This document shows positions 1-64,000 of a DNA stretch of 64,000 bases, one piece after another. Source of the DNA: a virus. The notes under the pieces were generated by a model. It saw only the letters and a list, made by a program, of their open reading frames with translations. It made no database searches and was not told the DNA's origin. Where the stretch lies: the IMG/VR virus record IMGVR_UViG_3300012984_000012, positions 1 through 64,000 of that record, one strand, 5' to 3'. The position numbers and the translations under genes were made by a program. How positions within the stretch are numbered: the first letter of the stretch is position 1; each line of letters starts with the position of its first letter.

Positions 1-609
1 ATCGTTTCGCTTTCTTCTTTTTGGTTTTATAGCGCGAGCTCCATGTGCAGCTAACCAATCGCCCAATGCCTTAGGAGTGGTGTTGAAATACTTCTTCAAG
101 TCAGCAGCTGAAAAACCCGTGTCCATGTTGCCCAACATGCCATCGTAATCTTGCAACCCGATCGAATTGGGTCTGACGAGGTAACGAATGTACTCGATGT
201 CCTCTCCCATCTCAACTCTCATCGTGAATGCATCAGTCAGCGCCTCTAATGCGACCTGATCGGAGAGTTGCTCTTGCTTAGGAGATTCGTCAGACGATTC
301 ATGAATCATTGTTCTGATCAACTCTCTCAGCTTTGATTCCGTGATTCGAATCACGCTAAGCGTCTCTTTTCCTTCTGACGTATTACGTGCAGGAGCAAAC
401 TGAAACGTCAGAGTATTTTCGTCACGTGACACCGTAACGTTATGCTTGGGATACTTCGATCCGAACGCAGCCCAAGAAAACTCAGCAGCATCTGGGTTTG
501 CAAACGTTCCCGTCACTGTCAGGCCATCCGGACTGACGTCTACTTTGGCGCCCCGGCGAGGCAGGGCACCCATGACTTGACGATACGCGTAATCATTCGC
601 TGGTTTCAT
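1..609 (-). CDS. Hypothetical protein, 3' end outside window
   Basis: An open frame starts at ATG 609 and runs leftward with no stop to the window edge, so about 203 residues are visible and the C-terminus is missing. The start is supported by an AGGATAG ribosome-binding sequence just upstream, 12 bases after the tail sheath stop codon. I do not recognise the family. Around residues 105-125 it contains the segment ESKLRELIRTMIHESSDE, which matches the L-[RK]-x-[IL]-[IV] motif seen near the N-termini of several other proteins here and carries an I-H-E/S sequence of the gp21 protease type. The visible end is very basic (KPKRRKR). It follows the sheath genes, so a virion role is plausible but unproven. 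Confidence 0.7.
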   Translation of the reverse strand, partial: MKPANDYAYRQVMGALPRRGAKVDVSPDGLTVTGTFANPDAAEFSWAAFGSKYPKHNVTVSRDENTLTFQFAPARNTSEGKETLSVIRITESKLRELIRTMIHESSDESPKQEQLSDQVALEALTDAFTMRVEMGEDIEYIRYLVRPNSIGLQDYDGMLGNMDTGFSAADLKKYFNTTPKALGDWLAAHGARAIKPKRRKRND

Positions 610-621
610 GCTCTATCCTAA

Positions 622-3600
622 TCAACCGTTCTCAGAGATGTTGTTAGCAACGACGAAGTCAAGCGCGACGTACTCAATAGACTTGGTCGGTTGCACGAAG
701 ATCTTACCGCGGATGGTGTTGTTCTCCACGTCGGCCTGTGTCGTGGTCGAGCTGTCGATGATGACCCTGAACCTCTCGAGACCGGCAAGCGCCTGGATCC
801 TCTGCAAGCGCGGGGTGACCGCAGCAGAGAACTTGGCGAGGGTGGTGTCGCGATTCGGCTCAAAGATGATGGTCTGCGCGATGTCACGGACCTGGCGACG
901 GATGTCGATCAACAAGCGCCTGACATTGACACGATCCAAGGCGCTGGCGGCTGCTTGAAGCGTCTTCTGACCCCAGACCACCACTCCACCCTTCGGGTTG
1001 GTACCTGCCGAGGCGTTGCCCGGGAAGGCAACCAACGGGTTGATGCTGACGTCATACAACGTGTCCATGTTGTTCTTTGACAACTGGACGCGAGCCTCGA
1101 GGGTCGTCTGCAACGCGCCTCGAGCGAAGCCTGCTGGAGCGAACCATGGGTGACCCAGCTTGTCATTCAAGGCAAGGGCACCGAGGACGGCCACGGAAGG
1201 AGGAGCGAAGACGTTGGTGCCGGTGTTCGGGTCTGGCATCAACACGTCAGGGAAGTAAGCCGCTGCAAAGCTGCTGTCAAGAGCCCTGTTTCGGAAGTTG
1301 TCGACCGTCAGCTGCACGGACGGCAGTTGGTTGTCGCTGATCACGTTATCATCGTTGCTGTCGTGTTGCTCAATGTCCATGATGAACAAGGCATCGAACC
1401 GTTCCTCGACAGAGTTGATCGCGTAGTTCGTGACCGCAGGTTCCCTGACGCCAGGCAAGGCCAACAGCATGACGTCAACGTTGGTTGAGTTTTTCATGAT
1501 GTCGAGCGCCTTGGTGTAAGCGGTGACAGAAGGCCCATCGTTGCGGCCGCGGTTGCTGTCGCCCATGTCGGCGACGACGGCGTTGTTGTTGATCTCAGAC
1601 TCGTCCTTGTCGAACAGGTTCACGCCGTCGAAGCCACCTTGCATGAAGAAGGAGTACTTGAGGAAACGCCTGTTGGCCTGGATGAAGTCGTCTGCCTTGA
1701 CGCGACGGGTCGCCGTCGAGTCGTCGATGTTGATGTTTCCATCACGGACGTAGATCGCGTTGGCCCACTTGGATGGGTCAGCGAGGCCGGTCGAACCGGT
1801 GACGACCTTCACGTTCTCAAGCGTGAAGCCGTTGCGGCAGAACTTATCAGAATCGAGCTCGCCGTTCTGCGACGTCGCTGGCACGCCTGCGTTATCACCG
1901 ACCACGACGTTCTGTTGTGTCTCAGAGAAATCTGGGAAGTACTTGGCGAAGGCCGCGAGCGACTTGTCCTGCAAGGTGCTGGCGTTTGGTGTGGTCAGGC
2001 TGGTGACGTGCTCAAAACGAGCGCCCCAGTAGAGCAACGGATTGACGGACAGCTTTTGGCCCGAGCCTTGCGTGATGTTCTTACGAAGAGGCACAGGTGC
2101 CTCGATGACGCGCTTGAGAGCTTCGGTCGTGGTGAGCTGCGTCGAAGACGGGCTCGTCAGCGGCGCTGAACCCGAGGTGATCAGGTGTTGTGGACCACGG
2201 AATCCGAACGGAAGCGCTGTCGCGTCGACGGTCTGGTTGTCAACGTCATCAGAGACCTCAACCCGAATGAGGTTCGAGTTGTTCGGATAGTTTCCTTCCA
2301 CGACCAGCTTCTGGCTGGCTTCTGCCTGGTCGAAGTTGTAGAAGATGTGTGCATCACCGATGACCTGAGCGATGTAACGATCTGAGCTCGGGTCGAGGTT
2401 CATGCCCCTCCATTGCTCGAGTGGCTTCAGGTTTCCGTCATTATCGTTCCAGTCGCGAACGACCAGGTCGAAGCTACCGTACCTGTTGTTCGGATCAGTC
2501 GATGGGACGATGTTCTCGATCGATAGCTTGAAGTTTGTTGAGATCCCGGTGCCAGCGTCGAGGGCGTGCAGCTTGAACAGGTTCGTAGCAACACCACCGA
2601 ACTTCTGTGAGATCACCCAAGGAGAGTGAGCATGAGCAAAACGATCGGTAAAAGACTCGTAGTTCGGGATCACGTCGCTGCCTGCATTGTAAGCAGCAGA
2701 TCCCGTTGTCAAGAACGCAGCGACCTCAGAACCAGGTTTTGGTGCTGTCGAAGCGCCGGCACCTGACAACGCAGACACGATGCCCGATCCGGTGACGACA
2801 GCCGTGGCCGGATGAACGTCCCACGAGGCGTACAGGAGGTGACCTGCCTGTTGGTACTTCAGCGGGTCCCTGTTGAGGACGTTAGCAAAGTAGTTGGGTG
2901 ACGTCATGTCGAACGATGCCGTGATGACGTTCGGATACAAGGGATCGATCCCCTGGTGACCGTTGAGCAAGAGCACGAAGTCCTGCTTGGCCACGCCCGC
3001 ATCCAGCAGGTTGACAGCACCGTAGATGCGACCTTGAGAGCTTTGTTCCGTGGCAACCAGGTTCGAAGCTGGGTTCAATGACGCGGTGATCGAAGACGAC
3101 AAACGAAGGATGACTCCGGACGGAGCCAACATGACGCCACGAACGATCGGAACTGCGGTGTTAACCCCGGGAGTGATGCTGCCCTGTCCTTGGAGACCCG
3201 CGTCGGAGAAGACGGTCGAACCAGCGGACTCTGACATGAAAGCGCCAAGGAAGAACGTGCGACCGGTGACGCTGTTGCTACCCGAGTTAGCGTATGGGTT
3301 ACCGACCAACAGGCCATCGTTGACTCGCGGTTGGTTCTCACCGACCGTGAAGCCAGCCGCAGTGACGCTGCCGTCCTGATTACGCTTCTTGCCGTCGCCG
3401 ATACCAAGAACCCTAAGGAACGTGACAGCACCAGCGTTTCGCAACCACTCGGTTACTGCCAGAGGCCCGAACTTCTTGCCGTCAGTCAGACCGAACTTAG
3501 CGTAGAAATCGCTAAGGGATCCGACCGTTACTGGGACGAATGCGGGGCCTTGAAGGGCCGTGCCGACGATGCCCGCCGGGATGCCGACGGGTTGTTGAGC

Positions 3601-3666
3601 GACCGGTCCGGAGATGTCGATCTCCTTTGCTGTAACGCCCGCGCTGCCGAATTTGAGTTGTGCCAT
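622..3666 (-). CDS. Tail sheath protein (T4 gp18-like), copy 1
   Basis: 1014 residues. It is a contractile tail sheath subunit: copies polymerise around the tail tube and contract to drive it into the host. The N-terminus has the sheath pattern PVGIPAGIVGTALQGPAFVP. The C-terminal third has the conserved sheath core HPWFAPAGFARG, then LYDVSINPLVAFPG, VVWGQKTLQ, LDRVNVRRLLIDIRR and a final PTKSIEYVALDFVV strand. It is longer than T4 gp18 (about 660 residues), implying inserted outer domains. The ATG is preceded by AGAGGA. Copy 2 lies directly upstream and is clearly paralogous along the whole length. A GATACTTA element 14 nt upstream suggests it is separately transcribed late. Confidence 0.93.
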   Translation of the reverse strand: MAQLKFGSAGVTAKEIDISGPVAQQPVGIPAGIVGTALQGPAFVPVTVGSLSDFYAKFGLTDGKKFGPLAVTEWLRNAGAVTFLRVLGIGDGKKRNQDGSVTAAGFTVGENQPRVNDGLLVGNPYANSGSNSVTGRTFFLGAFMSESAGSTVFSDAGLQGQGSITPGVNTAVPIVRGVMLAPSGVILRLSSSITASLNPASNLVATEQSSQGRIYGAVNLLDAGVAKQDFVLLLNGHQGIDPLYPNVITASFDMTSPNYFANVLNRDPLKYQQAGHLLYASWDVHPATAVVTGSGIVSALSGAGASTAPKPGSEVAAFLTTGSAAYNAGSDVIPNYESFTDRFAHAHSPWVISQKFGGVATNLFKLHALDAGTGISTNFKLSIENIVPSTDPNNRYGSFDLVVRDWNDNDGNLKPLEQWRGMNLDPSSDRYIAQVIGDAHIFYNFDQAEASQKLVVEGNYPNNSNLIRVEVSDDVDNQTVDATALPFGFRGPQHLITSGSAPLTSPSSTQLTTTEALKRVIEAPVPLRKNITQGSGQKLSVNPLLYWGARFEHVTSLTTPNASTLQDKSLAAFAKYFPDFSETQQNVVVGDNAGVPATSQNGELDSDKFCRNGFTLENVKVVTGSTGLADPSKWANAIYVRDGNINIDDSTATRRVKADDFIQANRRFLKYSFFMQGGFDGVNLFDKDESEINNNAVVADMGDSNRGRNDGPSVTAYTKALDIMKNSTNVDVMLLALPGVREPAVTNYAINSVEERFDALFIMDIEQHDSNDDNVISDNQLPSVQLTVDNFRNRALDSSFAAAYFPDVLMPDPNTGTNVFAPPSVAVLGALALNDKLGHPWFAPAGFARGALQTTLEARVQLSKNNMDTLYDVSINPLVAFPGNASAGTNPKGGVVVWGQKTLQAAASALDRVNVRRLLIDIRRQVRDIAQTIIFEPNRDTTLAKFSAAVTPRLQRIQALAGLERFRVIIDSSTTTQADVENNTIRGKIFVQPTKSIEYVALDFVVANNISENG

Positions 3667-3680
3667 GATCCTCTAGGTTG

Positions 3681-3688
3681 TAAGTATC
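3681..3688 (-). promoter_or_regulatory. Candidate late promoter octamer GATACTTA
   Basis: The minus strand reads GATACTTA, 14 nt before the ATG of tail sheath copy 1. Identical or near-identical octamers precede at least ten other genes here. Its role as a promoter is inferred from position and recurrence. Confidence 0.55.
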
Positions 3689-3699
3689 AGACAGTCGAG

Positions 3700-3716
3700 G
3701 TTCCTTGCGAAGGAAC
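3700..3716 (-). other. Perfect 7-bp hairpin between the two sheath genes
   Basis: GTTCCTT and AAGGAAC pair around a 3-base loop, just upstream of the GATACTTA element of sheath copy 1 and 42 nt after the stop of sheath copy 2. There is no following T-run on the minus strand, so it is at best a non-canonical terminator or an RNA-processing or stability element. Confidence 0.4.
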
Positions 3717-3757
3717 TATACCGACGTAAAATTTGCGAGCCGTTTTTGCAGCAGACT

Positions 3758-6700
3758 TTACACGAATTGGACGCCGCTGTTGGTGATGATGAAGTCCACC
3801 GCAATGAACTCGATCACCTTTGTCGGCACCACGACCACACGACCGTTGAGCTTGTTGAGGTCGATGTCTTCCTGTGTGTTGTTCGTCTCATTGCAGATGA
3901 CTTGAAACGCCTCGATGCCTTGCTGGGCCTGGATCAGACCAAGCTGCAACACGGAGTCTGCGACAAACTTGTTACGCACCGCTGCAGTGTTCTGCTCGAA
4001 CACCATCTGGTTTGCAATGCTGATGATGATGCGCTTGACTTCCAACATCAAACGGCGGACGTTGACCCGATCGAGCGCAGTCTTGGCGACTTGCAGCGTC
4101 TTCTGACCGTAGATGACGAATCCGAGACGTGGGAAGGTCGCGATCGGATTGATCCTAGAGTCGTACAGGGTGTCCCTGTCGCTGACGTTCAAACGAACCT
4201 CAACGTTGGTCACGAAATCCAGACCTGCACGGTTGAAGCCAGCAGGTGCGAACCACGGGTAAGCGACCCTGTCATTGAAAGCCAGCGCGCCCATCGCTGC
4301 GACAGAAGACGGGACCTTCAGGCGACGACGGTTCGTCGCGTCGTCAACGAAGACGTTCGGAAAATACGTACCAGCGTAGTTGTTATCGATCGCTCGACCG
4401 TCGAGCGCCGCAGCCGTCTTGTTGACGTCAGGTCGACCCGACGAGTCATCGTACAAGCGAGCAGCTGAGTCATCGTAAGACGCAATGTCCATGACATAGA
4501 AGGCTAGACCGTAATCACGTACCTTCGCCATGGCGTAGTCGGTTACGAACGATTCACGGATGCCAGGGATCGCCAGGATGTTCGTGTTAACGACCAGTGG
4601 GTCAGTCATGATGTCGATCGCCGTCGTGTACGACAGGACGTTCGAGTTATCCTGTCCTGTGCCGTTCGGATTGACCAACAGGCCCGGAGCAACGTATCCC
4701 ACTGCAGCGCCGCCGCCAGCGTCAAATGATGTCGAACGATCATTGAGACGGCGAGCGTCTCTGTCAAGGATGTTGACGCCGTCGTAGCCACCGTACATCA
4801 TGTTCGTGAACTTGGTGAACGGAGCCCACTTGTTGAAGTTTGCCGCCGTGTCCTGCGCAAGGACAGTAGCGAGAGTGATGCGCTTGCCGATGCTGGTGCT
4901 GACCGTGTATTGCGACAGGTCCAGCTTGGCGTCACGTAGGTACGCTGCCTCACGAATGTGATCCTGGATCGTGCCGGTCAGGTGGGTGATGGCCGTGTTC
5001 GAGAACGCCACCTTCGCTAGCGTGAACTTGTTGTTATTGAAGGTGTCAGCGCCAGAGCCCGTGACAAGGACATCGAGCTTCTTGATGCCCAAGAACTTCG
5101 TGTAGGCCTCGAGTAACCTGTTCTTCTCTGAGGCCAGGTTTGCGTTCAACGGATCGGTGTTACGCTCGAACTTGATACCCCAGTGAAGCTGGGTGTTTGC
5201 GAGCTCGGTCGGACCCGGAGCACCCTCGAAGGCTGAAGCCAACGGGATGTCACCCTTGGTTACCTTGAACCTGAACGGAACGGGAGGAAGAATCGATCCT
5301 GACAGCGCTGAACCAGAGCTGACGCCCAGCACGCCGACGACCCTTGCCGTAGCAGAGCCTGCGTCAGTCAGGGAATCGTTCGTCTTCAGGACTTCCACGC
5401 CGCGGAAACCAAAAGGCAACGACTTGGCAGGAACCAATCCCCTGTCAACAGCGTCAGAAACGTGGACGCGAACCAACTTAGAGACGTTCTCGTACTTTCC
5501 GGTCGCAACGACACGACGCTCGGTCGTGATCGAAGAGTCGAAATTGTAGAAGACGTGGCGATCGCCCACTAGCTTGGCGATGTAGTTGTCAGCGTTCGGA
5601 TCTAGCGAGCAGTTCGGGAATGACTCAAGGACAGATGGGTTCTGGTCCGTGTCGTTCCAGTCCCTGATCTGCAGAGTGAACGTGCCGAAAGGCTTTGACT
5701 CGTCGAGCGAGGCCTTGAGGTTCGTGATCGACACCTTGTAGAGACGGTTAGCGAACTCACCGTCGTCGAGGGCCTCAACGTAGAAGAGATCGTATTCTGT
5801 CGCACCGAACGGCTGCGAGATGAACATCGACGTCTTGGGAGTCTGATACCTCGTGTCGAAGGCACCGTACGCCTGTCGCATGATCAGGCTGCTGTTTCCA
5901 GAGGTGTTGCTCGTTGCCGTTGAGCCTGACAGGACAGCGACGGTGACAGGGAACGCAACCTCATCATCGACAGCAAAGTCACCGTAGAGCAGGTGTTGCT
6001 CTTGCACGAACTTGTCAGGGTCGGTGTTGAGGATCTTTCCGAAGTAATCAGCGTCAGTTGGATTCAGGGACGCTGTCAGGATCTTGACGCCAGGGTTTCC
6101 GTCCGTGTTGACGAACGAGTTACCCAACGTCGAAGAGATGATCAGCTTGAACTTGCCGTTGACAGGCGTCGCGAGGTCATCGGGCCCGGCTGCGGTGAAT
6201 GCACCGACTGAGCTCTCATTGCCGTCTTGCACCATCATGCGAGCGCCGGAGGCTAGCAAGACCATTCCGCGAATCAGGTTAACGAAGCTACCGTTGAAGC
6301 TGTCGTTGTCAGTAAACATGGGAACACCTGAGGCCTCTGCGCTCTGCAAGGTGTGACGTGCCGCAAGAAACTGGACTGCTCCAACGTGGCGACCATGCGA
6401 GTCATCAGCAGCTGTCGAGCCGTTCAGGTAAAAGCCTGCGTTCTTGACTCGGCCCGTCTGTTGGGCGACGGCAATGTCGCCGTCGGTGGAGTTGTTACCG
6501 GCGCCGAGGACACGCAGGTACGTCAGCGAGGAGCGGTGCTTCAGGAACTCGTTGACCGCGTACGGGCCGAAACGCTTCGGGTCTAGGTTTCCGAACGTAG
6601 CTGCAAACTCGTTGAAGTTAGCGACGGTCACCGGAACGAAGGCCGGGCCTTTGTTAGCGGTGCCAATCACGCCAGCAGGGACGCCGACTGGGCCTCGCAA

Positions 6701-6772
6701 TTGGGGCGCGGACAGGTCAATCTCCCGCTCGTAGAAATTTGGTGACCTGAAAGTTTGTTCGGTTCCGGACAT
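3758..6772 (-). CDS. Tail sheath protein (T4 gp18-like), copy 2
   Basis: 1004 residues, a second contractile sheath protein. It shares with copy 1 the N-terminal block PVGVPAGVIGTANKGPAFVP and the C-terminal blocks YPWFAPAGFNRAG, LYDSRINPIATFP, VIYGQKTLQ, ALDRVNVRRLMLEVKR and PTKVIEFIAVDFIIT. The middle regions diverge more, consistent with different surface-exposed domains. A strong ribosome-binding site (AGAGGAG) precedes ATG 6772, and GATACTTA lies 34 nt upstream. Each copy thus has its own control signals. Whether both enter the virion (mixed sheath or alternate sheaths) cannot be told from sequence. Confidence 0.93.
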   Translation of the reverse strand: MSGTEQTFRSPNFYEREIDLSAPQLRGPVGVPAGVIGTANKGPAFVPVTVANFNEFAATFGNLDPKRFGPYAVNEFLKHRSSLTYLRVLGAGNNSTDGDIAVAQQTGRVKNAGFYLNGSTAADDSHGRHVGAVQFLAARHTLQSAEASGVPMFTDNDSFNGSFVNLIRGMVLLASGARMMVQDGNESSVGAFTAAGPDDLATPVNGKFKLIISSTLGNSFVNTDGNPGVKILTASLNPTDADYFGKILNTDPDKFVQEQHLLYGDFAVDDEVAFPVTVAVLSGSTATSNTSGNSSLIMRQAYGAFDTRYQTPKTSMFISQPFGATEYDLFYVEALDDGEFANRLYKVSITNLKASLDESKPFGTFTLQIRDWNDTDQNPSVLESFPNCSLDPNADNYIAKLVGDRHVFYNFDSSITTERRVVATGKYENVSKLVRVHVSDAVDRGLVPAKSLPFGFRGVEVLKTNDSLTDAGSATARVVGVLGVSSGSALSGSILPPVPFRFKVTKGDIPLASAFEGAPGPTELANTQLHWGIKFERNTDPLNANLASEKNRLLEAYTKFLGIKKLDVLVTGSGADTFNNNKFTLAKVAFSNTAITHLTGTIQDHIREAAYLRDAKLDLSQYTVSTSIGKRITLATVLAQDTAANFNKWAPFTKFTNMMYGGYDGVNILDRDARRLNDRSTSFDAGGGAAVGYVAPGLLVNPNGTGQDNSNVLSYTTAIDIMTDPLVVNTNILAIPGIRESFVTDYAMAKVRDYGLAFYVMDIASYDDSAARLYDDSSGRPDVNKTAAALDGRAIDNNYAGTYFPNVFVDDATNRRRLKVPSSVAAMGALAFNDRVAYPWFAPAGFNRAGLDFVTNVEVRLNVSDRDTLYDSRINPIATFPRLGFVIYGQKTLQVAKTALDRVNVRRLMLEVKRIIISIANQMVFEQNTAAVRNKFVADSVLQLGLIQAQQGIEAFQVICNETNNTQEDIDLNKLNGRVVVVPTKVIEFIAVDFIITNSGVQFV

Positions 6773-6806
6773 TACTGTGCTCCTCTACGCTTTGGAATAG
6801 CTACAA

Positions 6807-6814
6807 TAAGTATC
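6807..6814 (-). promoter_or_regulatory. Candidate late promoter octamer GATACTTA
   Basis: Exact GATACTTA on the minus strand, 34 nt before the start of sheath copy 2 and in the short gap after the gp15-like gene. Confidence 0.55.
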
Positions 6815-6818
6815 ATTG

Positions 6819-6841
6819 GCGTGTCTTAAAACCAAACACGC
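6819..6841 (-). other. 6-bp hairpin after the gp15-like gene
   Basis: GCGTGT and ACACGC pair around an 11-base loop directly after the stop of the gp15-like gene and directly before the GATACTTA element. This repeats the hairpin-then-octamer arrangement upstream of sheath copy 1. There is no T-run, so terminator function is uncertain. Confidence 0.3.
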
Positions 6842-6843
6842 GC

Positions 6844-8238
6844 TCAGTCATCAGTGACCACGATCGTCAAGCCTCCCAGGTCAGTACCAGGAGCAAAAAC
6901 GGTCTCACCAGTGAACCGATTGGTGTTGACGACCCTGGCGTACTTCGTCACCTGGTTGCCGTTACGATCGATCCCTGTTATCTTTTTGTACTGCGCTTGG
7001 GGGCGACCCTTGCCCAAGGCCGCTAACGCTGGGTCGTTAGGTGACGTGACCTTCGATCCCGGGTACAATCGAGTTCGACCAGTGTTACGTTGGTCACGTC
7101 TCTTGTTCGGAGCATCGTCAAGGGGCAACGTCGGATCGTCCGATCCCAGGAACGGATCGCCTGCATCTGAACCGATCTCTTCGCCAGCGTTCAATCCGAT
7201 ATCAAACGAAATGACAGGAGACGACACGTAACGCTTGACGGGAACTGGAGCTCCTGGCACGCCAGAGGCGAGGATGTAACCAGGGACCTTGATAGTGAAC
7301 TTGTACTTGATCAGTCGCTCTTCTTGCGACATGTCGTCGAAATTGTTTTCTGCGTTATACACGTTGCCATCGACGGTCGCGATGAACCAGTAACCCTTTG
7401 GGCTATCCAGGCGCCAGGCGTTGCCTTGAGGCAAGAAAGAAGAGATCAACATCTCAACCAATTGAAACATCTGAACCGTGTATTGCGTCCAGAACGTCAC
7501 CTCGTACACTGCTGTGAAAAACTGAGGTGCAGGAAGGACGAGCGTCTCATAGACGTTGTTCTTCTTGTCGTTAAGCAACAAACCCCCCTCTATGACCGTG
7601 GGATCATCAGCGAGGTCACCTATCTTACGAGAGGTGATAAGTTGAGACGATGCAGCTGTGGTGGCGGTGTACGCTACGAAGGGTTGGCCGCTCTCATCAA
7701 CGATCCTATCTCCGTTTTCATTGAGAACGTAATACGTGATGACGTCAAGGCTATCATTCGTCTTCACCGCCAAGTTGGTCTGGTGATTTATCCCGAGCCT
7801 GTTGATGAGTCCCTGGTACGCACGATCAGAATTGTCTAGCCTTCTCTTAACGACTATCTCGCCCGTCTGTTGATTGATACCTCGACCTGTGATGTCCTCG
7901 TCTGGTGTCTGTTGGATCGTCGTTCGGATGACCGTGATCAGGGGAAGTATCAATGCTCCGTTACGATCACGAACGCCACGACTGCGTTTGGCTAACGCCC
8001 ACTTCTCAGCAGCCGAGAAGATGATCGGAACCCGTTTCATCTCTCCACGGTTTTTGTCGCTGGTGCTGACCTGGAACGGGATCTCCTTGTCGAACAGATT
8101 GAACAACGCAGCGTCTACGTCCTCGACGCCACACGCAGGAACCGTCAGGTCAGAGGGCGATGACTTGGTCCCGTAGCCAGTCTGGATTCCGGCTACGTTA
8201 AAGTTAGGCATGCTGTTGCTGTTGAAACGTGTTGACAT
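6844..8238 (-). CDS. Tail sheath stabiliser / tail completion protein (T4 gp15-like)
   Basis: 464 residues. T4 gp15 caps the sheath and joins tail to neck. The sequence has the same order of landmarks as that family: an early MKRVPIIFSAAEKWALAKR block (about residues 67-85), then ALILPLITVIRT. Later comes a beta-rich central block PQFFTAVYEVTFWTQYTVQM followed by LVEMLISSFLPQ, and the closing SQEERLIKYKFTIKVPGYI. It is longer than T4 gp15 (272 residues). It sits between the gp14-like gene and the sheaths, as expected for this role. Its ATG shares a base with the upstream stop codon (TGATG), indicating translational coupling. Confidence 0.78.
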   Translation of the reverse strand: MSTRFNSNSMPNFNVAGIQTGYGTKSSPSDLTVPACGVEDVDAALFNLFDKEIPFQVSTSDKNRGEMKRVPIIFSAAEKWALAKRSRGVRDRNGALILPLITVIRTTIQQTPDEDITGRGINQQTGEIVVKRRLDNSDRAYQGLINRLGINHQTNLAVKTNDSLDVITYYVLNENGDRIVDESGQPFVAYTATTAASSQLITSRKIGDLADDPTVIEGGLLLNDKKNNVYETLVLPAPQFFTAVYEVTFWTQYTVQMFQLVEMLISSFLPQGNAWRLDSPKGYWFIATVDGNVYNAENNFDDMSQEERLIKYKFTIKVPGYILASGVPGAPVPVKRYVSSPVISFDIGLNAGEEIGSDAGDPFLGSDDPTLPLDDAPNKRRDQRNTGRTRLYPGSKVTSPNDPALAALGKGRPQAQYKKITGIDRNGNQVTKYARVVNTNRFTGETVFAPGTDLGGLTIVVTDD

Positions 8239-8921
8239 CAGCTATCGTCTTCGTCGTAAAACGAGCTCCCGTGGTGTGAGTTATCCTCGACGGCGCCCTT
8301 TTCAGAGACCTGCTTGGGACTGGTCAACGAAGGCTCGAGCACGCCTGCCTTCACCAGGTCACGAACGTCGCCGGTCGGGCCTTCTGAGTTCTCCTTGCGG
8401 CCTCGCTGCTGCTCAAACTTCTTTTGGACTGCGTCGGCCTCTGGCCTCGATATGTCAGTCGGTCCGATGATGGGAGCCTTGAATTGACCCTCACGTGCCT
8501 TTGTTCCAGTCAGCTTGACGCCGTCCTTGTGCTCAGGTAGGCCGTAGATGTTGCGCATGAACGAGCGCTCTGTGATCTCGTAAAACACGTCACTGAACGA
8601 AAAGAAGTCACCGATGGCAATGTTGATCCCTTTCTCGACCAGATCTCGGTGTTGGACGTAGACCTCGATCTTGTACTTTGAATCGATGCCGAAGGTGTCG
8701 ATCTTCGTGTCTGACTGAAAGTTGTTGTCAACCAACGCATCGATGATGATCGGACCGTCAAACACCTTCTCCATCGACTCGCCATAGATGCCGTTTGAGT
8801 TGGTCTTGGTCTCAGAGATCGAGTAATAGTAGATCTTCTGACCCACCACATCCTTGATGATCTCTTTGGTGATGTCTGAGATGAAGTTTAGCTCTCGTGG
8901 CGTGATGAAAAGACGTGACAT
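8238..8921 (-). CDS. Neck protein (T4 gp14-like)
   Basis: 227 residues. It is placed between the gp13-like and gp15-like genes, the position of the T4 neck protein gp14 that joins the portal vertex to the tail. Visible features are an N-terminal helix (FISDITKEIIKDVVG), a YYYSISET strand, and the pair GIDSKYKIEVYVQHRDL and IGDFFSFSDVFYEITE, which resembles the gp14 beta domain. The C-terminal 60 residues are charged and probably disordered. The assignment leans on gene order as well as pattern, so it is less certain than the sheath calls. Confidence 0.65.
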   Translation of the reverse strand: MSRLFITPRELNFISDITKEIIKDVVGQKIYYYSISETKTNSNGIYGESMEKVFDGPIIIDALVDNNFQSDTKIDTFGIDSKYKIEVYVQHRDLVEKGINIAIGDFFSFSDVFYEITERSFMRNIYGLPEHKDGVKLTGTKAREGQFKAPIIGPTDISRPEADAVQKKFEQQRGRKENSEGPTGDVRDLVKAGVLEPSLTSPKQVSEKGAVEDNSHHGSSFYDEDDS

Positions 8922-8937
8922 CTTAGATCCTCGATCT

Positions 8938-8945
8938 TAAGTAGG
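8938..8945 (-). promoter_or_regulatory. Variant late promoter octamer CCTACTTA
   Basis: CCTACTTA on the minus strand, 16 nt before the gp14-like ATG. It differs from GATACTTA in the first two bases only; the TACTTA core is kept. Confidence 0.4.
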
Positions 8946-8957
8946 AACAACTTCGAT

Positions 8958-10169
8958 CTATCCAATCACGATACTCTTGCCCAACGGCATGGGCACGTAC
9001 TTCAACGTCTTCTGCAGGCTCTCAGCGAGCGAGGCCTGTTGTTCCATCAAGGCCTGATTCGTCAGCTTGTCAAGCCACTCCCTGATCTGATCACGTAACC
9101 TCGTCTGGTCCTCACGACCTTGGTTTACGAGCGATTCACCGTTCAATTGCAGGTCAGCGTTGGGGATCGGGATGGTCTGAAACTTGCTACGTGTCAGGCC
9201 CAACACCTCTTTCGCGAGCGCTAGCGTGAACTGTCGGATCCACTGGCGTCCGGGCTGCGTGATCGTAGAAAACGGCAGGTTGTTGAGAGGCACGTTGCTG
9301 GGCCCAGAGATGCCGTATAGCGTGGAATCAACGCTGCCAGACAGCGAGCCACCGATGCCATTCGGATCCGTGGGATTGTTCGGTTGGGCGAACACCTTGA
9401 TGTAAAGCTTGCCCAGTTGCGACGTCAGGGTCGGGATCGGATAGATGCGAAGCCTGCTACCGATGACCTCATAGCTGTAGTTCGATCGACGGACACGAAA
9501 GGCAGTCTCTAGCATGCCCCTACGTAGGACGTCCTCGAACACTGGCAACACGTAGAAGATGGTGCTGTTGACGTACGACTCGTAATTGAAGTTCGTGGCT
9601 AGGAAGTTAGTGATGTTGCTAGCGTTGAGCAGCGAGGCCTGGGCAGCGATGGGCTCAAAGTGATAGACCTCTACGATCTTGATCCTGCCACGTGAACCAG
9701 ACGGGATCGACAGCCACAGGTTCTGGTCCATCGTCCCGCTCTCAGCACTCAATAGGTCGGCATAGATGTCATAGTCCTGTTTGCCATCGATCAAGCGGAT
9801 GTAACCCAGCTGAGCGTCATAAGGACCACCCATGAACGCCTCGGTCGCGTACGGTTCAGCCTGTCTGATGAGGAACTCGAGCGACTGACGCGGGTAGATG
9901 TTCGTGAGGTCCGTGCTGCCGGTCGGCAAGCCCAACACGTTGATCAGCTCTGACTGGATCTTCATCTCATGGACGAGCCTGCTGTACTCGCAACAGGCCT
10001 CCTCGAAACACGCCCAAATCTCTTTCTTCGTCAGCTCGACAGACAACACATCATCGCCTAGCTTGCGCTTGACGAACGTCACCATGCCATCAGCCTCCGC
10101 TTGAAACTGTGCGTCGCTGTCAAAGAACCCAAAGGGCGTAGGGGTTAAAGTTTCAATGAAGGTAGGCAT
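8958..10169 (-). CDS. Neck protein (T4 gp13-like)
   Basis: 403 residues, beginning MPTFIETLTPTPFGFF. It matches the neck or head-completion protein family found beside gp14 and gp15 in T4-related phages. Characteristic features are an N-terminal helical region (VTFVKRKLGDDVLSVELTKK, residues about 31-50, then IWACFEEACCEYSRL), a central domain with PRQSLEFLIRQAEPY, and a C-terminal helical domain (FTLALAKEVLGLTRSKF). The protein would occupy the connector below the portal. The ATG follows AAGAGAC, and a CATACTTA octamer lies 11 nt upstream. It starts the neck-sheath transcription block and is back to back with the only plus-strand gene. Confidence 0.72.
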   Translation of the reverse strand: MPTFIETLTPTPFGFFDSDAQFQAEADGMVTFVKRKLGDDVLSVELTKKEIWACFEEACCEYSRLVHEMKIQSELINVLGLPTGSTDLTNIYPRQSLEFLIRQAEPYATEAFMGGPYDAQLGYIRLIDGKQDYDIYADLLSAESGTMDQNLWLSIPSGSRGRIKIVEVYHFEPIAAQASLLNASNITNFLATNFNYESYVNSTIFYVLPVFEDVLRRGMLETAFRVRRSNYSYEVIGSRLRIYPIPTLTSQLGKLYIKVFAQPNNPTDPNGIGGSLSGSVDSTLYGISGPSNVPLNNLPFSTITQPGRQWIRQFTLALAKEVLGLTRSKFQTIPIPNADLQLNGESLVNQGREDQTRLRDQIREWLDKLTNQALMEQQASLAESLQKTLKYVPMPLGKSIVIG

Positions 10170-10180
10170 GTCTCTTGCGA

Positions 10181-10188
10181 TAAGTATG
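10181..10188 (-). promoter_or_regulatory. Variant late promoter octamer CATACTTA
   Basis: CATACTTA on the minus strand, 11 nt before the gp13-like ATG. It lies in the gap between this gene and the divergent plus-strand gene. Confidence 0.5.
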
Positions 10189-10257
10189 GTGCGGGCGCGT
10201 TACGCCCATGACCGTGCAACAAGTGTAATTGTGACGCCACGATTGTATGGTGATGTC

Positions 10258-10653
10258 ATGTTTTACTCGAAGTGGGATGACGTCGTCCTAAAGGTCAAGG
10301 AGGACTTTGGTTACGACGATCAGGTCGACGTCGCCTTCAAGGTCATGATCGTCGGTCGCGACTTTAACACTGGTGATTACATCCAGTACCTGTGTTACGT
10401 CGCCCCAGGAGAGCGAATCCCGTATGGGTACGTTACCTTCACCATCAACGACAAGCACGTTCGCCGCTTCGGCGTCGAGAAGAAATTTTTGGGCGAGATC
10501 GGTTGCATCATCACCTCCCAGAACGACATCTTCAGTCACACCCCCGCCGTGAAGGGCGAAAAGTGTAGCAGGTGTCAGATCTTTTTCGAAGGTGCAGTCG
10601 AGACTGACGGCAAGTTTTTCTGTCGAGCGTGTCGCGAAAACCCTTGGCGTTAG
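10258..10653 (+). CDS. Hypothetical zinc-ribbon protein, only plus-strand gene
   Basis: 131 residues from ATG 10258 (MFYSKWDDVVLKVKEDFGYD). The frame is open further upstream, but the sequence before this Met overlaps the divergent gp13-like start and reads poorly. The C-terminus has a four-cysteine zinc site, CSRCQIFF...GKFFCRACRENPW, typical of small nucleic-acid-binding or regulatory proteins. The N-terminal 100 residues look like a compact beta-rich domain that I do not recognise. It is divergent from the neck genes and convergent with the patatin gene. An antisense open frame exists but lacks such a motif. No clear promoter or strong ribosome-binding site is visible. Confidence 0.65.
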   Translation: MFYSKWDDVVLKVKEDFGYDDQVDVAFKVMIVGRDFNTGDYIQYLCYVAPGERIPYGYVTFTINDKHVRRFGVEKKFLGEIGCIITSQNDIFSHTPAVKGEKCSRCQIFFEGAVETDGKFFCRACRENPWR

Positions 10654-10759
10654 GTCACAGCTCTCAAGATGCACTAGAAAACTAACTAATCAACGACTTA
10701 GACCATTACCTCACATCTGGTTCAGTGTTCTCTTGGTGCCCTTAGGGGCTGAGATGCCG

Positions 10760-11626
10760 TCACTCGAACAAGGTTGGATTGTCAGCGTCTCGGTATCCCA
10801 CATCTATCATCTCTGCAATTTCCTTGGGATCGAATTGCATCGAGTTTAGCGTCAGGCGCTTGTCAGGTTGGACGAGCCTGATCTTGACGTGTTTCACCTT
10901 GTCTGCTTTCATGACGACGTCATTCATCAGGCCAACGAGTTGCAGGTCTGACCTAAGGATCTGGTCCGTCATCAGGTCAATGATCCTGAAGACGTAGTCT
11001 GGGACTGCTGCCTTTCCCCGAGGGTCCCAAGGATTTGCTGCTGACGGGTTGCTGCACATTATGACGTCAACCTCGTTTGCGCCCAACCTGATGGCCTCGC
11101 GCAGCGGCGTCATGTGCCTCAGCCCGCCATCGCACCACAGCTTCCCGTTTATCTCTACTGGTTGCATGAAGAACGGGTAGCTGGACGACGCTTGGACCCA
11201 CTTGATCAGGTCATCGAAATCCTCTCGACCGTACTTGAACTCACCTGTGTCTAGACAGACGGCTCCGACGCGGAGCTTACGACCTGACTTCTTGATAGCG
11301 TCAACGTCAATGTTGTCGTTAAGCAGCTTGATCAGCGGGCTCGCGTCATACGCTGAGGCTTTTCTCAGGCTTAGCAAACGACCGAGGTACTTCCACTTAG
11401 CGATTATTGAGCTCTGGTTTATCGAGCGCCAGAACCTCTCCAGCTCAATGATGCCAGACTTTGGATCGCCGATAGGCGACTGTGCCAGCGCTGCGACGTT
11501 GATGGCTCCGACAGAGACACCACACATGATGTCATAATCACACCCCTGTTCGCCGATCCACTTTTTTAGGACACCTACCTGATAGGCACCTTTCGTAGCA
11601 CCTCCCGACAACACAAGCGCTCGCAT
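10760..11626 (-). CDS. Patatin-like phospholipase
   Basis: 288 residues. Patatin-family lipid acyl hydrolases use a Ser-Asp dyad. Here the oxyanion block GGATKGAYQVGVL is at residues 8-20, the nucleophile elbow GVSVG has Ser38, and the DGG motif has Asp166 (WCDGGLRHMTPL). All three diagnostic elements are intact, so an active enzyme is likely. No signal peptide or membrane segment is seen. It sits between the lectin-like fibre genes and the neck module, so it may be made late. A role in membrane damage at lysis or during entry is inference. The ATG has a weak ribosome-binding site. Confidence 0.87.
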   Translation of the reverse strand: MRALVLSGGATKGAYQVGVLKKWIGEQGCDYDIMCGVSVGAINVAALAQSPIGDPKSGIIELERFWRSINQSSIIAKWKYLGRLLSLRKASAYDASPLIKLLNDNIDVDAIKKSGRKLRVGAVCLDTGEFKYGREDFDDLIKWVQASSSYPFFMQPVEINGKLWCDGGLRHMTPLREAIRLGANEVDVIMCSNPSAANPWDPRGKAAVPDYVFRIIDLMTDQILRSDLQLVGLMNDVVMKADKVKHVKIRLVQPDKRLTLNSMQFDPKEIAEMIDVGYRDADNPTLFE

Positions 11627-11663
11627 CTATTTTCAAGATATCAAATAGACACGAGGTATGACA

Positions 11664-12392
11664 TCACATCCCTACGCCGAGTAACAATTTTCGCGTCTTT
11701 AATGTTGAGCCACCACCGCCGCTCTCAACGGGCTCCGACGCATCAGTAGCAGGAGAACCGCCGATCGTCCAGTTACCAGCTGTACCACCGTTGACGTTGA
11801 CGTTCGTTGCTGAGTCGAGATCTAACCAGTGCAGGTTGGTGCCTGACGGCGCGATGCCCTGGCGAGCGTTTTGTGAAGCCGTTAGGGCATTCGCGTCGCT
11901 GATGGTGTTAGCCTGGCACCAGAACCCTTTGACGTTGCCATCAATGATCTCTTCACCAAATTGATCGTTGCCGATAAAGAGACCACCTCCCGCGATCGAC
12001 GTGACAGCCGTTCCGCAGTTGATCGTGATAGTAGTCCAGGACGTTGCATTTTCAGCTCGGTAACGCAACGTGTAGGCTGTGCCGGTGCCTGAGTACTCTA
12101 AGATGAACGCAAGCCAAATTGTGCTTGATCCAGTGAGAATTGTGTGCGTGTCGATGTTTCCACCGCCGTTAGCAAAGGTGAACACATCAAGCGTCGTTGA
12201 ACCAGTCGCAACGGCTAGCTGAAATCCCTGTGAAGAACCGCCAGTGCTACCAAACGCAACTATCGCCGTGTCACCAGCGGGAGCATAGGCACCAGTTCGA
12301 ATTTGGGACCACCAACCCATGTGGAACGCTGCCGTCAACGTGGGCGTCGTAGTGGTGCTTAATGAGTCAAGGGTAAATCTAACTGAGGTCAT
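11664..12392 (-). CDS. Lectin/LamG-like structural protein (probable tail fibre accessory)
   Basis: 242 residues from ATG 12392, whose ATGA overlaps the stop of the preceding gene. The sequence is almost entirely short Gly/Thr/Ser-rich beta strands (GWWSQIRTGAY, IVAFGSTGGSS, WLAFILEYSG, YTLRYRAENATSW, GNVKGFWCQ). This is the pattern of a jelly-roll concanavalin/LamG-type fold used for surface glycan binding. The end is a Gly-rich linker (ESGGGGS) plus a short basic tail. It belongs to a run of coupled adhesion genes downstream of the giant fibre. The specific ligand is unknown. Confidence 0.68.
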   Translation of the reverse strand: MTSVRFTLDSLSTTTTPTLTAAFHMGWWSQIRTGAYAPAGDTAIVAFGSTGGSSQGFQLAVATGSTTLDVFTFANGGGNIDTHTILTGSSTIWLAFILEYSGTGTAYTLRYRAENATSWTTITINCGTAVTSIAGGGLFIGNDQFGEEIIDGNVKGFWCQANTISDANALTASQNARQGIAPSGTNLHWLDLDSATNVNVNGGTAGNWTIGGSPATDASEPVESGGGGSTLKTRKLLLGVGM

Positions 12393-13135
12393 GGTAACTC
12401 CCAAGCTGAGAACGACGTAGCGCTGAAGATCTTTGGATCGTCAGTCTGACCGGGAGAGTTGTTCTCACGATAAAAAGCGATTCCCGGGTTGCCTACTTGA
12501 TAATATTCAGGTCGGGTCACGTTGGCGATCTGAGTGACAAGCGCGCCACGAATCATCCAAACGATGACATTTCCTGTAAGAGCGCCATCATCAAGGGTAA
12601 GCTGAGCGCGGAGCTTGTCACCGTCCTGCACGCCGAATGAGGTGAATGCCGCACCGATGTTATCGTAATTGCCATTGGGCTCTAGATAGCGACTGACGAA
12701 ACCCAATATCCCGTACTTGCCTATTCCTAGGTTGATCTCAATGCCATCGAAATCAGTATCGTTATTGAACGATTGACCTAGGCTAGACCGTCGCAACGGC
12801 ACCTGACGCGCACCGAGGAGCAGCTCAACCTCGAGGTCACCCACAGGATCACTGAGCTTTTGAATGGTCAACTCACAAGCGTGGTTTTTTTTGAAACCAG
12901 ACAACCATGCCTGTGAATCATTGTACGTCGGAACGAACTTCTCGTCGCCTGTCTGATTTCCCCAACACACCCCACTGCCTTTTTGACAAATCGGTTGATA
13001 GGGAGAGCCTGTGGTCCAAACGCCGCCTTCAGAGAGTGGGCTTTCAGTTCCATCAAAGTTTGTTGAAAAGCTAAGCGGCGCAGGAGGCGTGACGATCGAT
13101 CTCGAAGTCCCAGAAAACATCCTTGCTGTTACCAT
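12389..13135 (-). CDS. Lectin-like structural protein, paralogue A
   Basis: 248 residues, starting MVTARMFSGTSRSIV, very like the start of the next upstream gene (MVSARPFSGNTFSPV). It also shares SFSTNFDGTESPLSEGGVW with the paralogue's TFSLTENPISEGGAW, then a WLSGFKKNHACELTIQ block, and near the end GNPGIAFYRENN. These are hallmarks of a concanavalin-like jelly-roll. The shared short N-terminus probably attaches each protein to a common site. It is part of the adhesion module. Carbohydrate specificity cannot be inferred. Confidence 0.7.
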   Translation of the reverse strand: MVTARMFSGTSRSIVTPPAPLSFSTNFDGTESPLSEGGVWTTGSPYQPICQKGSGVCWGNQTGDEKFVPTYNDSQAWLSGFKKNHACELTIQKLSDPVGDLEVELLLGARQVPLRRSSLGQSFNNDTDFDGIEINLGIGKYGILGFVSRYLEPNGNYDNIGAAFTSFGVQDGDKLRAQLTLDDGALTGNVIVWMIRGALVTQIANVTRPEYYQVGNPGIAFYRENNSPGQTDDPKIFSATSFSAWELP

Positions 13136-13145
13136 GGCAACACCA

Positions 13146-13886
13146 TCACGCTAGCTCCGTCACAAAAAGATCGGTGAACCCAAACGCGGCATCGTTACCG
13201 TCAGTGTCAAAACCGATGCCAGGATTGCCATTGCTAAACACCAACGATGAACCGTCGCCAGCCATGTTTGCGTTTCCAAGCGTGAAAGGCAGCGCAGCGC
13301 CGTTGGCAGCTGTGATGTCAAGCGTGAACATCCTGACGCCATTGATCTTACACGTGAGCAAGTTGCCCTTGATCTCACCGTAAAAAACGTCACCAGAGAC
13401 AGGTGCTGACGTCGACCCAAACTGATAGAGATAGTTGTACGACCCGTCACCGTTCCAACGGACGACGGTGAGGTACTGACCGAACGCAGACCAAAAAAGC
13501 TCGTATCCTCGAGCATACGTGCCTGAGTCATCGAACCTTAAGTGAATCTCGACCTCAGAAAACGTGCCGTTTGCGCCGCTCGAGCTGATGGTCGCAGTAC
13601 AAGCATGGTCAGCTCTAAACCCAGACAACAGGGCTCGACCGTCATCGAACCCACTGGCGCTAGTAGCCGCAGAAACGCCGTGTGCGATCCCGCTAGCTGT
13701 CACGACGGGCGTGCTCGAGGCTGGCAACGCTGCCTGTCCTATGTCCGTTCGATCTAGGCCTAACCCGCTAGCGTGCCAGGCACCGCCTTCGGAGATCGGG
13801 TTTTCTGTCAAGGAGAAGGTAGTACTGTACGTCTTCAACACGACCGGGGAGAACGTGTTGCCAGAAAAAGGCCTTGCACTCACCAT
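13146..13886 (-). CDS. Lectin-like structural protein, paralogue B
   Basis: 246 residues, the tandem paralogue of the gene at 12389-13135. The matching segments in order are the N-terminal MVSARPFSG, LTENPISEGGAW, LLSGFRADHACTATI, a central strand region (YELFWSAFGQYLTVVRWNG) and GNPGIGFDTDGNDAAFG. The start ATG follows AGGGAACTG. The two copies keep the frame landmarks but have diverged greatly between them, as expected for receptor-binding proteins under selection. Confidence 0.7.
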   Translation of the reverse strand: MVSARPFSGNTFSPVVLKTYSTTFSLTENPISEGGAWHASGLGLDRTDIGQAALPASSTPVVTASGIAHGVSAATSASGFDDGRALLSGFRADHACTATISSSGANGTFSEVEIHLRFDDSGTYARGYELFWSAFGQYLTVVRWNGDGSYNYLYQFGSTSAPVSGDVFYGEIKGNLLTCKINGVRMFTLDITAANGAALPFTLGNANMAGDGSSLVFSNGNPGIGFDTDGNDAAFGFTDLFVTELA

Positions 13887-13896
13887 CAGTTCCCTG

Positions 13897-14679
13897 TTAA
13901 TTTCCCATCAAGTAACCAGACACTGTGATGTCAACGTCGGCGCCGGACGTGATGCAACCTCCGGAGACTGGGGTGTTGACGGTCGTGATGAACAGAGGCA
14001 CGCCTCCTCCGTGCATTGCGAACCCACCGCCTGCCGCGGCAGCATAACCCTGGATCTTGGTCGTCAATCCGTCCTTGATCACGACCTTTGTTGAGACGGT
14101 AGCATGGGCGTTTGTCACGAGCACGCTCATGACAGCGAAACGATTGCTCGCGCCAGGTGAAACGAGGATCGTACCCGAGGCCGTCGTGTAGTTTTGGGTG
14201 CCTTGACGTTGAAGGTCAGGGACCGATCCTAACAAGATGACCTGCTTGCCAAGCGAGTCAGCGATGCCTCCGACGATGAGACTGTTCGCTGTCACTGCTT
14301 TGTCTGACGTCCTAGCTTCGAACCCCTCGAACAAGGGATTCGCTGTTATCGTTGAACCTGTCAGGTTAAAACCTTGGACAGCACCGTTACCACCTGAGAC
14401 GACGTTAACGGGCAAGGCAGCCGACCAGGTGACAGGCAAGGATCCCGTAGACGTAACGGTAACGGGACTGGTGATGCTGACCGATCCAGTTATTCCTGCC
14501 GATCCGGTGATCCGCAACGCTGAGGTTGAGTCGATCTGTGGGTATCTTACGATGCCATCAGAGCCGACACCAGCAAACAGTAACCCGGTCATTCCAACAG
14601 GAATTTTCAAGCTTGATGTGACAGCCATCAAGCTACCGCTAACGTCAACTAACACTACGGCGGGATTATCAACACTCAT
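13897..14679 (-). CDS. Fibre-associated structural protein
   Basis: 260 residues, coupled to the giant fibre gene by an ATGA overlap at 14676-14679. The first 110 residues hold repetitive Ser/Thr/Val/Gly strands (ITGSAGITGSVSITSPVTVT) like the fibre repeats. The C-terminal half (ASGTILVSPGASNRFAVMSV and following, with GGGFAMHGGGVPLFIT) looks like a compact beta-sandwich found in phage tail or head fibre proteins. It is probably a fibre tip, chaperone or secondary adhesin. No enzymatic motif is seen. Confidence 0.65.
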   Translation of the reverse strand: MSVDNPAVVLVDVSGSLMAVTSSLKIPVGMTGLLFAGVGSDGIVRYPQIDSTSALRITGSAGITGSVSITSPVTVTSTGSLPVTWSAALPVNVVSGGNGAVQGFNLTGSTITANPLFEGFEARTSDKAVTANSLIVGGIADSLGKQVILLGSVPDLQRQGTQNYTTASGTILVSPGASNRFAVMSVLVTNAHATVSTKVVIKDGLTTKIQGYAAAAGGGFAMHGGGVPLFITTVNTPVSGGCITSGADVDITVSGYLMGN

Positions 14680-17600
14680 ATCACTGTCCTCGTTCTAGAG
14701 ATTTCGAACACACCTTGGTAAGTAATCGTGTCTTGCGCTTGGGACAACACTGTCGATCCGTCTGGAGCGTAGACCTTCCAGGTGATCGTGGCTGGCGTCT
14801 TGTTGGGATTGCGTGTCCACAGCTTTTCAACGATCTTTGAGCCACCAGCAGTGCGCCAGATGCTCGCCGTGGGGAAAGGTTGGGGGCCGATGTCAAGCGT
14901 TGACCCAGACCCAATCAGCTCATAGGGTCCGTTTTCAGCTAGGTGAATCAGCTGTCGTAGCGAAGCGTGAGAGTTAGCATCAAACAATGACGATGAAAGG
15001 ATGACCTGACCGTTGCTCTGGCTGGTGACAGTCAACGCTCCAGCTCCGACCAGGTACGACAGGCCCGCAGAGGTTCGTTGGAGCGAACCTGACAGCTGCG
15101 TGAACGTTGAACCCGACAGGGTTGCTACGACCGATTGATCGATCGAGATCGTTGAACCAGCGACCACGATTCCCGTGCCAGCGACTGGGTTTGAACCACC
15201 GCTGCCACCAGACGCGCCTGAGATGATGATCTGGCCGTTCGACTGGGTTATCAGCGTGATTCCGCCTTGGGACAACAGGTAAGGCAATCCAGCACTAGTT
15301 CGTTGGAGCGAACCTGACAGACCTCCTCCTGCAATGACCGGTCCAGAGAAGGTTGAACCAGTCAGCGTCGCGAGAACGTTATCGTTGATGCCAAGAGAGA
15401 CCGTTCCACCGGCACCGCCGTCTGTTAACGTCAATCCCGCTGAGACTGCCAACGATCTCTCGTTAGGAAGCGATCCGGTGTTACCAATCGTTATGTAAGA
15501 CGCAGAGACGTCTGGGACTTGCGTCAACTTGAAACTATTGATCGGTGATAGGCCGATCGTGACGCTTGCGCCGGAGCCGCCGTCGGCGAGCGAAAGGTCA
15601 GCTGAAACAGCTAGCGACCTTTCGTTAGGCAGAGATCCAGTGTTTCCGATCGTCACATAGGACGCAGAAACATCAGCAGCACTGGTGAATGACGAAGCGA
15701 TCACCACCTGACCGTTTGATTGCGAAGCGATCGTTACGTTCTGCCCGGCGACCAGGTAAGATAGGCCCGTAGTAGTCCTCTGAAGCGATCCTGATAGCTG
15801 AACGAAGGTCGAACCTGAGAGCGTTGCGACAACAGCAGGATCGATCGAGATAGTCGATCCTGCAACTAAGATGCCTGCGCCAGCGACAGGATTCGAACCC
15901 CCGCTACCGCCAGAACCGCTGATGATGACTTGACCATTCGATTGGGTCGTGATGGTGATCGAGCCTTGCGAAAGCAGGTATGGAAGGCCAGGAGCGATCT
16001 GTTGTAGAGAGCCCGACAATTGAGCAAAGGTCGAGCCAGACAACGTAGCGACGATCGAGTTATTGACGCCAATGGTAACCGTCGATCCCGCTCCCCCATC
16101 TGTCAGTGTCAACCCAGATCCGACGCTTAACGATCGTTCATTTGGAAGCGAACCCGTGTTACCGATCGTGACGTACGATGCTGAGACATCAGAAAGCGCA
16201 GCCTTAAGGTTGTCTAGGGCATTTGAGACCGTTGAACCTGAAACCGTCGCTGAGTCATTCGTGATGTCACTTGCATTGATGTAACGCTTCGCCGTCGGGT
16301 CTGACGTCAGAGCAATGCCACAGTTCGCCAACGGAAAGCGAAACGGAATGATCGATGAAAACGATCCAGTCACGTTCTGTCCCGCTGCGACAACGGGAGT
16401 CGTCACCGGGAAGGTCAGGTTCGCAGCTGCAGCAACGACTGCATTACCACCACCGGTGAAATTGATGCCAGTAGCAAACGTGTTAGAAGAGCCGGAGCCC
16501 CATACCTTAGCGTTTGCAACAAGCTGACAGCCGTGACCAACGTAGAATCCCGTTTGGCCCGAGCCGTTACACATCTCAAAATCATTCAACAGTTTCACAG
16601 ACGCTTGACCAGTCTGTGTGGTGATCGACGGGTGGTTCATCGAAATGAACGCTGCATCGATGGCGCATGCTGGACCGAAACGGGCAACTGAGTTGCCAGT
16701 AAAGCTCAACCCAGCCTGAAACGAACACCCGTTGAACAAGAAAAACTGGCCTATCAGCGTCTTCGAACCGGTTCCAGCGATGGTTCGGCAGTTGTTAAAC
16801 GTGATCGCGCTTAGCGACGTTGATGACGTTCCTGTCAATTCACACTGGCTGAACGTGATTCCCAAACCTTGAGGAAGAACGGATCCACCAGTGTGATCGT
16901 TCGTTGAGACGTCTTTTACGACGAACGACGCGAGACCAATCGCACTTGGGCCCAATCCAACTAGATTCGAATTGACACCGATCTTAGAGATCTTCGTCAA
17001 AGTTTGTTCAACAACAACCTGGTCACCGATCGAAGGAAAGGTCAAGCTAGCGTCTGACTCACGATAGAACGGTTTGACCCAAGTGTGTTGGGAATCTGCA
17101 CCCAGACCTGTCGAGTAAGTGACCGAACCTGAAGCTGCGCCGCTGATGACCCGAATCCTTCGACTGGCGACGAAGCTGCTCGTCGTCGATGCAATCATGC
17201 CACGAGTTGGCGTAGAAGAATTGGACGCTGTCACCTCTGACAGGGTCATGGGATTGCTTGATGAGACAGTTCCCAAGATTGTCAACGTGTTAGGAGGTTG
17301 GAACGTAGCGTTCAGTGACAACGTATCATACGTTCCTGGTGCAAAGTACAGAACCGTCGTCTGACGAGGAAAGTAAAGAGTTCCCTCTGGGCACAAGATC
17401 TGTGACAGACGCTCTGCAGTTCGAAGCGGCGTGCTGGGTGAGGTGCCGTTGTTAAGATCTGATCCAGAGACAATGTCAACGTACCAACGATCTACCAGGT
17501 GGGCTGGGTTAACTGAACCAGACGGACCAGCCTGGATTCCGTATGATGAAATCTGAACCTGACCGTTCGAGCCCGTCACAACAGAGGTCGTTCCGAAGCC

Positions 17601-20600
17601 GGCGATGTACGTCTCGCCCGTTGTCAATCTTTGAAGAGATCCGCTGACAAACGGAGCGTTAACGACGCCTGTGAACGTGGTTCCCGAGACGGTCGCCACG
17701 ACGCTGTCATTGATGCTGATTGCGTTGTTCGTCTTCGTGAGCCCAGTGCCAGCAACAGTCGTGTCATTCGATGATGAAACAAAGATCTGACCGTTGGACT
17801 GAGAGGTGATCGACACGCCACCTACGCCAACAAGATAGCTCAATCCGGATATGGTCTGTTGAAGCGAACCAGTCAGACCCCCAGAGAGAACCAGCGGCCC
17901 CGTCATCGACGAACCAGATCTCATCACGACAACATTAGGATCGATCGAGACCTGGAAGCTAGAAACGATGACGCCGGTGCCGGCTGAAGGAGGCACAGGT
18001 GACGAACCAGAGATTTGAACCTGACCGTTCGAGCCCGTCGTTACGGTCACGCCACCTACGCCCGCGATGTACGTCTCCCCCGTCGACAAGCGTTGCAACG
18101 ATCCCGAGACGCCACCAAGCAACGTCAATGGTCCCGTCACAGACGAGCCTGAACGCATCACCACTACGTTGGGATCAACAGAAACCTGGAAACCCGAGAC
18201 AGTGATGCCTGAACCCGCAGTCGGTGGAACTGATGAACCTGAGATGACGATCTGCCCGTTCGATTGCGAGACGATAGAAACGTTGCCCGCACCCACCAGG
18301 TAAGAAAGTCCCGTGTCAGTTTGTTGGATCGATGCGCTCAGTCGCTGGAAGCTCGAACCAGATCGCATCGCAACCAAGTTAGGATCAACGCTGATCTGCT
18401 GTCCAGAAACGATGACGCCCGTTCCCGCAGTCACCCCTTGAGGGACTGAGCTGCTGATCAGGATCTGACCGTTAGACTGTGAGGTGATCGATATGCCACC
18501 AACACCAACGAGGTATGACGATCCATCAATCGTCTTCTGAAGCGAACCAGTCAACCCGCCGCTTAGGACGAGGGGCCCGCTCATCGAAGAGCCAGACCGA
18601 GCCACGATCAGATTAAAATCGGCACTGAACGTTTGGCCGCCCAGGTTGATGCCTTGCCCAGGCAAGTACGCCGTGGGAGCAGAGCTGCTGATCACCACCT
18701 GGCCGTTAGATTGGGTCGTGATCGACGTTCCACCGACGCCAGCAAACGCCGTTTCACCCGTCGCAAGACGTTGCAACGAACCAGACAGACCACCTGCTGC
18801 TGTCACGGGTCCTGTGAACCTAGAACCTGACAGGGTCGCTACGACGTTGTCGTTAATCGAGATCGTGAAAGTTGAATTCGGGCCACCGTCAGTCAGTATG
18901 ATGCCGCTCGAACCTGCCAACGAACGCTCGTTATTCAACGAACCAGTCAATGATACGACCAAGTAAGTCGCATCAGGATCTCCAGAGCCTCCTCCGCTGC
19001 CTCCTGCGCCGAGCGCGGTCAGCGTTAGTCCGGTCGGGTTGTTGACATCGTAAAAACGTAAGTGACTACCTGAACGCTCGATACGAGTCGCTGCATCAGT
19101 AAACTGCACGTTGTTCGAGGTGATGGTGACGCTACCAGAACCGACCTTGACAGAGCCGCTAAAAACAGCGTCTCCACCAAAGACGCTAACCTTTCTCGTC
19201 GTCCCACCGACGGTGCCCGAAACATAAAAGAACGTATCAGTTCCGATGGTGTCAACGTAATTGTTGTCAGACGAGATCGACACGCTTGAGGTCGTCTTTA
19301 GCTTGTTTCCACCATCGATCCAAACGCTTGACGCTCCACCCGTTGCGGTGCTTGCGATCACGACCTGTCCGTTCGATTGCGAGACGATCGTGACGTTTTG
19401 ACCAGCGACCAGGTACGAAAGTCCTGCAGCAGTCTTTTGCAACGAGCCTGACAGCTGCGTGAACGTTGAGCCTGAAAGCGTGGCAACGACAGCAGGATCG
19501 ATCGAGACGGTCGATCCTGCAACCAATATGCCAGAACCAGCAACGGGACTTGAACCTCCAGCTGAACCGCTGATCAAGATCTGACCGTTCGACATTGTCG
19601 TCAAGGTTATCGAACCCTGAGCAAGCAAGTAAGGAAGGCCAGGAGCGACCTGCTGCAGTGAACCAGACAGGCCTGCTGACGCCGAGACTGGACCTGTAAA
19701 CGTCGAACCTGACAGGGTCGCCACGACGTTGTTATTGACACTGAGACTGACCGTGTTACCAGCTCCGCCATCGACCAGCGAAAGACCCGTTCCTACGACC
19801 AATGACCTTTCGTTAGGCAAAGATCCAGTGTTTCCGATCGTGACGTACGAGGCAGAAACGTCTGCCGCGCTAGTGAACGACGAAGCGATCACCACCTGTC
19901 CGTTAGACTGAGACGTGACTGTCACGTTCTGTCCAGCGACCAGGTAAGATAGACCTGCGGAGGTTCGCTGTAGCGAACCAGAAAGTTGGACGAAGGTCGA
20001 ACCTGAGAGCGTCGCTACGATCGTTGGGTCGATCGAGACAGTTCGATCGTTGACGAGGACCCCTTGGCCCGCCACGGGAGGCAATGACGACCCGCTAACG
20101 ACAACCTGACCGTTTGATGACGTAGTCACCGATACGACACCGGCACCAGCGATGAACGTTTCGCCTGTAGCTAGGCGCTGAAGTGATCCCGAGAGTTTGA
20201 CAAACGTTGCGTTAGATAGCTGAGCTACGACCGATGGATCGATATTGATCGTTGAACCAGTTACGTTGATTCCCAAGCCCGCTACGGGTACCTGAGGCGC
20301 AGAGCTCGACACGAGAATCTGACCGTTGGACTGTGAGATTATCGTGGTTCCACCCACGCCGACGAGGTATGACAGGCCCCCGCTTGTCTTTTGCAGAGAA
20401 CCCGACAGGCCACCTTGGGTTATAACGGGACCAGAGAACGTCGATCCAGAAAGGGTAGCGACAACAGAGTCGTTGACAGAGACGACACCAAGGCCAGAAA
20501 CGTTGACACCGTTACCAGATTGAGGCGTGACACCAGCAGACGCAGAGACGATGACCTGACCAGTCGATGACGTCACAACAGTGACCGCACCAGCAGCGGC

Positions 20601-22373
20601 GAGATACGTTTGCCCGCTAGCAAGACGTTGCAACGAACCAGACAACTTCGTGAACGTTGCGTCTGACAGTTGGGCAACAACGCTCGGATCGATGTTAACG
20701 ATGTTGCCGCCCGTGATCAAGATGCCAGTGCCACCGACGGGTGGCGCTCCTCCACCTCCGCCGCCCGATCCAGAAATGATGATCTGTCCGTTCGATTGGG
20801 AGGTAATGAAAACGCTACCCACGCCCACCAGGTACGACACCCCTGGAGCGACTTGTTGGATCGAACCGGTCAGGCCAGCTTGTGCATTGACAGGACCTGA
20901 GAACGTTGAGCCTGATAGCGTCGCGACAACAGCATTGTCAATCGCTAACGTAGCACCTGTCTTGGTCAATCCCAAGCCCGCCGCCGTCGTGTCTCCAGAA
21001 CCAGAGATGAAGATCTGACCGTTAGACTGCGAGGTTACGCTCACGGCTCCCACGCCGACCAGGTAGCTCAATCCCGCTAGGGTTTTCTGCAATGAGCCAG
21101 TCAGGCCACCTGAGGCGACTAGCTGGCCTGTGAACGTTGAACCTGACAAGGTAGCGACAACGTTGTCATTGATAGAGACCTGTGAGCCCACGACAATGAT
21201 GCCCGTGCCTTGCGAGGGCGCTGCACCGCCACCACCCGTGGAACCTGAGATGATGACCTGACCGTTAGACTGGGTCGTGATGGTGATCCCACCCTGTGAG
21301 AGAAGGTAAGGCAATCCAGCGCTGGTTCGCTGCAGCGAACCAGACAGTCCACTCCCGGCGACGACCGGCCCCGTGAAGGTAGATCCAGACAGCGTCGCAA
21401 CCAGGTTGTCGTTAATTGAGACTTGCGAGCCAGAGACGACGATTCCCACTCCAGCTGTTACTTGCGACTGTGACGTTGACGATCCGCTGATCAGGATCTG
21501 GCCGTTGGACTGGGAGACGATAGAGATACCGCCCACTCCGACCAGGTACGACAGGCCTGAAGTCGTCTTTTGCAGAGAACCTGACAGTCCTCCGGAGGCA
21601 ATGATTGCACCCGTAAAAGTCGAGCCCGAGATCGTGGCTACGACGCTGTCATTGACAGAGAGCGTCAACGTACCGTTCGGTCCGGTGTCAACCGCGCGGA
21701 GGCCCGAGGCTCCCGAGACATTGAGCACTCGCTCGCCTGACAGCGAGGCCGTGGTTGACAAAACCAGGTACGAAGGGGCGGGATCGCCTCCCGAAACGTT
21801 GGTCGTCGTTCCAGCGCTAGACCCACTGATGATCACTTGACCGTTGGACATGGTGGTGATGGTGATCGAGCCTTGCGCTAGCAAGTAAGGCACGCCTGCA
21901 GAAACCTGTTGCAGCGAGCCAGACAGCTGGGCAAAGGTCGAGCCGGACAAGGTAGCGACGATGGCGTTGTCGAGCGCTAGGGCAAACGTTGCCCCAGGGC
22001 CATTGTCGATGGTTCTCAAGCCCGCAGAGCCCGAGATCGAAAACACTCGTTCGTTAGCAAGCGACGACGTTGCCGACAGGACAAGATACGTCGCAGCAAA
22101 GTCGCCACCACCGACGATCGACCCAGAGAACGTGGACGTTGGGTTTACTTGGACCCACGTCACGGGCGAGATGCTCTTCAAAAACCACACAGAGTCATCA
22201 TCGGTCTGCAACGCAAACCGATTCAGGTCATCGCTCGTCAGCTCAGCAGACGTGGTTGGCTTTCCCTCAGAGGGAGTGAAGCTCAACCGATCAGGTTCAG
22301 AAGGAAACTTCCACGCGAAAGGCGCATGGATGCCATCGTTAGGAAACTGTTTCCTGTGTAGTTGGTCGCTCAT
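14676..22373 (-). CDS. Giant repetitive tail fibre/spike protein with beta-helix segment
   Basis: 2565 residues, the largest protein here. Residues 1-80 (MSDQLHRKQFPNDGIHAPFA and following) are a unique head likely to anchor it to the tail. From about residue 85 to 1620 come some 17 repeats built on the pattern VVATLSGSTF...SGSLQ(R/K/Q)...GLSYLVGVGG...SQSNGQ(I/V)(I/V)ISGS. Residues about 1625-2020 form a different domain starting VDIVSGSDLNNGTSPSTP, the classic entry of a right-handed pectate-lyase-like beta-helix used in tailspikes. Four more repeats follow. The last 110 residues (HLAENGPYELIGSG to TRTVI) are a unique beta-rich tip. It is probably the long receptor-binding fibre. Catalysis by the helix domain is unproven. 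Confidence 0.85.
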   Translation of the reverse strand: MSDQLHRKQFPNDGIHAPFAWKFPSEPDRLSFTPSEGKPTTSAELTSDDLNRFALQTDDDSVWFLKSISPVTWVQVNPTSTFSGSIVGGGDFAATYLVLSATSSLANERVFSISGSAGLRTIDNGPGATFALALDNAIVATLSGSTFAQLSGSLQQVSAGVPYLLAQGSITITTMSNGQVIISGSSAGTTTNVSGGDPAPSYLVLSTTASLSGERVLNVSGASGLRAVDTGPNGTLTLSVNDSVVATISGSTFTGAIIASGGLSGSLQKTTSGLSYLVGVGGISIVSQSNGQILISGSSTSQSQVTAGVGIVVSGSQVSINDNLVATLSGSTFTGPVVAGSGLSGSLQRTSAGLPYLLSQGGITITTQSNGQVIISGSTGGGGAAPSQGTGIIVVGSQVSINDNVVATLSGSTFTGQLVASGGLTGSLQKTLAGLSYLVGVGAVSVTSQSNGQIFISGSGDTTAAGLGLTKTGATLAIDNAVVATLSGSTFSGPVNAQAGLTGSIQQVAPGVSYLVGVGSVFITSQSNGQIIISGSGGGGGGAPPVGGTGILITGGNIVNIDPSVVAQLSDATFTKLSGSLQRLASGQTYLAAAGAVTVVTSSTGQVIVSASAGVTPQSGNGVNVSGLGVVSVNDSVVATLSGSTFSGPVITQGGLSGSLQKTSGGLSYLVGVGGTTIISQSNGQILVSSSAPQVPVAGLGINVTGSTINIDPSVVAQLSNATFVKLSGSLQRLATGETFIAGAGVVSVTTSSNGQVVVSGSSLPPVAGQGVLVNDRTVSIDPTIVATLSGSTFVQLSGSLQRTSAGLSYLVAGQNVTVTSQSNGQVVIASSFTSAADVSASYVTIGNTGSLPNERSLVVGTGLSLVDGGAGNTVSLSVNNNVVATLSGSTFTGPVSASAGLSGSLQQVAPGLPYLLAQGSITLTTMSNGQILISGSAGGSSPVAGSGILVAGSTVSIDPAVVATLSGSTFTQLSGSLQKTAAGLSYLVAGQNVTIVSQSNGQVVIASTATGGASSVWIDGGNKLKTTSSVSISSDNNYVDTIGTDTFFYVSGTVGGTTRKVSVFGGDAVFSGSVKVGSGSVTITSNNVQFTDAATRIERSGSHLRFYDVNNPTGLTLTALGAGGSGGGSGDPDATYLVVSLTGSLNNERSLAGSSGIILTDGGPNSTFTISINDNVVATLSGSRFTGPVTAAGGLSGSLQRLATGETAFAGVGGTSITTQSNGQVVISSSAPTAYLPGQGINLGGQTFSADFNLIVARSGSSMSGPLVLSGGLTGSLQKTIDGSSYLVGVGGISITSQSNGQILISSSVPQGVTAGTGVIVSGQQISVDPNLVAMRSGSSFQRLSASIQQTDTGLSYLVGAGNVSIVSQSNGQIVISGSSVPPTAGSGITVSGFQVSVDPNVVVMRSGSSVTGPLTLLGGVSGSLQRLSTGETYIAGVGGVTVTTGSNGQVQISGSSPVPPSAGTGVIVSSFQVSIDPNVVVMRSGSSMTGPLVLSGGLTGSLQQTISGLSYLVGVGGVSITSQSNGQIFVSSSNDTTVAGTGLTKTNNAISINDSVVATVSGTTFTGVVNAPFVSGSLQRLTTGETYIAGFGTTSVVTGSNGQVQISSYGIQAGPSGSVNPAHLVDRWYVDIVSGSDLNNGTSPSTPLRTAERLSQILCPEGTLYFPRQTTVLYFAPGTYDTLSLNATFQPPNTLTILGTVSSSNPMTLSEVTASNSSTPTRGMIASTTSSFVASRRIRVISGAASGSVTYSTGLGADSQHTWVKPFYRESDASLTFPSIGDQVVVEQTLTKISKIGVNSNLVGLGPSAIGLASFVVKDVSTNDHTGGSVLPQGLGITFSQCELTGTSSTSLSAITFNNCRTIAGTGSKTLIGQFFLFNGCSFQAGLSFTGNSVARFGPACAIDAAFISMNHPSITTQTGQASVKLLNDFEMCNGSGQTGFYVGHGCQLVANAKVWGSGSSNTFATGINFTGGGNAVVAAAANLTFPVTTPVVAAGQNVTGSFSSIIPFRFPLANCGIALTSDPTAKRYINASDITNDSATVSGSTVSNALDNLKAALSDVSASYVTIGNTGSLPNERSLSVGSGLTLTDGGAGSTVTIGVNNSIVATLSGSTFAQLSGSLQQIAPGLPYLLSQGSITITTQSNGQVIISGSGGSGGSNPVAGAGILVAGSTISIDPAVVATLSGSTFVQLSGSLQRTTTGLSYLVAGQNVTIASQSNGQVVIASSFTSAADVSASYVTIGNTGSLPNERSLAVSADLSLADGGSGASVTIGLSPINSFKLTQVPDVSASYITIGNTGSLPNERSLAVSAGLTLTDGGAGGTVSLGINDNVLATLTGSTFSGPVIAGGGLSGSLQRTSAGLPYLLSQGGITLITQSNGQIIISGASGGSGGSNPVAGTGIVVAGSTISIDQSVVATLSGSTFTQLSGSLQRTSAGLSYLVGAGALTVTSQSNGQVILSSSLFDANSHASLRQLIHLAENGPYELIGSGSTLDIGPQPFPTASIWRTAGGSKIVEKLWTRNPNKTPATITWKVYAPDGSTVLSQAQDTITYQGVFEISRTRTVI
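14990..16200 (-). repeat. C-terminal block of fibre coding repeats (about 4 units)
   Basis: Four degenerate units of roughly 60-110 codons encode the SGSLQ...SQSNGQ module, separated from the main block by the beta-helix coding region. Related units such as GLSYLVAGQN and GLPYLLSQG occur in both blocks, suggesting duplication and exchange between them. Confidence 0.75.
17530..22130 (-). repeat. Main block of fibre coding repeats (about 17 units)
   Basis: Tandem degenerate units encode the GSLQ/SNGQ module. At least three flavours alternate: GLSYLVGVGG, GETYIAGVGG and GLPYLLAQGS. They are conserved enough at DNA level to permit recombination, and a likely source of assembly collapse in short-read data. 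Confidence 0.8.
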
Positions 22374-22381
22374 CTCAAGCT

Positions 22382-22389
22382 TAAATAGG
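22382..22389 (-). promoter_or_regulatory. Variant late promoter octamer CCTATTTA
   Basis: CCTATTTA on the minus strand, 8 nt before the fibre ATG, inside GTTGCCTATTTA. The same 12-mer occurs at the 33303 site, supporting a real variant class. Confidence 0.45.
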
Positions 22390-22440
22390 CAACACAGATG
22401 ATTGCCACTTAAGCACGATTGAGAATCGACTTTTACACGC

Positions 22441-22647
22441 TTACCTGGTCATGATTGCTACTATCGCCCTACGCAACTCACCAAGCGTGGTCCTGATCGT
22501 CTTGGTGGGTTCGCTGTCGGTGAGCAGGTCCTCGTCGTCCGGTTCGTCTGACGAGTTCATGAACTTACGCGATGAAGGCGGGCGATATCCGAAGACAGCG
22601 TCCTCAGTAGCCATCACCTTCGGCTCTTGGATTTTTCTTGAAGTCAC
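22441..22647 (-). CDS. Small hypothetical protein
   Basis: 68 residues if started at GTG 22647, which has GAAGG seven bases upstream. An in-frame GTG at 22665 and ATG at 22614 have poorer spacing. The centre is acidic (SSDEPDDEDLLTDSEP) and the C-terminus is TTLGELRRAIVAIMTR, reminiscent of the L-R-x-I motif found elsewhere in the window but at the other end of the protein. The function is unknown. It lies just upstream of the giant fibre gene. Confidence 0.5.
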   Translation of the reverse strand: MTSRKIQEPKVMATEDAVFGYRPPSSRKFMNSSDEPDDEDLLTDSEPTKTIRTTLGELRRAIVAIMTR

Positions 22648-22689
22648 GTGTGGGCCTTCAGCCACCCTTGGTGGGTTGGCTCAAGGTAA

Positions 22690-23001
22690 CTATGTACGCA
22701 AAGCCCTCACAGCCAAATCAAGTTCTTCTTGGGCCACCGCCAACGCCATGTACGCTTTGATGACACGCTGCAGCGGCGCTGGCAGGCTGTCGAACCCCAC
22801 GTAACGTTCGTCGTTGGGAGGGTTATTAACACGATCGACGATCTCAGAAATCACTGCTTTTGAAGCGAGGATGTCTTTCTTGATCTGATCAAAGTCACGT
22901 AAGGCAGCGTGTCGACCCACGTCAGCTGCTGCAGGTGGACCGAACTGTTCGTTTTTGATCGCGTTCTCAACAAGCGAGCATGCGTCACTGTCATCAATCA
23001 T
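22690..23001 (-). CDS. Small hypothetical helical protein
   Basis: 103 residues with a good AGAGGAAG ribosome-binding site. It overlaps the end of the SGNH hydrolase gene by 8 nt. The protein is predicted mostly helical (ILASKAVISEIVDRVNN; VIKAYMALAVAQEELDLAVR), with no cysteine pair or membrane segment. No family is recognised. Its placement between the hydrolase and the fibre suggests a structural or chaperone role, which is inference. Confidence 0.6.
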   Translation of the reverse strand: MIDDSDACSLVENAIKNEQFGPPAAADVGRHAALRDFDQIKKDILASKAVISEIVDRVNNPPNDERYVGFDSLPAPLQRVIKAYMALAVAQEELDLAVRALRT

Positions 23002-23671
23002 CTTGTGTTTCTTCCTCTTCGTATTTCAACGGGATCGTAGGCCACACCTTCTGCAACCACAAGAGCGCCGCCTCAGCATTGGGATGAACGCCGTCGTAGA
23101 GCGGGATGTTAGCTGCCTCTGTGTCAAAGTAATCGCAAGTCGGAGAGACTGCGGCGCGGATCAACCCGTTGATCTCCCAAGACTTTCCATGGACTGCGGT
23201 GTTGCCGACCCAAACACACTGAAACCCTCGATCTTTGATGATGTTTAAGACCGGATCGACGGCCGGCACTTTCTCTTGCCAGTAGTGATTGGTTCCCAAA
23301 AAAATCAGAACGACGTCTGGTTTCGGGTGTCGCGACAGCGCTGCGCGAAAGTTTCCTCCCACGCCCCAGTACTGCACGACAGTGCCACCCTTGCAATCGA
23401 CATCGACGGCATCAGTTGGTAGCTTAGCAAGCTTGACCACGGGTGCAACTGCACAAGCCTCTGAGTCACCAATGATCAGAATCCGACGTTTGGCGATCTT
23501 TCGCGGCGGGAGAGCGGGTTCGAGTTCCTTCGTCTCTTCGACGAAAGGCACGTTTGTTCCTATTGCGACAGGAGGTGAGGGTTGAGCCAACGGCATGGGT
23601 GCCAACAAGACGGGTGTCGCTCGACTGACGCATGACAACGTCAGGAACGCTGCGAGGTAATGTGATTTCAT
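22994..23671 (-). CDS. SGNH/GDSL-family hydrolase with N-terminal signal-like segment
   Basis: 225 residues. SGNH hydrolases are esterases or deacetylases with Ser, Gly, Asn and Asp-His blocks. Here block I is IIGDSEAC (Ser70), the glycine block is probably GVGGN (about 103-107), block III is LGTNHYW (Asn128), and block V is YDGVHPN (Asp193, His196). Residues 1-20 (MKSHYLAAFLTLSCVSRATP) look like a signal peptide, followed by a Pro-rich linker to about residue 58. That would send the enzyme across the inner membrane. The gene overlaps the upstream methyltransferase by ATGA. A role in modifying host envelope polysaccharide is plausible but unproven. Confidence 0.8.
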   Translation of the reverse strand: MKSHYLAAFLTLSCVSRATPVLLAPMPLAQPSPPVAIGTNVPFVEETKELEPALPPRKIAKRRILIIGDSEACAVAPVVKLAKLPTDAVDVDCKGGTVVQYWGVGGNFRAALSRHPKPDVVLIFLGTNHYWQEKVPAVDPVLNIIKDRGFQCVWVGNTAVHGKSWEINGLIRAAVSPTCDYFDTEAANIPLYDGVHPNAEAALLWLQKVWPTIPLKYEEEETQDD

Positions 23672-24279
23672 GGGCTCTCCGACGGGCGCTTGATGAGGAC
23701 GACAGGTTCACCAGGAACGGGCTTGAATGTCGTCCAGTCCGGGTGGGCTGCAAGCCACTCGTCGACAGCAGGTTTCACGCCATGTTTTTCAGTGTCGATC
23801 TTTCGTGTCGCGACAGAGACCTCTTCGTAACCCGGGCGCTCGGAATACCACAGGTCCCTGTCTGACCACCTACCATCGTAATCATCGACAACGATGATGC
23901 TGTGATCGTAGATCATTCGCTCGAGCAGCTTCAGCTCCTCTGAGACAGTATGATAGTTGTGATCGCCATCGAGCAAGATGACGTCAAACTTCATGCCTTG
24001 GTCTACCATCTTCGGTAGGACGGTCAGGCTGTTGTCAGCGACCAGGTACGCTGACTGCTTTGGTTGCAGGTCAAGGTTCGCTAGCGTTAATGTGACAGCA
24101 TCCTGGACGAGGATGTCAATGCCACACGCGAGAAACTCTTGCCTGGTCCTAGCCAGGAAGGCTACTAACGAGATGAACGACACGCCCCTGTCAACACCTA
24201 CCTCCATTATCGAGGGTGGGTGTTTCAATTGGTGCAGGAACTGTTTACACAACGGAAGGTACCCGTGATACGCCATCAC
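23668..24279 (-). CDS. Class I SAM-dependent methyltransferase
   Basis: 203 residues. The Rossmann-type motif I is IMEVGVDRGVSF (about residues 24-35). An acidic strand-2 position follows (GIDI), then VILLDGDHNYHTVSEEL (about 100-116), the signature of the Methyltransf_24 type, and IIVVDDYDGRW. A proline-rich tail GEPVVLIKRP closes it. This subgroup often modifies sugars or small molecules, but the substrate here is unknown. The ATG lies directly beside a hairpin and lacks a clear ribosome-binding site. It is coupled to the SGNH hydrolase, so the two may act on one surface polymer. Confidence 0.75.
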   Translation of the reverse strand: MMAYHGYLPLCKQFLHQLKHPPSIMEVGVDRGVSFISLVAFLARTRQEFLACGIDILVQDAVTLTLANLDLQPKQSAYLVADNSLTVLPKMVDQGMKFDVILLDGDHNYHTVSEELKLLERMIYDHSIIVVDDYDGRWSDRDLWYSERPGYEEVSVATRKIDTEKHGVKPAVDEWLAAHPDWTTFKPVPGEPVVLIKRPSESP

Positions 24280-24294
24280 GGTTATCGTATAACC
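24280..24294 (-). other. 6-bp hairpin abutting the methyltransferase start
   Basis: GGTTAT and ATAACC pair around a 3-base loop and end one base from ATG 24279, occupying the place where a ribosome-binding site would be. It may limit initiation or act as a weak terminator for the gene at 24313-24537. Confidence 0.35.
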
Positions 24295-24312
24295 ACAACG
24301 TCAACAGTTCAA

Positions 24313-24537
24313 CTATCGACCAGCAAGCAATACTTGGACAGCAGTCCTGACGCGTTCTTGGAGCTCAGTCGGCAGCACAGACAGCAACACGTAGGTCTCG
24401 ATCTTGGTGATCCCCTGTTGGGTGCCGCCCTCCGTCATCATAGCATTGGGCGTGACGCCCACGCGTAAGGCAACGGGAGCAGGACCAACTTTCGAGTTGA
24501 TCATGGGCTGGTACAGGTCGACTTTTTGGGCGCCCAT
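24313..24537 (-). CDS. Small hypothetical protein
   Basis: 74 residues from ATG 24537, with AAAGG upstream at good spacing, starting two bases after the previous stop. The first 45 residues (MGAQKVDLYQPMINSKVGPA, then RVGVTPNAMMTEGGTQQG) read as an extended or beta region. The last 30 form a helix (LPTELQERVRTAVQVLLAG). No family is recognised. It belongs to the run of small genes downstream of the tmRNA. Confidence 0.6.
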   Translation of the reverse strand: MGAQKVDLYQPMINSKVGPAPVALRVGVTPNAMMTEGGTQQGITKIETYVLLSVLPTELQERVRTAVQVLLAGR

Positions 24538-24539
24538 GA

Positions 24540-24719
24540 TCAACCTTTCAGGATGCGAGTTCCCTCGTTGAGGGCGTTGTTGGCCTGGGTCAGGCGGGCG
24601 CGAAGCTGCTTGAGCTCGTCTCGCATCGCCTTGGTGTCGTGACCTGACTCAGCCGCGGCGCGGATGGCGTCTTCTTGTTGGGTGATCTGTTCTAGAATTA
24701 GTTCCGTTGATGCTGACAT
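24540..24719 (-). CDS. Short coiled-coil hypothetical protein
   Basis: 59 residues, MSASTELILEQITQQEDAIR to NEGTRILKG, ending in TGA at 24540. Heptad-like leucine, isoleucine and alanine spacing across almost the whole length predicts a helical coiled coil or hairpin. The next gene starts 2 bases on. Upstream sequence contains TATAAT about 10 bases before the start, which could be a sigma-70-like -10 element but has no clear -35 partner. Function unknown. Confidence 0.6.
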   Translation of the reverse strand: MSASTELILEQITQQEDAIRAAAESGHDTKAMRDELKQLRARLTQANNALNEGTRILKG

Positions 24720-24732
24720 GAACGTAATTATA

Positions 24733-25029
24733 CTACGGCATCATGACAACAGCTACGGTATCTTTTAGACCGTGAGCTTGGGTAATCAAGCGGTTGTATT
24801 CATAGCTGCCAGGATCGCAGAAGCAACCTAGGTACACGAGTTCACGAACGTACTTGTCAACCACGTCGCAATCAGGTCTCATGCGAGCGATGAGCTGATT
24901 CGAGATGACAAGCACCGTCATGTCGTCATCATCGCCGAAGCAGACGACGCTGCCCGGGCTGATCTGATCGACTGGGTGCAATGGCATGTTTGCCCCGTTC
25001 GTTTTCAACAGGGAACCCACGATGGCCAT
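24733..25029 (-). CDS. Hypothetical protein
   Basis: 98 residues with a GGTAGGATGAG leader. It starts one base after the preceding stop, so the two are probably cotranslated. It has a strand-rich N-terminal half with an acidic run (VVCFGDDDDMTVLVISNQLI) and a cysteine pair (LGCFCDPGSYEYN). No known family is recognised. Confidence 0.6.
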   Translation of the reverse strand: MAIVGSLLKTNGANMPLHPVDQISPGSVVCFGDDDDMTVLVISNQLIARMRPDCDVVDKYVRELVYLGCFCDPGSYEYNRLITQAHGLKDTVAVVMMP

Positions 25030-25030
25030 C

Positions 25031-25318
25031 TCATCCTACCCAAACCTTGCGAACAAGACCCTCGATCACCTCGACGTTAAGCCTAGCGTCATCCCTTTCC
25101 TTCGCAGGAGGTGACAGCTGCCCGTCGTACTTGTGAATCCTGAGCTTGAGGCTCGCGTTCTTAGCCTTCATGTAGGCCATCGCAAGCATCATTCCAAACA
25201 TCGTGCTAGCTAGCTTGTGTGCGAGGCTAGCAGGCTCGCTCTTCTTGCCGTAATAGGAACGGCGATTCGTCTGTTTCACGTAACTCAACTTTGTTGGCAG
25301 CACGTGATTGCGCTGCAT
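25031..25318 (-). CDS. Hypothetical protein immediately downstream of tmRNA
   Basis: Up to 95 residues from ATG 25318, which lies only 3 bases beyond the mature tmRNA 3' end. The frame stays open further back, but that part is the tmRNA itself and cannot be coding. A GTG within the VKQTNRRSYYG stretch is an alternative start. The protein has a possible hydrophobic helix (TMFGMMLAMAYM) and a basic, charged C-terminal half ending IEGLVRKVWVG. Function unknown. If transcribed with the tmRNA, RNase processing at the tmRNA 3' end would free this message. Confidence 0.45.
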   Translation of the reverse strand: MQRNHVLPTKLSYVKQTNRRSYYGKKSEPASLAHKLASTMFGMMLAMAYMKAKNASLKLRIHKYDGQLSPPAKERDDARLNVEVIEGLVRKVWVG

Positions 25319-25321
25319 GCG

Positions 25322-25688
25322 TGTAGGCGCCGGGAATCGCACCCGGGTCCGCAACACTTCCTCTCGAAATCTCTTCACAGGCTTGGTCCATCTGCTTGGT
25401 CGACCTCAGGACGGGTCTAGTGACGCGAGCTTTAACGATCAGGTCACCTGATCGGCACTACGTTTCACGCCCAGCGCTTTGGCGTCTTCCGTTTAACGTC
25501 CGGTCGCCCGACGGTTCCCTAGCGTTCTGTTCCTAGGTGCTAGGAGCCCCGTTCCTCAGGCCACGAGGGCGAGAGGAGCCGTGCCGTTGTCGTTGGCATC
25601 TATACGTCACATGGGTTTTGAACTGGACCCTCGTGCACCAGTGCCTGCAACCTCAAGTCTCTGTACCACGTCGAAACTGGTCGCCCAC
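25322..25688 (-). ncRNA. ssrA: tmRNA (transfer-messenger RNA)
   Basis: 367 nt. The tRNA-like ends pair: 5' GTGGGCG with 3' CGCCTAC (7 bp, one G-U), followed by discriminator A. The 5' domain has the conserved TTTCGACG and later GAGGTTGCAGGC. The 3' domain has a T-arm CCGGG-TGCGATT-CCCGG. A first pseudoknot is visible (ACTGG with CCAGT, plus GGGT with ACCC), followed by the tag frame. Further hairpins lie downstream of the tag, such as GATCAGG-TGA-CCTGATC. CCA is not encoded and would be added by the host. With SmpB, tmRNA frees stalled ribosomes and tags the nascent chain for proteolysis. No smpB gene is in the window. Confidence 0.93.
25556..25597 (-). other. tmRNA tag reading frame
   Basis: The internal frame reads ANDNGTAPLALVA followed by TGA. 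The ANDN start is typical of proteobacterial tags, and the end LVA resembles the usual LAA degron recognised by ClpXP. The resume codon is inferred to be GCC at 25597-25595. Confidence 0.85.
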
Positions 25689-25739
25689 AAATCTTACTGT
25701 GTCTTGTCGCTAGGTTGTCAATGACCGCAGTAACAAGTA

Positions 25740-25747
25740 GATACTTA
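25740..25747 (+). promoter_or_regulatory. GATACTTA octamer in plus orientation
   Basis: An exact GATACTTA on the plus strand between the tmRNA and the next minus-strand gene. No plus-strand gene follows, so it is either chance or an antisense start. The rest of 25689-25767 shows no other feature I can support. Confidence 0.2.
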
Positions 25748-25767
25748 CCACCTCACGATGGGTTAGT

Positions 25768-26217
25768 TCACCGATGGCGAGCCTTATGCTTTCCCTGACG
25801 AATCGGTAGGTGTGGAGGAGGGGGCCGGCGCTTGCCTGGGTACTTCAGGTCAGGTGGAACCTCGTCGTCGTCATCGCGAAGGATGTCAGCAAACGGGAGC
25901 GAGGGGTCGATGCCCAGCTTCTTTGGATCCTTTGCGATCTCAACGAGTTCGTTGTTATGTGCCCTGAGACCGTCGATCTTCGCTGACTCGTGTTTCAACC
26001 ATGAGTCGACCGGATCGACGACCTTGCCTGGGTTCGTCAGCGCAGCATTGATGATCGCCCTGAGCCTGTTGTAGACCTGGTTCAGCTGGGTAGCGTCGTG
26101 GACCCTGGGATCGTCAGCCTTGTATTCAAGGACATCAATCCCATTCGAGTCACCGAAACGGGCGTGAAGCATGTTATGGAGCGCTAGCAGCTCCTTTGCG
26201 TTAATGTTTAGTTTCAT
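25768..26217 (-). CDS. Hypothetical protein
   Basis: 149 residues from ATG 26217 (MKLNINAKELLALHNMLHAR), which overlaps the upstream stop by ATGA. The N-terminal half is helical, with YNRLRAIINAALTN (about residues 60-75). The C-terminal 40 residues are acidic (ADILRDDDDEVPP), then basic and proline-rich (PGKRRPPPPHLPIRQGKHK), a tail typical of nucleic-acid-binding or unstructured linkers. No family is recognised. Confidence 0.65.
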   Translation of the reverse strand: MKLNINAKELLALHNMLHARFGDSNGIDVLEYKADDPRVHDATQLNQVYNRLRAIINAALTNPGKVVDPVDSWLKHESAKIDGLRAHNNELVEIAKDPKKLGIDPSLPFADILRDDDDEVPPDLKYPGKRRPPPPHLPIRQGKHKARHR

Positions 26218-26747
26218 TCTATCTCTATTAGGTCCTCGACTGGAAGCAGTTCGGTCCAGCTCTTGGGAAATTTGGGTACGTGAAAACGGTGCCACGCGAG
26301 GTCACCGTCGTAACGCTCTGCAACGAGAAGCTCGTTTTCTTCGGTGCGCCTGATAAACGTCACGTCATCGATAGCATGGCCGTTCACAAGCAGGTCAGTC
26401 ACGCTAACGCCAGGCGCGAGCGTGCACTCAAACTCGAGCGTCACCTCTGTTGGAGTTTGGACCACGGAGGTTGAGATCGTGGTCGCTTGTATGGCGCTGA
26501 GATCGTGCAACTCGGAACCGAGCACGTAGGCTTCTGTGTTCGATGATTCGTCAATGTCGTCACGCGCAAGCTGGACGCTTGCGGGCACGGGCTCAAGGTC
26601 CAACACGGGTTCGTCAAGCACGAACGCATGCAATTGGGTGAGCAGCTCAGGTGAGTGCACGTGAACCGTGTCAGTCTGTTCACAGACGAGCTTATAGTGT
26701 GACAACGCTTTGATCAGGCTCAACGCTTGGCTCTTCGTCAGTTCCAT
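26214..26747 (-). CDS. Hypothetical protein
   Basis: 177 residues, MELTKSQALSLIKALSHYKL at the start. An N-terminal helical section (to about residue 45) is followed by an acidic stretch and a beta-rich C-terminal half (VTLEFECTLAPGVSV, DVTFIRRTEENELLVAERYD). It is translationally coupled to the following gene. It begins 15 nt after a strong terminator, so it may have its own promoter, which I could not identify. Function unknown. Confidence 0.65.
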   Translation of the reverse strand: MELTKSQALSLIKALSHYKLVCEQTDTVHVHSPELLTQLHAFVLDEPVLDLEPVPASVQLARDDIDESSNTEAYVLGSELHDLSAIQATTISTSVVQTPTEVTLEFECTLAPGVSVTDLLVNGHAIDDVTFIRRTEENELLVAERYDGDLAWHRFHVPKFPKSWTELLPVEDLIEIE

Positions 26748-26761
26748 CTATCATCCTTTGC

Positions 26762-26798
26762 ATAAAGGAAAAGGTCAGGCCCTTTCGAGCCTGACCCT
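26762..26798 (-). terminator. Rho-independent terminator after the 26825-27097 gene
   Basis: On the minus strand GGTCAGGC pairs with GCCTGACC (8 bp, 8-base loop, 26773-26796) and is followed by TTTTCCTTT. This is the clearest intrinsic terminator in the window. Confidence 0.8.
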
Positions 26799-26824
26799 AT
26801 CGTACACCATTTCGCGACTGAAAA

Positions 26825-27097
26825 TCAGGCGCGGACGGTACCGCGGACTTCCTTGTAGTGCTTGCGGAGCAGGCGGTACAAGGAGCGTGCCTCACGACCG
26901 CTCAGGCGGACGTTGTCAGTGCTGCCGAACGAGCCGAAATCGATGAACAGGTTCGTCGAGTTGCTGCGTTGGTCAGTCGAGACCGCCATGACAACGCTCG
27001 AAGGATCGCGGCGCTGCGTCTCAGTCCGGAGCTTGCCGGTCTTGTCGGTGCGGGTGGCGATGCGGGCGTTGCGGTTTTGGTCATACGGGTTGCTCAT
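26825..27097 (-). CDS. Small basic hypothetical protein
   Basis: 90 residues from ATG 27097 (MSNPYDQNRNARIATRTDKT), with GGAG 11 bases upstream. The longer open frame upstream overlaps a promoter-like region and reads as low-complexity. The protein has a central strand pair (SSVVMAVSTDQRS, NLFIDFGSFG) and a C-terminal basic helix (SGREARSLYRLLRKHYKEVR), resembling small single-strand or DNA-binding regulators, but no family is recognised. It is flanked by its own promoter and a strong terminator, so it is probably a monocistronic unit, unusual in this operon-dense region. Confidence 0.7.
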   Translation of the reverse strand: MSNPYDQNRNARIATRTDKTGKLRTETQRRDPSSVVMAVSTDQRSNSTNLFIDFGSFGSTDNVRLSGREARSLYRLLRKHYKEVRGTVRA

Positions 27098-27148
27098 TTG
27101 GTTCTTCTCCAGGTTTCGGCCGTTGTTCTTCTTTTGCCGGATGAAAAG

Positions 27149-27177
27149 AATGTATCTCCTGAGCACCGAGTGTACAA
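27149..27177 (-). promoter_or_regulatory. Sigma-70-like promoter
   Basis: TTGTAC, a 17-base spacer and TACATT on the minus strand, 52 nt upstream of the 27097 start. It matches a host-type -35/-10 arrangement and differs from the GATACTTA sites, suggesting early expression of the small basic protein. Confidence 0.5.
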
Positions 27178-27271
27178 GGTCACAAATTTATTCTACGTTG
27201 GCGACCTTAGAGGCCATAGGATCTGACGCACTGATTATTCTGTGAGCAACCTCAAGGCCATACAACTGTCA

Positions 27272-27586
27272 TTACCAACCCCTGATCAACGAGGCATCGT
27301 CATCACGCCACTTGTTAATGTATGGAATCGCCTCGTTCTTAATGAACTCGTTAGCCTTAGCTTCTGTTTCGAATTCATGAGGTTCTGCTTGAACTCGTGA
27401 CAGGTCCTTGAACCCTGACTCAGTCCACCATAAAGGCTCAGCAAGCCGTGGGACCCAAAACCCAACGGTAACGCTTTGTCCCTCAGCGAACTTGTGAGTG
27501 TGAACGAACGGATTCTTGTCGTGCTTTCGTACGACAGAATATGCTTCACCAATCAAGCGCTTGAGCTGTCTGACCGTGATTCTCAT
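27272..27586 (-). CDS. Hypothetical protein with N-terminal LKRLIGEA motif
   Basis: 104 residues from ATG 27586 (another ATG at 27589), preceded by AGGATG and just after the homing endonuclease stop. The N-terminus MRITVRQLKRLIGEAYSVV carries the recurrent L-K-x-L-I-x-E motif and an I-G-E/A sequence matching the gp21-type cleavage rule. The rest (SVTVGFWVPRLAEPLWWTES, then EFETEAKANEFIKNE) resembles a small alpha-beta domain that I cannot name. It may be packaged in the capsid, by analogy with T4 internal proteins; this is a hypothesis. Confidence 0.65.
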   Translation of the reverse strand: MRITVRQLKRLIGEAYSVVRKHDKNPFVHTHKFAEGQSVTVGFWVPRLAEPLWWTESGFKDLSRVQAEPHEFETEAKANEFIKNEAIPYINKWRDDDASLIRGW

Positions 27587-27590
27587 CATC

Positions 27591-28379
27591 CTAACTATCA
27601 CTCACCAATACCACTTCGTAACCCAATGTTTCGGCCGCTCGAAGCTTCAGTTCGTCGTTCTCTGTCATGTTACCCTTGATCTCGAACAGGACGTTCTCTT
27701 CTAGCGCCTTGAAGTCTGGTAGGTAGCGATGCCATGAACCGTCAGCCTGTTGGTAGTCGATGACGATCCCATGTTGCTTGGTGACTGGGTAACCCTCCTG
27801 GATGCACTGCATCAGGAACGCTGTCTCCCACGACGAGTGCATGTACTCGGCCTGTCCCGTGAACGGGTTATCGACCCACATCTGCTTGAACGGAGCGCGA
27901 GGCCCGATCTTGTTGAGTTCGAGCAAGGCGATAGCACGAAGAGATGCTTCATCACGTCGCTGATGAGTTAGATCGGAATCTGAAGACCAGAAACGTTTCA
28001 TATTTTCAATAGCAAGTTTTCTTGACTCAAGCGTTACTCCTGACCATAACTGATCTTTCTTTTGACGAACAACATCAGGATGTTCCTTCATGTATCGTGT
28101 CATGTTGATACGATTTTTCTCACCAATACGACGTTTCTCATCGTCTGATTTCTTTCGTCCCCATGCATGATGTCCCAACACGAATTCAGCATATGCTTTC
28201 AAAGCAACGTTCCATGTCGTTTTTTTGCCACATCCACACTTGCAAAGAGGCTCAACACCTTCGTAAGTCCACTTTAATGAGTATTGTTGAAACGTCATCT
28301 CGTGTTTTCGTAGATGTCTTCTCATCTGTTCTGCGTCGTTAAACACATCACCACACTCTTTACACGTCCTATCTTCCAT
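27591..28379 (-). CDS. Free-standing homing endonuclease (zinc finger + PD-(D/E)XK-type nuclease)
   Basis: 262 residues from ATG 28379. An open frame continues to 28457 but would include a strong hairpin. The N-terminus has a C2H2-like finger (CKECGDVFNDAEQMRRHLRKH) and a second cysteine site (LCKCGCGKKTTW). A basic helical middle follows. The C-terminal domain has the order SSWETAFLMQCIQEGYPV, then PDFKALEENVLFEIKGN, which is the E...PDF...ExK core of the restriction-like nuclease fold shared with the gp4-like protein here. It interrupts the gap after the major capsid gene, a typical homing site. Confidence 0.75.
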   Translation of the reverse strand: MEDRTCKECGDVFNDAEQMRRHLRKHEMTFQQYSLKWTYEGVEPLCKCGCGKKTTWNVALKAYAEFVLGHHAWGRKKSDDEKRRIGEKNRINMTRYMKEHPDVVRQKKDQLWSGVTLESRKLAIENMKRFWSSDSDLTHQRRDEASLRAIALLELNKIGPRAPFKQMWVDNPFTGQAEYMHSSWETAFLMQCIQEGYPVTKQHGIVIDYQQADGSWHRYLPDFKALEENVLFEIKGNMTENDELKLRAAETLGYEVVLVSDS

Positions 28380-28431
28380 GTAATGATCTTCATCCCTTTG
28401 AGATGAATGTTTACTGACCAAAATCGCGAAT

Positions 28432-28451
28432 GCCCAAGATTTCTCTTGGGC
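28432..28451 (-). terminator. Strong GNRA-type hairpin downstream of the capsid gene
   Basis: Minus strand GCCCAAGA-GAAA-TCTTGGGC: 8 bp with a GAAA tetraloop, 33 nt after the capsid stop codon. A TTTT run occurs only 8 bases later, so it may terminate or stabilise the capsid message. It also shows that the homing endonuclease must start downstream. Confidence 0.5.
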
Positions 28452-28484
28452 ACTCAAACTTTCTACTTCAGTTGACCTTCAACA

Positions 28485-30380
28485 TCAGATGATGTTCATG
28501 TCAAGAACTGTGACAGTTCCGTAAAAATCGCTGCGAACCATCTTCTTGCCGTAGCGGGTCATGACACCCTTACGTGGCGTGAAGTCTTCCGGAGCGAAGA
28601 TCGTCGGAGTGACGATCAACGGAACGTACGGGGCGTACACGTAGCCCGTCTCGAGGTAGCTGCCACCCTTGTAGCCAACGAGGATCTTGTTCCTTGCGAA
28701 GTAAGGATCCTTGTAGACTGTGAAGCGGTTCGACACGGTGCCGATCGCCTCTGCGCCGATGGTGAATGGAGAGCCGACCTGGCCTTCGCCATCGATCGAG
28801 TACTTCGGCTTGTAGAGCACGGAGCTTTCGAGGATGGTGCAAACGTCAGGGCTCGTCACCATGAAGTTCGCGGAGCCGCGGAGGGTCTTGCGGTGGATGG
28901 TGTTCGCCACGTCGATGACAGTCTCGACGAGGGTCTCGTACCACTCACGGACGGTGCCGGTGAACTGCGGGCCGATGCTCAAGGAGCTCGCCAGCTGCTG
29001 GGCGACGCCCGTCAGCTTGTTAACGAACTTGCCAGGTGCACGGCTCCAGTACATGACTGAACCGTTCGCTTGGGAGACGAGGTCACCCAAGATCTCGCGA
29101 TCGATCTCGAGAGCGATCTGCTCTGAGAGGATGCTCGTCAGCTCGACTTCAGCGTCCATCGAATGATAGGCGTTGAGGTCTTGTGCCAACTCAGGAGACC
29201 AACGAGCACGCAGCTTGCGGGTCGTGGCCGTGATGGCGAGTGACTCGATCTTGATGTCGATCTCTGGGATCGGAGGGGTTGGGTTCGTCCCAAAGTCCGA
29301 CTCGAAAGACGGGATCGTCAAGGTGGAACCAACGCCGCCGGCAGTGCCGTCAGTGGTGGTAACCGCATCAGCGATCGCCATCGAGAGGCGAGTCGTTGCG
29401 CCCAAAACCGGAGCCGTGCTAGCAGGAGTGATCCTGAAGACGACCTGGATGTGGGTGCCATTGAGAGGGGCGGGAGTGAAGGTCGAGCCGTTCCAGTTAC
29501 CGCGCTTGTTGAGGCGACGGAGGTTCAGGACGCCGCGGCCAGACTGGTAGGTCTCACCCCATTGTACTGCACCGTTCGTGGTGGCAACACCAAAGACAGA
29601 GAGCTGTTCGACGGCAAGGAAGTCGCCCTTCGGGATCAGCGCCGCGATCGTGGCCACGCTCAGGTGAGCGAAGGTCACGTCAAGGACGTTAAGACCGAGA
29701 TCGGCATCGATTTGCGGGTCGAATTGCAACATGCGACCGTTGGTGCCTGACATCTGACCAGAGTCAGAGATCACGAGGCCAGCAGACCACGTGTCACCAT
29801 TGATACCACCCCAAGCGCCGACTTCAGCGGTCGAGCCAGAGTATGCCATGGTGCCAGAGTGGACCTTGGTGAAACCAACGTTGACCAGGTCATACATGCC
29901 GCCAGTGGCCAAAGAGCCTGACTGGATGCCGCGACCGGCTGGGTTGTTGTAGATGGACTGACCACGGGTGTAGGTCTCAGCAGTGCCGTTGTCCAATTGG
30001 GTCGTGCCGACGGCAGAACCGTAGGTATAATCCAAGTAGAAGATCAGGCCTGACGGTAGCGACATCGGTTGGATCGAGACGAGCTCGTTCGCAACCAAAC
30101 CACCGAACACCCTGCGGACGATCGGGAAGGCGATGTTCGAGAAGCCCTGCACCTGACCAGAGGAAGCGACTGCGCCGCCGCCAGTGGACAGAGAGTTCGA
30201 CTCCTTGAGTACCTGGGCAGCTTGGTTCTCCAAGAGCTGCGACATGACCTCACGCTTGACGCCATCGAGGCCGCGGAGCAAGCCGGTGCGGCTCCACTTC
30301 TCAACGAGGCGTGCTCGTTCAGCTCCGACGTGGCGGTCCTTGATGCCGGCCGCGAGCTGCTCCATTGTAAAGAACTTCAT
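28485..30380 (-). CDS. Major capsid protein (T4 gp23-like)
   Basis: 631 residues. The N-terminal delta-domain (MKFFTMEQLAAGIKDRHVGA to LLENQAAQVLKESNS) is typical of T4-type capsid proteins that are trimmed on maturation. A [LI]-x-E/[AGS] site, VLKE/SNS, predicts cleavage after Glu60 by the phage's gp21-like protease. The gp23 core is seen in FSNIAFPIVRRVFGGLVANE, then VSIQPMSLPSGLIFYLDYTY, RARWSPELAQDLNAYHSMDA and the nearby ILSEQIALEIDREIL. The ATG has a strong AGGAGA site. It is somewhat longer than T4 gp23 (521 residues), suggesting extra surface domains. Confidence 0.93.
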   Translation of the reverse strand: MKFFTMEQLAAGIKDRHVGAERARLVEKWSRTGLLRGLDGVKREVMSQLLENQAAQVLKESNSLSTGGGAVASSGQVQGFSNIAFPIVRRVFGGLVANELVSIQPMSLPSGLIFYLDYTYGSAVGTTQLDNGTAETYTRGQSIYNNPAGRGIQSGSLATGGMYDLVNVGFTKVHSGTMAYSGSTAEVGAWGGINGDTWSAGLVISDSGQMSGTNGRMLQFDPQIDADLGLNVLDVTFAHLSVATIAALIPKGDFLAVEQLSVFGVATTNGAVQWGETYQSGRGVLNLRRLNKRGNWNGSTFTPAPLNGTHIQVVFRITPASTAPVLGATTRLSMAIADAVTTTDGTAGGVGSTLTIPSFESDFGTNPTPPIPEIDIKIESLAITATTRKLRARWSPELAQDLNAYHSMDAEVELTSILSEQIALEIDREILGDLVSQANGSVMYWSRAPGKFVNKLTGVAQQLASSLSIGPQFTGTVREWYETLVETVIDVANTIHRKTLRGSANFMVTSPDVCTILESSVLYKPKYSIDGEGQVGSPFTIGAEAIGTVSNRFTVYKDPYFARNKILVGYKGGSYLETGYVYAPYVPLIVTPTIFAPEDFTPRKGVMTRYGKKMVRSDFYGTVTVLDMNII

Positions 30381-30428
30381 TTTAGTTTCTCCTGTGTCTT
30401 TCTAGTTGGTTTGGATCTGATCAGAGGC

Positions 30429-32390
30429 TCACTTGTTGATGCCAGCGAGCCTTGCCCAGCGCTCTGCCTCATAGCCCTCGTTCAAGGACTGGGTCGATGC
30501 CGGACGGGTTACCCTCGACGAGTTGCCGATGACCTTGCGATCACGGTTCTCATTGACGGTCTTTGACGTGTTTCCGAGGGTCCTTGCGAGACTCTCATAG
30601 ACGAGCTTGGCTTCCCTCACCGTCTTCGCCGTGTCGAGCTGCTCGATGACTTTCGCCTTCTGGCGAGAGGTGAGTGACTCGTTCTGGAGGAGCTTGTTGG
30701 TGAACAGTAGCTTCGCGTTGATCAGATTCGTTTCTGCCAACTTGTTGCGGAGAGATGCCTCGGTCTTGGACCCCGCTGACCGAGCAAGGCTGCCATTTTG
30801 GCGCTGCCCATTCTGAAGCCTGGCTTCTGCCATCAGCTTCTTGATCTTCTTGGAACGATCGACCGATTCGTTGAATCGGTTCGCGACCTGAGCGTACTCT
30901 TTCTTGAGAGCAGCTTCCTTCTTCAGGTCTTTCTTTGCACGTGCCTTTCGTACCTCGCTCTTCAAAGCGGCGGCACGGTTCTTGGCACGCTCTTGCAGGC
31001 GGGCCTCGAATGCCGAGCGGCGCTTCAGAGACTCGTGACGTACTGCTGGGTTGTCCTTGTCGGCCGACGGAACTGACGTTGCGCTGGCACCGAAGTCATC
31101 GCGGGTACGTTTGTCACCGATCTGATCCATCGGAGCATCGAACTCGTCGAGTTGGTCTTGTTCGTCCAACTCGTCAGACTCATCCATCTGGTCGTCAGAC
31201 TCGTCGAGCTCATCCAGCTCGTCAGCTTCATCCATCTCATCGGCCTCGCCGAGAGGAAGGGCTGCCTTGGCAGGCGACTTGTCAGCGATTGCGTGGGTGA
31301 TCGGCTCGCCGTCATCCTTTGCACCACCGAAATCATCGAACTCTTTGGGACCGACGCCGTTGCCATCGACAGAAGGAGTCGCCTCTTCGCGGAGCTTCCT
31401 CATACGGGCAATCTCACGACGCAACATCCCCTCGTCAATTTCGACCATCGTGTCGTCGCTCAGTCTACGGCTCTCACCCATGTTGTCCTCTTCTCCACCT
31501 TCATCACCACCCAAGTCCAAATCACCCAGGCCAGAATCATCTCCACCTTCGTCGCCCTCAGCGTCACCGAAAGCGTCATCGCCTTCACCGTCTTCTTCAC
31601 CAGTGATCAGGTCAACGCCGACCGACTCAAGGTCCATGTCGTCAGGAAGTCCAGTCAGTTTCAGCGTGACGTCTTCCTCGTTCATCATCTTCTTGTTCGT
31701 TCGTGACATTTTCGGCTCCTGGAGCTTGTTGAGTTCCCTAAAGTAAGATTCCAACTTGGTCTCGTATGAACTCTTCTTTGCAGGGTCGACCACCGATTCC
31801 TGCACGTAGTCATACATATCTTCCACTTTTGCAATCATCTCAGCGATTTGCGAGTGGAAACCAGCTGACTCCCTAACTAGGAGGCTAGCTTTCTTGAATT
31901 TTTCGATAGTCTCACCCAATCGGTAGACCTTCAATTCGAACTCTTTTGCAGCACTGACCTTCGTCGCCTTGAGGACGGGCGCTAGGGCTGCGATCGATTC
32001 GAGATTTAGTTCGTACTCTTCTCTAGGAAGGGGAGCACCCATCACCGGAGGAGCGACAGCAACGCCAGCCGGATCTGCACAAAGAGCATCAAGATCCAGT
32101 GTCACCTTACCCTCAGCGTCTGGGGGTGTGATGGCCGCAGCAGGGGTGACAGCATCAGCTGAAGGGGACGCCGTGACCAAGTCGGTCATGAGCTCACCCT
32201 CAGGTGGAACGCTGCCAGGAGCGCCTAGGTCATCGTCCATGTCACCGTGCTCACGCAACAGCTCACGTTCGATCATGTCCCGGATCCTGGGCGTCACTGC
32301 TTCAAGGATAGCACGCTGAGCGTTTGCCTCAGCAACTTCCTTCACTTTCTTGACGTCTGCTAGCGCCTCTTCGTAGAGTTGCTTTGTCAT
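30429..32390 (-). CDS. Prohead core scaffolding protein (T4 gp22-like)
   Basis: 653 residues, directly upstream of the capsid gene as gp22 is of gp23. The sequence is low-complexity, charged and mostly helical: an N-terminal amphipathic helix (LADVKKVKEVAEANAQRAIL), long acidic stretches, a run of D/E/L/M imperfect repeats (ADELDELDESDDQMDES, about residues 385-425), then a basic coiled-coil region (AKNRAAALKSEVRKARAKKD). The organisation fits an internal scaffold that is assembled and then degraded. The L-[RK]-x-x-I element GMLRREIARMRKLREE also occurs. It is longer than T4 gp22 (269 residues). Confidence 0.75.
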   Translation of the reverse strand: MTKQLYEEALADVKKVKEVAEANAQRAILEAVTPRIRDMIERELLREHGDMDDDLGAPGSVPPEGELMTDLVTASPSADAVTPAAAITPPDAEGKVTLDLDALCADPAGVAVAPPVMGAPLPREEYELNLESIAALAPVLKATKVSAAKEFELKVYRLGETIEKFKKASLLVRESAGFHSQIAEMIAKVEDMYDYVQESVVDPAKKSSYETKLESYFRELNKLQEPKMSRTNKKMMNEEDVTLKLTGLPDDMDLESVGVDLITGEEDGEGDDAFGDAEGDEGGDDSGLGDLDLGGDEGGEEDNMGESRRLSDDTMVEIDEGMLRREIARMRKLREEATPSVDGNGVGPKEFDDFGGAKDDGEPITHAIADKSPAKAALPLGEADEMDEADELDELDESDDQMDESDELDEQDQLDEFDAPMDQIGDKRTRDDFGASATSVPSADKDNPAVRHESLKRRSAFEARLQERAKNRAAALKSEVRKARAKKDLKKEAALKKEYAQVANRFNESVDRSKKIKKLMAEARLQNGQRQNGSLARSAGSKTEASLRNKLAETNLINAKLLFTNKLLQNESLTSRQKAKVIEQLDTAKTVREAKLVYESLARTLGNTSKTVNENRDRKVIGNSSRVTRPASTQSLNEGYEAERWARLAGINK

Positions 32391-32417
32391 GTTACTCGTT
32401 CCCTATGATCTCCAGGA

Positions 32418-32425
32418 TAAGTATC
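32418..32425 (-). promoter_or_regulatory. Candidate late promoter octamer GATACTTA
   Basis: Exact GATACTTA, 27 nt upstream of the scaffold protein start. It would also drive the capsid gene that follows. Confidence 0.55.
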
Positions 32426-32456
32426 AATCATTTTCACAAGTTCAAGCAGGGGCAAA

Positions 32457-32966
32457 TCAAACGTTTCCGCCTGAATCACCGAGCTTACCGTTCACACCAA
32501 GGATGCTTGCTGCAATGATCTTTGCGTTCGTAGCAGCAGGTGACTTGGTTCCTGTACCAGGAGCGCCAGGCACGTACGTTGGCTTCAGATCAACGACCTT
32601 GATCTCTGGATCAGTTGACTTGTCGCTTCCTTCTGTCTTACCTGGACCTGGAGACGTGATGTCAGGAGCATACGAGTTCGCTGGGTCACCAGCTGCCGTC
32701 CACTTGACGTCTTCTGTCTTCGGAGCGCCTGCAAAATTGAGATCGACGCCTTCAGGAAAGTAACTGAGGTCGCCCTTTTGGTGAGCTGGCGTCAACGCCG
32801 TTTTAGCGATCGCGACCACTGCCTCACGGGCGTCGTTCTCTTTTCCAACCAGGTCTTGCACGATTGGCTTCTCTGTTGCGTCACCACTGTGGAACAGCTT
32901 GTTCAACAACGTGTTCTTGTCGCTCGCTGGTGGTGCATATTGCGTGTACTTGCCTGTGCCTGACAT
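32457..32966 (-). CDS. Hypothetical protein of the head module
   Basis: 169 residues. The N-terminal third is charged and helical (NTLLNKLFHSGDATEKPIVQ, then VAIAKTAL), and the rest is Pro/Gly/Lys-rich and probably extended (GAPKTEDVKWTAAGDPAN, VDLKPTYVPGAPGTGTK). There are no cysteines or catalytic motifs. AGAAGGAACC precedes the start. It lies between core and scaffold genes, so an internal head or core component is the most likely class; this is inference from position. Confidence 0.65.
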   Translation of the reverse strand: MSGTGKYTQYAPPASDKNTLLNKLFHSGDATEKPIVQDLVGKENDAREAVVAIAKTALTPAHQKGDLSYFPEGVDLNFAGAPKTEDVKWTAAGDPANSYAPDITSPGPGKTEGSDKSTDPEIKVVDLKPTYVPGAPGTGTKSPAATNAKIIAASILGVNGKLGDSGGNV

Positions 32967-33006
32967 GGTCTTGGTTCCTTCTGTTAGTACGTATTGTCGA
33001 AGACGA

Positions 33007-33270
33007 TCAGGCGACCTTCGTTGCGATCTTCTTCAAAACACGTTGCTTAGCCTCGCGGATCTTCTCGAGACGCTTGATCGTGCGTTTCTCTTCGATCTTC
33101 AGTGCTTTGACGTAGTCGATGTGCTTCTCCAACGCGTCAGCGTATTCGTCAGCATCGGTCTCTTCGGTCTTGTTAGCCTTCTTCTCGACGTCTTCCATGT
33201 CGCCGAAGTTAGCAACTTCTTCTTCAATGATCTGCCTGAGCAAGCTTGGTGTTAGTTTCTTGATCGCCAT
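33007..33270 (-). CDS. Small charged helical protein with N-terminal LRQIIEEE motif
   Basis: 87 residues from ATG 33270 (MAIKKLTPSLLRQIIEEEVA), with AGAGAGG upstream. The longer frame reading back to 33372 lies in another gene. The N-terminus carries the recurrent motif. The remainder is acidic and then strongly basic helix (IEEKRTIKRLEKIREAKQRV), a likely coiled coil. It could correspond to the small prohead core proteins gp67 or gp68 of T4, but there is no sequence proof. Confidence 0.65.
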   Translation of the reverse strand: MAIKKLTPSLLRQIIEEEVANFGDMEDVEKKANKTEETDADEYADALEKHIDYVKALKIEEKRTIKRLEKIREAKQRVLKKIATKVA

Positions 33271-33302
33271 TTGTGCACCCTCTCTAGTGATCGTGCTAGA
33301 CC

Positions 33303-33310
33303 TAAATAGG
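33303..33310 (-). promoter_or_regulatory. Variant late promoter octamer CCTATTTA
   Basis: GTTGCCTATTTA on the minus strand, 32 nt before the 33270 start. The same 12 bases precede the giant fibre gene. Confidence 0.45.
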
Positions 33311-33323
33311 CAACACGACGAAC

Positions 33324-33788
33324 TTACGCTGTTTTCTTGGACGCTGGTTCCATAAAGGCTAGGTTCGCCCAACGTGAGGCCACCTCATCACCGAACACGT
33401 CCTCAGGGCTACCATTGAACTGTTCCTGTTGGACTGGTTTTGCAAAGCCTCCCGAGCCGCCTTCAGTAACGGGCCCGCTGTCTCCCGCCGCGAGCTGTGA
33501 AGGTAAGGTCGTCCGTGCTGTATCAGCAAAAATCGATTCCATGATGGGGTTACCCCCTGCTTCACGCTTGATGGCATCTTTGAGGGCCATCGTGGGGGCA
33601 CGACCAGGACTCACGGGAGCATCGAGCCGTGGATCATAGTCCTGTTTCATGCGGCGGGCCCTGTGTTCTGCAAACGTCGGAGGTTGTTTACGAATGGAAA
33701 GCTGCGGAATGTCGCCCAGTCCCTCGCTCAGGATCTCAAGCAGGCACTCTTTTACGATCGCTTTCAAATGGTCTCGTGACATTTTCAT
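33324..33788 (-). CDS. Hypothetical head-module protein with N-terminal LKAIVKE motif
   Basis: 154 residues. The N-terminus MKMSRDHLKAIVKECLLEIL, then SEGLGD, has the recurrent L-K-x-I-V-x-E motif and an L-S-E/G sequence suited to the gp21-type protease. The rest is Pro/Gly/Ala-rich and probably flexible, with no recognised domain. It is positioned between the deformylase gene and the small core-like gene. If processed, the mature protein would start at about residue 23. Confidence 0.65.
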   Translation of the reverse strand: MKMSRDHLKAIVKECLLEILSEGLGDIPQLSIRKQPPTFAEHRARRMKQDYDPRLDAPVSPGRAPTMALKDAIKREAGGNPIMESIFADTARTTLPSQLAAGDSGPVTEGGSGGFAKPVQQEQFNGSPEDVFGDEVASRWANLAFMEPASKKTA

Positions 33789-33801
33789 GTTCGTTTACTC
33801 T

Positions 33802-34296
33802 CTAGCGTTTGGTTTGTAAGCTCTTGGTCGCACCGCGACGTGACAAAGGACCGACCCTATCAAACATCGTTACGCCAAGCAGGTGATCGATCTCATGCTG
33901 CACGATCCTCGCTTTGAGACCTGTGCACCTGATTAGCCTGATCGCTCCGTCGAGATCAAGGTATTCTACGTCGCAAGCGATAGGTCGAGAAACAGCTAAC
34001 AACGTACCTGGTAGCGACAGGCAGCCTTCTTTCACGAATTCACGCTCGGAAGAGACCCACTTCACCCTTGGATTAACAAGAGCAACGAACTCACTAGAGA
34101 CATCACCTGCTGATGGATCAACGAGAACGAGCCTTTGCGACAGTCCGATCTGGTTTGCTGCCAGACCGATGCCTTCCAAGGAGTACATCGTCTCAGCCAT
34201 GCGATCGACCAACGCCTTGAGCTCTTGTCCGAAGACGGTCACGTCATCGCACTGGCGACCCAAGATCGGATCTGGGTACTTGACGATGTCAAACAT
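33802..34296 (-). CDS. def: Peptide deformylase
   Basis: 164 residues from ATG 34296. Peptide deformylase removes the formyl group from N-terminal methionine, using a metal bound by one Cys and two His. All three family motifs are intact: GIGLAANQ (about 42-49), EGCLSLPG with metal ligand Cys92, and QHEIDHL with His134, Glu135 and His138. Length and motif spacing are normal, so it should be active. There is no organelle or signal sequence. Phage deformylases are known, but this one sits inside the head gene run rather than with metabolic genes. Confidence 0.95.
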   Translation of the reverse strand: MFDIVKYPDPILGRQCDDVTVFGQELKALVDRMAETMYSLEGIGLAANQIGLSQRLVLVDPSAGDVSSEFVALVNPRVKWVSSEREFVKEGCLSLPGTLLAVSRPIACDVEYLDLDGAIRLIRCTGLKARIVQHEIDHLLGVTMFDRVGPLSRRGATKSLQTKR

Positions 34297-34306
34297 CAAT
34301 TAATCA

Positions 34307-34705
34307 CTACCCAACACCCGTCCAACCAGCGCTGCCGTCAGGAAGGGTGCCTGACAGCACAGGCATCTGACGAGCGTCAATGTTTGTCAGACCCGCACAC
34401 AAGCTGTAATTTGGGGTCCCACCTTCACCTTGGATCCAAAGCTCTTTGACGCGTAGCTCTACGGTCACTACAGTGTTAGCTGGAACGATGAATTTGTTTG
34501 ATCCGATCGTGCCTGCTCTCGTAAAACCAAATGACATCGTAGATGCACCTTGATTTGAGACGGTGATCGTTCTACTGATTTTCGGAAAGTCCCAACGTTG
34601 TGGTGAGCCTGCTGCTGGCGCGACAGATGACGTGACCCACGGTAATGCTGAAGACTGAAACTCTGCTGCGTAGCCTAGGCCACCTCTTGGATTGTCAAAC
34701 GTCAT
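34307..34705 (-). CDS. Probable small virion (capsid decoration) protein
   Basis: 132 residues, MTFDNPRGGLGYAAEFQSSA. A continuous series of short beta strands (RTITVSNQGASTMSFGFT, VPANTVVTVELRVKELWIQG, a Gly-rich end) suggests a single beta-sandwich without catalytic residues. It starts 4 nt after the prohead protease gene, so it is expressed with head genes. A head decoration or outer-surface protein is a reasonable guess only. Confidence 0.6.
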   Translation of the reverse strand: MTFDNPRGGLGYAAEFQSSALPWVTSSVAPAAGSPQRWDFPKISRTITVSNQGASTMSFGFTRAGTIGSNKFIVPANTVVTVELRVKELWIQGEGGTPNYSLCAGLTNIDARQMPVLSGTLPDGSAGWTGVG

Positions 34706-34709
34706 GTTA

Positions 34710-35315
34710 TCACTTCTTTCCTAACAGCTCGTTCAAGATCCGATCGATCCTGTCAGACTTAGAAAAAACCTTTCGCAACTCGCTCTCATCGATTTGCCTG
34801 CCTTCAGGAAGCATGAAGGCCCCGGGCGTGGAAGGTTCGCTAACGAAATCCCAACAGATCAGTTGGAAATCATCTTGGACGATGTAGTAATCGCCTTGCT
34901 TGCGTGTCGATCCGACGCCACGAGAGCTGATGCCCAGCTTGACGCCGTGTTCGATCAGACCTTTGAGAATTGCGCCAGAAGGCGTCTTGTCAAGGATCTC
35001 AACCGTCCCAAAGACCGTGCCGTTCTCGATGTACGCTTCTCGGATCACGTGTGAGGCGTTCTTCAGGTTGACCACAGAAGAGTCAGGGTGATCGAGTTCA
35101 CCCATGGCACGGTTCTCGATGATGAACTTTTGGTAGTTCCTGACCTCGCGATCCAAGACAGCATGCGGATAGATGCGTCCGTTCTGGTTTAGAGTGTCTG
35201 CCTTCTGCAGGATGCCCTTCATCAGGATCTTGCCAGTCTTTTCGACTGACTCCTTGATCATCTCGGGCGTGTACTCGAAGATCTCGTAAGAGTTCAGTAA
35301 CCTCATGTCAGTCAT
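34710..35315 (-). CDS. Prohead core protease (T4 gp21-like)
   Basis: 201 residues. gp21-type serine proteases mature the prohead by cutting after [LI]-x-E. Recognisable blocks are NQNGRIYPHAVLDREVR, the catalytic His in GELDHPDSS (His76), and the Ser in GISSRGVGS (Ser130 or 131). A downstream acidic block, WDFVSEPSTPGAF (Asp156), follows. The length matches T4 gp21 (212 residues). It lies between portal and scaffold genes, exactly as in T4. Its specificity predicts cleavage of the capsid protein after Glu60 and possibly of the motif-bearing small proteins. Confidence 0.9.
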   Translation of the reverse strand: MTDMRLLNSYEIFEYTPEMIKESVEKTGKILMKGILQKADTLNQNGRIYPHAVLDREVRNYQKFIIENRAMGELDHPDSSVVNLKNASHVIREAYIENGTVFGTVEILDKTPSGAILKGLIEHGVKLGISSRGVGSTRKQGDYYIVQDDFQLICWDFVSEPSTPGAFMLPEGRQIDESELRKVFSKSDRIDRILNELLGKK

Positions 35316-36177
35316 TGTCAGTCTCCTTCGAACCGAGCTCTGCGGATAGCTTGGTGTACAGCATGAACCTCGTCACCGTATCGTCATTGACGATCTCTAG
35401 CGTCTCAGTTTGAAGTTGGTCTCGCGCCTCGACAAGCTTCTTGTTGAGGTACTCGTTTTGAGGGTTAGCCTCGTTGTATGAAGCGATCGATGATAGCAGG
35501 GTGTCCCTGATCTCTGTCAGCTTGAGTTTGATCGATCCCGGATCATCATTGGCTGTCGAAAAAGCATATGCCCTGAACAGAGCCTTCTGCTCGTCATTCA
35601 GGATGCCAGAATATTTCTCGTTGAGCTTTTTCATCATCACCTTCATCAGAAGGCGGCTCTCGCCCGGAGACTCCTCGATCACCAGGCGCTCTGGTTCAAC
35701 TAAATTTTCAGTGGTCAAGCGTGCCATGAGTTGATCCTCGTACGAAGCCATACGCTCGAGGTCTGCATCACGTGAACGCCAATCATTCAAAAGCGTCTGA
35801 ACCGTCGCTAGGAAGCGATACTCTGAGACCTGCTGATCGTAGAAATTCTCATCATTGATCAAGTGGTTGATATCACGAATGAGCATCGACTTTTGCCTGT
35901 CGAGCTCCTTGACGTTGTGAGCTCGCGCGGCTGCTTTCGCCTCGTGTAAGATGTTGGCAGCGACAGCTTGAGAGCTAACCGTCGTCTTTCTCAACGCGTG
36001 GACGAGCCTGAATTCCTTGTATAGCTCAGTTCCTGGCTTGAAGTGACGGCGGAGGATGCGAAGGGCCTGTGATGAGTTCTTTTCGTTACCCTCGACGAGC
36101 GAACGTGAAATGGTGGTTACCAGGAACTCGTACAGCAACGCGGTATTGCGCTTTTTGTTGTGTGTCTTGCTACTCAT
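35308..36177 (-). CDS. Probable prohead core/structural protein downstream of portal
   Basis: 289 residues from ATG 36177, whose leader GAGGATGACG lies within the end of the portal gene. The sequence is strongly helical and charged (NKKRNTALLYEFLVTTISRS, DRQKSMLIRDINHLINDENF, SIKLKLTEIRDTLLSSIASY). It occupies the place of T4 gp67/gp68 between portal and protease but is much longer and not visibly similar, so only a core or head-assembly role is suggested. Its 3' end overlaps the protease start by 8 nt. Confidence 0.6.
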   Translation of the reverse strand: MSSKTHNKKRNTALLYEFLVTTISRSLVEGNEKNSSQALRILRRHFKPGTELYKEFRLVHALRKTTVSSQAVAANILHEAKAAARAHNVKELDRQKSMLIRDINHLINDENFYDQQVSEYRFLATVQTLLNDWRSRDADLERMASYEDQLMARLTTENLVEPERLVIEESPGESRLLMKVMMKKLNEKYSGILNDEQKALFRAYAFSTANDDPGSIKLKLTEIRDTLLSSIASYNEANPQNEYLNKKLVEARDQLQTETLEIVNDDTVTRFMLYTKLSAELGSKETDND

Positions 36178-38284
36178 CGTCATCCTCGGTATCGTCGAAG
36201 TCAAGTTCGTCATCCGTATCGTCAATGATAAATACTTCGTTCGTGCTCGTGTTATGAGATCCACGATCAACGTTCTCGCCTAACAGCGAGATGCCTTCAT
36301 CGATCTCGTCTTGAACATCGACCTCTTCTGACTCAGCGATGACACCACCGTCAGCCGCCCTGTTCATCTTCAACGCAGACGTCATGCGACGTAACGTAGA
36401 CCACAGATCGGGAGCGAGGCCACCGAAAGGTGACCTTGAGACGACCTTCGCCTCTCCAAACGGATTTGACACGACGGACTTCATCCACTCAGACCCAGTG
36501 GGATCTTTCATGGCATCGTTATCGATGCCAGTCATCTTGACAAAGTCAGGCATGTGAGTTTTTGCGGGACCGTGATTTTGGATCCTAGAACGATTGTATT
36601 CGTAGTTTTTCTGTGATTGGTTCTTGGGCTTGATTGGCCTGTCGTTATCACCATCGTTCAGTGACATCTTCAGTGCAAAGTCCTCACCGTCTTCCTGATC
36701 ATCGTCTGATGTCAGTAATTCAACGCCGGGCCTGATCTCTTCTTCAGCTTCCTCACCAGCGTTTTCTTCAGGAGGCGTCTCTTCTTCGCCGCCCGCCTCG
36801 GGCTCCTCGCTACCGCCTCCGAAAAGATCATCAGCGCCGCCGCTCTCCCCGCCAGAATCACCGCCCTCACCGCCTGCCTCGATAGCAGCATCAGTCTTTT
36901 TCTCTCTCATGCGTTGGGCATCGATCTCATCGATCTCTTCTTCACTCAATCCCCAAATCTCATGCATGACAAAGAACTTGCTTCCCATGCCTTCCGGTAA
37001 CGAACCACCGATCTCAAACTTAGCACGCCACAGCTCTAGCTTCTGCTGTTGGGCTACAGTCGATGGGTTCGACAGGCGCAAGGTGAAGTTTTGTAGGTCC
37101 TCACCGTCATACCCATGAGCGTACAGGTGAATGATAGCCAGCTTGTTGAGCTCAGCGAGCATCGTCTTTTGGATGACGTTGATCGTACGTGAGAACCTGA
37201 TGTCCTCTTGTGCTAGCGTCGCCTTGCTGCTAAGCATCTCATCGTAACCGAGATACGCTCGTGGGATCTTCAAAGCAGCAAACAGCTTCTTTTGGATGTA
37301 AGCGACGTCCTCAACAGCAGCTGTGTTCTGGCCACCTGCTAACGTGTCGATGCGAGTACCGGTATCGTTACCACGGACTGGGATGAAATAATCCTCGTCA
37401 ACGCTCAATGGGTTGTAACGAAGGTCGACCCGACCCGTCTGGTTATCGATCACCTGGCTCGTCCTGAGGTTCTTGCGTTGTTCTTCAACGTACATCGGTA
37501 CGTTCTCAGGTGGCACGTTAGCAACGTCAATGTAAAACACGCGTCGCTCAGGAGCTCTGACCACGCGATACACTAGCATGGCGTCTTCAATCAGGATCAG
37601 CTGGCGCCAGATGCGGCGAGCGGGCTCAATGACAGAAGAGCCGTACGGCAAGAACATGTCATTGCCTAACAGGCGAAAGTGTGTGACCTCCCAGTTTTCT
37701 AGGGTCCTGTTGCCGAGCGTCACCCAGCGGTAACGGACAGCAAAAGGATCATCACGGTCGTAATTCTCCTCACGCTCGATCTCATTGACAGGGATCGGAA
37801 ACGCGTTGACGACGCCATACTCTGGCGACACGTCATTATAGAGAAAGAAGTCTCCGTACTTGACAAGGTTACGAGCCCACGAACGAAGGTTGAACTCAAC
37901 GTTCAAGACGTTGTAGAACAGGTCCTCAAGCACCTGTTTGACCTTCTCGTTGTCAGAGTAGACGTGAAGGACACGACCCTTATCGTCTTGAGCACACGTC
38001 TCATCAGCATAGATGTCAAGAGCGGCAGCGATCTCAGGAGTGTATTCCATCTCCTGGAAATCCTGGTAACGCATCAATCGCTCGCTCAAGTTGTAAGCGT
38101 TAGACGTGATGGTCGCATATGTCGGAGAGAGCGACTTCTGAAACAGCAGCGTGCCAGACGACTTCGTCTTGTCAGCCATCGCTAGTGTGGTGTCTAGCGC
38201 GCGGATCTTCCGCTTGACTACAGGACCGCTACGAAACAGTCGCGTCAGTCGTCGGAAAAGACTCTTGCTTTCTTTTTTTGCCAT
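36170..38284 (-). CDS. Portal protein (T4 gp20-like)
   Basis: 704 residues. The portal ring is the DNA entry channel and the terminase docking site. Family blocks in order: QKSLSPTYATITSNAYNLSE, FQEMEYTPEIAAALDIYADE, FNLRSWARNLVKYGDFFLYN, EVTHFRLLGNDMFLPYGSSV, then IEPARRIWRQLILIEDAMLV and ALKIPRAYLGYDE. Residues from about 465 to 540 are an acidic, Gly-rich segment (EAGGEGGDSGGESGGADD) and the C-terminus is acidic as well, extending the protein beyond T4 gp20 (524 residues). The next gene begins inside its last codons. Confidence 0.92.
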   Translation of the reverse strand: MAKKESKSLFRRLTRLFRSGPVVKRKIRALDTTLAMADKTKSSGTLLFQKSLSPTYATITSNAYNLSERLMRYQDFQEMEYTPEIAAALDIYADETCAQDDKGRVLHVYSDNEKVKQVLEDLFYNVLNVEFNLRSWARNLVKYGDFFLYNDVSPEYGVVNAFPIPVNEIEREENYDRDDPFAVRYRWVTLGNRTLENWEVTHFRLLGNDMFLPYGSSVIEPARRIWRQLILIEDAMLVYRVVRAPERRVFYIDVANVPPENVPMYVEEQRKNLRTSQVIDNQTGRVDLRYNPLSVDEDYFIPVRGNDTGTRIDTLAGGQNTAAVEDVAYIQKKLFAALKIPRAYLGYDEMLSSKATLAQEDIRFSRTINVIQKTMLAELNKLAIIHLYAHGYDGEDLQNFTLRLSNPSTVAQQQKLELWRAKFEIGGSLPEGMGSKFFVMHEIWGLSEEEIDEIDAQRMREKKTDAAIEAGGEGGDSGGESGGADDLFGGGSEEPEAGGEEETPPEENAGEEAEEEIRPGVELLTSDDDQEDGEDFALKMSLNDGDNDRPIKPKNQSQKNYEYNRSRIQNHGPAKTHMPDFVKMTGIDNDAMKDPTGSEWMKSVVSNPFGEAKVVSRSPFGGLAPDLWSTLRRMTSALKMNRAADGGVIAESEEVDVQDEIDEGISLLGENVDRGSHNTSTNEVFIIDDTDDELDFDDTEDDDE

Positions 38285-38332
38285 TCTCTACCCTTCCATT
38301 CAGTTAGGGCTATCGTGATTGTAGAGCATCAG

Positions 38333-38354
38333 AGCGCTTCGTATATCAAGCGCT
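38333..38354 (-). other. 7-bp hairpin upstream of the portal gene
   Basis: AGCGCTT and AAGCGCT pair around an 8-base loop in the gap between the 38365-38670 gene and the portal start. No T-run follows on either strand. Confidence 0.35.
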
Positions 38355-38364
38355 GACTCTATGC

Positions 38365-38670
38365 TCAGGACTTAGACTTGACAGCCTTGAGCGTCACCTT
38401 TTTGGGTTCGACCTTGGGACGAGCGACGTATGACCCAGGAGTCTCGACCATGTTTTCTAAGACACGTTCGAGCTCATCAAGGTGTGGAGTCACAGCATTG
38501 ATAGCTGACGGAGGGGCACCTTCTCTGAAGGCTTCGACAGCAGCTAAGAGCTTGCTAGCGCCAGCTACGACCTTGTTGATGCCAGCATGGTCGACGCGTT
38601 CGTTCAAATTCGTCAGTTCTTCTTTGATGATCTTACGAAGATCATTGATATTGAGCTTTGATTGCGTCAT
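38365..38670 (-). CDS. Small hypothetical protein with N-terminal LRKIIKEEL motif
   Basis: 101 residues, starting MTQSKLNINDLRKIIKEELT. It has the best-formed example of the recurrent motif. The middle is a helical bundle (GINKVVAGASKLLAAVEAFR, ELERVLENMVE) and the C-terminus is lysine-rich (KVEPKKVTLKAVKSKS). GAGGA is upstream and a GATACTTA octamer lies 19 nt before the start. It is flanked by terminase and portal genes. It could be an internal head protein or a packaging accessory; the family is not recognised. Confidence 0.7.
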   Translation of the reverse strand: MTQSKLNINDLRKIIKEELTNLNERVDHAGINKVVAGASKLLAAVEAFREGAPPSAINAVTPHLDELERVLENMVETPGSYVARPKVEPKKVTLKAVKSKS

Positions 38671-38689
38671 CGACGTCCTCTTGTACCTT

Positions 38690-38697
38690 TAAGTATC
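38690..38697 (-). promoter_or_regulatory. Candidate late promoter octamer GATACTTA
   Basis: Exact GATACTTA, 19 nt before the 38670 start, directly after the terminase stop. It would serve the portal gene too. Confidence 0.55.
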
Positions 38698-38701
38698 TCT
38701 G

Positions 38702-40324
38702 TCAGCGGAACAGCCACGAAAAATCAGAATGATCCCTGCTTCTCACCGATGATGTCGATGGATTTTGAGGCCTGTGAACCAGATGAGGATTGAAGCCTCT
38801 GATCGCTGGGTTGACGAGCGGTTGTGCTGACTGGATGTTGCCCGGCAAGGTGCTCTGGTCGCGGCTCTGTTTGCCTGTCGCAGCTAGCATGGCATATGCC
38901 ATCGCAACCTGTTGTTGGTTGATCGTTGATCCACCTTCAATCAACCAACAACCGATCGCTAGGCTCATGATCAGGTCGTCATAGCTGTCTTTCGAGGCCA
39001 TGGGTTTATTGCCATTCCAGACGAACGCTTGAAGTTGATCGTACAAGCGTTGCGAGTAGGTCTTCAGTTGACCGTTTCTGATCAGCTCTTCGAGCTTTGA
39101 GAGGATCTGAACGCGTGTCTTTTGGACGGTCGGAAAACCGGGCAGCTCGTTAGGGTCGTTTGGTACGTAACTGAACGGATCACCCTTGTTGTTGTGATAG
39201 TACAATCGCTTGTAACCCATGTCACGTAGTTTCGTGTTGACGAAGTAACCAAACGTGTTGTTCTCAGGGATCAAAAGAGCATCGCTGTACTTCTTTCCCC
39301 ACTCTGCCATCAGGTCAGCGAGCTTTTCAGGAGGTATCTTACCCATGTACTCAGCTGCGACCTCACACTCTTCTGTGTCGATCACGTGGAAGGCAGAGAA
39401 ATCTCGAGCGTCACCACGAGCAATGTCAGCAGAGATCACGTATTGTCGACCAGGAACGGGATACGACCAGATCCAGATGTCCCTCTTCTCACCCGCCTTC
39501 TCGATGGGAGGCATGATGTTGACACGTAACAGCTCTAGCTCTGTCGGTTGAAGGAACGTATCGCCTGAGGCGATGAAGTCACACAAGTACTCTTGAGCGA
39601 CCTTTTTCTTGGGAAGGTTGCGGGTCTCCTTGTCAAACCAGGCCTGATCATGCTCAGGATGCTGGTACCACATGATCCGGATCGCATTGAACCCGTTCTG
39701 TCCTGCCTCTGCTTCTGTCCATAGGCTGTAATATTGACCGCCCACGCCGTTTGGCGTTGATAAGATCACAGCTCGACCACCCGTTGAGAGGGTCGGTGAC
39801 AGGCCAGCCCAGATGTCATCAAAGTCCCTAATGAACGCAGCCTCATCGACAATGAGAAGCGACAGTGCCTCAGAGCGACCAGCGTCATCTGACGTTGGGA
39901 CCGCCTTGATCTGAGAACCGTTGCTAAACGTGATCTGTTGCTTGCTAGGCTCGAACCTGGGAAGGAGAAGCCACTTGGGAAGGTTCTGCAAGATGACTGC
40001 GACCTTCTTAATGAAGTTCATGGCCGTGGGTAGCTTGGTCGCGATGACCAAGACGTTCTTGTCTTTCTGAAAGATAGCCATCCAGACCGCGTAAGCAGCA
40101 CAGACCGTCGACAAACCTAGCTGCCTAGACTTCAGGATGATGTTCAGGCGATGTTCTTGGAATGCCTTTACACACTCATCCTGAAAATCGTACGTATCAA
40201 ATGGGATAGTTCCCCGGGTCGGGTGTTGGATCTTCGTGTACGTCTTGATGAAATACGCAGGATCCTTGCCGCAACGAATGATCTCTTTGACCTGTTCGTC
40301 ACGTGTAAAGTTTGGTGCAGCCAT
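38702..40324 (-). CDS. Terminase large subunit (T4 gp17-like)
   Basis: 540 residues. It is the packaging motor ATPase and headful nuclease. The ATPase domain has IILKSRQLGLSTVCA (Walker A region), the adenine-side VLVIATKLPTAMNF, Walker B SLLIVDEAAF and the coupling motif VILSTPNGVGG. The nuclease domain has VISADIARGDARDFSAFHVI, LLIPENNTFGYF and DSYDDLIMSLAIG with the expected acidic residues. The Walker A segment reads GLST instead of the usual GKST/GKTT, so its lysine would have to come from Lys of KSRQ or elsewhere. The start overlaps the upstream stop (TAATG). Confidence 0.93.
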   Translation of the reverse strand: MAAPNFTRDEQVKEIIRCGKDPAYFIKTYTKIQHPTRGTIPFDTYDFQDECVKAFQEHRLNIILKSRQLGLSTVCAAYAVWMAIFQKDKNVLVIATKLPTAMNFIKKVAVILQNLPKWLLLPRFEPSKQQITFSNGSQIKAVPTSDDAGRSEALSLLIVDEAAFIRDFDDIWAGLSPTLSTGGRAVILSTPNGVGGQYYSLWTEAEAGQNGFNAIRIMWYQHPEHDQAWFDKETRNLPKKKVAQEYLCDFIASGDTFLQPTELELLRVNIMPPIEKAGEKRDIWIWSYPVPGRQYVISADIARGDARDFSAFHVIDTEECEVAAEYMGKIPPEKLADLMAEWGKKYSDALLIPENNTFGYFVNTKLRDMGYKRLYYHNNKGDPFSYVPNDPNELPGFPTVQKTRVQILSKLEELIRNGQLKTYSQRLYDQLQAFVWNGNKPMASKDSYDDLIMSLAIGCWLIEGGSTINQQQVAMAYAMLAATGKQSRDQSTLPGNIQSAQPLVNPAIRGFNPHLVHRPQNPSTSSVRSRDHSDFSWLFR

Positions 40325-40713
40325 TATCCTAACTCGAATACCGCCTTACGCCTATAGTACGCTGTGCGGCGGGCGTTATGACAGTTGAAATTGATGATCT
40401 CTAGGGAGTCAGCCTCTCCATCCTTGAGGGCTTTCGTAGACAACGCAGATCCAGTCAGGTCCTTGTAATTGCCCTTAACGCTCTTGATGACGGCGGCGAC
40501 AACGCTGTCAGCCTCAGAAGCGTAAGCACGCTTCATCTCGATCATCTGCCTCTCGGTCCCAAAGTTAACGATCGCAGCGTACGACACCAGCATGCGATCG
40601 GGACCCAACAGTGAGATCTTCACTGAGTATGAGGCTGTTTTTGGTGTCGAAGACCTCCCCCAGGTCGTGTCGATCGACTGTCCTAGTGCGTTGAAATCAA
40701 TGTTATCTGCCAT
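40324..40713 (-). CDS. Conserved-looking hypothetical protein upstream of terminase
   Basis: 129 residues from ATG 40713 (MADNIDFNALGQSIDTTWGR), with GGGGAG upstream. An open frame extends to 40731 without support. It is a compact alpha-beta protein: strands ASYSVKISLLGPDRMLVSYA, a helix ERQMIEMKRAYASEADSVVA, and strands SLEIINFNCHNARRTAYYRR. It shares a base between its stop and the terminase start, which is often seen for small-terminase or packaging partners. It does not resemble T4 gp16, so I leave the function open. Confidence 0.7.
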   Translation of the reverse strand: MADNIDFNALGQSIDTTWGRSSTPKTASYSVKISLLGPDRMLVSYAAIVNFGTERQMIEMKRAYASEADSVVAAVIKSVKGNYKDLTGSALSTKALKDGEADSLEIINFNCHNARRTAYYRRKAVFELG

Positions 40714-40733
40714 AGCGTCGGGGCTCCCCAACG

Positions 40734-40741
40734 TAAATATG
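40734..40741 (-). promoter_or_regulatory. Variant late promoter octamer CATATTTA
   Basis: CATATTTA on the minus strand, 20 nt before the 40713 start and upstream of terminase. It fits the NNTAYTTA consensus. Confidence 0.4.
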
Positions 40742-40755
40742 GCAGTGCTTACGGT

Positions 40756-41052
40756 CTAATCAACGTCAAAGACAACGAACATCGGAGGACGTTGAGAAAC
40801 GACGTCTTTGACCTGGTCAGGAGACGGGCGCCAGCCTTCTTGCCACTCTTTTCTCCGAGGGTGTGCCCACTGCAAGGCACAAAGGTGACAGCAGGCAAAC
40901 TCGAGATACGCTGTCTCGTCATCACGTGAACGAAACAGTCTGTCACAGACCTGACACGACAGTGGGATAGGAGCCGAGGCTCCAACAGGAACGATGACAA
41001 AGAAGCCTTCGGGTCGTTCTTCTATCAGACGATCTCTGAGATAGGGTCGCAT
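40756..41052 (-). CDS. Small zinc-binding hypothetical protein
   Basis: 98 residues whose ATG overlaps the gp46-like stop (ATGA). It has a likely four-cysteine zinc site: CQVCDRLF (about residues 33-36) and CCHLCALQW (about 54-58). The segment between is acidic. Small zinc proteins coupled to recombination genes may act on DNA or as regulators. No family is identified. Confidence 0.6.
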   Translation of the reverse strand: MRPYLRDRLIEERPEGFFVIVPVGASAPIPLSCQVCDRLFRSRDDETAYLEFACCHLCALQWAHPRRKEWQEGWRPSPDQVKDVVSQRPPMFVVFDVD

Positions 41053-43631
41053 CAGACGTACGTTACCCTTGCGTCCTTCTCGTTCTTGGTGACATCGATG
41101 ACCAGGTCTGCAGCGTCCTTGACGCCTTCGACGTGAGTGATGACGATGACCATCCTGAAATAACGCTTCAATGACGTCAACAATCGATTACATGCCTCGA
41201 CGCCTGCGTCATCCAGCGCGCCAAAGCCCTCGTCGATGATGAACATGTCGGTCTTTGGAAGCGATGACACGTTGATCAACGCCACACGAATGGCGACTGA
41301 AGCAACCATCTTTTCCATGCCAGACCCGAGTTCGATGATGCGTCGCGAGTCACCATAGTTGATGTAGATCTCTGTCGAGTCGCTGTCATCGTCCGTCTCA
41401 AGCTCGACAGTGAAGTCAACGATTCCCTGCAAGATCTTTGCGATCTCTGCGTTGATGATCGGCAATTGAGATCTCGTGATGACGCTCGGAATGCCACGAC
41501 GAGAAAACGCCGAGGTAACCAACTCATACGCCCTCATCTTCTTAAGGATCTCTTCACGTTGGTGACGCTCGCCAGCATGCTTGTCAATGATCGTTTGTAC
41601 CCTGCCTCGCTCAGTTGCTAGCAGCAGCTTCTCGGTATCGAGACGCTTAGAGGCCGCTTGAAGGGCATCGATTTCTGTCCTAAGGGAAACCACCTCAGCG
41701 TTTTCCTCATTTTTGAGGGCCTCCTCAAGTTCCTGGAGCTTGCTCTGGACGGGCTTTAGGGCGACGCTAGTGTTCTCAAAGTCAGTCTCTAACCGAACGA
41801 GCTTGACGTGCTTTGTCGAGATCTCTACCTTCAGCTTCGAGTGCATTTCGTGAAGCTGCTCTACCTTGTTTACTCGATCGCTTAGGTTCTCCTGTTTCAG
41901 GACCTGGAGTGCCTCTTCTGCACGTTGGAGCTTCTCGAGCGCCTTTGTTGACCTTTCACGCTGGGGATCAACCTTGTCCTTCACCAGGTGAGCGTCCTTG
42001 ATAAACTTGCAGCTTGGAAACTTGTCACCACACGGCACGTCATCAAGGATCTTCAGCGATCGTTCCTGCTGTTTCAGAAGCGAAGCCTCCTTTTCGTGTG
42101 AGTGTTTCAAAGCAATGACTGAGGCCTCTAGCGTTCGATACGCCTCGAGCCTACGTTTCAGATCAACCAGGTTATGCTCTTTCTGAAATTCATCGATCTT
42201 TTCGACTCGAGCGTTCAGTTTTTCAGACTCATCCTTGTTTCGCTCGATCTGTTGTGATAAGCTGTCGAGCTGCTCTGACATCGTCGTGACACGAACGCGC
42301 ATCGCTTCGACCTGAGACTTCGTCACTGGAGTGAAGTCCTTGTGTGAAGCAAGGGTACGTCGAAGTTGTTCGAGCTGGTCGTTCAGCTCGCCGAGTTTGG
42401 TCTGCTTGATCTCGATCTGTTCGTCACAATTCTCGATCTGCTGGTAACACTGTGTGTCTAGCGCCATCCAGTCCCTGTCAGGTAGGGACTTCAGCACGGC
42501 TTTTGTCGCATTCAGGTCGTTCTTTCCGAGATCGTACATCTTGTCAAAGATGTCAAGATCGAGGAACCGAGCGAGGATCTGGCGGCGGCGGGTCGAACCT
42601 TGCGATATGAATAGCTTGATCTCGTCCTGAGCTGACAACGACGTGAGCAAGAAATCATCAGGAGTGCCGATCAGCTTTCGGATCACTTTCTCAGTATCGT
42701 TACGCTGTTCACCAGCTAGGTCAATGGCCTCTCCGTCCTCCATGCGGAAAACGTTAAGAGCCGTCGACGCATTAATTTTCCCACGCTTGTCCTCGCTCTT
42801 GGTGGTCTGTCGCTCGATAACGTAGTCCGTTCCGTCAACGTTGATGACGCCTCGAGCGTAACAATACGACTTACGAGCGTTGACAACGTGAAGGTTTTTT
42901 ATCGAACCACGGTCAGTGCTGTTGTGAAGCATGTACATGATCGTGCCGACGATCGATGACTTGCCCGACCTGTTAGGTCCAAAGATCCCTACGATGCCAT
43001 TTAAGTTCTCAAAATTGATGACGTTACCTTCGCCGTAAGCGAGGGTGTTGTCAAACTTCAAGTGCCTCAACGACCACTTAGTGTTCCGAACAATCTCATC
43101 AGCACCAAAGAAGGCAAGGTAACTCTTCACCAGATCATGAACGCTGTTCCATGTCTCTTCTGTGACGTTTGCTTGGTGATGATACTCTTTCAGTAACCTA
43201 ACCAACACGTCTGGGTTCCTGAGATCATCTTTTACGACCTGTGTCGTTCCAGAAGAGATGATAATGTCACGTTTGACGTGGTGATCTGTCTTGAACGTGA
43301 CCTCAGTCGCGTTCAACGCTTCCTTGAGGCTGTGACCGATCTCGACCACGTCCCTTTGCGAGAGCTGGTCGTGGCTGTAGATCCTGAAACGACTGGATGG
43401 TGAGAAGTTCTTCTTAGCAAACTCAACGGTGCTGATGACGTCGCCTTGCCAGTCGACGGTCACGAACGGGCGGGGGTTTGGCAACTCAATGAACTTGACA
43501 TCGAAGTCATCGCGCGCCCCTAGATCCCATTGCAAGAAACCGTGAACGGTGTCCTCAGCATAATTCTGTTGGACAGTAGATCCAGGATAGCCGATCCATC
43601 CCTTTTTCCACTTGATGCGAAGCTTCGTCAC
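41052..43631 (-). CDS. Rad50/SbcC-like recombination ATPase (T4 gp46-like) with gp47 C-terminal domain at its N-terminus
   Basis: 859 residues from GTG 43631. Residues 1-180 are not ATPase: WIGYPGSTVQQNYAED and HGFLQWDL (about residues 12-37) are the Mre11/SbcD capping-domain signature that normally ends gp47. The gp46 part begins near residue 183, with Walker A GPNRSGKSS (219-227), a long coiled coil, and a zinc-hook-like CGDKFPSC. The signature region is ELGSGMEKMVASVAIRVALI, and Walker B is FIIDEGFGALDDAG. Gp46 with gp47 forms the exonuclease that resects ends for recombination-dependent replication. The start lies one base past the gp47-like stop (TAA-C-GTG). Confidence 0.88.
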   Translation of the reverse strand: MTKLRIKWKKGWIGYPGSTVQQNYAEDTVHGFLQWDLGARDDFDVKFIELPNPRPFVTVDWQGDVISTVEFAKKNFSPSSRFRIYSHDQLSQRDVVEIGHSLKEALNATEVTFKTDHHVKRDIIISSGTTQVVKDDLRNPDVLVRLLKEYHHQANVTEETWNSVHDLVKSYLAFFGADEIVRNTKWSLRHLKFDNTLAYGEGNVINFENLNGIVGIFGPNRSGKSSIVGTIMYMLHNSTDRGSIKNLHVVNARKSYCYARGVINVDGTDYVIERQTTKSEDKRGKINASTALNVFRMEDGEAIDLAGEQRNDTEKVIRKLIGTPDDFLLTSLSAQDEIKLFISQGSTRRRQILARFLDLDIFDKMYDLGKNDLNATKAVLKSLPDRDWMALDTQCYQQIENCDEQIEIKQTKLGELNDQLEQLRRTLASHKDFTPVTKSQVEAMRVRVTTMSEQLDSLSQQIERNKDESEKLNARVEKIDEFQKEHNLVDLKRRLEAYRTLEASVIALKHSHEKEASLLKQQERSLKILDDVPCGDKFPSCKFIKDAHLVKDKVDPQRERSTKALEKLQRAEEALQVLKQENLSDRVNKVEQLHEMHSKLKVEISTKHVKLVRLETDFENTSVALKPVQSKLQELEEALKNEENAEVVSLRTEIDALQAASKRLDTEKLLLATERGRVQTIIDKHAGERHQREEILKKMRAYELVTSAFSRRGIPSVITRSQLPIINAEIAKILQGIVDFTVELETDDDSDSTEIYINYGDSRRIIELGSGMEKMVASVAIRVALINVSSLPKTDMFIIDEGFGALDDAGVEACNRLLTSLKRYFRMVIVITHVEGVKDAADLVIDVTKNEKDARVTYV

Positions 43632-43632
43632 G

Positions 43633-44289
43633 TTATCCGATCTCCTCTATCACCTCTGCGCCTGGGTACTTACCGATGTCGTCTTTATCGATCACGATCT
43701 CAACGTCACGGTAACCCAAGAACTGCATCCGATGAATGTCACCCAAGAAGACGAAATCATACTCCTTGAAGAAGTCAACCGTTAAGCCGTCCTCGATCAA
43801 CCAGTCGCTCTCTGTCTTGGCTCCCCACACCGGCCCATGATAGCAAGCGATGTTGATCTTTCCCGGAAGAGGCTTTACGCTCTTCCAACCAACCTCGTCA
43901 AAGAGGCTGAAAATGCACCAGGTGTAACCAGGCGCGAATTCATAGACACCGCTGTTCTTGTAGAGATGGATCTTCGGACTACGTAAGGCATTAACGATGG
44001 GCGTGATGGCGTCTTGCCTGGAGAGATTGACTAGGTTTCCATCGTGGTTTCCCAACGTCAGATGGAGCTCAGCGCATGATGACAACGTCTCAAGCCACCA
44101 AGACAGGACCTCGATGTACTCTGGGCTTAGTCCTGATGTCTTCGTGTGAAAAATGTCGCCACCGACGAACACGTGTTGAACGTTGTTTGCTTTGACCTGT
44201 TCTGCGAACGCTTCAAAGACTAACCGATACTCTTCGTGTCTTGAGAGGCCTCTCCAGTGTACGTCAGCAATGTGAGCGATCCTGAGCAT
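43633..44289 (-). CDS. Mre11/SbcD-like nuclease core (T4 gp47-like), lacking the capping domain
   Basis: 218 residues. All metallophosphoesterase motifs are present: IADVHW (Asp9, His11), GGDIFH (Asp45), LGNHDG (Asn81, His82), ACYHGPV (His151) and LGDIHRMQF (His186). The frame stops soon after the last motif, while gp47/SbcD proteins are about 340-400 residues. The missing C-terminal part is read at the start of the next gene; the two pieces add up to about 396 residues. The enzyme should keep its active site, but partner contact must be made in trans. The start codon lies within an inverted repeat. Confidence 0.88.
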   Translation of the reverse strand: MLRIAHIADVHWRGLSRHEEYRLVFEAFAEQVKANNVQHVFVGGDIFHTKTSGLSPEYIEVLSWWLETLSSCAELHLTLGNHDGNLVNLSRQDAITPIVNALRSPKIHLYKNSGVYEFAPGYTWCIFSLFDEVGWKSVKPLPGKINIACYHGPVWGAKTESDWLIEDGLTVDFFKEYDFVFLGDIHRMQFLGYRDVEIVIDKDDIGKYPGAEVIEEIG

Positions 44290-44316
44290 GCAGTTACTTT
44301 AATAGTGTACTGCATG
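44287..44316 (-). repeat. 8-bp inverted repeat covering the gp47-like start codon
   Basis: CATGCAGT and ACTGCATG, 14 bases apart. One arm contains the ATG of the gp47-like gene. It could be an operator or an RNA hairpin that hides the start. Confidence 0.4.
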
Positions 44317-44335
44317 ATCGATAAGCTGTTCAAAA

Positions 44336-45337
44336 TTAAACAGCTAGGCCACCTGTGCCAGCTCGGATGAGCTTCACGACCTCTTCTGCACCTCGAGCGA
44401 GCTCGACACCCTTAACAGTCGTTGCCGTGCCTTCGACGAAGCCGAGCAACGAAGCGCCGGCGTGTAACACGCCCTGGATGCCGTTGATCGCAAAGTAGAT
44501 TAGCAATACCTTGTAAATGAGGCCCTTTGTCTTGGCGATGGCCTTCTTACCTTCATCGTCAGCCTTGATCTCGATCTCGTTAAGAGGTTCATCGCCAGGC
44601 GTCAGTTTGATTCCCATCTTCCACAGGCCCATGTACACTGCATACGCTAGCCTAAAAGGCATCACAAAATTGACTGTTTTCTGCTCAAAGTGATGCGTGA
44701 CGTGCTCTGCCTTTTCAAAGAGTTCAGCCGTACCGTGAGCGCCGAGCACGTTCGCGAGCTTGTGGAGTCCCTTGAACAGAAGGGGTAGCCCACCCATGAT
44801 GGCGAGACCGACGCCAGCCGCTCCGATCACACCAAACTCATTGAGCTGCTCCTTTGGCAGGTTAGCGTGTTGGGTCTCAGCTAAGACAGCATAGATCTCG
44901 GGGATGTACTTTCCTTCTGTCTTAGCGTCAGCGGACTTCGCCTTGTCGTGCACCGGACCCTCGAGGTCCTGTTGAACGATCGCTAACGCGTTATCTTTGT
45001 TGATCTTTCCGAGTTCTTTGGCGTCTTGCAATCCCTTGTCCATCTGGAACGTCTCACCGGTCTGTTCCATCGCGTGCTTGAGAACCTGAAGGATCTGCTT
45101 AGCTTCGGGTGGGATCTCAGTAAGCTTGCTCGAAGCCGTGACGATCGCTTTCGCCCACTTGTCTGCGACTTGCTTGAATTGTTTTGTCACGTATGCTGAC
45201 AGCTTTTGCAAGCCTGACTTAGCATCATCGAACAGGCCTTCCTTGATCAGGTACTGATCGATCAACTCATCGACGATGATCTTACGTAACTGTGCCTCGG
45301 TGATTATCGGACGAGCGCGGGTCGATCGTTTCTTCAT
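44336..45337 (-). CDS. Hypothetical protein with N-terminal LRKIIVDEL motif and hydrophobic segments
   Basis: 333 residues. The N-terminus (MKKRSTRARPIITEAQLRKI and IVDELIDQYLIKEGLFDD) is basic and holds the recurrent motif plus two gp21-type sites (IITE/A and LIKE/G). A helical region follows. Then come a Gly-rich hydrophobic segment (FGVIGAAGVGLAIMGGLPLL, about 168-187), helices, and another (LIYKVLLIYFAINGIQGVLH, about 271-290). This is compatible with a protein that enters a membrane after cleavage. It may be a head-packaged, ejected protein; no family is recognised. A GATACTTA octamer precedes it by 12 nt. Confidence 0.7.
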   Translation of the reverse strand: MKKRSTRARPIITEAQLRKIIVDELIDQYLIKEGLFDDAKSGLQKLSAYVTKQFKQVADKWAKAIVTASSKLTEIPPEAKQILQVLKHAMEQTGETFQMDKGLQDAKELGKINKDNALAIVQQDLEGPVHDKAKSADAKTEGKYIPEIYAVLAETQHANLPKEQLNEFGVIGAAGVGLAIMGGLPLLFKGLHKLANVLGAHGTAELFEKAEHVTHHFEQKTVNFVMPFRLAYAVYMGLWKMGIKLTPGDEPLNEIEIKADDEGKKAIAKTKGLIYKVLLIYFAINGIQGVLHAGASLLGFVEGTATTVKGVELARGAEEVVKLIRAGTGGLAV

Positions 45338-45349
45338 GGCTGCGACTGG

Positions 45350-45357
45350 TAAGTATC
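45350..45357 (-). promoter_or_regulatory. Candidate late promoter octamer GATACTTA
   Basis: Exact GATACTTA, 12 nt upstream of the 45337 start, just downstream of the primase stop. Confidence 0.55.
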
Positions 45358-45359
45358 GA

Positions 45360-46352
45360 TCACAACATCAGCGTTGTCCGAGACACCCTACCTAATCGGG
45401 TCAAAAACGCTGACTTCCAGTCTGCTGGCCTTGCTAGGCTCAGAGCTTCTGCAAACTGTTCTTTGGTCGCGCTGCCTGGATCACCGAACGATCGGGTGTC
45501 GACCAACACAACGCTAACGTCGTAATCAGCTAGCTTCTTAGCCATCTTTAGCGTCTTCGTCTCCCACATGTCACCGTCGAGCGCCAGAGCAATTGGTGTT
45601 CCGTTCGCAATGATCATGTTGAACAAAACAGACTGCTCGTTGAGGTCTGACCCTAACAAGGGCACGGTGTTGTCGATGCACTTGAACATGTCGAACACGC
45701 CTTCACAGATCACCAGCTGCTGGGTCCAATCAACGTTGATCTCGTTGAAAATGACTGGCAGCTTGTCATGATCTGGGTTGTCATATCTCGGTTGCCTAGA
45801 CCTGTCGATGGCTCGAGCGACGAAGTAATTGAGTTGACCCATAGCGTCAAAAGAAGGCACGATGACACGACGGCGCCAGCGCCCCTCATCTGAGACGCAA
45901 AGCTTGAAGTACCACATGTCACGCTCTGTCAGGCCCCTGTCGGCAACGTAACGCCAGGCGGCCCGAGCATCAGGTTCGTTACCAGCCATCACTAACAGCT
46001 TAGAGTCATTAGGCAACTCAAGCCTCTTGGGTTCATCTTGGACGTCGACGATCATGCAACGCCTAGAACGCTCGCGCTCCTCAGCTGTCATGAACTTCTC
46101 TCGGTACTCGTTCAGACGCTCGAGAGTGCTATATTTTCGAAGCAAGGGCGCGAGCGTGTGTGCACGCCAGCCGCACGTCCAACAGTGATTCCTGTCATCA
46201 TCGATCCGGATCGCCAGCTTTTTCTTTGATGGGTCCTTGGGATCGCAGATCGGACACCTGACGTCCATGTTCTTGCTGTTGCGAGCGAGCCTGCCTGCGC
46301 CGAAGCACTGTTCGATAAATCGAACCTTGTCTGAGAGGGTGACGACTGACAC
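45360..46352 (-). CDS. DNA primase (DnaG/T4 gp61-like)
   Basis: 330 residues from GTG 46352, whose G is shared with the upstream TAG. A zinc-binding domain has CPIC (Cys33, Cys36) and CWTC (Cys57, Cys60). The Toprim catalytic domain has VICEGVFDMFKCID (Glu217) and ALDGDMW (Asp259, Asp261). It lays down RNA primers with the replicative helicase, which is not in this window. The size is close to T4 gp61 (342 residues). It is coupled to the RuvC-like resolvase, so this is a replication/recombination cluster inside structural genes. Confidence 0.88.
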   Translation of the reverse strand: MSVVTLSDKVRFIEQCFGAGRLARNSKNMDVRCPICDPKDPSKKKLAIRIDDDRNHCWTCGWRAHTLAPLLRKYSTLERLNEYREKFMTAEERERSRRCMIVDVQDEPKRLELPNDSKLLVMAGNEPDARAAWRYVADRGLTERDMWYFKLCVSDEGRWRRRVIVPSFDAMGQLNYFVARAIDRSRQPRYDNPDHDKLPVIFNEINVDWTQQLVICEGVFDMFKCIDNTVPLLGSDLNEQSVLFNMIIANGTPIALALDGDMWETKTLKMAKKLADYDVSVVLVDTRSFGDPGSATKEQFAEALSLARPADWKSAFLTRLGRVSRTTLML

Positions 46353-47011
46353 TACGGTCTCAAAGTAACCCCAGCAGCCACCTTTGGTTTGGCGACCTTC
46401 TTTGGCTTCTTCACCAACGGTTGGATGGGACCACAGACGGTCGCAGCTCGGGCGATGACGTACGCGTCACAGGCGTCCCTGGACCACTCGACCTGCTTTC
46501 CATTCTTCTTGGTTGGCCACTGCACGTGTGACAGGTCATTAGCGACCATGTGTGCAAAGACCTGTTCTTTCTGAGGACCACCCACCGCGGTGCGTTGGAG
46601 CTTGATGCCACACAGCTTACGTGCGTGAGCTGAGCCGATGTACTCAGGATCGCACTTGAACACCATCCGCGTGACGTAACTGACGATCCCATTAAAACGC
46701 ATCAGAGTTGAGATAGTCTGAGCGCTTGACATGCCGGGACGAAATCCCATCAACGGTTCCTCAAGAACGACTCGAGTTGGACAGTAGAACCCATTCCTAG
46801 GTAACCTCTCATCATCGAACGAGTTCCTGATGACGTCTGCCATGTAATGGTACACGACGTCCGCCTTGTCCCACAGGGTCTTGCAACCCTTGAAATCGAT
46901 GTGATCAAGCAAGACGATGTGAGAACCCTTGGCATCGGGCTCGATCGCGTCATCAACGATGCAAACGCCGACGATACTTGTGCTCACGTCTAAACCCATC
47001 AAGAGAGGCAT
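46352..47011 (-). CDS. RuvC-like Holliday junction resolvase
   Basis: 219 residues. It has an RNase H-like fold with the expected acidic residues: LMGLDVSTSIVGVCIVD (Asp8), VVLEEPLMGF (Glu84/85) and SRDACDAYVIARA (Asp179, Asp182). The family cuts branched DNA, which would be needed before packaging. T4 uses endonuclease VII instead, so this is a non-T4-type solution. The C-terminal 30 residues are lysine-rich (KKPKKVAKPKV). It is followed by primase with overlapping stop and start codons. Confidence 0.82.
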   Translation of the reverse strand: MPLLMGLDVSTSIVGVCIVDDAIEPDAKGSHIVLLDHIDFKGCKTLWDKADVVYHYMADVIRNSFDDERLPRNGFYCPTRVVLEEPLMGFRPGMSSAQTISTLMRFNGIVSYVTRMVFKCDPEYIGSAHARKLCGIKLQRTAVGGPQKEQVFAHMVANDLSHVQWPTKKNGKQVEWSRDACDAYVIARAATVCGPIQPLVKKPKKVAKPKVAAGVTLRP

Positions 47012-47048
47012 GGTAATTATCAGCCCTCAGGATGGCCCTCGTAAAACC

Positions 47049-47447
47049 CTATTTCAGCAGACCAAGTAGCTTCAATTCGACCTCTGTGATCACTTCTAGG
47101 GCCACGCCGTGGGTCGAGCACCATTCCTGGGCGGCCTTGAGCTTCTTGACAACCTTCACCTGGCTCGCGCGCCTCTTGGGTTTGATCTCGACGAGAACCT
47201 TTCTGTCCGAGTATTCAACGAGGAAGTCTGGGAAGTAGTTACGTAGCTTCCCGGTCCGGAGGTTGCTGACGTACGGGATCTTGGTCTTTTCGTAAGAGTA
47301 CGTGACGACATCTACGTTCGCGTCCAACCATTGCATGTACGAGAGCTCCCACCCTGACCTGTACTTGCACTCACCCGCTTTTGGAGAGAGGTGCAGGCCC
47401 GTGTGATAGTGACGCTTACGCTTGCGACGTGTCTTACGTTTAGCCAA
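47049..47447 (-). CDS. Head completion nuclease (T4 gp4-like)
   Basis: 132 residues if started at TTG 47447 with GAAGG-type leader; an in-frame TTG at 47465 is the alternative. No ATG is available. The protein has a very basic start (AKRKTRRKRKRHYHTG), then YRSGWELSYMQWLDANVDVV, IPYVSNLRTGKLRNYFPDFL and KVLVEIKPKRRASQ. These match the YRS-WE...PY...YFPDF...VE-KPK order of T4 gp4-type head completion proteins, a restriction-like nuclease fold. It overlaps the preceding gene by 8 nt. The same nuclease core is seen in two homing endonucleases here. Confidence 0.75.
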   Translation of the reverse strand: MAKRKTRRKRKRHYHTGLHLSPKAGECKYRSGWELSYMQWLDANVDVVTYSYEKTKIPYVSNLRTGKLRNYFPDFLVEYSDRKVLVEIKPKRRASQVKVVKKLKAAQEWCSTHGVALEVITEVELKLLGLLK

Positions 47448-47736
47448 GCAGCTCGCCTTCAGCAAACATCCCAGCCGTCGACGGACCGTCAGAGAACCTC
47501 TTCGGGTTGCTGATCAGCTGGAAGCTGACGCCTTTTCCGAAGTCCTGTTCCGATGGCGCAGCGACCCACCTTAGGTCACCGTCAAAGACAAGGGCGCTGA
47601 CCTGCTTGTCAGCGACAAAACAAAGCGACCACATGCGTCTGTTCTCAGCACGTCCCAACAAGATGCCAGGGCACACCAAACGATTGGGGGGAAAGTTGAA
47701 GTAAGGTTGGTCAACAAAACGAACGCGAGCTCTCAT
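47440..47736 (-). CDS. Hypothetical protein
   Basis: 98 residues, MRARVRFVDQPYFNFPPNRL, with GAGGA upstream. The sequence is beta-rich (RMWSLCFVADKQVSALVFDG), with a flexible C-terminus. It lies between a large structural gene and the gp4-like gene, which starts inside its end. No family is recognised. Confidence 0.6.
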   Translation of the reverse strand: MRARVRFVDQPYFNFPPNRLVCPGILLGRAENRRMWSLCFVADKQVSALVFDGDLRWVAAPSEQDFGKGVSFQLISNPKRFSDGPSTAGMFAEGELLG

Positions 47737-47760
47737 GGGTCCTCATAGTGTGTCGTGAGA

Positions 47761-50343
47761 TCAAAAGTCATGTTTGATCTTGAACATTATGCGATCGCCA
47801 TGGCGTTTCATGATGGGTTGGGCGAGCTGCGTCTTCATGACGACGTTGTAATTGTCATCGTGGAAGTTCAAGGCGGTGATGTAAACGAACTCCTTCTCAG
47901 GATCGTTCGGGTACGGCGAAGGTGGCACCTTCATGAAGTTTGGGTTCGACGAAGAGTTGAGTTGGTTCGCTGCAGCCATCACGTCAATCGTCATGACATG
48001 GACGCTCTGGTCTCCCTTGAAGCTGATCTCGTAACCCTCCTTGCCAAAGAAGTAGAGATGCGGGCTCTTCAAGGCGATGATGCCTTCATCATAAAAGATC
48101 GTTCCGACAGAGTTCCATGTCGAGGCACTCGTCAGGCTGTCAGCTCTGTAGATCGTGCCTCGACCATCGTCCTTGAGGGTGACCTTAACAGCACCACCAG
48201 AACCGCTCAAGCTCGGATCTGTCAATTCAAGTGAGCCTGGCAGGATGCGCTTGCCATAGAACAGGTTGCTGATGTCAAAGAATGTTACCTGGTTCGATGA
48301 CGGATCGCGAGTGCGTTGGTACACCGTCAGGGGTGCGCCCATCTGGATGCCCGGATCGAACGTTCCTGATGCAACAGACTTATCGATGGTGTCGACGTAC
48401 TGGTTGAACGCTCGGCCGGGAGGCAGGCCAGGTTGCTCTGGCGTGAAACCTATCGACTCGTTAACGTACGACAGGTCGCCGTCAAAGTCTGATCCAAACA
48501 ACAACGATGATGACAGGACGAGCTCGTCCAAGTGAATGAAACTCAACTCTTCTAGGCCTAGGTCATCAACCGCGCTGGATTGTAAGCTCTCTGAGGCTAG
48601 CAATTCGAAACTGGGAACGAAAAGACCGTCGTCACACGGCATCAGGAACAGGTTCCGTCGACGAACAAAGGGTTGGTCGTATAGAAAATCGTTGGCCGAG
48701 CGGGCCTGCGTCGAGTTCATGATCGCCACACCTGTCATGTGATGCAGGCGTGGGAACACGTTTGAGGCAAAATCCCTCACAAAGTTCTCGATGTTGATGT
48801 AATGACCGGCTACGCCGAACGACATCGCTACGTTGAACGGGTCGCTAGTCGTCCCGTCGACCTCAAAGAAAGGCGTCTGTAGGATACCTCCTATGTCACC
48901 CACGAACTGTCTGAACGGTGACTCTTCGACGAAGAACGGTGGCAAATAGAACGCGATGTAATTGGGATCGATCGACTTTGGGCTGACAGACGACGATTGC
49001 TCGACGTCAAGGTCTGACATGTAATAGCGCTTGATCGCGAGATCGTGCACTTGAGCGTTCAACGGGTGATTGAATCCGTAGAAGATGGGCTCGTCCTGGG
49101 TGTCGTCCTCGATCATCTGATGAAGACCGTCGCGCAAGGCTGGGTTCGGAGCAAAGAAAAACGCTTGGGCGTCGAACCCGTTGTTTCTGCCTTCGTAGTA
49201 GTTGCCGACGCACAACACGTCTGGGTTGGCTCGAGTGGCGCTGACGAACAACCTCGGAGCGACCGTGCCTGATGGGACGACGAAGCTGCCTCGCTTGGCA
49301 CCGTCGACAATGAAAGAACCGGTTCCTTGGTCGATCTGATCCGTGCCCCACCTGACGATGACGTGGTGCCAGTTGTTCCATAACAACGAGTTGTCATCAG
49401 AAAGAAATGCTAGGTCAGCGGGGGCGTAACCCAACCTGGTGTTCAAGCCACCTGAATGATACGCTCTGTTCGGATCTAGCCCCACGTCTCCCGCTCGAGT
49501 TTGTCTGAGGACCGAAGGTGGGATGTCAGCGCTGTGGCTCAGCTGAAGCTGGATCCTAAACGCTAACGGGCGGCCGTTCTGATCTTTTGCTGAACCGGTG
49601 ACGAGCGAGACGGCATAGGTCGACGACAGGTGTAGGATCGTCCCTGCCTTAAAGGCGCCGTCAGGTCGATCGGGCTGGTACTTCGGATTGATGTAGAAAT
49701 CAAAGCTGACTGACCCACTTGGGGTATATGTTCCTGAGACGTAACCCTCGTGCTCGATGCCGCTATCGATGTTTGGGTACAGCATCACTGATGAGGTCGG
49801 CACCGTCGATGACGTGAAGAAGTTAAGGCAGTTGTAGTTGGTGTAAGCCCAATGGGCAGACGGATACGTCGTCCTGTAGTACGAAGATAGCTGGTCCTTG
49901 ACGACTAGCTTTCTCAACGTGTTTGACGTGAAATCGACCGAAGGCGTGAACCTGATGATGTTCAACAGCTTCTGCTTGCGCGCGGAGACGCCTTGTTGTG
50001 TCACCTTTGACATGTAGTCATCAAGCATGCCATTGAACGCGATGGTCGATGAAACGACAAAGTCTGACGTTGCGAGCAGGCCGGCGATGCCGACGCCATC
50101 AACGATCATCGCGTTACGGCCCATGTTCTGGACCGACCTGAGAGTCGTCGTCAGGTCCGTGTCGTTTGCTGTCGCGTCAATGAATGACGAGAGCGGTTCG
50201 GGTTCTTTCTCGATGCTAGACCGGCGAGCAAAGACGTACACAGAACCGGTCGCGCCAGCAGAGCTCGTGACAAAATGTCGTGACGGGTTGGTCACAACCG
50301 TGAATGACTCTACGTCCCCTGTTTCGACCTTAAAGAATGACAT
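47761..50343 (-). CDS. Large tail/baseplate structural protein
   Basis: 860 residues. Residues about 190-380 look like a lectin/LamG-type jelly-roll (VSFDFYINPKYQPDRPDGAF, WNNWHHVIVRWGTDQIDQGT, GSFIVDGAKRG), which suggests a host-surface or inter-subunit binding role. The C-terminal 140 residues (WNSVGTIFYDEGIIALKSPH to MFKIKHDF) match the end of the 423-residue protein at 52006-53277: FYDxGI, NxSSNP, then an xYITALNFHDDN strand block and a terminal KHDF/RLDF. The two therefore share a domain, probably the same attachment site in the tail or baseplate. No enzyme motif is visible. Confidence 0.7.
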   Translation of the reverse strand: MSFFKVETGDVESFTVVTNPSRHFVTSSAGATGSVYVFARRSSIEKEPEPLSSFIDATANDTDLTTTLRSVQNMGRNAMIVDGVGIAGLLATSDFVVSSTIAFNGMLDDYMSKVTQQGVSARKQKLLNIIRFTPSVDFTSNTLRKLVVKDQLSSYYRTTYPSAHWAYTNYNCLNFFTSSTVPTSSVMLYPNIDSGIEHEGYVSGTYTPSGSVSFDFYINPKYQPDRPDGAFKAGTILHLSSTYAVSLVTGSAKDQNGRPLAFRIQLQLSHSADIPPSVLRQTRAGDVGLDPNRAYHSGGLNTRLGYAPADLAFLSDDNSLLWNNWHHVIVRWGTDQIDQGTGSFIVDGAKRGSFVVPSGTVAPRLFVSATRANPDVLCVGNYYEGRNNGFDAQAFFFAPNPALRDGLHQMIEDDTQDEPIFYGFNHPLNAQVHDLAIKRYYMSDLDVEQSSSVSPKSIDPNYIAFYLPPFFVEESPFRQFVGDIGGILQTPFFEVDGTTSDPFNVAMSFGVAGHYINIENFVRDFASNVFPRLHHMTGVAIMNSTQARSANDFLYDQPFVRRRNLFLMPCDDGLFVPSFELLASESLQSSAVDDLGLEELSFIHLDELVLSSSLLFGSDFDGDLSYVNESIGFTPEQPGLPPGRAFNQYVDTIDKSVASGTFDPGIQMGAPLTVYQRTRDPSSNQVTFFDISNLFYGKRILPGSLELTDPSLSGSGGAVKVTLKDDGRGTIYRADSLTSASTWNSVGTIFYDEGIIALKSPHLYFFGKEGYEISFKGDQSVHVMTIDVMAAANQLNSSSNPNFMKVPPSPYPNDPEKEFVYITALNFHDDNYNVVMKTQLAQPIMKRHGDRIMFKIKHDF

Positions 50344-50388
50344 CAGGCTCGTTCGTAACTATACGCCGTGGTGAAGGGGCCTGGCCAC

Positions 50389-50601
50389 CTATCTTTCGCC
50401 CTGGACGAAACTACCGCTGACAAGCCCATTGATCTCAAGCGTGAACCCAGGATGATCAGTGACCCATTGGGGCTGGTACTGATACGTCGGTTGAGGAGGT
50501 TTCCACCCAAACGTCAACGAGACCCTTGGACACGCACAGCGTCCACATATCGAACAACCTCCACGACACGTGGGACAGTTGATGCAATGGTGTGCTGACA
50601 T
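50389..50601 (-). CDS. Small cysteine-rich protein
   Basis: 70 residues. Its ATG overlaps the preceding stop by ATGA, strong support for a real gene. The first 26 residues contain seven cysteines (CINCPTCRGGCSICGRCACP), forming a compact zinc or knuckle-like site. The rest (TYQYQPQWVTDHPGF and on) is unremarkable. A role in binding a partner or nucleic acid is possible; function unknown. Confidence 0.6.
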   Translation of the reverse strand: MSAHHCINCPTCRGGCSICGRCACPRVSLTFGWKPPQPTYQYQPQWVTDHPGFTLEINGLVSGSFVQGER

Positions 50602-50990
50602 CAGTGAGATACTAACGCAACGTGGGCGTTTTGTAACCTCTTGACCTTCGTCTTCATCTTCTCAACGTACTCCTCACGTTTGAAGAACATCGGACGAGAC
50701 CAAAAACCAACGTCTTTCGAGAGGTCCTGCGCCTGCTGAGCGAACCGGACCAGCGCAGGGGCCTTCGGGTTACGATTAGTTTGCATCCATTTTGCGATCG
50801 AGGCAGACTGGTCAGCTAGCTGCTTGAGCTTGTCAGCCGCTTCCTTGTCAACGTCTCCAGCTACCAGGCTGTCGACGAATTGCTCAGCTGCGTCAGCAGT
50901 CGCATCGACGATGCTCTGGGCACGTTGTTCAGGGGCTGGGGCGAGAGCCTCGACGAGGATGCGCTTGAGTTGGCCGACGGTGAGCTTCAT
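50601..50990 (-). CDS. Hypothetical protein with N-terminal LKRILVEAL motif
   Basis: 129 residues. MKLTVGQLKRILVEALAPAP shows the recurrent motif and a perfect gp21-type site (L-V-E/A) at residue 15. The body is a helical bundle with repeated alanine and lysine positions (IVDATADAAEQFVDSLVAGD, EYVEKMKTKVKRLQNAHVAL). A GATACTTA octamer ends 6 nt before the ATG, with no ribosome-binding site between. If the octamer is a promoter, the message would be leaderless or nearly so. It is a candidate internal head protein. Confidence 0.7.
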   Translation of the reverse strand: MKLTVGQLKRILVEALAPAPEQRAQSIVDATADAAEQFVDSLVAGDVDKEAADKLKQLADQSASIAKWMQTNRNPKAPALVRFAQQAQDLSKDVGFWSRPMFFKREEYVEKMKTKVKRLQNAHVALVSH

Positions 50991-50996
50991 GTTGGG

Positions 50997-51004
50997 TAAG
51001 TATC
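50997..51004 (-). promoter_or_regulatory. Candidate late promoter octamer GATACTTA, very close to start codon
   Basis: Exact GATACTTA only 6 nt before ATG 50990, the tightest spacing in the set. Confidence 0.5.
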
Positions 51005-51007
51005 ACT

Positions 51008-51955
51008 TCACACCAACTCATCTTCCGTGACAGTCAAGAAAGTAACGTGGTTCGTCTGACACCAGGCGACCGCAGCAGCCTGTTTAGCAACGTTGAGAGC
51101 TGTCTCGGTCAGCAATTTCGGCTTGACCTCGACGAGAAAGACACCTGACAGGCGGGTGACCAAGAAATCAGGCACGTAGTTGCGAACAGATCCTTCGAAC
51201 ACGTATGGGATGCGAAACGGCTCGTGTTCCCAAGACACGACATCCTCGCCCTCGTCTAACATCCGAGCGTAAGCGCTCTCGAACGATGACCTGAGATAGC
51301 ACGTGATGCCGCCATTCTTAACGCCAACGTAGTGCTCGCCTTTGAAACCAGTCGAAGGAGGTGACCACGAACCGCTCACCATCTTGTCAGCGACGATGAT
51401 CGAGATCTTTTCACCGAGGGCACGCAAACGAGAATCTGTTTTAGCAGTCAGTCCTCGTGACCAAGAAGGTCTGCCCAACATAGATCCTGGTTTGCCAAAC
51501 ATACCGTTGTTTTCACCGCTATTCGAACACTCATATCCACAAAATCGTTGATCTCGCTTGACAAACGAGACCGTGAACTCCTGCTTGCACCACTCACACG
51601 TCTTGGTGACATCAGGCTGTCTCGTCTGTCGCGTTGACAGGAAGCAGTCATACGAGCAGTACTTGGCGTCGTCCTTGTACGACTGCACCGCCTCATAGTC
51701 CTTGCCGCAGGCGAGACACTGCTTGGTGACACGTGTCGTCAGCGTCTTAGAGATCGCTGTCTTGGCACATTCCATCCCACAGGTCTTCTGGCCCCTGAAA
51801 CGATAGGCGACGGTGAACGTCTTGCTGCACGTTTCACACGTCAGGGTAACAGGATCGAAGCGTTTCGCGAAGCAATCGTGTGAACAGTACTTCTTGTCCT
51901 TCTTGTGTGACTTGAAGCTGATCCCACATTTTTGACAAGTGTAGTCATGCACCAT
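51008..51955 (-). CDS. Free-standing homing endonuclease with multiple zinc ribbons
   Basis: 315 residues from ATG 51955. Four cysteine sites follow each other: CQKCGISF...CSHDC, CETCSKTF...CGMEC, CLACGKDY...CSYDC and CEWCKQEF...CGYEC, a tandem array of DNA-binding zinc ribbons. A NUMOD3-like turn ENNGMFGKPG (about residue 151) marks homing nucleases. The C-terminus has LRSSFESAYARMLDEGEDVV, RIPYVFEGSVRNYVPDFLV and VFLVEVKPKL, the same nuclease core as the gp4-like protein at 47049-47447. The latter may share ancestry with it. It separates two tail structural genes. Confidence 0.8.
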   Translation of the reverse strand: MVHDYTCQKCGISFKSHKKDKKYCSHDCFAKRFDPVTLTCETCSKTFTVAYRFRGQKTCGMECAKTAISKTLTTRVTKQCLACGKDYEAVQSYKDDAKYCSYDCFLSTRQTRQPDVTKTCEWCKQEFTVSFVKRDQRFCGYECSNSGENNGMFGKPGSMLGRPSWSRGLTAKTDSRLRALGEKISIIVADKMVSGSWSPPSTGFKGEHYVGVKNGGITCYLRSSFESAYARMLDEGEDVVSWEHEPFRIPYVFEGSVRNYVPDFLVTRLSGVFLVEVKPKLLTETALNVAKQAAAVAWCQTNHVTFLTVTEDELV

Positions 51956-52005
51956 CAAGTAATGATACAACGCTTTGTTAAGATGTTTACCAGTAGAAAA
52001 TCGTC

Positions 52006-53277
52006 CTAGAAGTCTAACCTGACGCGGAACGTGAGGTCCCTCTCTGGTGACTTCTCCACGGGCCGAGACAGCTTCGCAACCGCGAGTAAGTTGTCGTTTG
52101 CGTCATACATGCCGACGCTGGTCACGAAGGTGAACGACTGTTGCGTGTCCTCCTGACCGATGTCGATGACCTGGATCCTGTTGTCAGTGTCCGTGTACGT
52201 TGGGTTCGACGAGTAGTTAAACTCGTCTGCCTGTGAGCGACAGAAGATCAGGGTGCTGTTGATGTTAGTGACGTTTTGGAACGTGATGGCTGTCTGTGAG
52301 CCCGATCCGAACCGACATGACGCGATGTGATCGATGATGTTGTCGATCGAGGCACTGGTCACGAAGTCCGGGATCATCACTGACGAGGTCTGGGTCTGGG
52401 TGCCTGGGCCGCCTAAGGTTATCCTTCCAAGCGGGTGCATGGCGTCGATCGTTCCCGACATGTACTGGCTCGCGCTGGTCACCTTCGACATGTCGAGGAT
52501 GACGATGCCACGATCGTAGAACATCAGGCCGACGTTACGTGCCGTGTTCGCTGAGTCGACGATGTTTCCGACCTGGCCACCGAACGACGTCAGTTTATTG
52601 GTCGCTGCTCCGATGTCCGTGTAGATAGCTGAGCCTGACGTCGAGGTGACGTAAAGATTTGGTGGTTGTAGCTGCGACTCAGCGGGAGCTGTGCCAGTAG
52701 CGTTGTAGTTGATCGACGCCGTCTGAAAGAACTTCATGGCAAACGTCTCTCGTTTGATCTGATCACGAGCAAAGAGACGCTTGAATGCGATGAACAGGCC
52801 CACGTCGATCTGGTCCGCGACGTCAGACGAGTCAAAGGGCGCCGTGAAGGCCTGCGTTGAATCTCCCAACAACGTGGCAGCGAACTGGCGATACACTTCC
52901 ATCTTCTCACGCATCATCAACGATGACGATGGAAACAGTTCCTTGCCTGCGGCATCAGTTCCCGTCTTGGTCACTGCAACAGTGTTACCATCTGGGAACA
53001 GGCCAACCGTCATGTCAAGGACAGGGTTAGCGGTCTGCAGCGTGAAATCCTGATCAAAGATCGTCTGGAACAACGAGCTCGTCACACCAGGACCGACACC
53101 TCCTGTCACGAAAACCTGGTACTTGCGACGGGAGACTGAACTGCTAACGTCTTCCTGGAGAACGTCTATAAGCTGATTCAGAAAACTCCTCGCTGTCTTA
53201 ATGTCCGACGGCAAAATTTCTTTGAAGATTGCGATTTTTCTACCCTCCGAGTTTGACAACGATTCCGGAGTAATCAT
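52006..53277 (-). CDS. Tail/baseplate structural protein
   Basis: 423 residues. The first 70 residues include a helical region (DIKTARSFLNQLIDVLQEDV) and a glycine turn (VTGGVGPGVTS). A beta-rich middle follows. The last 150 residues (LMFYDRGIVILDMSKVTS; FNYSSNPTYTDTDN; FTFVTSVGMYDANDNLLAVA; TFRVRLDF) are shared with the end of the 860-residue protein at 47761-50343. This C-terminal module occurs in virion proteins of T4-related large phages as far as I recall. Its start codon overlaps the end of an inserted homing endonuclease gene. Confidence 0.7.
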   Translation of the reverse strand: MITPESLSNSEGRKIAIFKEILPSDIKTARSFLNQLIDVLQEDVSSSVSRRKYQVFVTGGVGPGVTSSLFQTIFDQDFTLQTANPVLDMTVGLFPDGNTVAVTKTGTDAAGKELFPSSSLMMREKMEVYRQFAATLLGDSTQAFTAPFDSSDVADQIDVGLFIAFKRLFARDQIKRETFAMKFFQTASINYNATGTAPAESQLQPPNLYVTSTSGSAIYTDIGAATNKLTSFGGQVGNIVDSANTARNVGLMFYDRGIVILDMSKVTSASQYMSGTIDAMHPLGRITLGGPGTQTQTSSVMIPDFVTSASIDNIIDHIASCRFGSGSQTAITFQNVTNINSTLIFCRSQADEFNYSSNPTYTDTDNRIQVIDIGQEDTQQSFTFVTSVGMYDANDNLLAVAKLSRPVEKSPERDLTFRVRLDF

Positions 53278-54133
53278 TACTCTTGTGGCTCGCCAGGAAC
53301 TCTTTATCAGTGATTCTAACTAACTTCTTACCTTGAGAAAGGAACCATTCGTCTTTTCTGCGATCAATATCGTACGAACTTTTTCCATTGGGATGCAACT
53401 GATCGTAAGGTTTGTCTAGACCGTGCCAAAACTCACCATCAAGTTCAACGTATACGTCAAGTGTTTTGACATAAGCGTCAATCAACCAAGGCTTTTTTCC
53501 GCCATGATCGATTTTTACTTGTTGATCAATGTTGTCATGACCGTAACGCAATCGTAACCACTCAAGCAACAGCATCTCTGGTTTTGAAATGATCCAAGAA
53601 CCAACTCGGCTTGCTGTCGTTCTGTATCCCTTTTGACCTGCTTCACTTAAATTCGTTCGATTCTCAGGCAACGCCAGAGGATCCTTACCGAAACGCTTTA
53701 TCACTGTCGCCTTTCTCTTTGCCTTCGGTCCGCGTGCTTTCAGCGGATGTTCTGCACCGTGACGCTCTATCATCGTTCGCTTGAACCTAGCATTCGATAA
53801 TGACGTTGGCATCGATGGAGAGCTGGCCCCTGTGGTAACCAACCTAGAAGCAATCATCTTCTCGCTTGCGCCGGCGACCTGCGATGAGAACTCGACGCCG
53901 TAACGAGCGAGCTTTGTTTGCTTCCACTGCTGTGCCAGTTTTCCGTTCGATCGACTCTTCTTGTTGCACGCTTTCGAACAAAACGTGAGCGCTCCGTTAG
54001 TTGAGTGAGCGAGCTTGTGACCATGCACGAACTCTTTTCCGCACTCATCACAGTTGAACACGTCACGACGGCGAACCTGTTGGGTGTTCCAACGCTTATG
54101 AAGATATGTCTCATCAATCGTCTTAACGAACAT
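53240..54133 (-). CDS. Free-standing homing endonuclease (Vsr/EDxHD-like)
   Basis: 297 residues from ATG 54133; an upstream in-frame ATG at 54163 is less likely, and neither has a good ribosome-binding site. A zinc finger lies at the N-terminus (CDECGKEFVHG...FCSKAC). Three short repeats KxxRYGVE, IERHGAEHPL and IKRFGKDPLAL are of a type common in phage homing nucleases. The C-terminal domain is Vsr-like: SWIISKPEMLLLEWLRLRYG, LDVYVELDGEFWHGLDKPYD, IDRRKDEWFLSQGKKLVRIT. It overlaps the start of the downstream structural gene by 38 nt, a hint that insertion altered or supplied that gene's leader. Confidence 0.78.
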   Translation of the reverse strand: MFVKTIDETYLHKRWNTQQVRRRDVFNCDECGKEFVHGHKLAHSTNGALTFCSKACNKKSRSNGKLAQQWKQTKLARYGVEFSSQVAGASEKMIASRLVTTGASSPSMPTSLSNARFKRTMIERHGAEHPLKARGPKAKRKATVIKRFGKDPLALPENRTNLSEAGQKGYRTTASRVGSWIISKPEMLLLEWLRLRYGHDNIDQQVKIDHGGKKPWLIDAYVKTLDVYVELDGEFWHGLDKPYDQLHPNGKSSYDIDRRKDEWFLSQGKKLVRITDKEFLASHKSNDYSGIVVKLGG

Positions 54134-54169
54134 CAAACAGAAGGTAACACTTCTTTGATGCATCGTAAA

Positions 54170-54886
54170 TTACAGATTCTTGTCAATGATGACGCCGATG
54201 TCCTTGACGGCTCCTGATTGGACGCCGGTCACCTTGACGAAGACCTTGATGCGAGACTTGTTGGCCGTCGTCCCATAGACCGTGAACAGCGCGTCCGTCA
54301 GGCTCTTCACTGACAGAGTGAACTGTACCGAGCTGCCACCAAAGCTGTTCTCAGCAGGCGACCTGGTCAGGATGTAGGTGGCGCGCTGTTGTCCATCGAT
54401 GTTTTCTGGCGTTTGGCTCAAAACTTGCATGAAGAGGTTCGGAACCTCGATGATGAACGTCTGATCGCGAAGCTCTACGTCGATCGTCGTCTCGTTCTTG
54501 ATCGTCTGCTCGACAGTGGCAGTCGCCGTCTTTTGTTGGTTACGACCCAGGGTGATGACACCATTCAGGCTGTCGACGTTAGCGTCACCTGATAGCGACA
54601 TCGTCGGCAGGCGAAGCAGGTTTGGGTTTGACACGCTGATCAGCTTGTACTTCTGCGAGTGTTGTTGGTTGGTCAACGCCTCAAAGATCGGAGTGTTCTT
54701 CTCGATCTTCTCCTTGCCGACAGTACGACCGTACTTGCTGATGACGTTGTAGTTGACCTCATCATCGCCCAGAGCGAACTTGTGAATTGAGAACGAGCCG
54801 TCGTTGCGAGCCAAGAACTGACGTCCAATGTCTGTCAACACGGCATCAAGGACGATATTATTACTCGAGTGATCAAGAAATCCCAT
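54170..54886 (-). CDS. Tail/baseplate structural protein
   Basis: 238 residues, starting MGFLDHSSNNIVLDAVLTDI and GRQFLARNDGSFSIHKFALG, a pattern I associate with virion proteins of T4-like giant phages. Beta strands dominate the rest (TIDVELRDQTFIIEVPNLFM, GSSVQFTLSVKSLTDALFTV). There are no catalytic motifs. It lies after a 144-nt gap, so it may start a transcription unit. Confidence 0.7.
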   Translation of the reverse strand: MGFLDHSSNNIVLDAVLTDIGRQFLARNDGSFSIHKFALGDDEVNYNVISKYGRTVGKEKIEKNTPIFEALTNQQHSQKYKLISVSNPNLLRLPTMSLSGDANVDSLNGVITLGRNQQKTATATVEQTIKNETTIDVELRDQTFIIEVPNLFMQVLSQTPENIDGQQRATYILTRSPAENSFGGSSVQFTLSVKSLTDALFTVYGTTANKSRIKVFVKVTGVQSGAVKDIGVIIDKNL

Positions 54887-55030
54887 GCGATTTTTCCTTA
54901 GCGTTCAGTCTTTGCCCGGGGCATGATGACGCAGCGTACTTCCAAATATATCCCCTACGTGTAATCCGATGACCGCATAAGTTTGGCCTGTCGAACAACA
55001 TCGTACCATGCTCAGCGTCTACGTTAAACG
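54887..55030 (-). other. Intergenic region without identified signal
   Basis: 144 nt between two structural genes. It contains a GATATATTTGG sequence about 70 nt before the 54886 start that only loosely resembles the NNTAYTTA octamer, and a palindrome ACGTT-A-AACGT at the left boundary of the upstream gene. I cannot support a promoter or terminator with confidence. Confidence 0.3.
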
Positions 55031-57055
55031 TCACTGGCTGATGACCTTTCGAGCCTGTGATCGACGGCGGGTGCCGAACCTAACCTCAGGGAACGACATG
55101 ACCCTCGCCGCCAGACGAATCTGGTCGTTGATCGTGATCGTTGCAGTGGCACTCTTTTGGCTGTCAGTATTGATGAACTGCAGCTTGTAGCTTCCTCCCG
55201 TCTGTTTGGTCGCGATGACGCGTTGGTTTCTCTCCTCGTCATCATAGAGGTAATAGTACTCGGGATTGAAGTACAGCTTCAGTTGCTTGCTGTTTGGCCC
55301 TGACACGCGGATGGTGTCGACGAACGTGTCTGCTTCGAGGTACAGGTTCGGGTATGGTTTCGGAGCACCGGTGTGGCTGATCAGCCTCTTCTGAAGCTGG
55401 TTCTTGAAAGGGTCGAACCAGACCTCATACTGAGCTGAGAAGTTTGACGTGTAACCATGAGCATCGATGGCAGCGATGGCATAGATGAACGTTGACGAGA
55501 ATGGGCTACGTTCGTGGCTGCCACGTTGCGTCTGTTGGTCCTCATGAAAATTGTGAAGACCGACCTGAAAGTCATCATCGTAAAAGAACGAACACGGTGA
55601 CGTCAGGTGTTCGACCAAGGTGGGATCTGGGTTCTCACCGTTCTCAAACTTCACCAAAGAATCATCGAAATCGTACATCTTGATCAACTCAAACGGGTGA
55701 TCGACGTCTCGGCGGCGAAACACCTGAAATTTCTTGATGTCACGCTGTGAGTTTGGTGGGAACGTCCAGTGAACCAACAGGCTACCCGGGACACCCGTTC
55801 CTGGCAGCGGCAGGCCTGTCAGTTGGTCATGTTCTTGCGTTGCTGGGTTAACACGTTCATAGTTCCACGTGAAGTTTAGGTCAGTAGGAGCTGGTGGTGC
55901 GGTCGTCTCGATGGTGTTGATGAAGACCTGGTTTGATGGCTTAGAGCTGACGAGGATCTTTAGCATCGCTACGTCACCTGTGTCATCATCGATGCCCGGG
56001 ATGGTGAACTGAGCGACGGTCCTGATCGCGTACATGTACCTTGCATTGTACTTGATCTGAAAGTCTGCTGTCAGGTTTACGTTTGGGTTATCGATGATGA
56101 TGGGACTGAGGCTCTTGGAACTTCCATCAACAGTGATCTCAGTCTTGTCAATGATGTAACCCACGATCTCGGGACCCTGTTGGTCAGCTTGAAACGCTGT
56201 GGTCCGGACCTTTATGTCGATGAACGGTACGAACGTCTTGAAGTCATCTTCGGAAACGCTCACTGACGAGCGCTGCACGACCTGGTGTTGCAGCTTCTTC
56301 GTGTACTTGTGCATGTTGCTGAGGTCGGTCGTGAAGGGCGAATGCGGGTCACGGATCGTCCTGTTCGTGATGTCATGAAACAGCTTGCTGTTTATCTGAG
56401 CGTTGACAGCAACGTTCTTCAGTCTCTGAAAGTAGGAATCGAAGATCCTTTGACCGTTGTCATTGAAGAACCTAGACCCATGCGCCCTTGAGGGCATCGT
56501 CAACGCCTTGAAGAGAAAGTGGGGTTTGATGTGCTTTGGTGTCAAGGCTGACAGCTGCTGTGCTGCCTTATAGTGACTGACGTTGGTGTCCGTGCTCTGT
56601 TCGAGGGTATGCAAGGCGTATGAACCTGACACGAAATAGTGGATCTTGTCATCGATCTCGGCGTCGTGAAAGTTAACAGCGACGTAATTGTCAGTCGCAA
56701 ACTGGTCTTCTGTCACGACCTTGTCGATGTTGTCAGCGATCAATGACCCGTTTTGAGCGTTTGTCTTAAAGACGTTGTTCCTCTGCTGGAGATCCGTTAC
56801 CTGGTTGCCAGGGTCAACTAGCTTCGGAAGCTTCCATGAGAACGTCACCGAACGGGGCGCTCGAGTCACAGAATACTGAATGAAAGCTGCATCGATCTCA
56901 TCAGCCTGTCGCTGCAGGACCTTTACTGGCACGCCCCCTGTTTCAGAAACGCTTTCGTCAGGTGTGAAAAAGTTGTAGTTGAACGTGCCTTCGAACCTCT
57001 GAATCTCTGGGACGTCGACAGCGTAAATCTCTCTTGAAGGTAACGAGACGCTCAT
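55031..57055 (-). CDS. Large tail structural protein with fibronectin type III-like domain
   Basis: 674 residues. The N-terminal half is a mix of strands and helices without recognisable family. Residues about 385-530 look like a fibronectin type III domain: TAPPAPTDLNFTWNYERVNP, then LLVHWTFPPNSQRDIKKFQV and FRRRDVDHPFELI, and STFIYAIAAIDAHGYTSNFS, i.e. PxxPxxLxxxW...VHW...FxxxR...YAIxAxDxxG. The C-terminus is beta-rich with a basic tail (RFGTRRRSQARK). It is likely part of the baseplate or tail exterior. Confidence 0.7.
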   Translation of the reverse strand: MSVSLPSREIYAVDVPEIQRFEGTFNYNFFTPDESVSETGGVPVKVLQRQADEIDAAFIQYSVTRAPRSVTFSWKLPKLVDPGNQVTDLQQRNNVFKTNAQNGSLIADNIDKVVTEDQFATDNYVAVNFHDAEIDDKIHYFVSGSYALHTLEQSTDTNVSHYKAAQQLSALTPKHIKPHFLFKALTMPSRAHGSRFFNDNGQRIFDSYFQRLKNVAVNAQINSKLFHDITNRTIRDPHSPFTTDLSNMHKYTKKLQHQVVQRSSVSVSEDDFKTFVPFIDIKVRTTAFQADQQGPEIVGYIIDKTEITVDGSSKSLSPIIIDNPNVNLTADFQIKYNARYMYAIRTVAQFTIPGIDDDTGDVAMLKILVSSKPSNQVFINTIETTAPPAPTDLNFTWNYERVNPATQEHDQLTGLPLPGTGVPGSLLVHWTFPPNSQRDIKKFQVFRRRDVDHPFELIKMYDFDDSLVKFENGENPDPTLVEHLTSPCSFFYDDDFQVGLHNFHEDQQTQRGSHERSPFSSTFIYAIAAIDAHGYTSNFSAQYEVWFDPFKNQLQKRLISHTGAPKPYPNLYLEADTFVDTIRVSGPNSKQLKLYFNPEYYYLYDDEERNQRVIATKQTGGSYKLQFINTDSQKSATATITINDQIRLAARVMSFPEVRFGTRRRSQARKVISQ

Positions 57056-57058
57056 CTG

Positions 57059-60000
57059 TCAGACCTGGTCCTCTCCGTACGTTTCGATTGTCACGAAATA
57101 CTTTTCAAACGTAAGATCGCCTTGGTTCTTATCACGATCTCGAAAGCGAAACGCAGCATGGTTTGGCGCAGCCCGACCTTGGACGAACGGACGACCAGAC
57201 GGATAGTTGTTCAGGTTGAGCATGGCAAAGCGAACCATGTTACGAGACGTGTAATTCTCTGTCGCTGGGATGATGTCACCCTTGAGGATCATTTGCTTGA
57301 GCGCCGCGGTTCCCTGTGGGGTTTGAACCGTCTTATCGTAATCAATCTCAAACTCATCTGGATCGACGATAACGTTAAAGACACGATCGAACGTTTTGGG
57401 CGACACTATTCTCTTAGAGACAGCAACGGGATCTGCTAGAGGCGTTACCATGTGTGTTAGATTGCTTATCGTTCTCAATCCATGTAACATCACCGGAATG
57501 TTACGATGTGACACTGACGATAGGTTAGACTCTAGCGTGCCGATCGACTGCTGTGCAGCGAGCGTCTTGACGATGGGTTGGGCTTGGATCTTGCTAAACT
57601 GAGTGCTTGGTCCTATTGAACCTGCGATGCCCGAAGCGTTGCTTAGCTGAGGATACGTCGATGCTTTCGGTGATGTCGTCTTAGAAGGCGTGTAACCAAC
57701 CTTTCGAGGCGACGTAGTGCTAAATAAGACCCCTCCCGTGGGAGCGTGAGTCTCTGGGCTCGAGACGTTTTGGACGGTGAAGAGATTGGTCGTATACGCA
57801 ACGTAGTGTTCCGTCAACGTCTTTGTGAAATCAATGTCCATGGGCTTGTCTTGCTCGACCAGATCAAAGTGGTGATCACCGAGATCGATCCCGGTCGTGA
57901 GCTTGGCATAAACCTCTAACATGTAGCTCATCACGTGATTGTTGATGATCTCGTTTTTTTCCTGTTGGGTCAAGAAGTCATACGTCTCATCTGCAAACGC
58001 TGCCTTACGTCCATTGTTGATGTCGTCAGTATTGAGTGACCAGTAGGTGATCTCAGTAGCCGTCGCTTGGCTCTGGCCAAAGTCTCTCGTCGGTATGGCG
58101 TGTGCGATGTCTGACATCGATGGCCTCTCGGGAATCTGCAAGAACCAATGGTCATTTCGAACTGGAAACCTTGACAGCTCGAACAACATCCTCTTTGGCT
58201 TGTATATGATGTCGCTGTTCTCCAGGTCGACCTTGTACACGACCACCGACACGATGTCACTTTGCTTATCAATGAAGGTTGACTTTTTCAGGTTGTTCAG
58301 GCTGACGCGTTGTTTCAAGCGGCGTGTAAAGCCCAACGGGATCCCAACAGTGATGATCTTCTTGTTGTAACCTTTCTTTGACGCAAAATCGTCTGTCCCA
58401 AACGTGCTGTAAACTGCGTTCCTCAGCCTTGGTGACACGACGGAATCATCAAGTATCTTCAGTTCGTCGTCAGCGTCAAAGTCTCCGTCGCCATCAACGT
58501 CACCGTTGTCTGGTAACGCATCACGTTGTGAGATCCGATCGTTCAAATCATGAACCGTCGAGGCCAACAACATGATTTGTTGCTCGCTCATCAACATCTT
58601 CACCAGGTCTGGGTTGTTGATGATTGTGACGAGTTCGTTCAGCTTTGAGATCGCTGGCGGACTTTTCAGGTAATTCGAGTAGTTCTTAAACGCGCCAGAC
58701 AGTTTCTGAAGCGTGTTCATCGCAGTGTAAATCAGCTTGTGATTTAACGCGACCTCTTTCTCCATGCGAGTGGTTAAGTCGCTAGCCGAAGCCTTGTGAT
58801 TGGTCGTCGTCTTCGTGATATTGAACGTCAAGACGCTACGAATGTAATTCGTCGACACCAGCTTTTGGTCGTTGTAACAAGAGACCATTTGGATGATCGT
58901 GTCAAAGACGGCCATCATGATCGAGGTGTCTAGGTCACCGCTGAAGCGTGTTCGACCGTCGACCATCGCGCTATCGTTGGTCCTGAACGACGAAAGGATC
59001 TGTTGCATCAAGCCCTCAACGAATTTCGTCAACACTGTGCCTTGCTTGAACGACGCTGTCATGACGTCTGATGACATGGTAGACGACAGCTTGCCTGGCG
59101 CACTAAGCCTCGGAGGTTGAGGTTTGTTGGTCACGAGCATCTGTGGGATCGATTTTTCGATCTCAGAAACGATGTCCTTTATCAACGCATCAGTCAAGGG
59201 AGTGTTATCGCTTGACAGCGAATTCAAGTTGAAAAACGGGAGGCTGATGATCGGAAAGTACGATCGAGTGATCTTTGCGATCGTGTATATGAACAATGCT
59301 GACTTAACGTGGGGGTTGGTCGCAGCGAAGTTATACACAGAACCTAGGTTGTCATTCAGGACTGCGGGTAACGTGTTTCCCGTCTTAGGATCCAACAAGT
59401 TCTTCATCGACGTTTGAATGAAATCTGACGGACTAGACAATATCGATGAGAACTGTGACTGTGTGCGGTCGTACGGGTCGTACGTTCTGACGCCCAACAG
59501 GTTCATTCCATTGACAACGATGCTAAAAGAGTTGAAAGCCTTCTCAAACAGGTCACCACCTTCGTCAAGGTTAGCTGTGTTAAATCCTATCGCATTCGCT
59601 CCGTCAAGGACGCTATCAACGTAATACGTTCCCCCTGGCGTCAGCGTACCCGTGTCGCCGTCAACGTACTTTGATTCGAACGTCAGCACAGCGGCGCCAG
59701 ACGTCGTCTGGCGCTGGGCGATGTTTGCGAGAGAGTTGGTCTGTGTCGCAGGAAAATCGCTGATGTTGTTTCCGAACTTTCCAACGATCGATTCAAACAC
59801 ACCGACATTGTCTGAGGGAGAAACCTGGTAATTGAACCCACTGGACAACGCGTCCTGAACGTCACGCTGTGACATGCCGTGAGAATAACGAAATTCTTTC
59901 GAGATCAGGTTGGTCAGCGCCGCGATTTGGGCTTCCTGGCTCTTGAAGTGTACGTTCTGGTACAAGACGCTGTATGCTTGTGATATCGTGCTGACGGCTT

Positions 60001-61168
60001 TGTTGATCTGATTCGGTTTGATGGTGCTCAATTCATCCAATGGAGGCAACGCTGGAAGCTTCTGTGACAAGCCAAAGTGTGGAACCGTCTTACGAACGAT
60101 GCGAGTGGCATTGGTGTCATTTCGTTGGGTGACAGTGTCGATGTCGATAAACTCTGACGAGTGGTACTTCAACATGTCAGACATCTCAAGCAAGAACTGT
60201 AGCCAGATCTTTGTTGACGAGAATTTGTGTCTGACGATGTCAGAATTGTAGCCCAACCTAACTAACGTGTCCGGGATCGAGTACGTCACAGGCAGGTAAC
60301 GCCTGACTAAGTCGAACAACACGTTCGACGTTAGAACAGAGTTCAGTTTAGTGAAGTTCAAGTAGTGATAGTTGACGACAGCGCTTGGGTCGACAGTGTG
60401 GATGTCATCACGTAGATCCAACTGTGACTTCAGGCGTTCTAGGCTCCTGACAAGCTCAAGCAGGAAATTTGCCTGATCACGTAATGAGTCAACGTTGCTC
60501 TCGAAGCTACGGCGCCTGGTCGTGAAAGAGTCTGCTATGAAAGGATACTGTGACCTCAGACCCCTCAATGCTTGGGTGACATTGATCTGTCGCAGGTTAC
60601 GTGCTTGCAGGTGTGTATCAACGAAACGACCTGCGTCAGTCATATCAGAGTAGATGCCGCTGTTTTCGACCTGGTTAGCGAACGATTGTTGCCCAGATCC
60701 GATGTTTTTCGTGAACAAGGGCAAGAAATTCGTCAACATGACGATCTCAGGACGCTCGTGAGCGATTCCAGTCAATTGTTCGTAAGGTTCAAACTTCTTA
60801 GAAGTGACGACCAACCTGTCTGTCACCGGGTGGTTTGCCACCGCTGGTTCTAGGTGTAAGGCAAAGCTGGGCATGATGATGTTCATCATGCCGTGATAAG
60901 GTGGTAACAAGAAGGTCTTGCTGCCTCCGAGGTTGGCTGCGATCGATTGGATCGACATGTTCGTCTGGATCTTCAGGTTCGTTGAAGTCACTGACAAGGT
61001 GGGGGTAGCAATGGGAGCTTGTGACGCTGGGACCACGGAGGCCTTGATCGTTCCAGGTGTCGACACTGCTTTTTTCACGCCAGCGCCAAGATCGCTAGTC
61101 ACTGGTTGAACTTGCACGTTACCCACGGAGACGAAAGAGCCGTTGGCACCCTTAAGCGATACGATCAT
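57059..61168 (-). CDS. Very large tail/baseplate structural protein with calcium-binding motif
   Basis: 1369 residues. The visible structure is long helical stretches (VDSLRDQANFLLELVRSLER, EKEVALNHKLIYTAMNTLQK) with beta segments near both ends. Around residue 885 a sequence DNGDVDGDGDFDADDELKIL matches the dockerin/EF-hand calcium loop (D-x-D-x-D-G-x-F-D-x-x-D). The C-terminal region (FDRVFNVIVDPDEFEIDYDK; RFRDRDKNQGDLTFEKYFVT) is compact. The length and neighbours suggest a baseplate wedge, hub or tape-measure-associated component. It is coupled to the upstream gene by overlap and to the downstream gene by a 3-base gap. Confidence 0.7.
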   Translation of the reverse strand: MIVSLKGANGSFVSVGNVQVQPVTSDLGAGVKKAVSTPGTIKASVVPASQAPIATPTLSVTSTNLKIQTNMSIQSIAANLGGSKTFLLPPYHGMMNIIMPSFALHLEPAVANHPVTDRLVVTSKKFEPYEQLTGIAHERPEIVMLTNFLPLFTKNIGSGQQSFANQVENSGIYSDMTDAGRFVDTHLQARNLRQINVTQALRGLRSQYPFIADSFTTRRRSFESNVDSLRDQANFLLELVRSLERLKSQLDLRDDIHTVDPSAVVNYHYLNFTKLNSVLTSNVLFDLVRRYLPVTYSIPDTLVRLGYNSDIVRHKFSSTKIWLQFLLEMSDMLKYHSSEFIDIDTVTQRNDTNATRIVRKTVPHFGLSQKLPALPPLDELSTIKPNQINKAVSTISQAYSVLYQNVHFKSQEAQIAALTNLISKEFRYSHGMSQRDVQDALSSGFNYQVSPSDNVGVFESIVGKFGNNISDFPATQTNSLANIAQRQTTSGAAVLTFESKYVDGDTGTLTPGGTYYVDSVLDGANAIGFNTANLDEGGDLFEKAFNSFSIVVNGMNLLGVRTYDPYDRTQSQFSSILSSPSDFIQTSMKNLLDPKTGNTLPAVLNDNLGSVYNFAATNPHVKSALFIYTIAKITRSYFPIISLPFFNLNSLSSDNTPLTDALIKDIVSEIEKSIPQMLVTNKPQPPRLSAPGKLSSTMSSDVMTASFKQGTVLTKFVEGLMQQILSSFRTNDSAMVDGRTRFSGDLDTSIMMAVFDTIIQMVSCYNDQKLVSTNYIRSVLTFNITKTTTNHKASASDLTTRMEKEVALNHKLIYTAMNTLQKLSGAFKNYSNYLKSPPAISKLNELVTIINNPDLVKMLMSEQQIMLLASTVHDLNDRISQRDALPDNGDVDGDGDFDADDELKILDDSVVSPRLRNAVYSTFGTDDFASKKGYNKKIITVGIPLGFTRRLKQRVSLNNLKKSTFIDKQSDIVSVVVYKVDLENSDIIYKPKRMLFELSRFPVRNDHWFLQIPERPSMSDIAHAIPTRDFGQSQATATEITYWSLNTDDINNGRKAAFADETYDFLTQQEKNEIINNHVMSYMLEVYAKLTTGIDLGDHHFDLVEQDKPMDIDFTKTLTEHYVAYTTNLFTVQNVSSPETHAPTGGVLFSTTSPRKVGYTPSKTTSPKASTYPQLSNASGIAGSIGPSTQFSKIQAQPIVKTLAAQQSIGTLESNLSSVSHRNIPVMLHGLRTISNLTHMVTPLADPVAVSKRIVSPKTFDRVFNVIVDPDEFEIDYDKTVQTPQGTAALKQMILKGDIIPATENYTSRNMVRFAMLNLNNYPSGRPFVQGRAAPNHAAFRFRDRDKNQGDLTFEKYFVTIETYGEDQV

Positions 61169-63657
61169 CTTGCTGGCAATCCATTGTTAAACTGTTCTAC
61201 GATCACTGCGTTTGTTGCGACTTGTGTTCCTGTCTTGTACGTGTTGAAGACCGGGACTATGACGTAATTGAACGAGCCTTCGTCACGTCTAGACACTGGA
61301 TGTAAGTACTGACAGTTCCCATAGGTAAACTCTGAGTGAGCCTTTCCGACCAACGTTCGAACGCCATGGACGTCTTTCATGATGATGAAATGATCGACAG
61401 CTGAGAGCGAACCTTGAACCTTCCAGGTGATGATGTTCAGAAACTTGTCAAACCTGCTAGCTGAGGCATCGACGACTCGTGCTGGTTCGTCATCAAATGA
61501 CACGTCAACCGATTGCATGAAACCTATCGCGCCATGGGCCATCGGTTCTTTTGCAAACCGGGTTTTCAGGCCAGCCGCTGAAACCAAGGTTCCTTGTGTC
61601 AGGGCGATCGGATGCAAGAACTTTGCTGGGCTAAACGTGTACGTCTTCTTGGTAACCGGATCGACCTTCTTCTTGTTAAGGCTGTCGAACATCGTCTCAG
61701 GTTCACGAAGCAAGGCAGAAACTTCATAACGGTAACGATGGCCTAGCTTTAAAGGCTGAATCGCCTGATTTTTTCTAAGGTCAACGTCGGAAAACTGATC
61801 GGCTGTCACGACCCCGAAGTCCTCTCGGATACCAGTCGTCAGATCGACACGTTGGATGTTGTGTGCGATCAGGTTTTTCAAGAACTCACGTTCCTTATCA
61901 ACGTCACCCTTGAACTGATCGTAGATGTCCTGTTGTTGCAACAACCTCTTCACGACATCGATGTTGTTATCGATGATGGTCGTTGAGATAGAAAACGTAA
62001 CGTTCAAGTCACCCGTTTGATCGACGATCAGATCGTCGATCTTGGTGTCAACCTTACCCGGTGAAGGCTGTAAAAACTCGATCGACGCTGTTCCAGCAAG
62101 CTCTGACGTGCCTGATTCATAGACCAAACGCGCTACGTACTCGTAAATGTTGTTGGGATTGACGTCCTTGTCAACGATTGTCAGGTAATCTGACGTTCTC
62201 ACGGTGTCATCGATCAATGACACCGTCCCGCCAACGTTCCTGTAACTGGTCTCAAACGTCGTCAGGTTCCGAACCTTGAACTCTATCGAGACAACGTGTT
62301 GGGGTATTTGTCGCGCCTCGATCTTGATGCCGATGTCAACAGGGATTACACTCAACGCAAGTGACTTGATCTGCCTATAACGAGAAGGCCTGATGACGAC
62401 GTTGGTAAACTCATAGCCTTGGGTTCCTTGGTTTCCCATTGGAACGACCCGGTATAGGATCGGAGAGTTTTGCGGTGAATCGACCTGAACTAATAGCGAC
62501 TGTTCGTTACGCTTAACGTCATACGTTCCTATCAAGGAGTACGAATCGACGTCCGTGACAGCACGAAAAAACTGCTTCTTGTAGATCTGAACTGACGTCG
62601 CGCCTGGATCGATCTGCTTTATCTCTAGGTTAGCGCGGGTCGACACCTCTGACTTTGTCAGCTTGACAACCGGGGGTCGGCGAGGGGTGTAATACAGTTG
62701 CATGTGTCGTGCTACGTCCAAGGATTTTGAGACTGAGTCGACGGCAACCCTCGATCGACCGTTGATCAGATCAAACTTAACGAAAAAGTGAGAGTTATCA
62801 CTACCGTCCTGCGTTAACGCAGACCTAGGGATGATCAACGTAAGAGCGATCTCAACGGTCGTCTGTGGTTCGTATGTCAGAACCTGAACGACCGTGTCAT
62901 CGCTGACCTGTGACGTGTACGTCGGACGATTGTGGGTCTCCGGAGGAAAGATGTGATAGTTCAAAAGGCGAGTTGAGGGACTGGTCTCGATTTCTATCGC
63001 GTTGCTTGGTCTCAAGATCCCGCCCAGGGCGTCGACAGAGGCGACGCTGCGATCCGTTAAGTCAAAGATATGTGTCGGATCTATTCCCTGGCGAGCGATC
63101 AGGTCATGCATCAACCTGGTCGGATTCTCGTTGATAGACGCTGAGTTAACTGTCGTTATGTCTGTCGTAAAAGCATGTGCAATTTGTGTCAGCAAGGGCT
63201 TGATGTCCGCTCCCTCCTTAACGTCAGACGATGGCATCAAGGTTAGGATCGGTTTGACGAGCTGCTGGATGTTACGAGCGGGGATCTTTGCCCGCAACTG
63301 TGGGATGATCTCGTTATTGATTTTTGTCGAGATGTCACTGTTCCGAGAGGCGACGGTGTAGTCCTGCTGCTGTTTGATTGCGCTTTTCGCGTTAGGCATC
63401 TGTTGCAACACGTTATTGATCAGCGCACGAGTGTTGATGAAACCAAGCTGCGTGTTCTCTAGGATGGGCTTGACTTTGATCGTTCGAGACAGCACGGACA
63501 CGTTGACAGTCAACGCTTCGTTGGCAACCGCATCGTGAGGCTTGATGTTATAGAAGAACTCAAACTCCAGATCGCCGTTCGGATGGATCCTGCGCAAGTG
63601 CGCAAAGTCATCAGCAACGTCTAGAAAGTTATAGCGACGGTTGAACCTAAAGAACAT
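61165..63657 (-). CDS. Large tail/baseplate structural protein, beta-rich
   Basis: 830 residues, MFFRFNRRYNFLDVADDFAH. Several Ig- or fibronectin-like beta segments are visible (RRPPVVKLTKSEVSTRANLE, NPNNIYEYVARLVYESGTSE, ITWKVQGSLSAVDHFIIMKD, GSFNYVIVPVFNTYKTGTQV). A helical region with a KSAIKQQQDYTVAS element lies near residue 95. No enzymatic motifs are seen. The gene overlaps the next by ATGA. It is probably an outer tail or baseplate protein. Confidence 0.7.
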   Translation of the reverse strand: MFFRFNRRYNFLDVADDFAHLRRIHPNGDLEFEFFYNIKPHDAVANEALTVNVSVLSRTIKVKPILENTQLGFINTRALINNVLQQMPNAKSAIKQQQDYTVASRNSDISTKINNEIIPQLRAKIPARNIQQLVKPILTLMPSSDVKEGADIKPLLTQIAHAFTTDITTVNSASINENPTRLMHDLIARQGIDPTHIFDLTDRSVASVDALGGILRPSNAIEIETSPSTRLLNYHIFPPETHNRPTYTSQVSDDTVVQVLTYEPQTTVEIALTLIIPRSALTQDGSDNSHFFVKFDLINGRSRVAVDSVSKSLDVARHMQLYYTPRRPPVVKLTKSEVSTRANLEIKQIDPGATSVQIYKKQFFRAVTDVDSYSLIGTYDVKRNEQSLLVQVDSPQNSPILYRVVPMGNQGTQGYEFTNVVIRPSRYRQIKSLALSVIPVDIGIKIEARQIPQHVVSIEFKVRNLTTFETSYRNVGGTVSLIDDTVRTSDYLTIVDKDVNPNNIYEYVARLVYESGTSELAGTASIEFLQPSPGKVDTKIDDLIVDQTGDLNVTFSISTTIIDNNIDVVKRLLQQQDIYDQFKGDVDKEREFLKNLIAHNIQRVDLTTGIREDFGVVTADQFSDVDLRKNQAIQPLKLGHRYRYEVSALLREPETMFDSLNKKKVDPVTKKTYTFSPAKFLHPIALTQGTLVSAAGLKTRFAKEPMAHGAIGFMQSVDVSFDDEPARVVDASASRFDKFLNIITWKVQGSLSAVDHFIIMKDVHGVRTLVGKAHSEFTYGNCQYLHPVSRRDEGSFNYVIVPVFNTYKTGTQVATNAVIVEQFNNGLPAR

Positions 63658-63663
63658 TGCGCA

Positions 63664-64000
63664 TCACCCAAAGACTAACGTGAAGAGATGGACGAAAATG
63701 TTGGTGCCGTTGTCGTCAGTCAACACTTTACCTGCGAAAAAAGCGTGTTTTCGGCGCCCTTGCCACGTATACAAACCGTAATCAATGACGTCTAGCTTTT
63801 TCATGACGTTAAAATTGACCTCGAAAAACTGTCCGACCAGGTTGTTCTTCAACGACGTTGGATCAAAATTGATAGTTCGAGCATAACCCATTCGACCGTA
63901 GTGATCGAGCTCGTGTTCTAATTGCCAAGGAGTCAAGCCTTGGGTGTGAGGACGACCCCAAGGCTTATAGTAGCCCAGGTGCGATTGCCAGGTCAGACGA
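63664..64000 (-). CDS. Structural-module protein, 5' end outside window
   Basis: The frame is open to the right edge, so only the C-terminal 111 residues are visible; the true start is outside. An internal TTG near 63936 is not needed, as the frame continues upstream with sensible sequence (HLGYYKPWGRPHTQGLTPWQ). The visible part ends GKVLTDDNGTNIFVHLFTLV. The stop is 6 nt before the 830-residue gene start, so it belongs to the same operon. Family unknown. Confidence 0.6.
   Translation of the reverse strand, partial: RLTWQSHLGYYKPWGRPHTQGLTPWQLEHELDHYGRMGYARTINFDPTSLKNNLVGQFFEVNFNVMKKLDVIDYGLYTWQGRRKHAFFAGKVLTDDNGTNIFVHLFTLVFG

Follow-up and report, generated by a model that had tools for sequence, protein, structure and literature searches.

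A one-piece tmRNA gene with an alphaproteobacterial-type elbow in a T4-like phage

Introduction

Phage tmRNAs have been found in 402 of 18,146 phage genomes, mostly as one-piece forms, and the two-piece forms are mostly from marine or aquatic phages (PMC9004378). Ten phages with tmRNA were known in 2014 (PMC4131195), and the 2025 tmRNA database holds 79 unique phage sequences (PMC11915505). Additionally, huge phages carry tmRNA together with SmpB (Al-Shayeb 2020, PMC7162821), and Bradyrhizobium elkanii phages carry tmRNA (PMC12656738). The bare claim of a phage tmRNA is therefore not new (PMC9004378), and these counts contradict an earlier note on the DNA studied here, which had limited such genes to a few phages such as mycobacteriophages.

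The tmRNAs of the Bxz1 group, Bacillus phage G, methylophage Melnitz, huge phages, and Bradyrhizobium elkanii phages resemble the gene described below in being complete ssrA genes, whose function is usually not known. However, they belong to other phage lineages, and covariation of the elbow is not reported for them in the open-access literature searched. The Melnitz tmRNA is two-piece and has a glutamine riboswitch, whereas the present family is one-piece, and some huge phages carry SmpB too, whereas none was found in the records of this family.

SmpB sits on the tmRNA elbow, where the D-loop/T-loop contact is needed for its binding (PMC3968760). Three lineages of permuted tmRNA have been described, and there is a precedent for reversal in a mitochondrial gene termed "re-permuted"; this gene, from Jakoba libera, is of alphaproteobacterial lineage and back in linear order, and lacks the tag frame (PMC11915505). 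The permuted tmRNAs of Alphaproteobacteria (RF01849/RF04321; Sinorhizobium, Paracoccus, Acetobacter, Methylobacterium, and the phages RcSimone-Hastad and RcRudolph) share with the present family ANDN tags and an A18/G55 elbow (GGCRGTA in many), and some also share the CCTAGNAACAGAA motif after the tag. Their genes give two RNA pieces, whereas the phage family is unpermuted.

The source phage and its tmRNA gene

The window analyzed here comprises bases 1-64,000 of a linear virus record of 129,880 bases (129.9 kb), which is a fragment. By gene content, the source is a T4-like phage, a distant myophage (Table 1). The closest cultured portals, those of Microcystis phage Mel-JY01, Flavobacterium phages immuto, and Rhodothermus RM378, are 38-45% identical, and no tmRNA was found within the first 38.8 kb of Mel-JY01, the best of them (45%). 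Portal relatives in IMG/VR were closer and many (178 confirmed, 80 kept), some of them 340-370 kb. Genes for Ile, Gly, and Ser tRNAs in the last kilobases of the record are similar to those that open the large tRNA array of a 369-kb relative (G001), which suggests that the record is probably a piece of a jumbo-phage genome. A 2565-residue ORF at 14676-22373 (-) of the window had no tblastn match among phage records.

ARAGORN called a one-piece tmRNA with the tag ANDNGTAPLALVA at 25321-25688 (-), the sole RNA gene called in the window. Rfam RF00023 matched 25319-25688 (-) with 66.8 bits (E 7.8e-24; gathering score 47) over model positions 1-374 of 374, its only match across the whole 129,880-base record. 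The window RNA is thus a real and complete one-piece phage tmRNA, as the earlier note had read at 25322-25688 from the letters alone, and the covariance model that it proposed as a check scores the region above the cut-off. Its 5' end agrees with ours, and its 3' end, the discriminator A, is one base off that of ARAGORN. The acceptor halves, TTTCGACG, the T-arm, and the ANDNGTAPLALVA frame with its stop were each found as it had described.

Table 1. Features of the window around the tmRNA gene and of the phage that carries it
Feature	Position	Strand	Remarks
tmRNA gene (ssrA), one-piece	25321..25688	(-)	5' end 25688, discriminator A 25322; ARAGORN and RF00023
Acceptor stem 5' half GTGGGCG	25682..25688	(-)	G3.U70 wobble = alanine identity; U2-A71 compensatory
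Acceptor stem 3' half CGCCTAC	25323..25329	(-)	pairs with GTGGGCG
D-loop segment ACCAG	25677..25681	(-)	A at tRNA-18 equivalent (25678), G19 (25677)
T-arm CCGGG-TGCGATT-CCCGG	25330..25346	(-)	G in place of U55; covaries with A18
Tag frame GCC AAC GAC AAC GGC ACG GCT CCT CTC GCC CTC GTG GCC TGA = ANDNGTAPLALVA	25556..25597	(-)	ARAGORN positions 92-133
Small ORF, ATG 2 bases past tmRNA end	25031..25318	(-)	in-frame ATG within ORF 25031-25378; homologues in L118, L137, L131, L166
Major capsid protein gp23	28485..30380	(-)	PF07068 E 4e-76; homologues 71-88% identical; upstream syntenic neighbour of tmRNA in relatives
T4-like portal gp20	36170..38284	(-)	PF07230 E 6.7e-73; query for related phages
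Terminase	38702..40324	(-)	
S77 prohead protease	34710..35315	(-)	
Tail sheath	622..3666	(-)	

The RNA is like standard one-piece bacterial tmRNA (RF00023) in its G3.U70 acceptor, TTTCGACG, T-arm, linear gene order (tag between the 5' and the 3' acceptor halves, by ARAGORN and Rfam), and tag frame of 13 codons and a TGA stop, with an Ala resume codon and a hydrophobic, Ala-ending C-terminus. It differs in the A18/G55 elbow, in the LVA end of the tag, and in the CCA, which is not encoded (the discriminator A is followed by CGC), and its RF00023 score is low, against 151-217 bits for the best 30 actinobacterial tmRNAs retrieved. The T-loop is TGCGATT, against canonical TTCRANN. In the acceptor, U2-A71 is a compensatory change, every relative having G2-C71. 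A permuted two-piece tmRNA (RF01849) is ruled out by the linear gene order, permuted controls being L146, L147, L150, and L203-L208, and a TLD-only decoy RNA of the phage DS6A type by the presence of the 13-codon frame and stop. The small ORF that begins just past the tmRNA is probably co-transcribed with it.

A family of related phage tmRNAs

A DNA pattern built on the tag and the pre-tag region matched 26 IMG/VR contigs, in each of which ARAGORN or Rfam called a one-piece tmRNA, and 24 different family sequences, including the window, formed the comparison set. Most of the wider portal clade lacks the gene, a tmRNA above the Rfam cut-off being present in 8 of the 50 portal-related records searched, although many of these are short fragments. 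In most records showing both, portal and tmRNA share a strand, with the tmRNA about 10-11 kb further on (17.5 kb in G020), and gp23 is directly upstream of the tmRNA, again on the same strand, in comparable loci with the capsid in view. The gene is thus conserved at one place in a clade of jumbo phages, which goes beyond what the earlier note had described.

The G3.U70 pair is invariant (24 of 24). Pairing in the acceptor reached 99.4%, compared with 83.6% when the 3' halves were shuffled (maximum of 2000 shuffles, 89.9%), and pairing in the T-stem 98.3%, compared with 69%. RNAalifold, run on 21 sequences, gave two-sided compensatory change in 37 of 59 pairs. The first four tag residues are ANDN in all 24 sequences, with synonymous codon changes only, and the last residue is Ala throughout, encoded by four codons; across the tag, codon changes numbered 65 at third positions, against 35 and 32 at the others. 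The middle and end of the tag vary between phages, nearly all of which end it in LAA or a close variant. Because full length, compensatory changes, the frame, and the genome position have all been kept, these comparisons show the tmRNA to be a phage gene under selection across a T4-like jumbo-phage clade.

Two traits that the earlier note had singled out look different in this setting. The CCA is indeed not encoded in the window, but it is also missing from about 18 of the 24 family sequences and is hardly a distinguishing trait. The LVA end, from GCG to GTG, is found in the window alone among the family, but a cellular tmRNA (L193) has the tag ANDNELALVA.

No cultured phage relative of the whole RNA was found by blastn of phage records: the window tmRNA gave short matches only, within the tag region, to two Rhodobacter phages, and that of a relative gave short matches only, at the 3' end, to several phage tmRNAs. 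When the 3' end of the tmRNA of relative L139 was compared with 72,556 plasmids, matches were confined to Alphaproteobacteria (16 of 16 records). In the same relative (tmRNA 11978-12349), the tag stop TGA is changed to TTA, and the frame would run on (..ALAALGTGVPATLEQN..).

Two covarying states of the elbow

Elbow positions were numbered by analogy with tRNA, counting from the conserved CGAC, and two states were found in the family: G18/U55 in 13 of 13 sequences and A18/G55 in 11 of 11, the window included, with no mixed case among the 24. The 13 sequences of the former state have a canonical TTCRANT T-loop and a D-loop GG at the equivalents of tRNA 18-19. Ten of the latter have a GGCAGTA or GGCAGCG T-loop and an A(A/T)ATAG D-loop, and the window combines TGCGATT with A18 and G55. 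When the tree is built with the elbow left out, the states interleave, with five changes, at least three of them forced by well-supported branches, several forks being unresolved; the end state of GGCAGTA with an AAATAG D-loop arises in separate branches.

In a sample of nine alphaproteobacterial ssrA genes drawn from plasmid and chromid records, all were permuted with ANDN or VNDN tags, and eight had GGCRGTA with A18 (D-loops assigned by eye); one, from Microvirga, was canonical. The permuted tmRNAs of the alphaproteobacterial phages RcSimone-Hastad, RcRudolph, and CcrSC also have A18/G55, and the two sites associate without exception in these 12 sequences. The other 30 cellular tmRNAs compared (28 actinobacterial, E. 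coli, and Legionella) have GG throughout, and each T-loop that could be resolved is TTCRANT. Among the tmRNAs compared, A18/G55 outside the family is thus confined to Alphaproteobacteria and their phages, with which the family shares this covarying elbow. Since the alphaproteobacterial genes are permuted, the family combines an alpha-type elbow with an unpermuted gene. The unusual TGCGATT loop does not exclude RF00023 membership, since it covaries with A18 and such a change occurs in alphaproteobacterial tmRNAs; a TTCRANN loop is the rule for tmRNA without defining it.

A search of the open-access literature found no unpermuted tmRNA with an alpha-type elbow and no elbow switching inside a phage family, and the covarying elbow on an unpermuted phage gene, as read from the alignments, appears to be new here. 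Intermediate T-loops with A18 (TGCGATT or TGCGATA) in the window, RcSimone-Hastad, and CcrSC suggest that the change may have been stepwise, with U55G and G18A first and positions 54 and 58 afterwards. About 330 nt separate the two sites, which stand at opposite ends of the linear gene, so a single short gene-conversion tract would not be expected to move both.

Proposed function and alternative explanations

The earlier note had also remarked that smpB was lacking nearby. No SmpB (PF01668) was found in the window, in its record, or in 21 related records, a search of 22 records in all with a profile that detected SmpB in 12 of 14 control genomes. Fragments could miss the gene, yet four large records (369, 340, 309, and 278 kb) are also without it. 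Therefore, the partner of the phage tmRNA is presumably the host SmpB.

The phage tmRNA probably functions in trans-translation together with host SmpB. We infer expression from the same strand as the head genes, with the 5' end cut by host RNase P, the 3' end trimmed, and the CCA supplied by the host CCA-adding enzyme. Charging with alanine would follow from G3.U70, the D-loop/T-loop elbow would bind host SmpB, and the charged RNA would enter stalled ribosomes and add ANDNGTAPLALVA, which would mark the product for host proteases. Ribosomes freed late in infection, as host RNA fails, could benefit the phage. The earlier note had inferred likewise that the phage tmRNA may sustain ribosome rescue, or else redirect tagging.

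Redirected tagging would be the main purpose if the RNA were a weapon that competes for host SmpB and attaches a weaker or different degron such as LVA, sparing phage products or removing chosen host proteins. Tags do differ among the phages in their middle and end, with LVA in the window alone; in addition, phage DS6A has a TLD-only RNA that inhibits host tmRNA (PMC4131195), and the authors of the Melnitz study propose selective degradation of host proteins (PMC9004378). We nevertheless consider this improbable, given that nearly all relatives keep Ala-Ala/LAA tag ends, as for an ordinary degron, and that the pseudoknot ring and frame, needless for a mere SmpB sink, are all retained. It is far less probable still that the gene is a captured bacterial ssrA carried as passive cargo, for example from an integration site, although ssrA is often an attachment site and ssrA fragments are found in phages (PMC9004378). 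Full length, compensatory changes, frame, and fixed position are kept across sequences differing as far as 54%, and the distinctive pre-tag motif gave one chance match, with no tmRNA there, in 84,980 bacterial and archaeal GTDB genomes.

A phage that brings the RNA without SmpB needs an elbow that fits the host protein, which is our proposed reason for the replacement of A18/G55 and G18/U55 by each other. That the switches track host SmpB in this way is a tentative reading, to which we give somewhat less than an even chance. Drift within the RNA followed by compensation, U55G and then G18A for folding only, with no input from host SmpB, would also produce the covariation and is a credible account, if short of probable. 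The intermediate T-loops in the window, RcSimone-Hastad (L006), and CcrSC (L148) are consistent with it, but the state that recurs in separate branches, GGCAGTA with AAATAG, is the alphaproteobacterial one, absent from the 30 other cellular tmRNAs.

On the host-matching reading, the full scenario would be an unpermuted phage lineage whose elbow switched repeatedly to match host SmpB, providing in alphaproteobacterial hosts a one-piece tmRNA where the cells use only two-piece forms, and representing a relic that predates permutation or else a re-joined copy; as a whole, we regard it as speculative and rather doubtful. By analogy with the mitochondrial gene, reversal of permutation is one of several possible origins. 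The family also bears on the origin of permuted tmRNA in Alphaproteobacteria, and its two elbow states are natural covariants set exactly at the known SmpB-binding site. Should the elbow track the host, it could be used to predict the hosts of uncultivated phages and to work out where tmRNA and SmpB recognize one another.

Hosts, tRNA genes, and other phages

ANDN tags together with the A18/G55 elbow point to Alphaproteobacteria as hosts for part of the family; ANDN tags by themselves are no proof of such a host. In core Alphaproteobacteria, tRNA-His has A73. The tRNA-His genes of three relatives with a canonical elbow (G001, G003, and G055) have C73, which suggests that these three may not infect core Alphaproteobacteria and weakens the idea of such a host for every family member. 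No tRNA-His was found among the A18/G55 records examined.

The same three relatives (369, 340, and 309 kb, respectively) carry near-complete tRNA sets of about 50-60 genes per record. Outside the main arrays, a tandem tRNA pair is present in the window's record at 95499-95647 (L003:14499-14647), and likewise in G001 at 336639-336792 (L169) and in G003 at 51217 and 51295. These tRNAs have 8-base anticodon loops, ATTTCAAC or ACTTCAAR, with UUCA central and perhaps a UGA or UGAA reading, and G055 has a CUA tandem pair at 228801 and 228875. UGA reassignment, raised by these odd pairs, was rejected: TGA is the main stop codon in these phages, closing 68% of the long ORFs of the window's record and 76-78% of those of the three relatives whose tRNA sets are most complete. 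Release-factor-like proteins are encoded near the tRNA genes of G001 (L276:1450-2040), G003 (L277:1453-2076), and G055 (L275:1453-2271), and match RF1 from about residue 157, with most of the N-terminal domain missing.

Additionally, several other phages were found to carry permuted tmRNAs. Those of the Rhodobacter phages RcSimone-Hastad (L006:2937-3350, MW677525.1) and RcRudolph (L007:2728-3142, OP009285.1) encode the tag ANDNVRMDAQALAA and are unannotated in GenBank, an annotated hypothetical protein overlapping part of the gene in RcRudolph. In the acidobacterial phage Tunturi_4 (L149:1438-1972, PP885687.1), a tmRNA called as permuted, whose tag has 33 residues, adjoins the gene for an RF-1-domain protein, and Caulobacter phage CcrSC (L148:1450-1882, MH588547.2) has an unannotated permuted tmRNA with the tag call VNAANDNDVVVSTMTSVKLAA.

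Follow-up and report, generated by a model that had tools for sequence, protein, structure and literature searches.

A phage Mre11-Rad50 gene divided inside Mre11, with complementary tails at the break and a probable origin in endonuclease-driven fission

How does a phage come to carry the nuclease half of Mre11 in one open reading frame and the other half at the head of Rad50? The question is raised by a stretch of viral DNA of 64,000 nucleotides (the window; positions 1 to 64,000 of IMG/VR record IMGVR_UViG_3300012984_000012), where a frame resembling phage gp47 stops early and a second frame opens almost at once. An earlier note, made from the sequence alone, had offered gene fission plus fusion, a programmed frameshift giving a gp47-gp46 fusion, or a sequencing error at 43632. 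The first of these stood up in our analysis, with fusion preceding fission, and the other two did not. We consider it probable, and the best explanation, that the two frames (ORF A and ORF B) are two genes, each translated on its own, that together once made up a single-chain Mre11-Rad50 gene.

The break inside Mre11

The features of the junction are as follows.

43633 to 44289, minus strand: ORF A, Mre11/SbcD phosphoesterase half, 218 aa (Pfam Metallophos, E 1.4e-11; PHROG SbcD-like, E 5.6e-16)
43636 to 43713, minus strand: acidic tail of ORF A, YRDVEIVIDKDDIGKYPGAEVIEEIG, net charge -5 (strand-helix-strand by AlphaFold2, pLDDT about 91-95)
43642 to 43647, minus strand: Shine-Dalgarno-like GAGGAG inside ORF A, at a spacing of 10 nt from the GTG of ORF B
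41052 to 43631, minus strand: ORF B, Mre11 capping and C-terminal region fused to Rad50, 859 aa
43593 to 43631, minus strand: basic head of ORF B, MTKLRIKWKKGWI, predicted strand partner of the A tail
43080 to 43592, minus strand: Mre11 capping domain (YPGSTVQQNYAE...GFLQWDL) and C-terminal helical region, in ORF B (SbcD profile match, Foldseek)
42954 to 42980, minus strand: Rad50 Walker A, GPNRSGKSS, residues 218-226 of ORF B, read from the translation

The layout described earlier was confirmed: ORF A ends in TAA (43635-43633, minus strand), and a single nucleotide separates this stop from the GTG (43631-43629) that starts ORF B. In ORF A the Metallophos/SbcD match reaches the last nuclease motif, GDIH (residues 183-186), and the phosphoesterase motifs D9, H11, D45, N81, H151 and GDIH are conserved. 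GH is usual at the last phosphoesterase motif of Mre11/SbcD; here Asp replaces it, and GDIH is invariant across the aligned relatives, fused and split alike. ORF B opens with ~184 residues that make up the SbcD capping and C-terminal region. When a profile spanning the junction was aligned to E. coli SbcD (7yzo), its positions 170-362 matched residues 208-399, and a Foldseek search with modelled A plus residues 1-200 of B returned SbcD/Mre11 structures that have both nuclease and capping domains. These matches bear out the claim that ORF A ends just past its last phosphoesterase motif while the capping region heads ORF B. Rad50 begins at about residue 185 of ORF B (PHROG SbcC-like, E 1.4e-53 across residues 185-856). 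The capping/Rad50-binding region of Mre11 is therefore present in the window but carried by ORF B, and the nuclease and the Mre11 C-terminus do not form one polypeptide, since a stop separates nuclease from capping domain. It had also been said that the combined length equals a normal gp47. ORF A and the Mre11 part of ORF B come to ~400 aa, which is indeed near E. coli SbcD but exceeds T4-type gp47 (344 aa in Synechococcus phage S-SSM5); the excess consists in part of the tails at the break.

Two further observations concern the neighbourhood. The Rad50 zinc hook of ORF B (about 42008-42040, minus strand) reads PCGDKFPSCKF (C-x6-C) in place of CxxC; it is near-identical in several relatives (e.g. 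loci L025 and L022), and locus L083 has CEYC. A 138-aa ORF of the window (47049-47465, minus strand) with a PDFLVEY...VEIK pattern resembles TnsA-like nucleases and adjoins a RuvC-like gene and a primase-like gene; RuvC-like and primase-like genes also stand beside ORF A in L088 and L083.

Fused and split relatives, and the endonucleases between the halves

A search of viral contigs gave 80 close relatives, a set later enlarged by a second query and alignment, and only three were found in the cellular genome collection. Searches for close kin of the A proteins of L083 and L088 found none for the former and only its own contig for the latter. The relatives have two architectures: the majority encode a single-chain Mre11-Rad50, and the remainder are split exactly at the window's site. 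The comparison with homologous phages that the earlier note had proposed thus shows the same-site split in ~33 other environmental contigs, from different samples, and the fused form in more than 100 relatives, where a chain of ~1050 aa runs uninterrupted through a short loop at the split point. A single ORF with both activities, of the R555 type, is absent from the window and present in all of these. One of them is WWT39521.1 of Microcystis phage Mel-JY01 (L081, 3359-6559); Tenacibaculum phage pT24 gp019 (L265, 3980-7912) and Sphingomonas phage PAU gp288 (L267, 5001-8906) are apparent Mre11-Rad50 fusions, judged by protein length and an N-terminal phosphoesterase match. The three are annotated as AAA protein or metallo-phosphoesterase, not as Mre11-Rad50 fusions. 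Among split relatives the frame offset from A to B may be 0, 1 or 2, with gaps of -16 (an overlap) to +1016 nt; in L001 and L002 the B frame runs on directly after the A stop. L016 has an unrelated ORF of ~104 aa (6651-6965) between A and B, with no convincing family match.

Several relatives carry an endonuclease gene in the break. L025 and L026 have in their gap an ORF of 300 aa whose product combines zinc-finger-like cysteines with a Vsr-like domain (TIGR vsr, E 2e-7) and hits homing endonucleases in PHROG (E 4e-17), and a 201-kb contig, L088, has a 324-aa homologue (39% identity) in the same break. In L083 (LR756508) the break is occupied by a different endonuclease, with an HNH-PHROG zinc region and a TnsA-like domain. 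In L023 and L024 both ends of the L025 endonuclease survive around a deletion of ~757 nt, L022 has a smaller remnant, most of the gene being gone, and in L027, L034 and L038 only the flanks are left. Neither an endonuclease gene nor a remnant lies between the halves in the window or elsewhere in the all-split clade of 18 to which it belongs; because homologous tails stand there at the same site, we infer an endonuclease origin for this clade as well.

To place these forms we built a tree from 82 nuclease-capping-Rad50 cores, excluding the tails. Split forms are scattered among fused ones (L025 is sister to the fused L040), and the state changes 10 times (at least 9-10), strongly supported branches forcing most of the changes, although some re-fusion (L211/L215) is inseparable from loss as the tree is unrooted and carries SH-aLRT support only. 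The window's clade has an SH-aLRT of 97. A single clade of all split forms was rejected (p-AU 3e-76). The alleles are also mosaic. L025, L023 and L022 share a block at the junction with about 92-100% DNA identity from -40 to +20 codons (sliding identity), which drops to 78-90% over the next 20 codons and is mostly 43-83% outside the block. Outside it, L022 is mostly 80-94% identical to the fused L030, and L025 is 62-84% identical to the fused L040 and L041. A shared block in divergent genes with different fused nearest kin is the signature of homing with co-conversion of flanks.

The split was thus probably produced when an endonuclease drove the fission of a fused Mre11-Rad50 gene, with horizontal spread and reassembly of the halves in trans. 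The account in the earlier note, sound in its choice of fission plus fusion, took in neither the homing endonuclease nor the complementary tails, nor the fact that single-chain parents are widespread. The alternative that survives best, while still unlikely, is a single ordinary gene fission with endonucleases invading later and with the fused forms being re-fusions. Already split genes may be invaded by endonucleases, as discussed for gene 43 (PMC2988022), and two single-chain relatives, L211 and L215, do look like re-fusions. However, the tree rejects a single split clade, most alleles are fused, tail traces among these being confined to L211 and L215, and L022 matches the fused L030 closely everywhere save at the block. 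The single chains of L211 and L215 have a scar-like insert (EYSCEELVVNESKLTTKKIKHIKPAIKYSGS) resembling tail and head joined, and possibly these two are re-fusions.

Complementary tails at the break

Compared with fused proteins, the split forms have two extra pieces. A ends in a C-terminal tail of ~26 residues, whose consensus is close to EIEIDExDLxKYPGAEVIE (YLxxGWE in deep lineages), and B opens with an N-terminal head of ~13 residues (consensus MSKKIKIKxKK). The tail has a mean net charge of -5.6 and the head one of +4.8, against +0.5 for the loops or linkers of fused proteins. In this form the pair is restricted to split alleles. Both pieces are conserved after endonuclease loss, and in the endonuclease-free clade the tail has a pN/pS of 0.21, indicating purifying selection, with synonymous sites near saturation. 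A tail HMM was run against all ORFs of the fetched loci, 77 of which have a related endonuclease at another site, and picked up the tail in no other gene. PHROG matches to the bare tail (best E 0.0095) were too weak and were set aside.

When the window's two halves were modelled by AlphaFold2 as one chain read through the junction, strands at residues 189-201 and 222-234 appeared around a short helix and strand (pLDDT about 91-95). In a control with L025, A and B were separated by ~300 residues of out-of-frame noise (pLDDT about 25), and the 13-residue strands 190-202 and 529-541 persisted with high confidence. As the DSSP strands in the one-chain model are of matched length and have no other partners, the A tail and B head are predicted to pair as a long beta hairpin, and they may do so in the cell; the tails probably let the two halves rejoin. 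With the modelled pairing and the purifying selection, the split halves may retain Mre11-Rad50 activity.

Could the break instead be mended after transcription or translation? Splicing of protein or RNA, by a split intein or an intron as in fractured genes with Vsr-type endonucleases, would fit the L025 endonuclease, whose Vsr-like family was reportedly named from fractured genes with split inteins (as cited in PMC12350094). However, Rfam found no introns in the gaps or the window and Pfam no intein families on A or B, the tails are only ~26 and ~13 residues long and lack splice-junction residues, and they remain conserved once the endonuclease is lost, which makes splicing very improbable. 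Equally improbable is a programmed frameshift or stop read-through yielding a fused protein in the window's phage. The gap is short, and L001 and L002 have a B frame that directly continues past the A stop, but across relatives the offset takes all three values, gaps extend to 1016 nt with an unrelated ORF in between, and ORF B has its own start codon, preceded in the window by GAGGAG 10 nt upstream. Inspection of the junction by eye showed no conserved slippery site. The variable offset, the gaps and ORF B's own start and ribosome-binding site exclude a frameshifted gp47-gp46 fusion as a general mechanism. A one-base sequencing or assembly error at 43632 disrupting a normal gene, which would suit the single-base gap and the frames differing by one, has a negligible chance and is excluded, as the same break with the same extra tails recurs in ~33 independent contigs, in other frames and with other gap lengths, and joining the frames would still leave an insertion of ~35 aa that fused genes do not have. 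On the relatives, the offsets and the Rfam/Pfam searches, sequencing error, programmed frameshift, read-through, intron and intein were all rejected.

Under endonuclease-driven fission, Mre11 and Rad50 would have fused first and been divided later. A homing endonuclease gene would have split it by entering the loop that joins the last nuclease motif to the capping domain, and the split allele with its tail-coding flanks would have reached other phages through break repair and co-conversion. The endonuclease gene would then have been lost from the window's lineage, leaving the 1-nt gap and an ORF B initiated from its own GTG. Paired as a hairpin, the acidic tail and basic head would dock the nuclease on the capping-Rad50 chain, and a working Mre11-Rad50 complex would be rebuilt from pieces cut at an unusual place. 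A bolder proposal, on which we are about evenly divided, is that the split allele itself is the mobile unit (acidic-tail coding, endonuclease and basic-head coding), entering fused Mre11-Rad50 genes of distant phages. By docking the halves, its matched tails would make the insertion harmless; the pair would be a portable connector for split proteins, naturally evolved and outlasting the endonuclease. The target of this unit would be the break-processing enzyme that its own homing may need, by analogy with T4.

Relation to known systems

The two ingredients of this locus, Mre11-Rad50 fusions and endonuclease-split genes, were already known separately. The nrdA-a / mobE / nrdA-b arrangement of Aeromonas phage Aeh1 is reportedly the subject of Friedrich 2007. 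In these "genes in pieces", nrdA is split by mobE and still functional (PMC2988022). As here, an essential phage gene is split by a homing endonuclease gene that stands free, with neither intron nor intein involved, and the halves cooperate, with extra peptide ends acting as interaction domains according to the title of Crona 2011 as cited in PMC3267527; in our case that role is predicted. Unlike Aeh1, a different gene is split and many alleles share one site, with the endonuclease intact, decayed or lost (absent in the window, present in L025/L026, L088 and L083); mosaic evidence points to movement of the split allele itself; and since the parent gene joined two enzymes, the new boundary leaves half of Mre11 on Rad50. 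Fusions of Mre11 and Rad50 have been known since 2011 from Mimivirus R555 and Bacillus phage 0305phi8-36 (PMC3175470). The domain order is the same, and unsplit relatives such as the Mel-JY01 protein are of the same kind, whereas the window's chain is cut inside Mre11 and not at the Mre11/Rad50 boundary. Fractured genes with split inteins and EDxHD/Vsr endonucleases (Dassa 2009, as cited in PMC12350094) likewise place a Vsr-like endonuclease between two phage gene halves, as in L025 and L088, but here there is no intein and short, predicted pairing tails replace splicing. T4-type gp47/gp46, as in S-SSM5, also draw the same two activities from two genes, but there the boundary falls between complete Mre11 and Rad50. 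Our literature search found no paper linking homing endonucleases to Mre11/Rad50 genes. What is new against the literature searched is the combination of fusion and split, the mosaic signs of a mobile split, the retained charge-complementary tails and a boundary inside Mre11.

To conclude, gene fission in the Mre11-Rad50 machine can be seen here at several stages at one site, with an intact endonuclease, deleted remnants and a clean split, alongside mosaic alleles and close relatives that are not split. For annotation, B proteins may be called plain Rad50/SbcC and half of Mre11 be overlooked. A naturally split Mre11 asks whether the covalent link between nuclease and capping domain is required, and the system tests how selfish insertions turn harmless via docking peptides.
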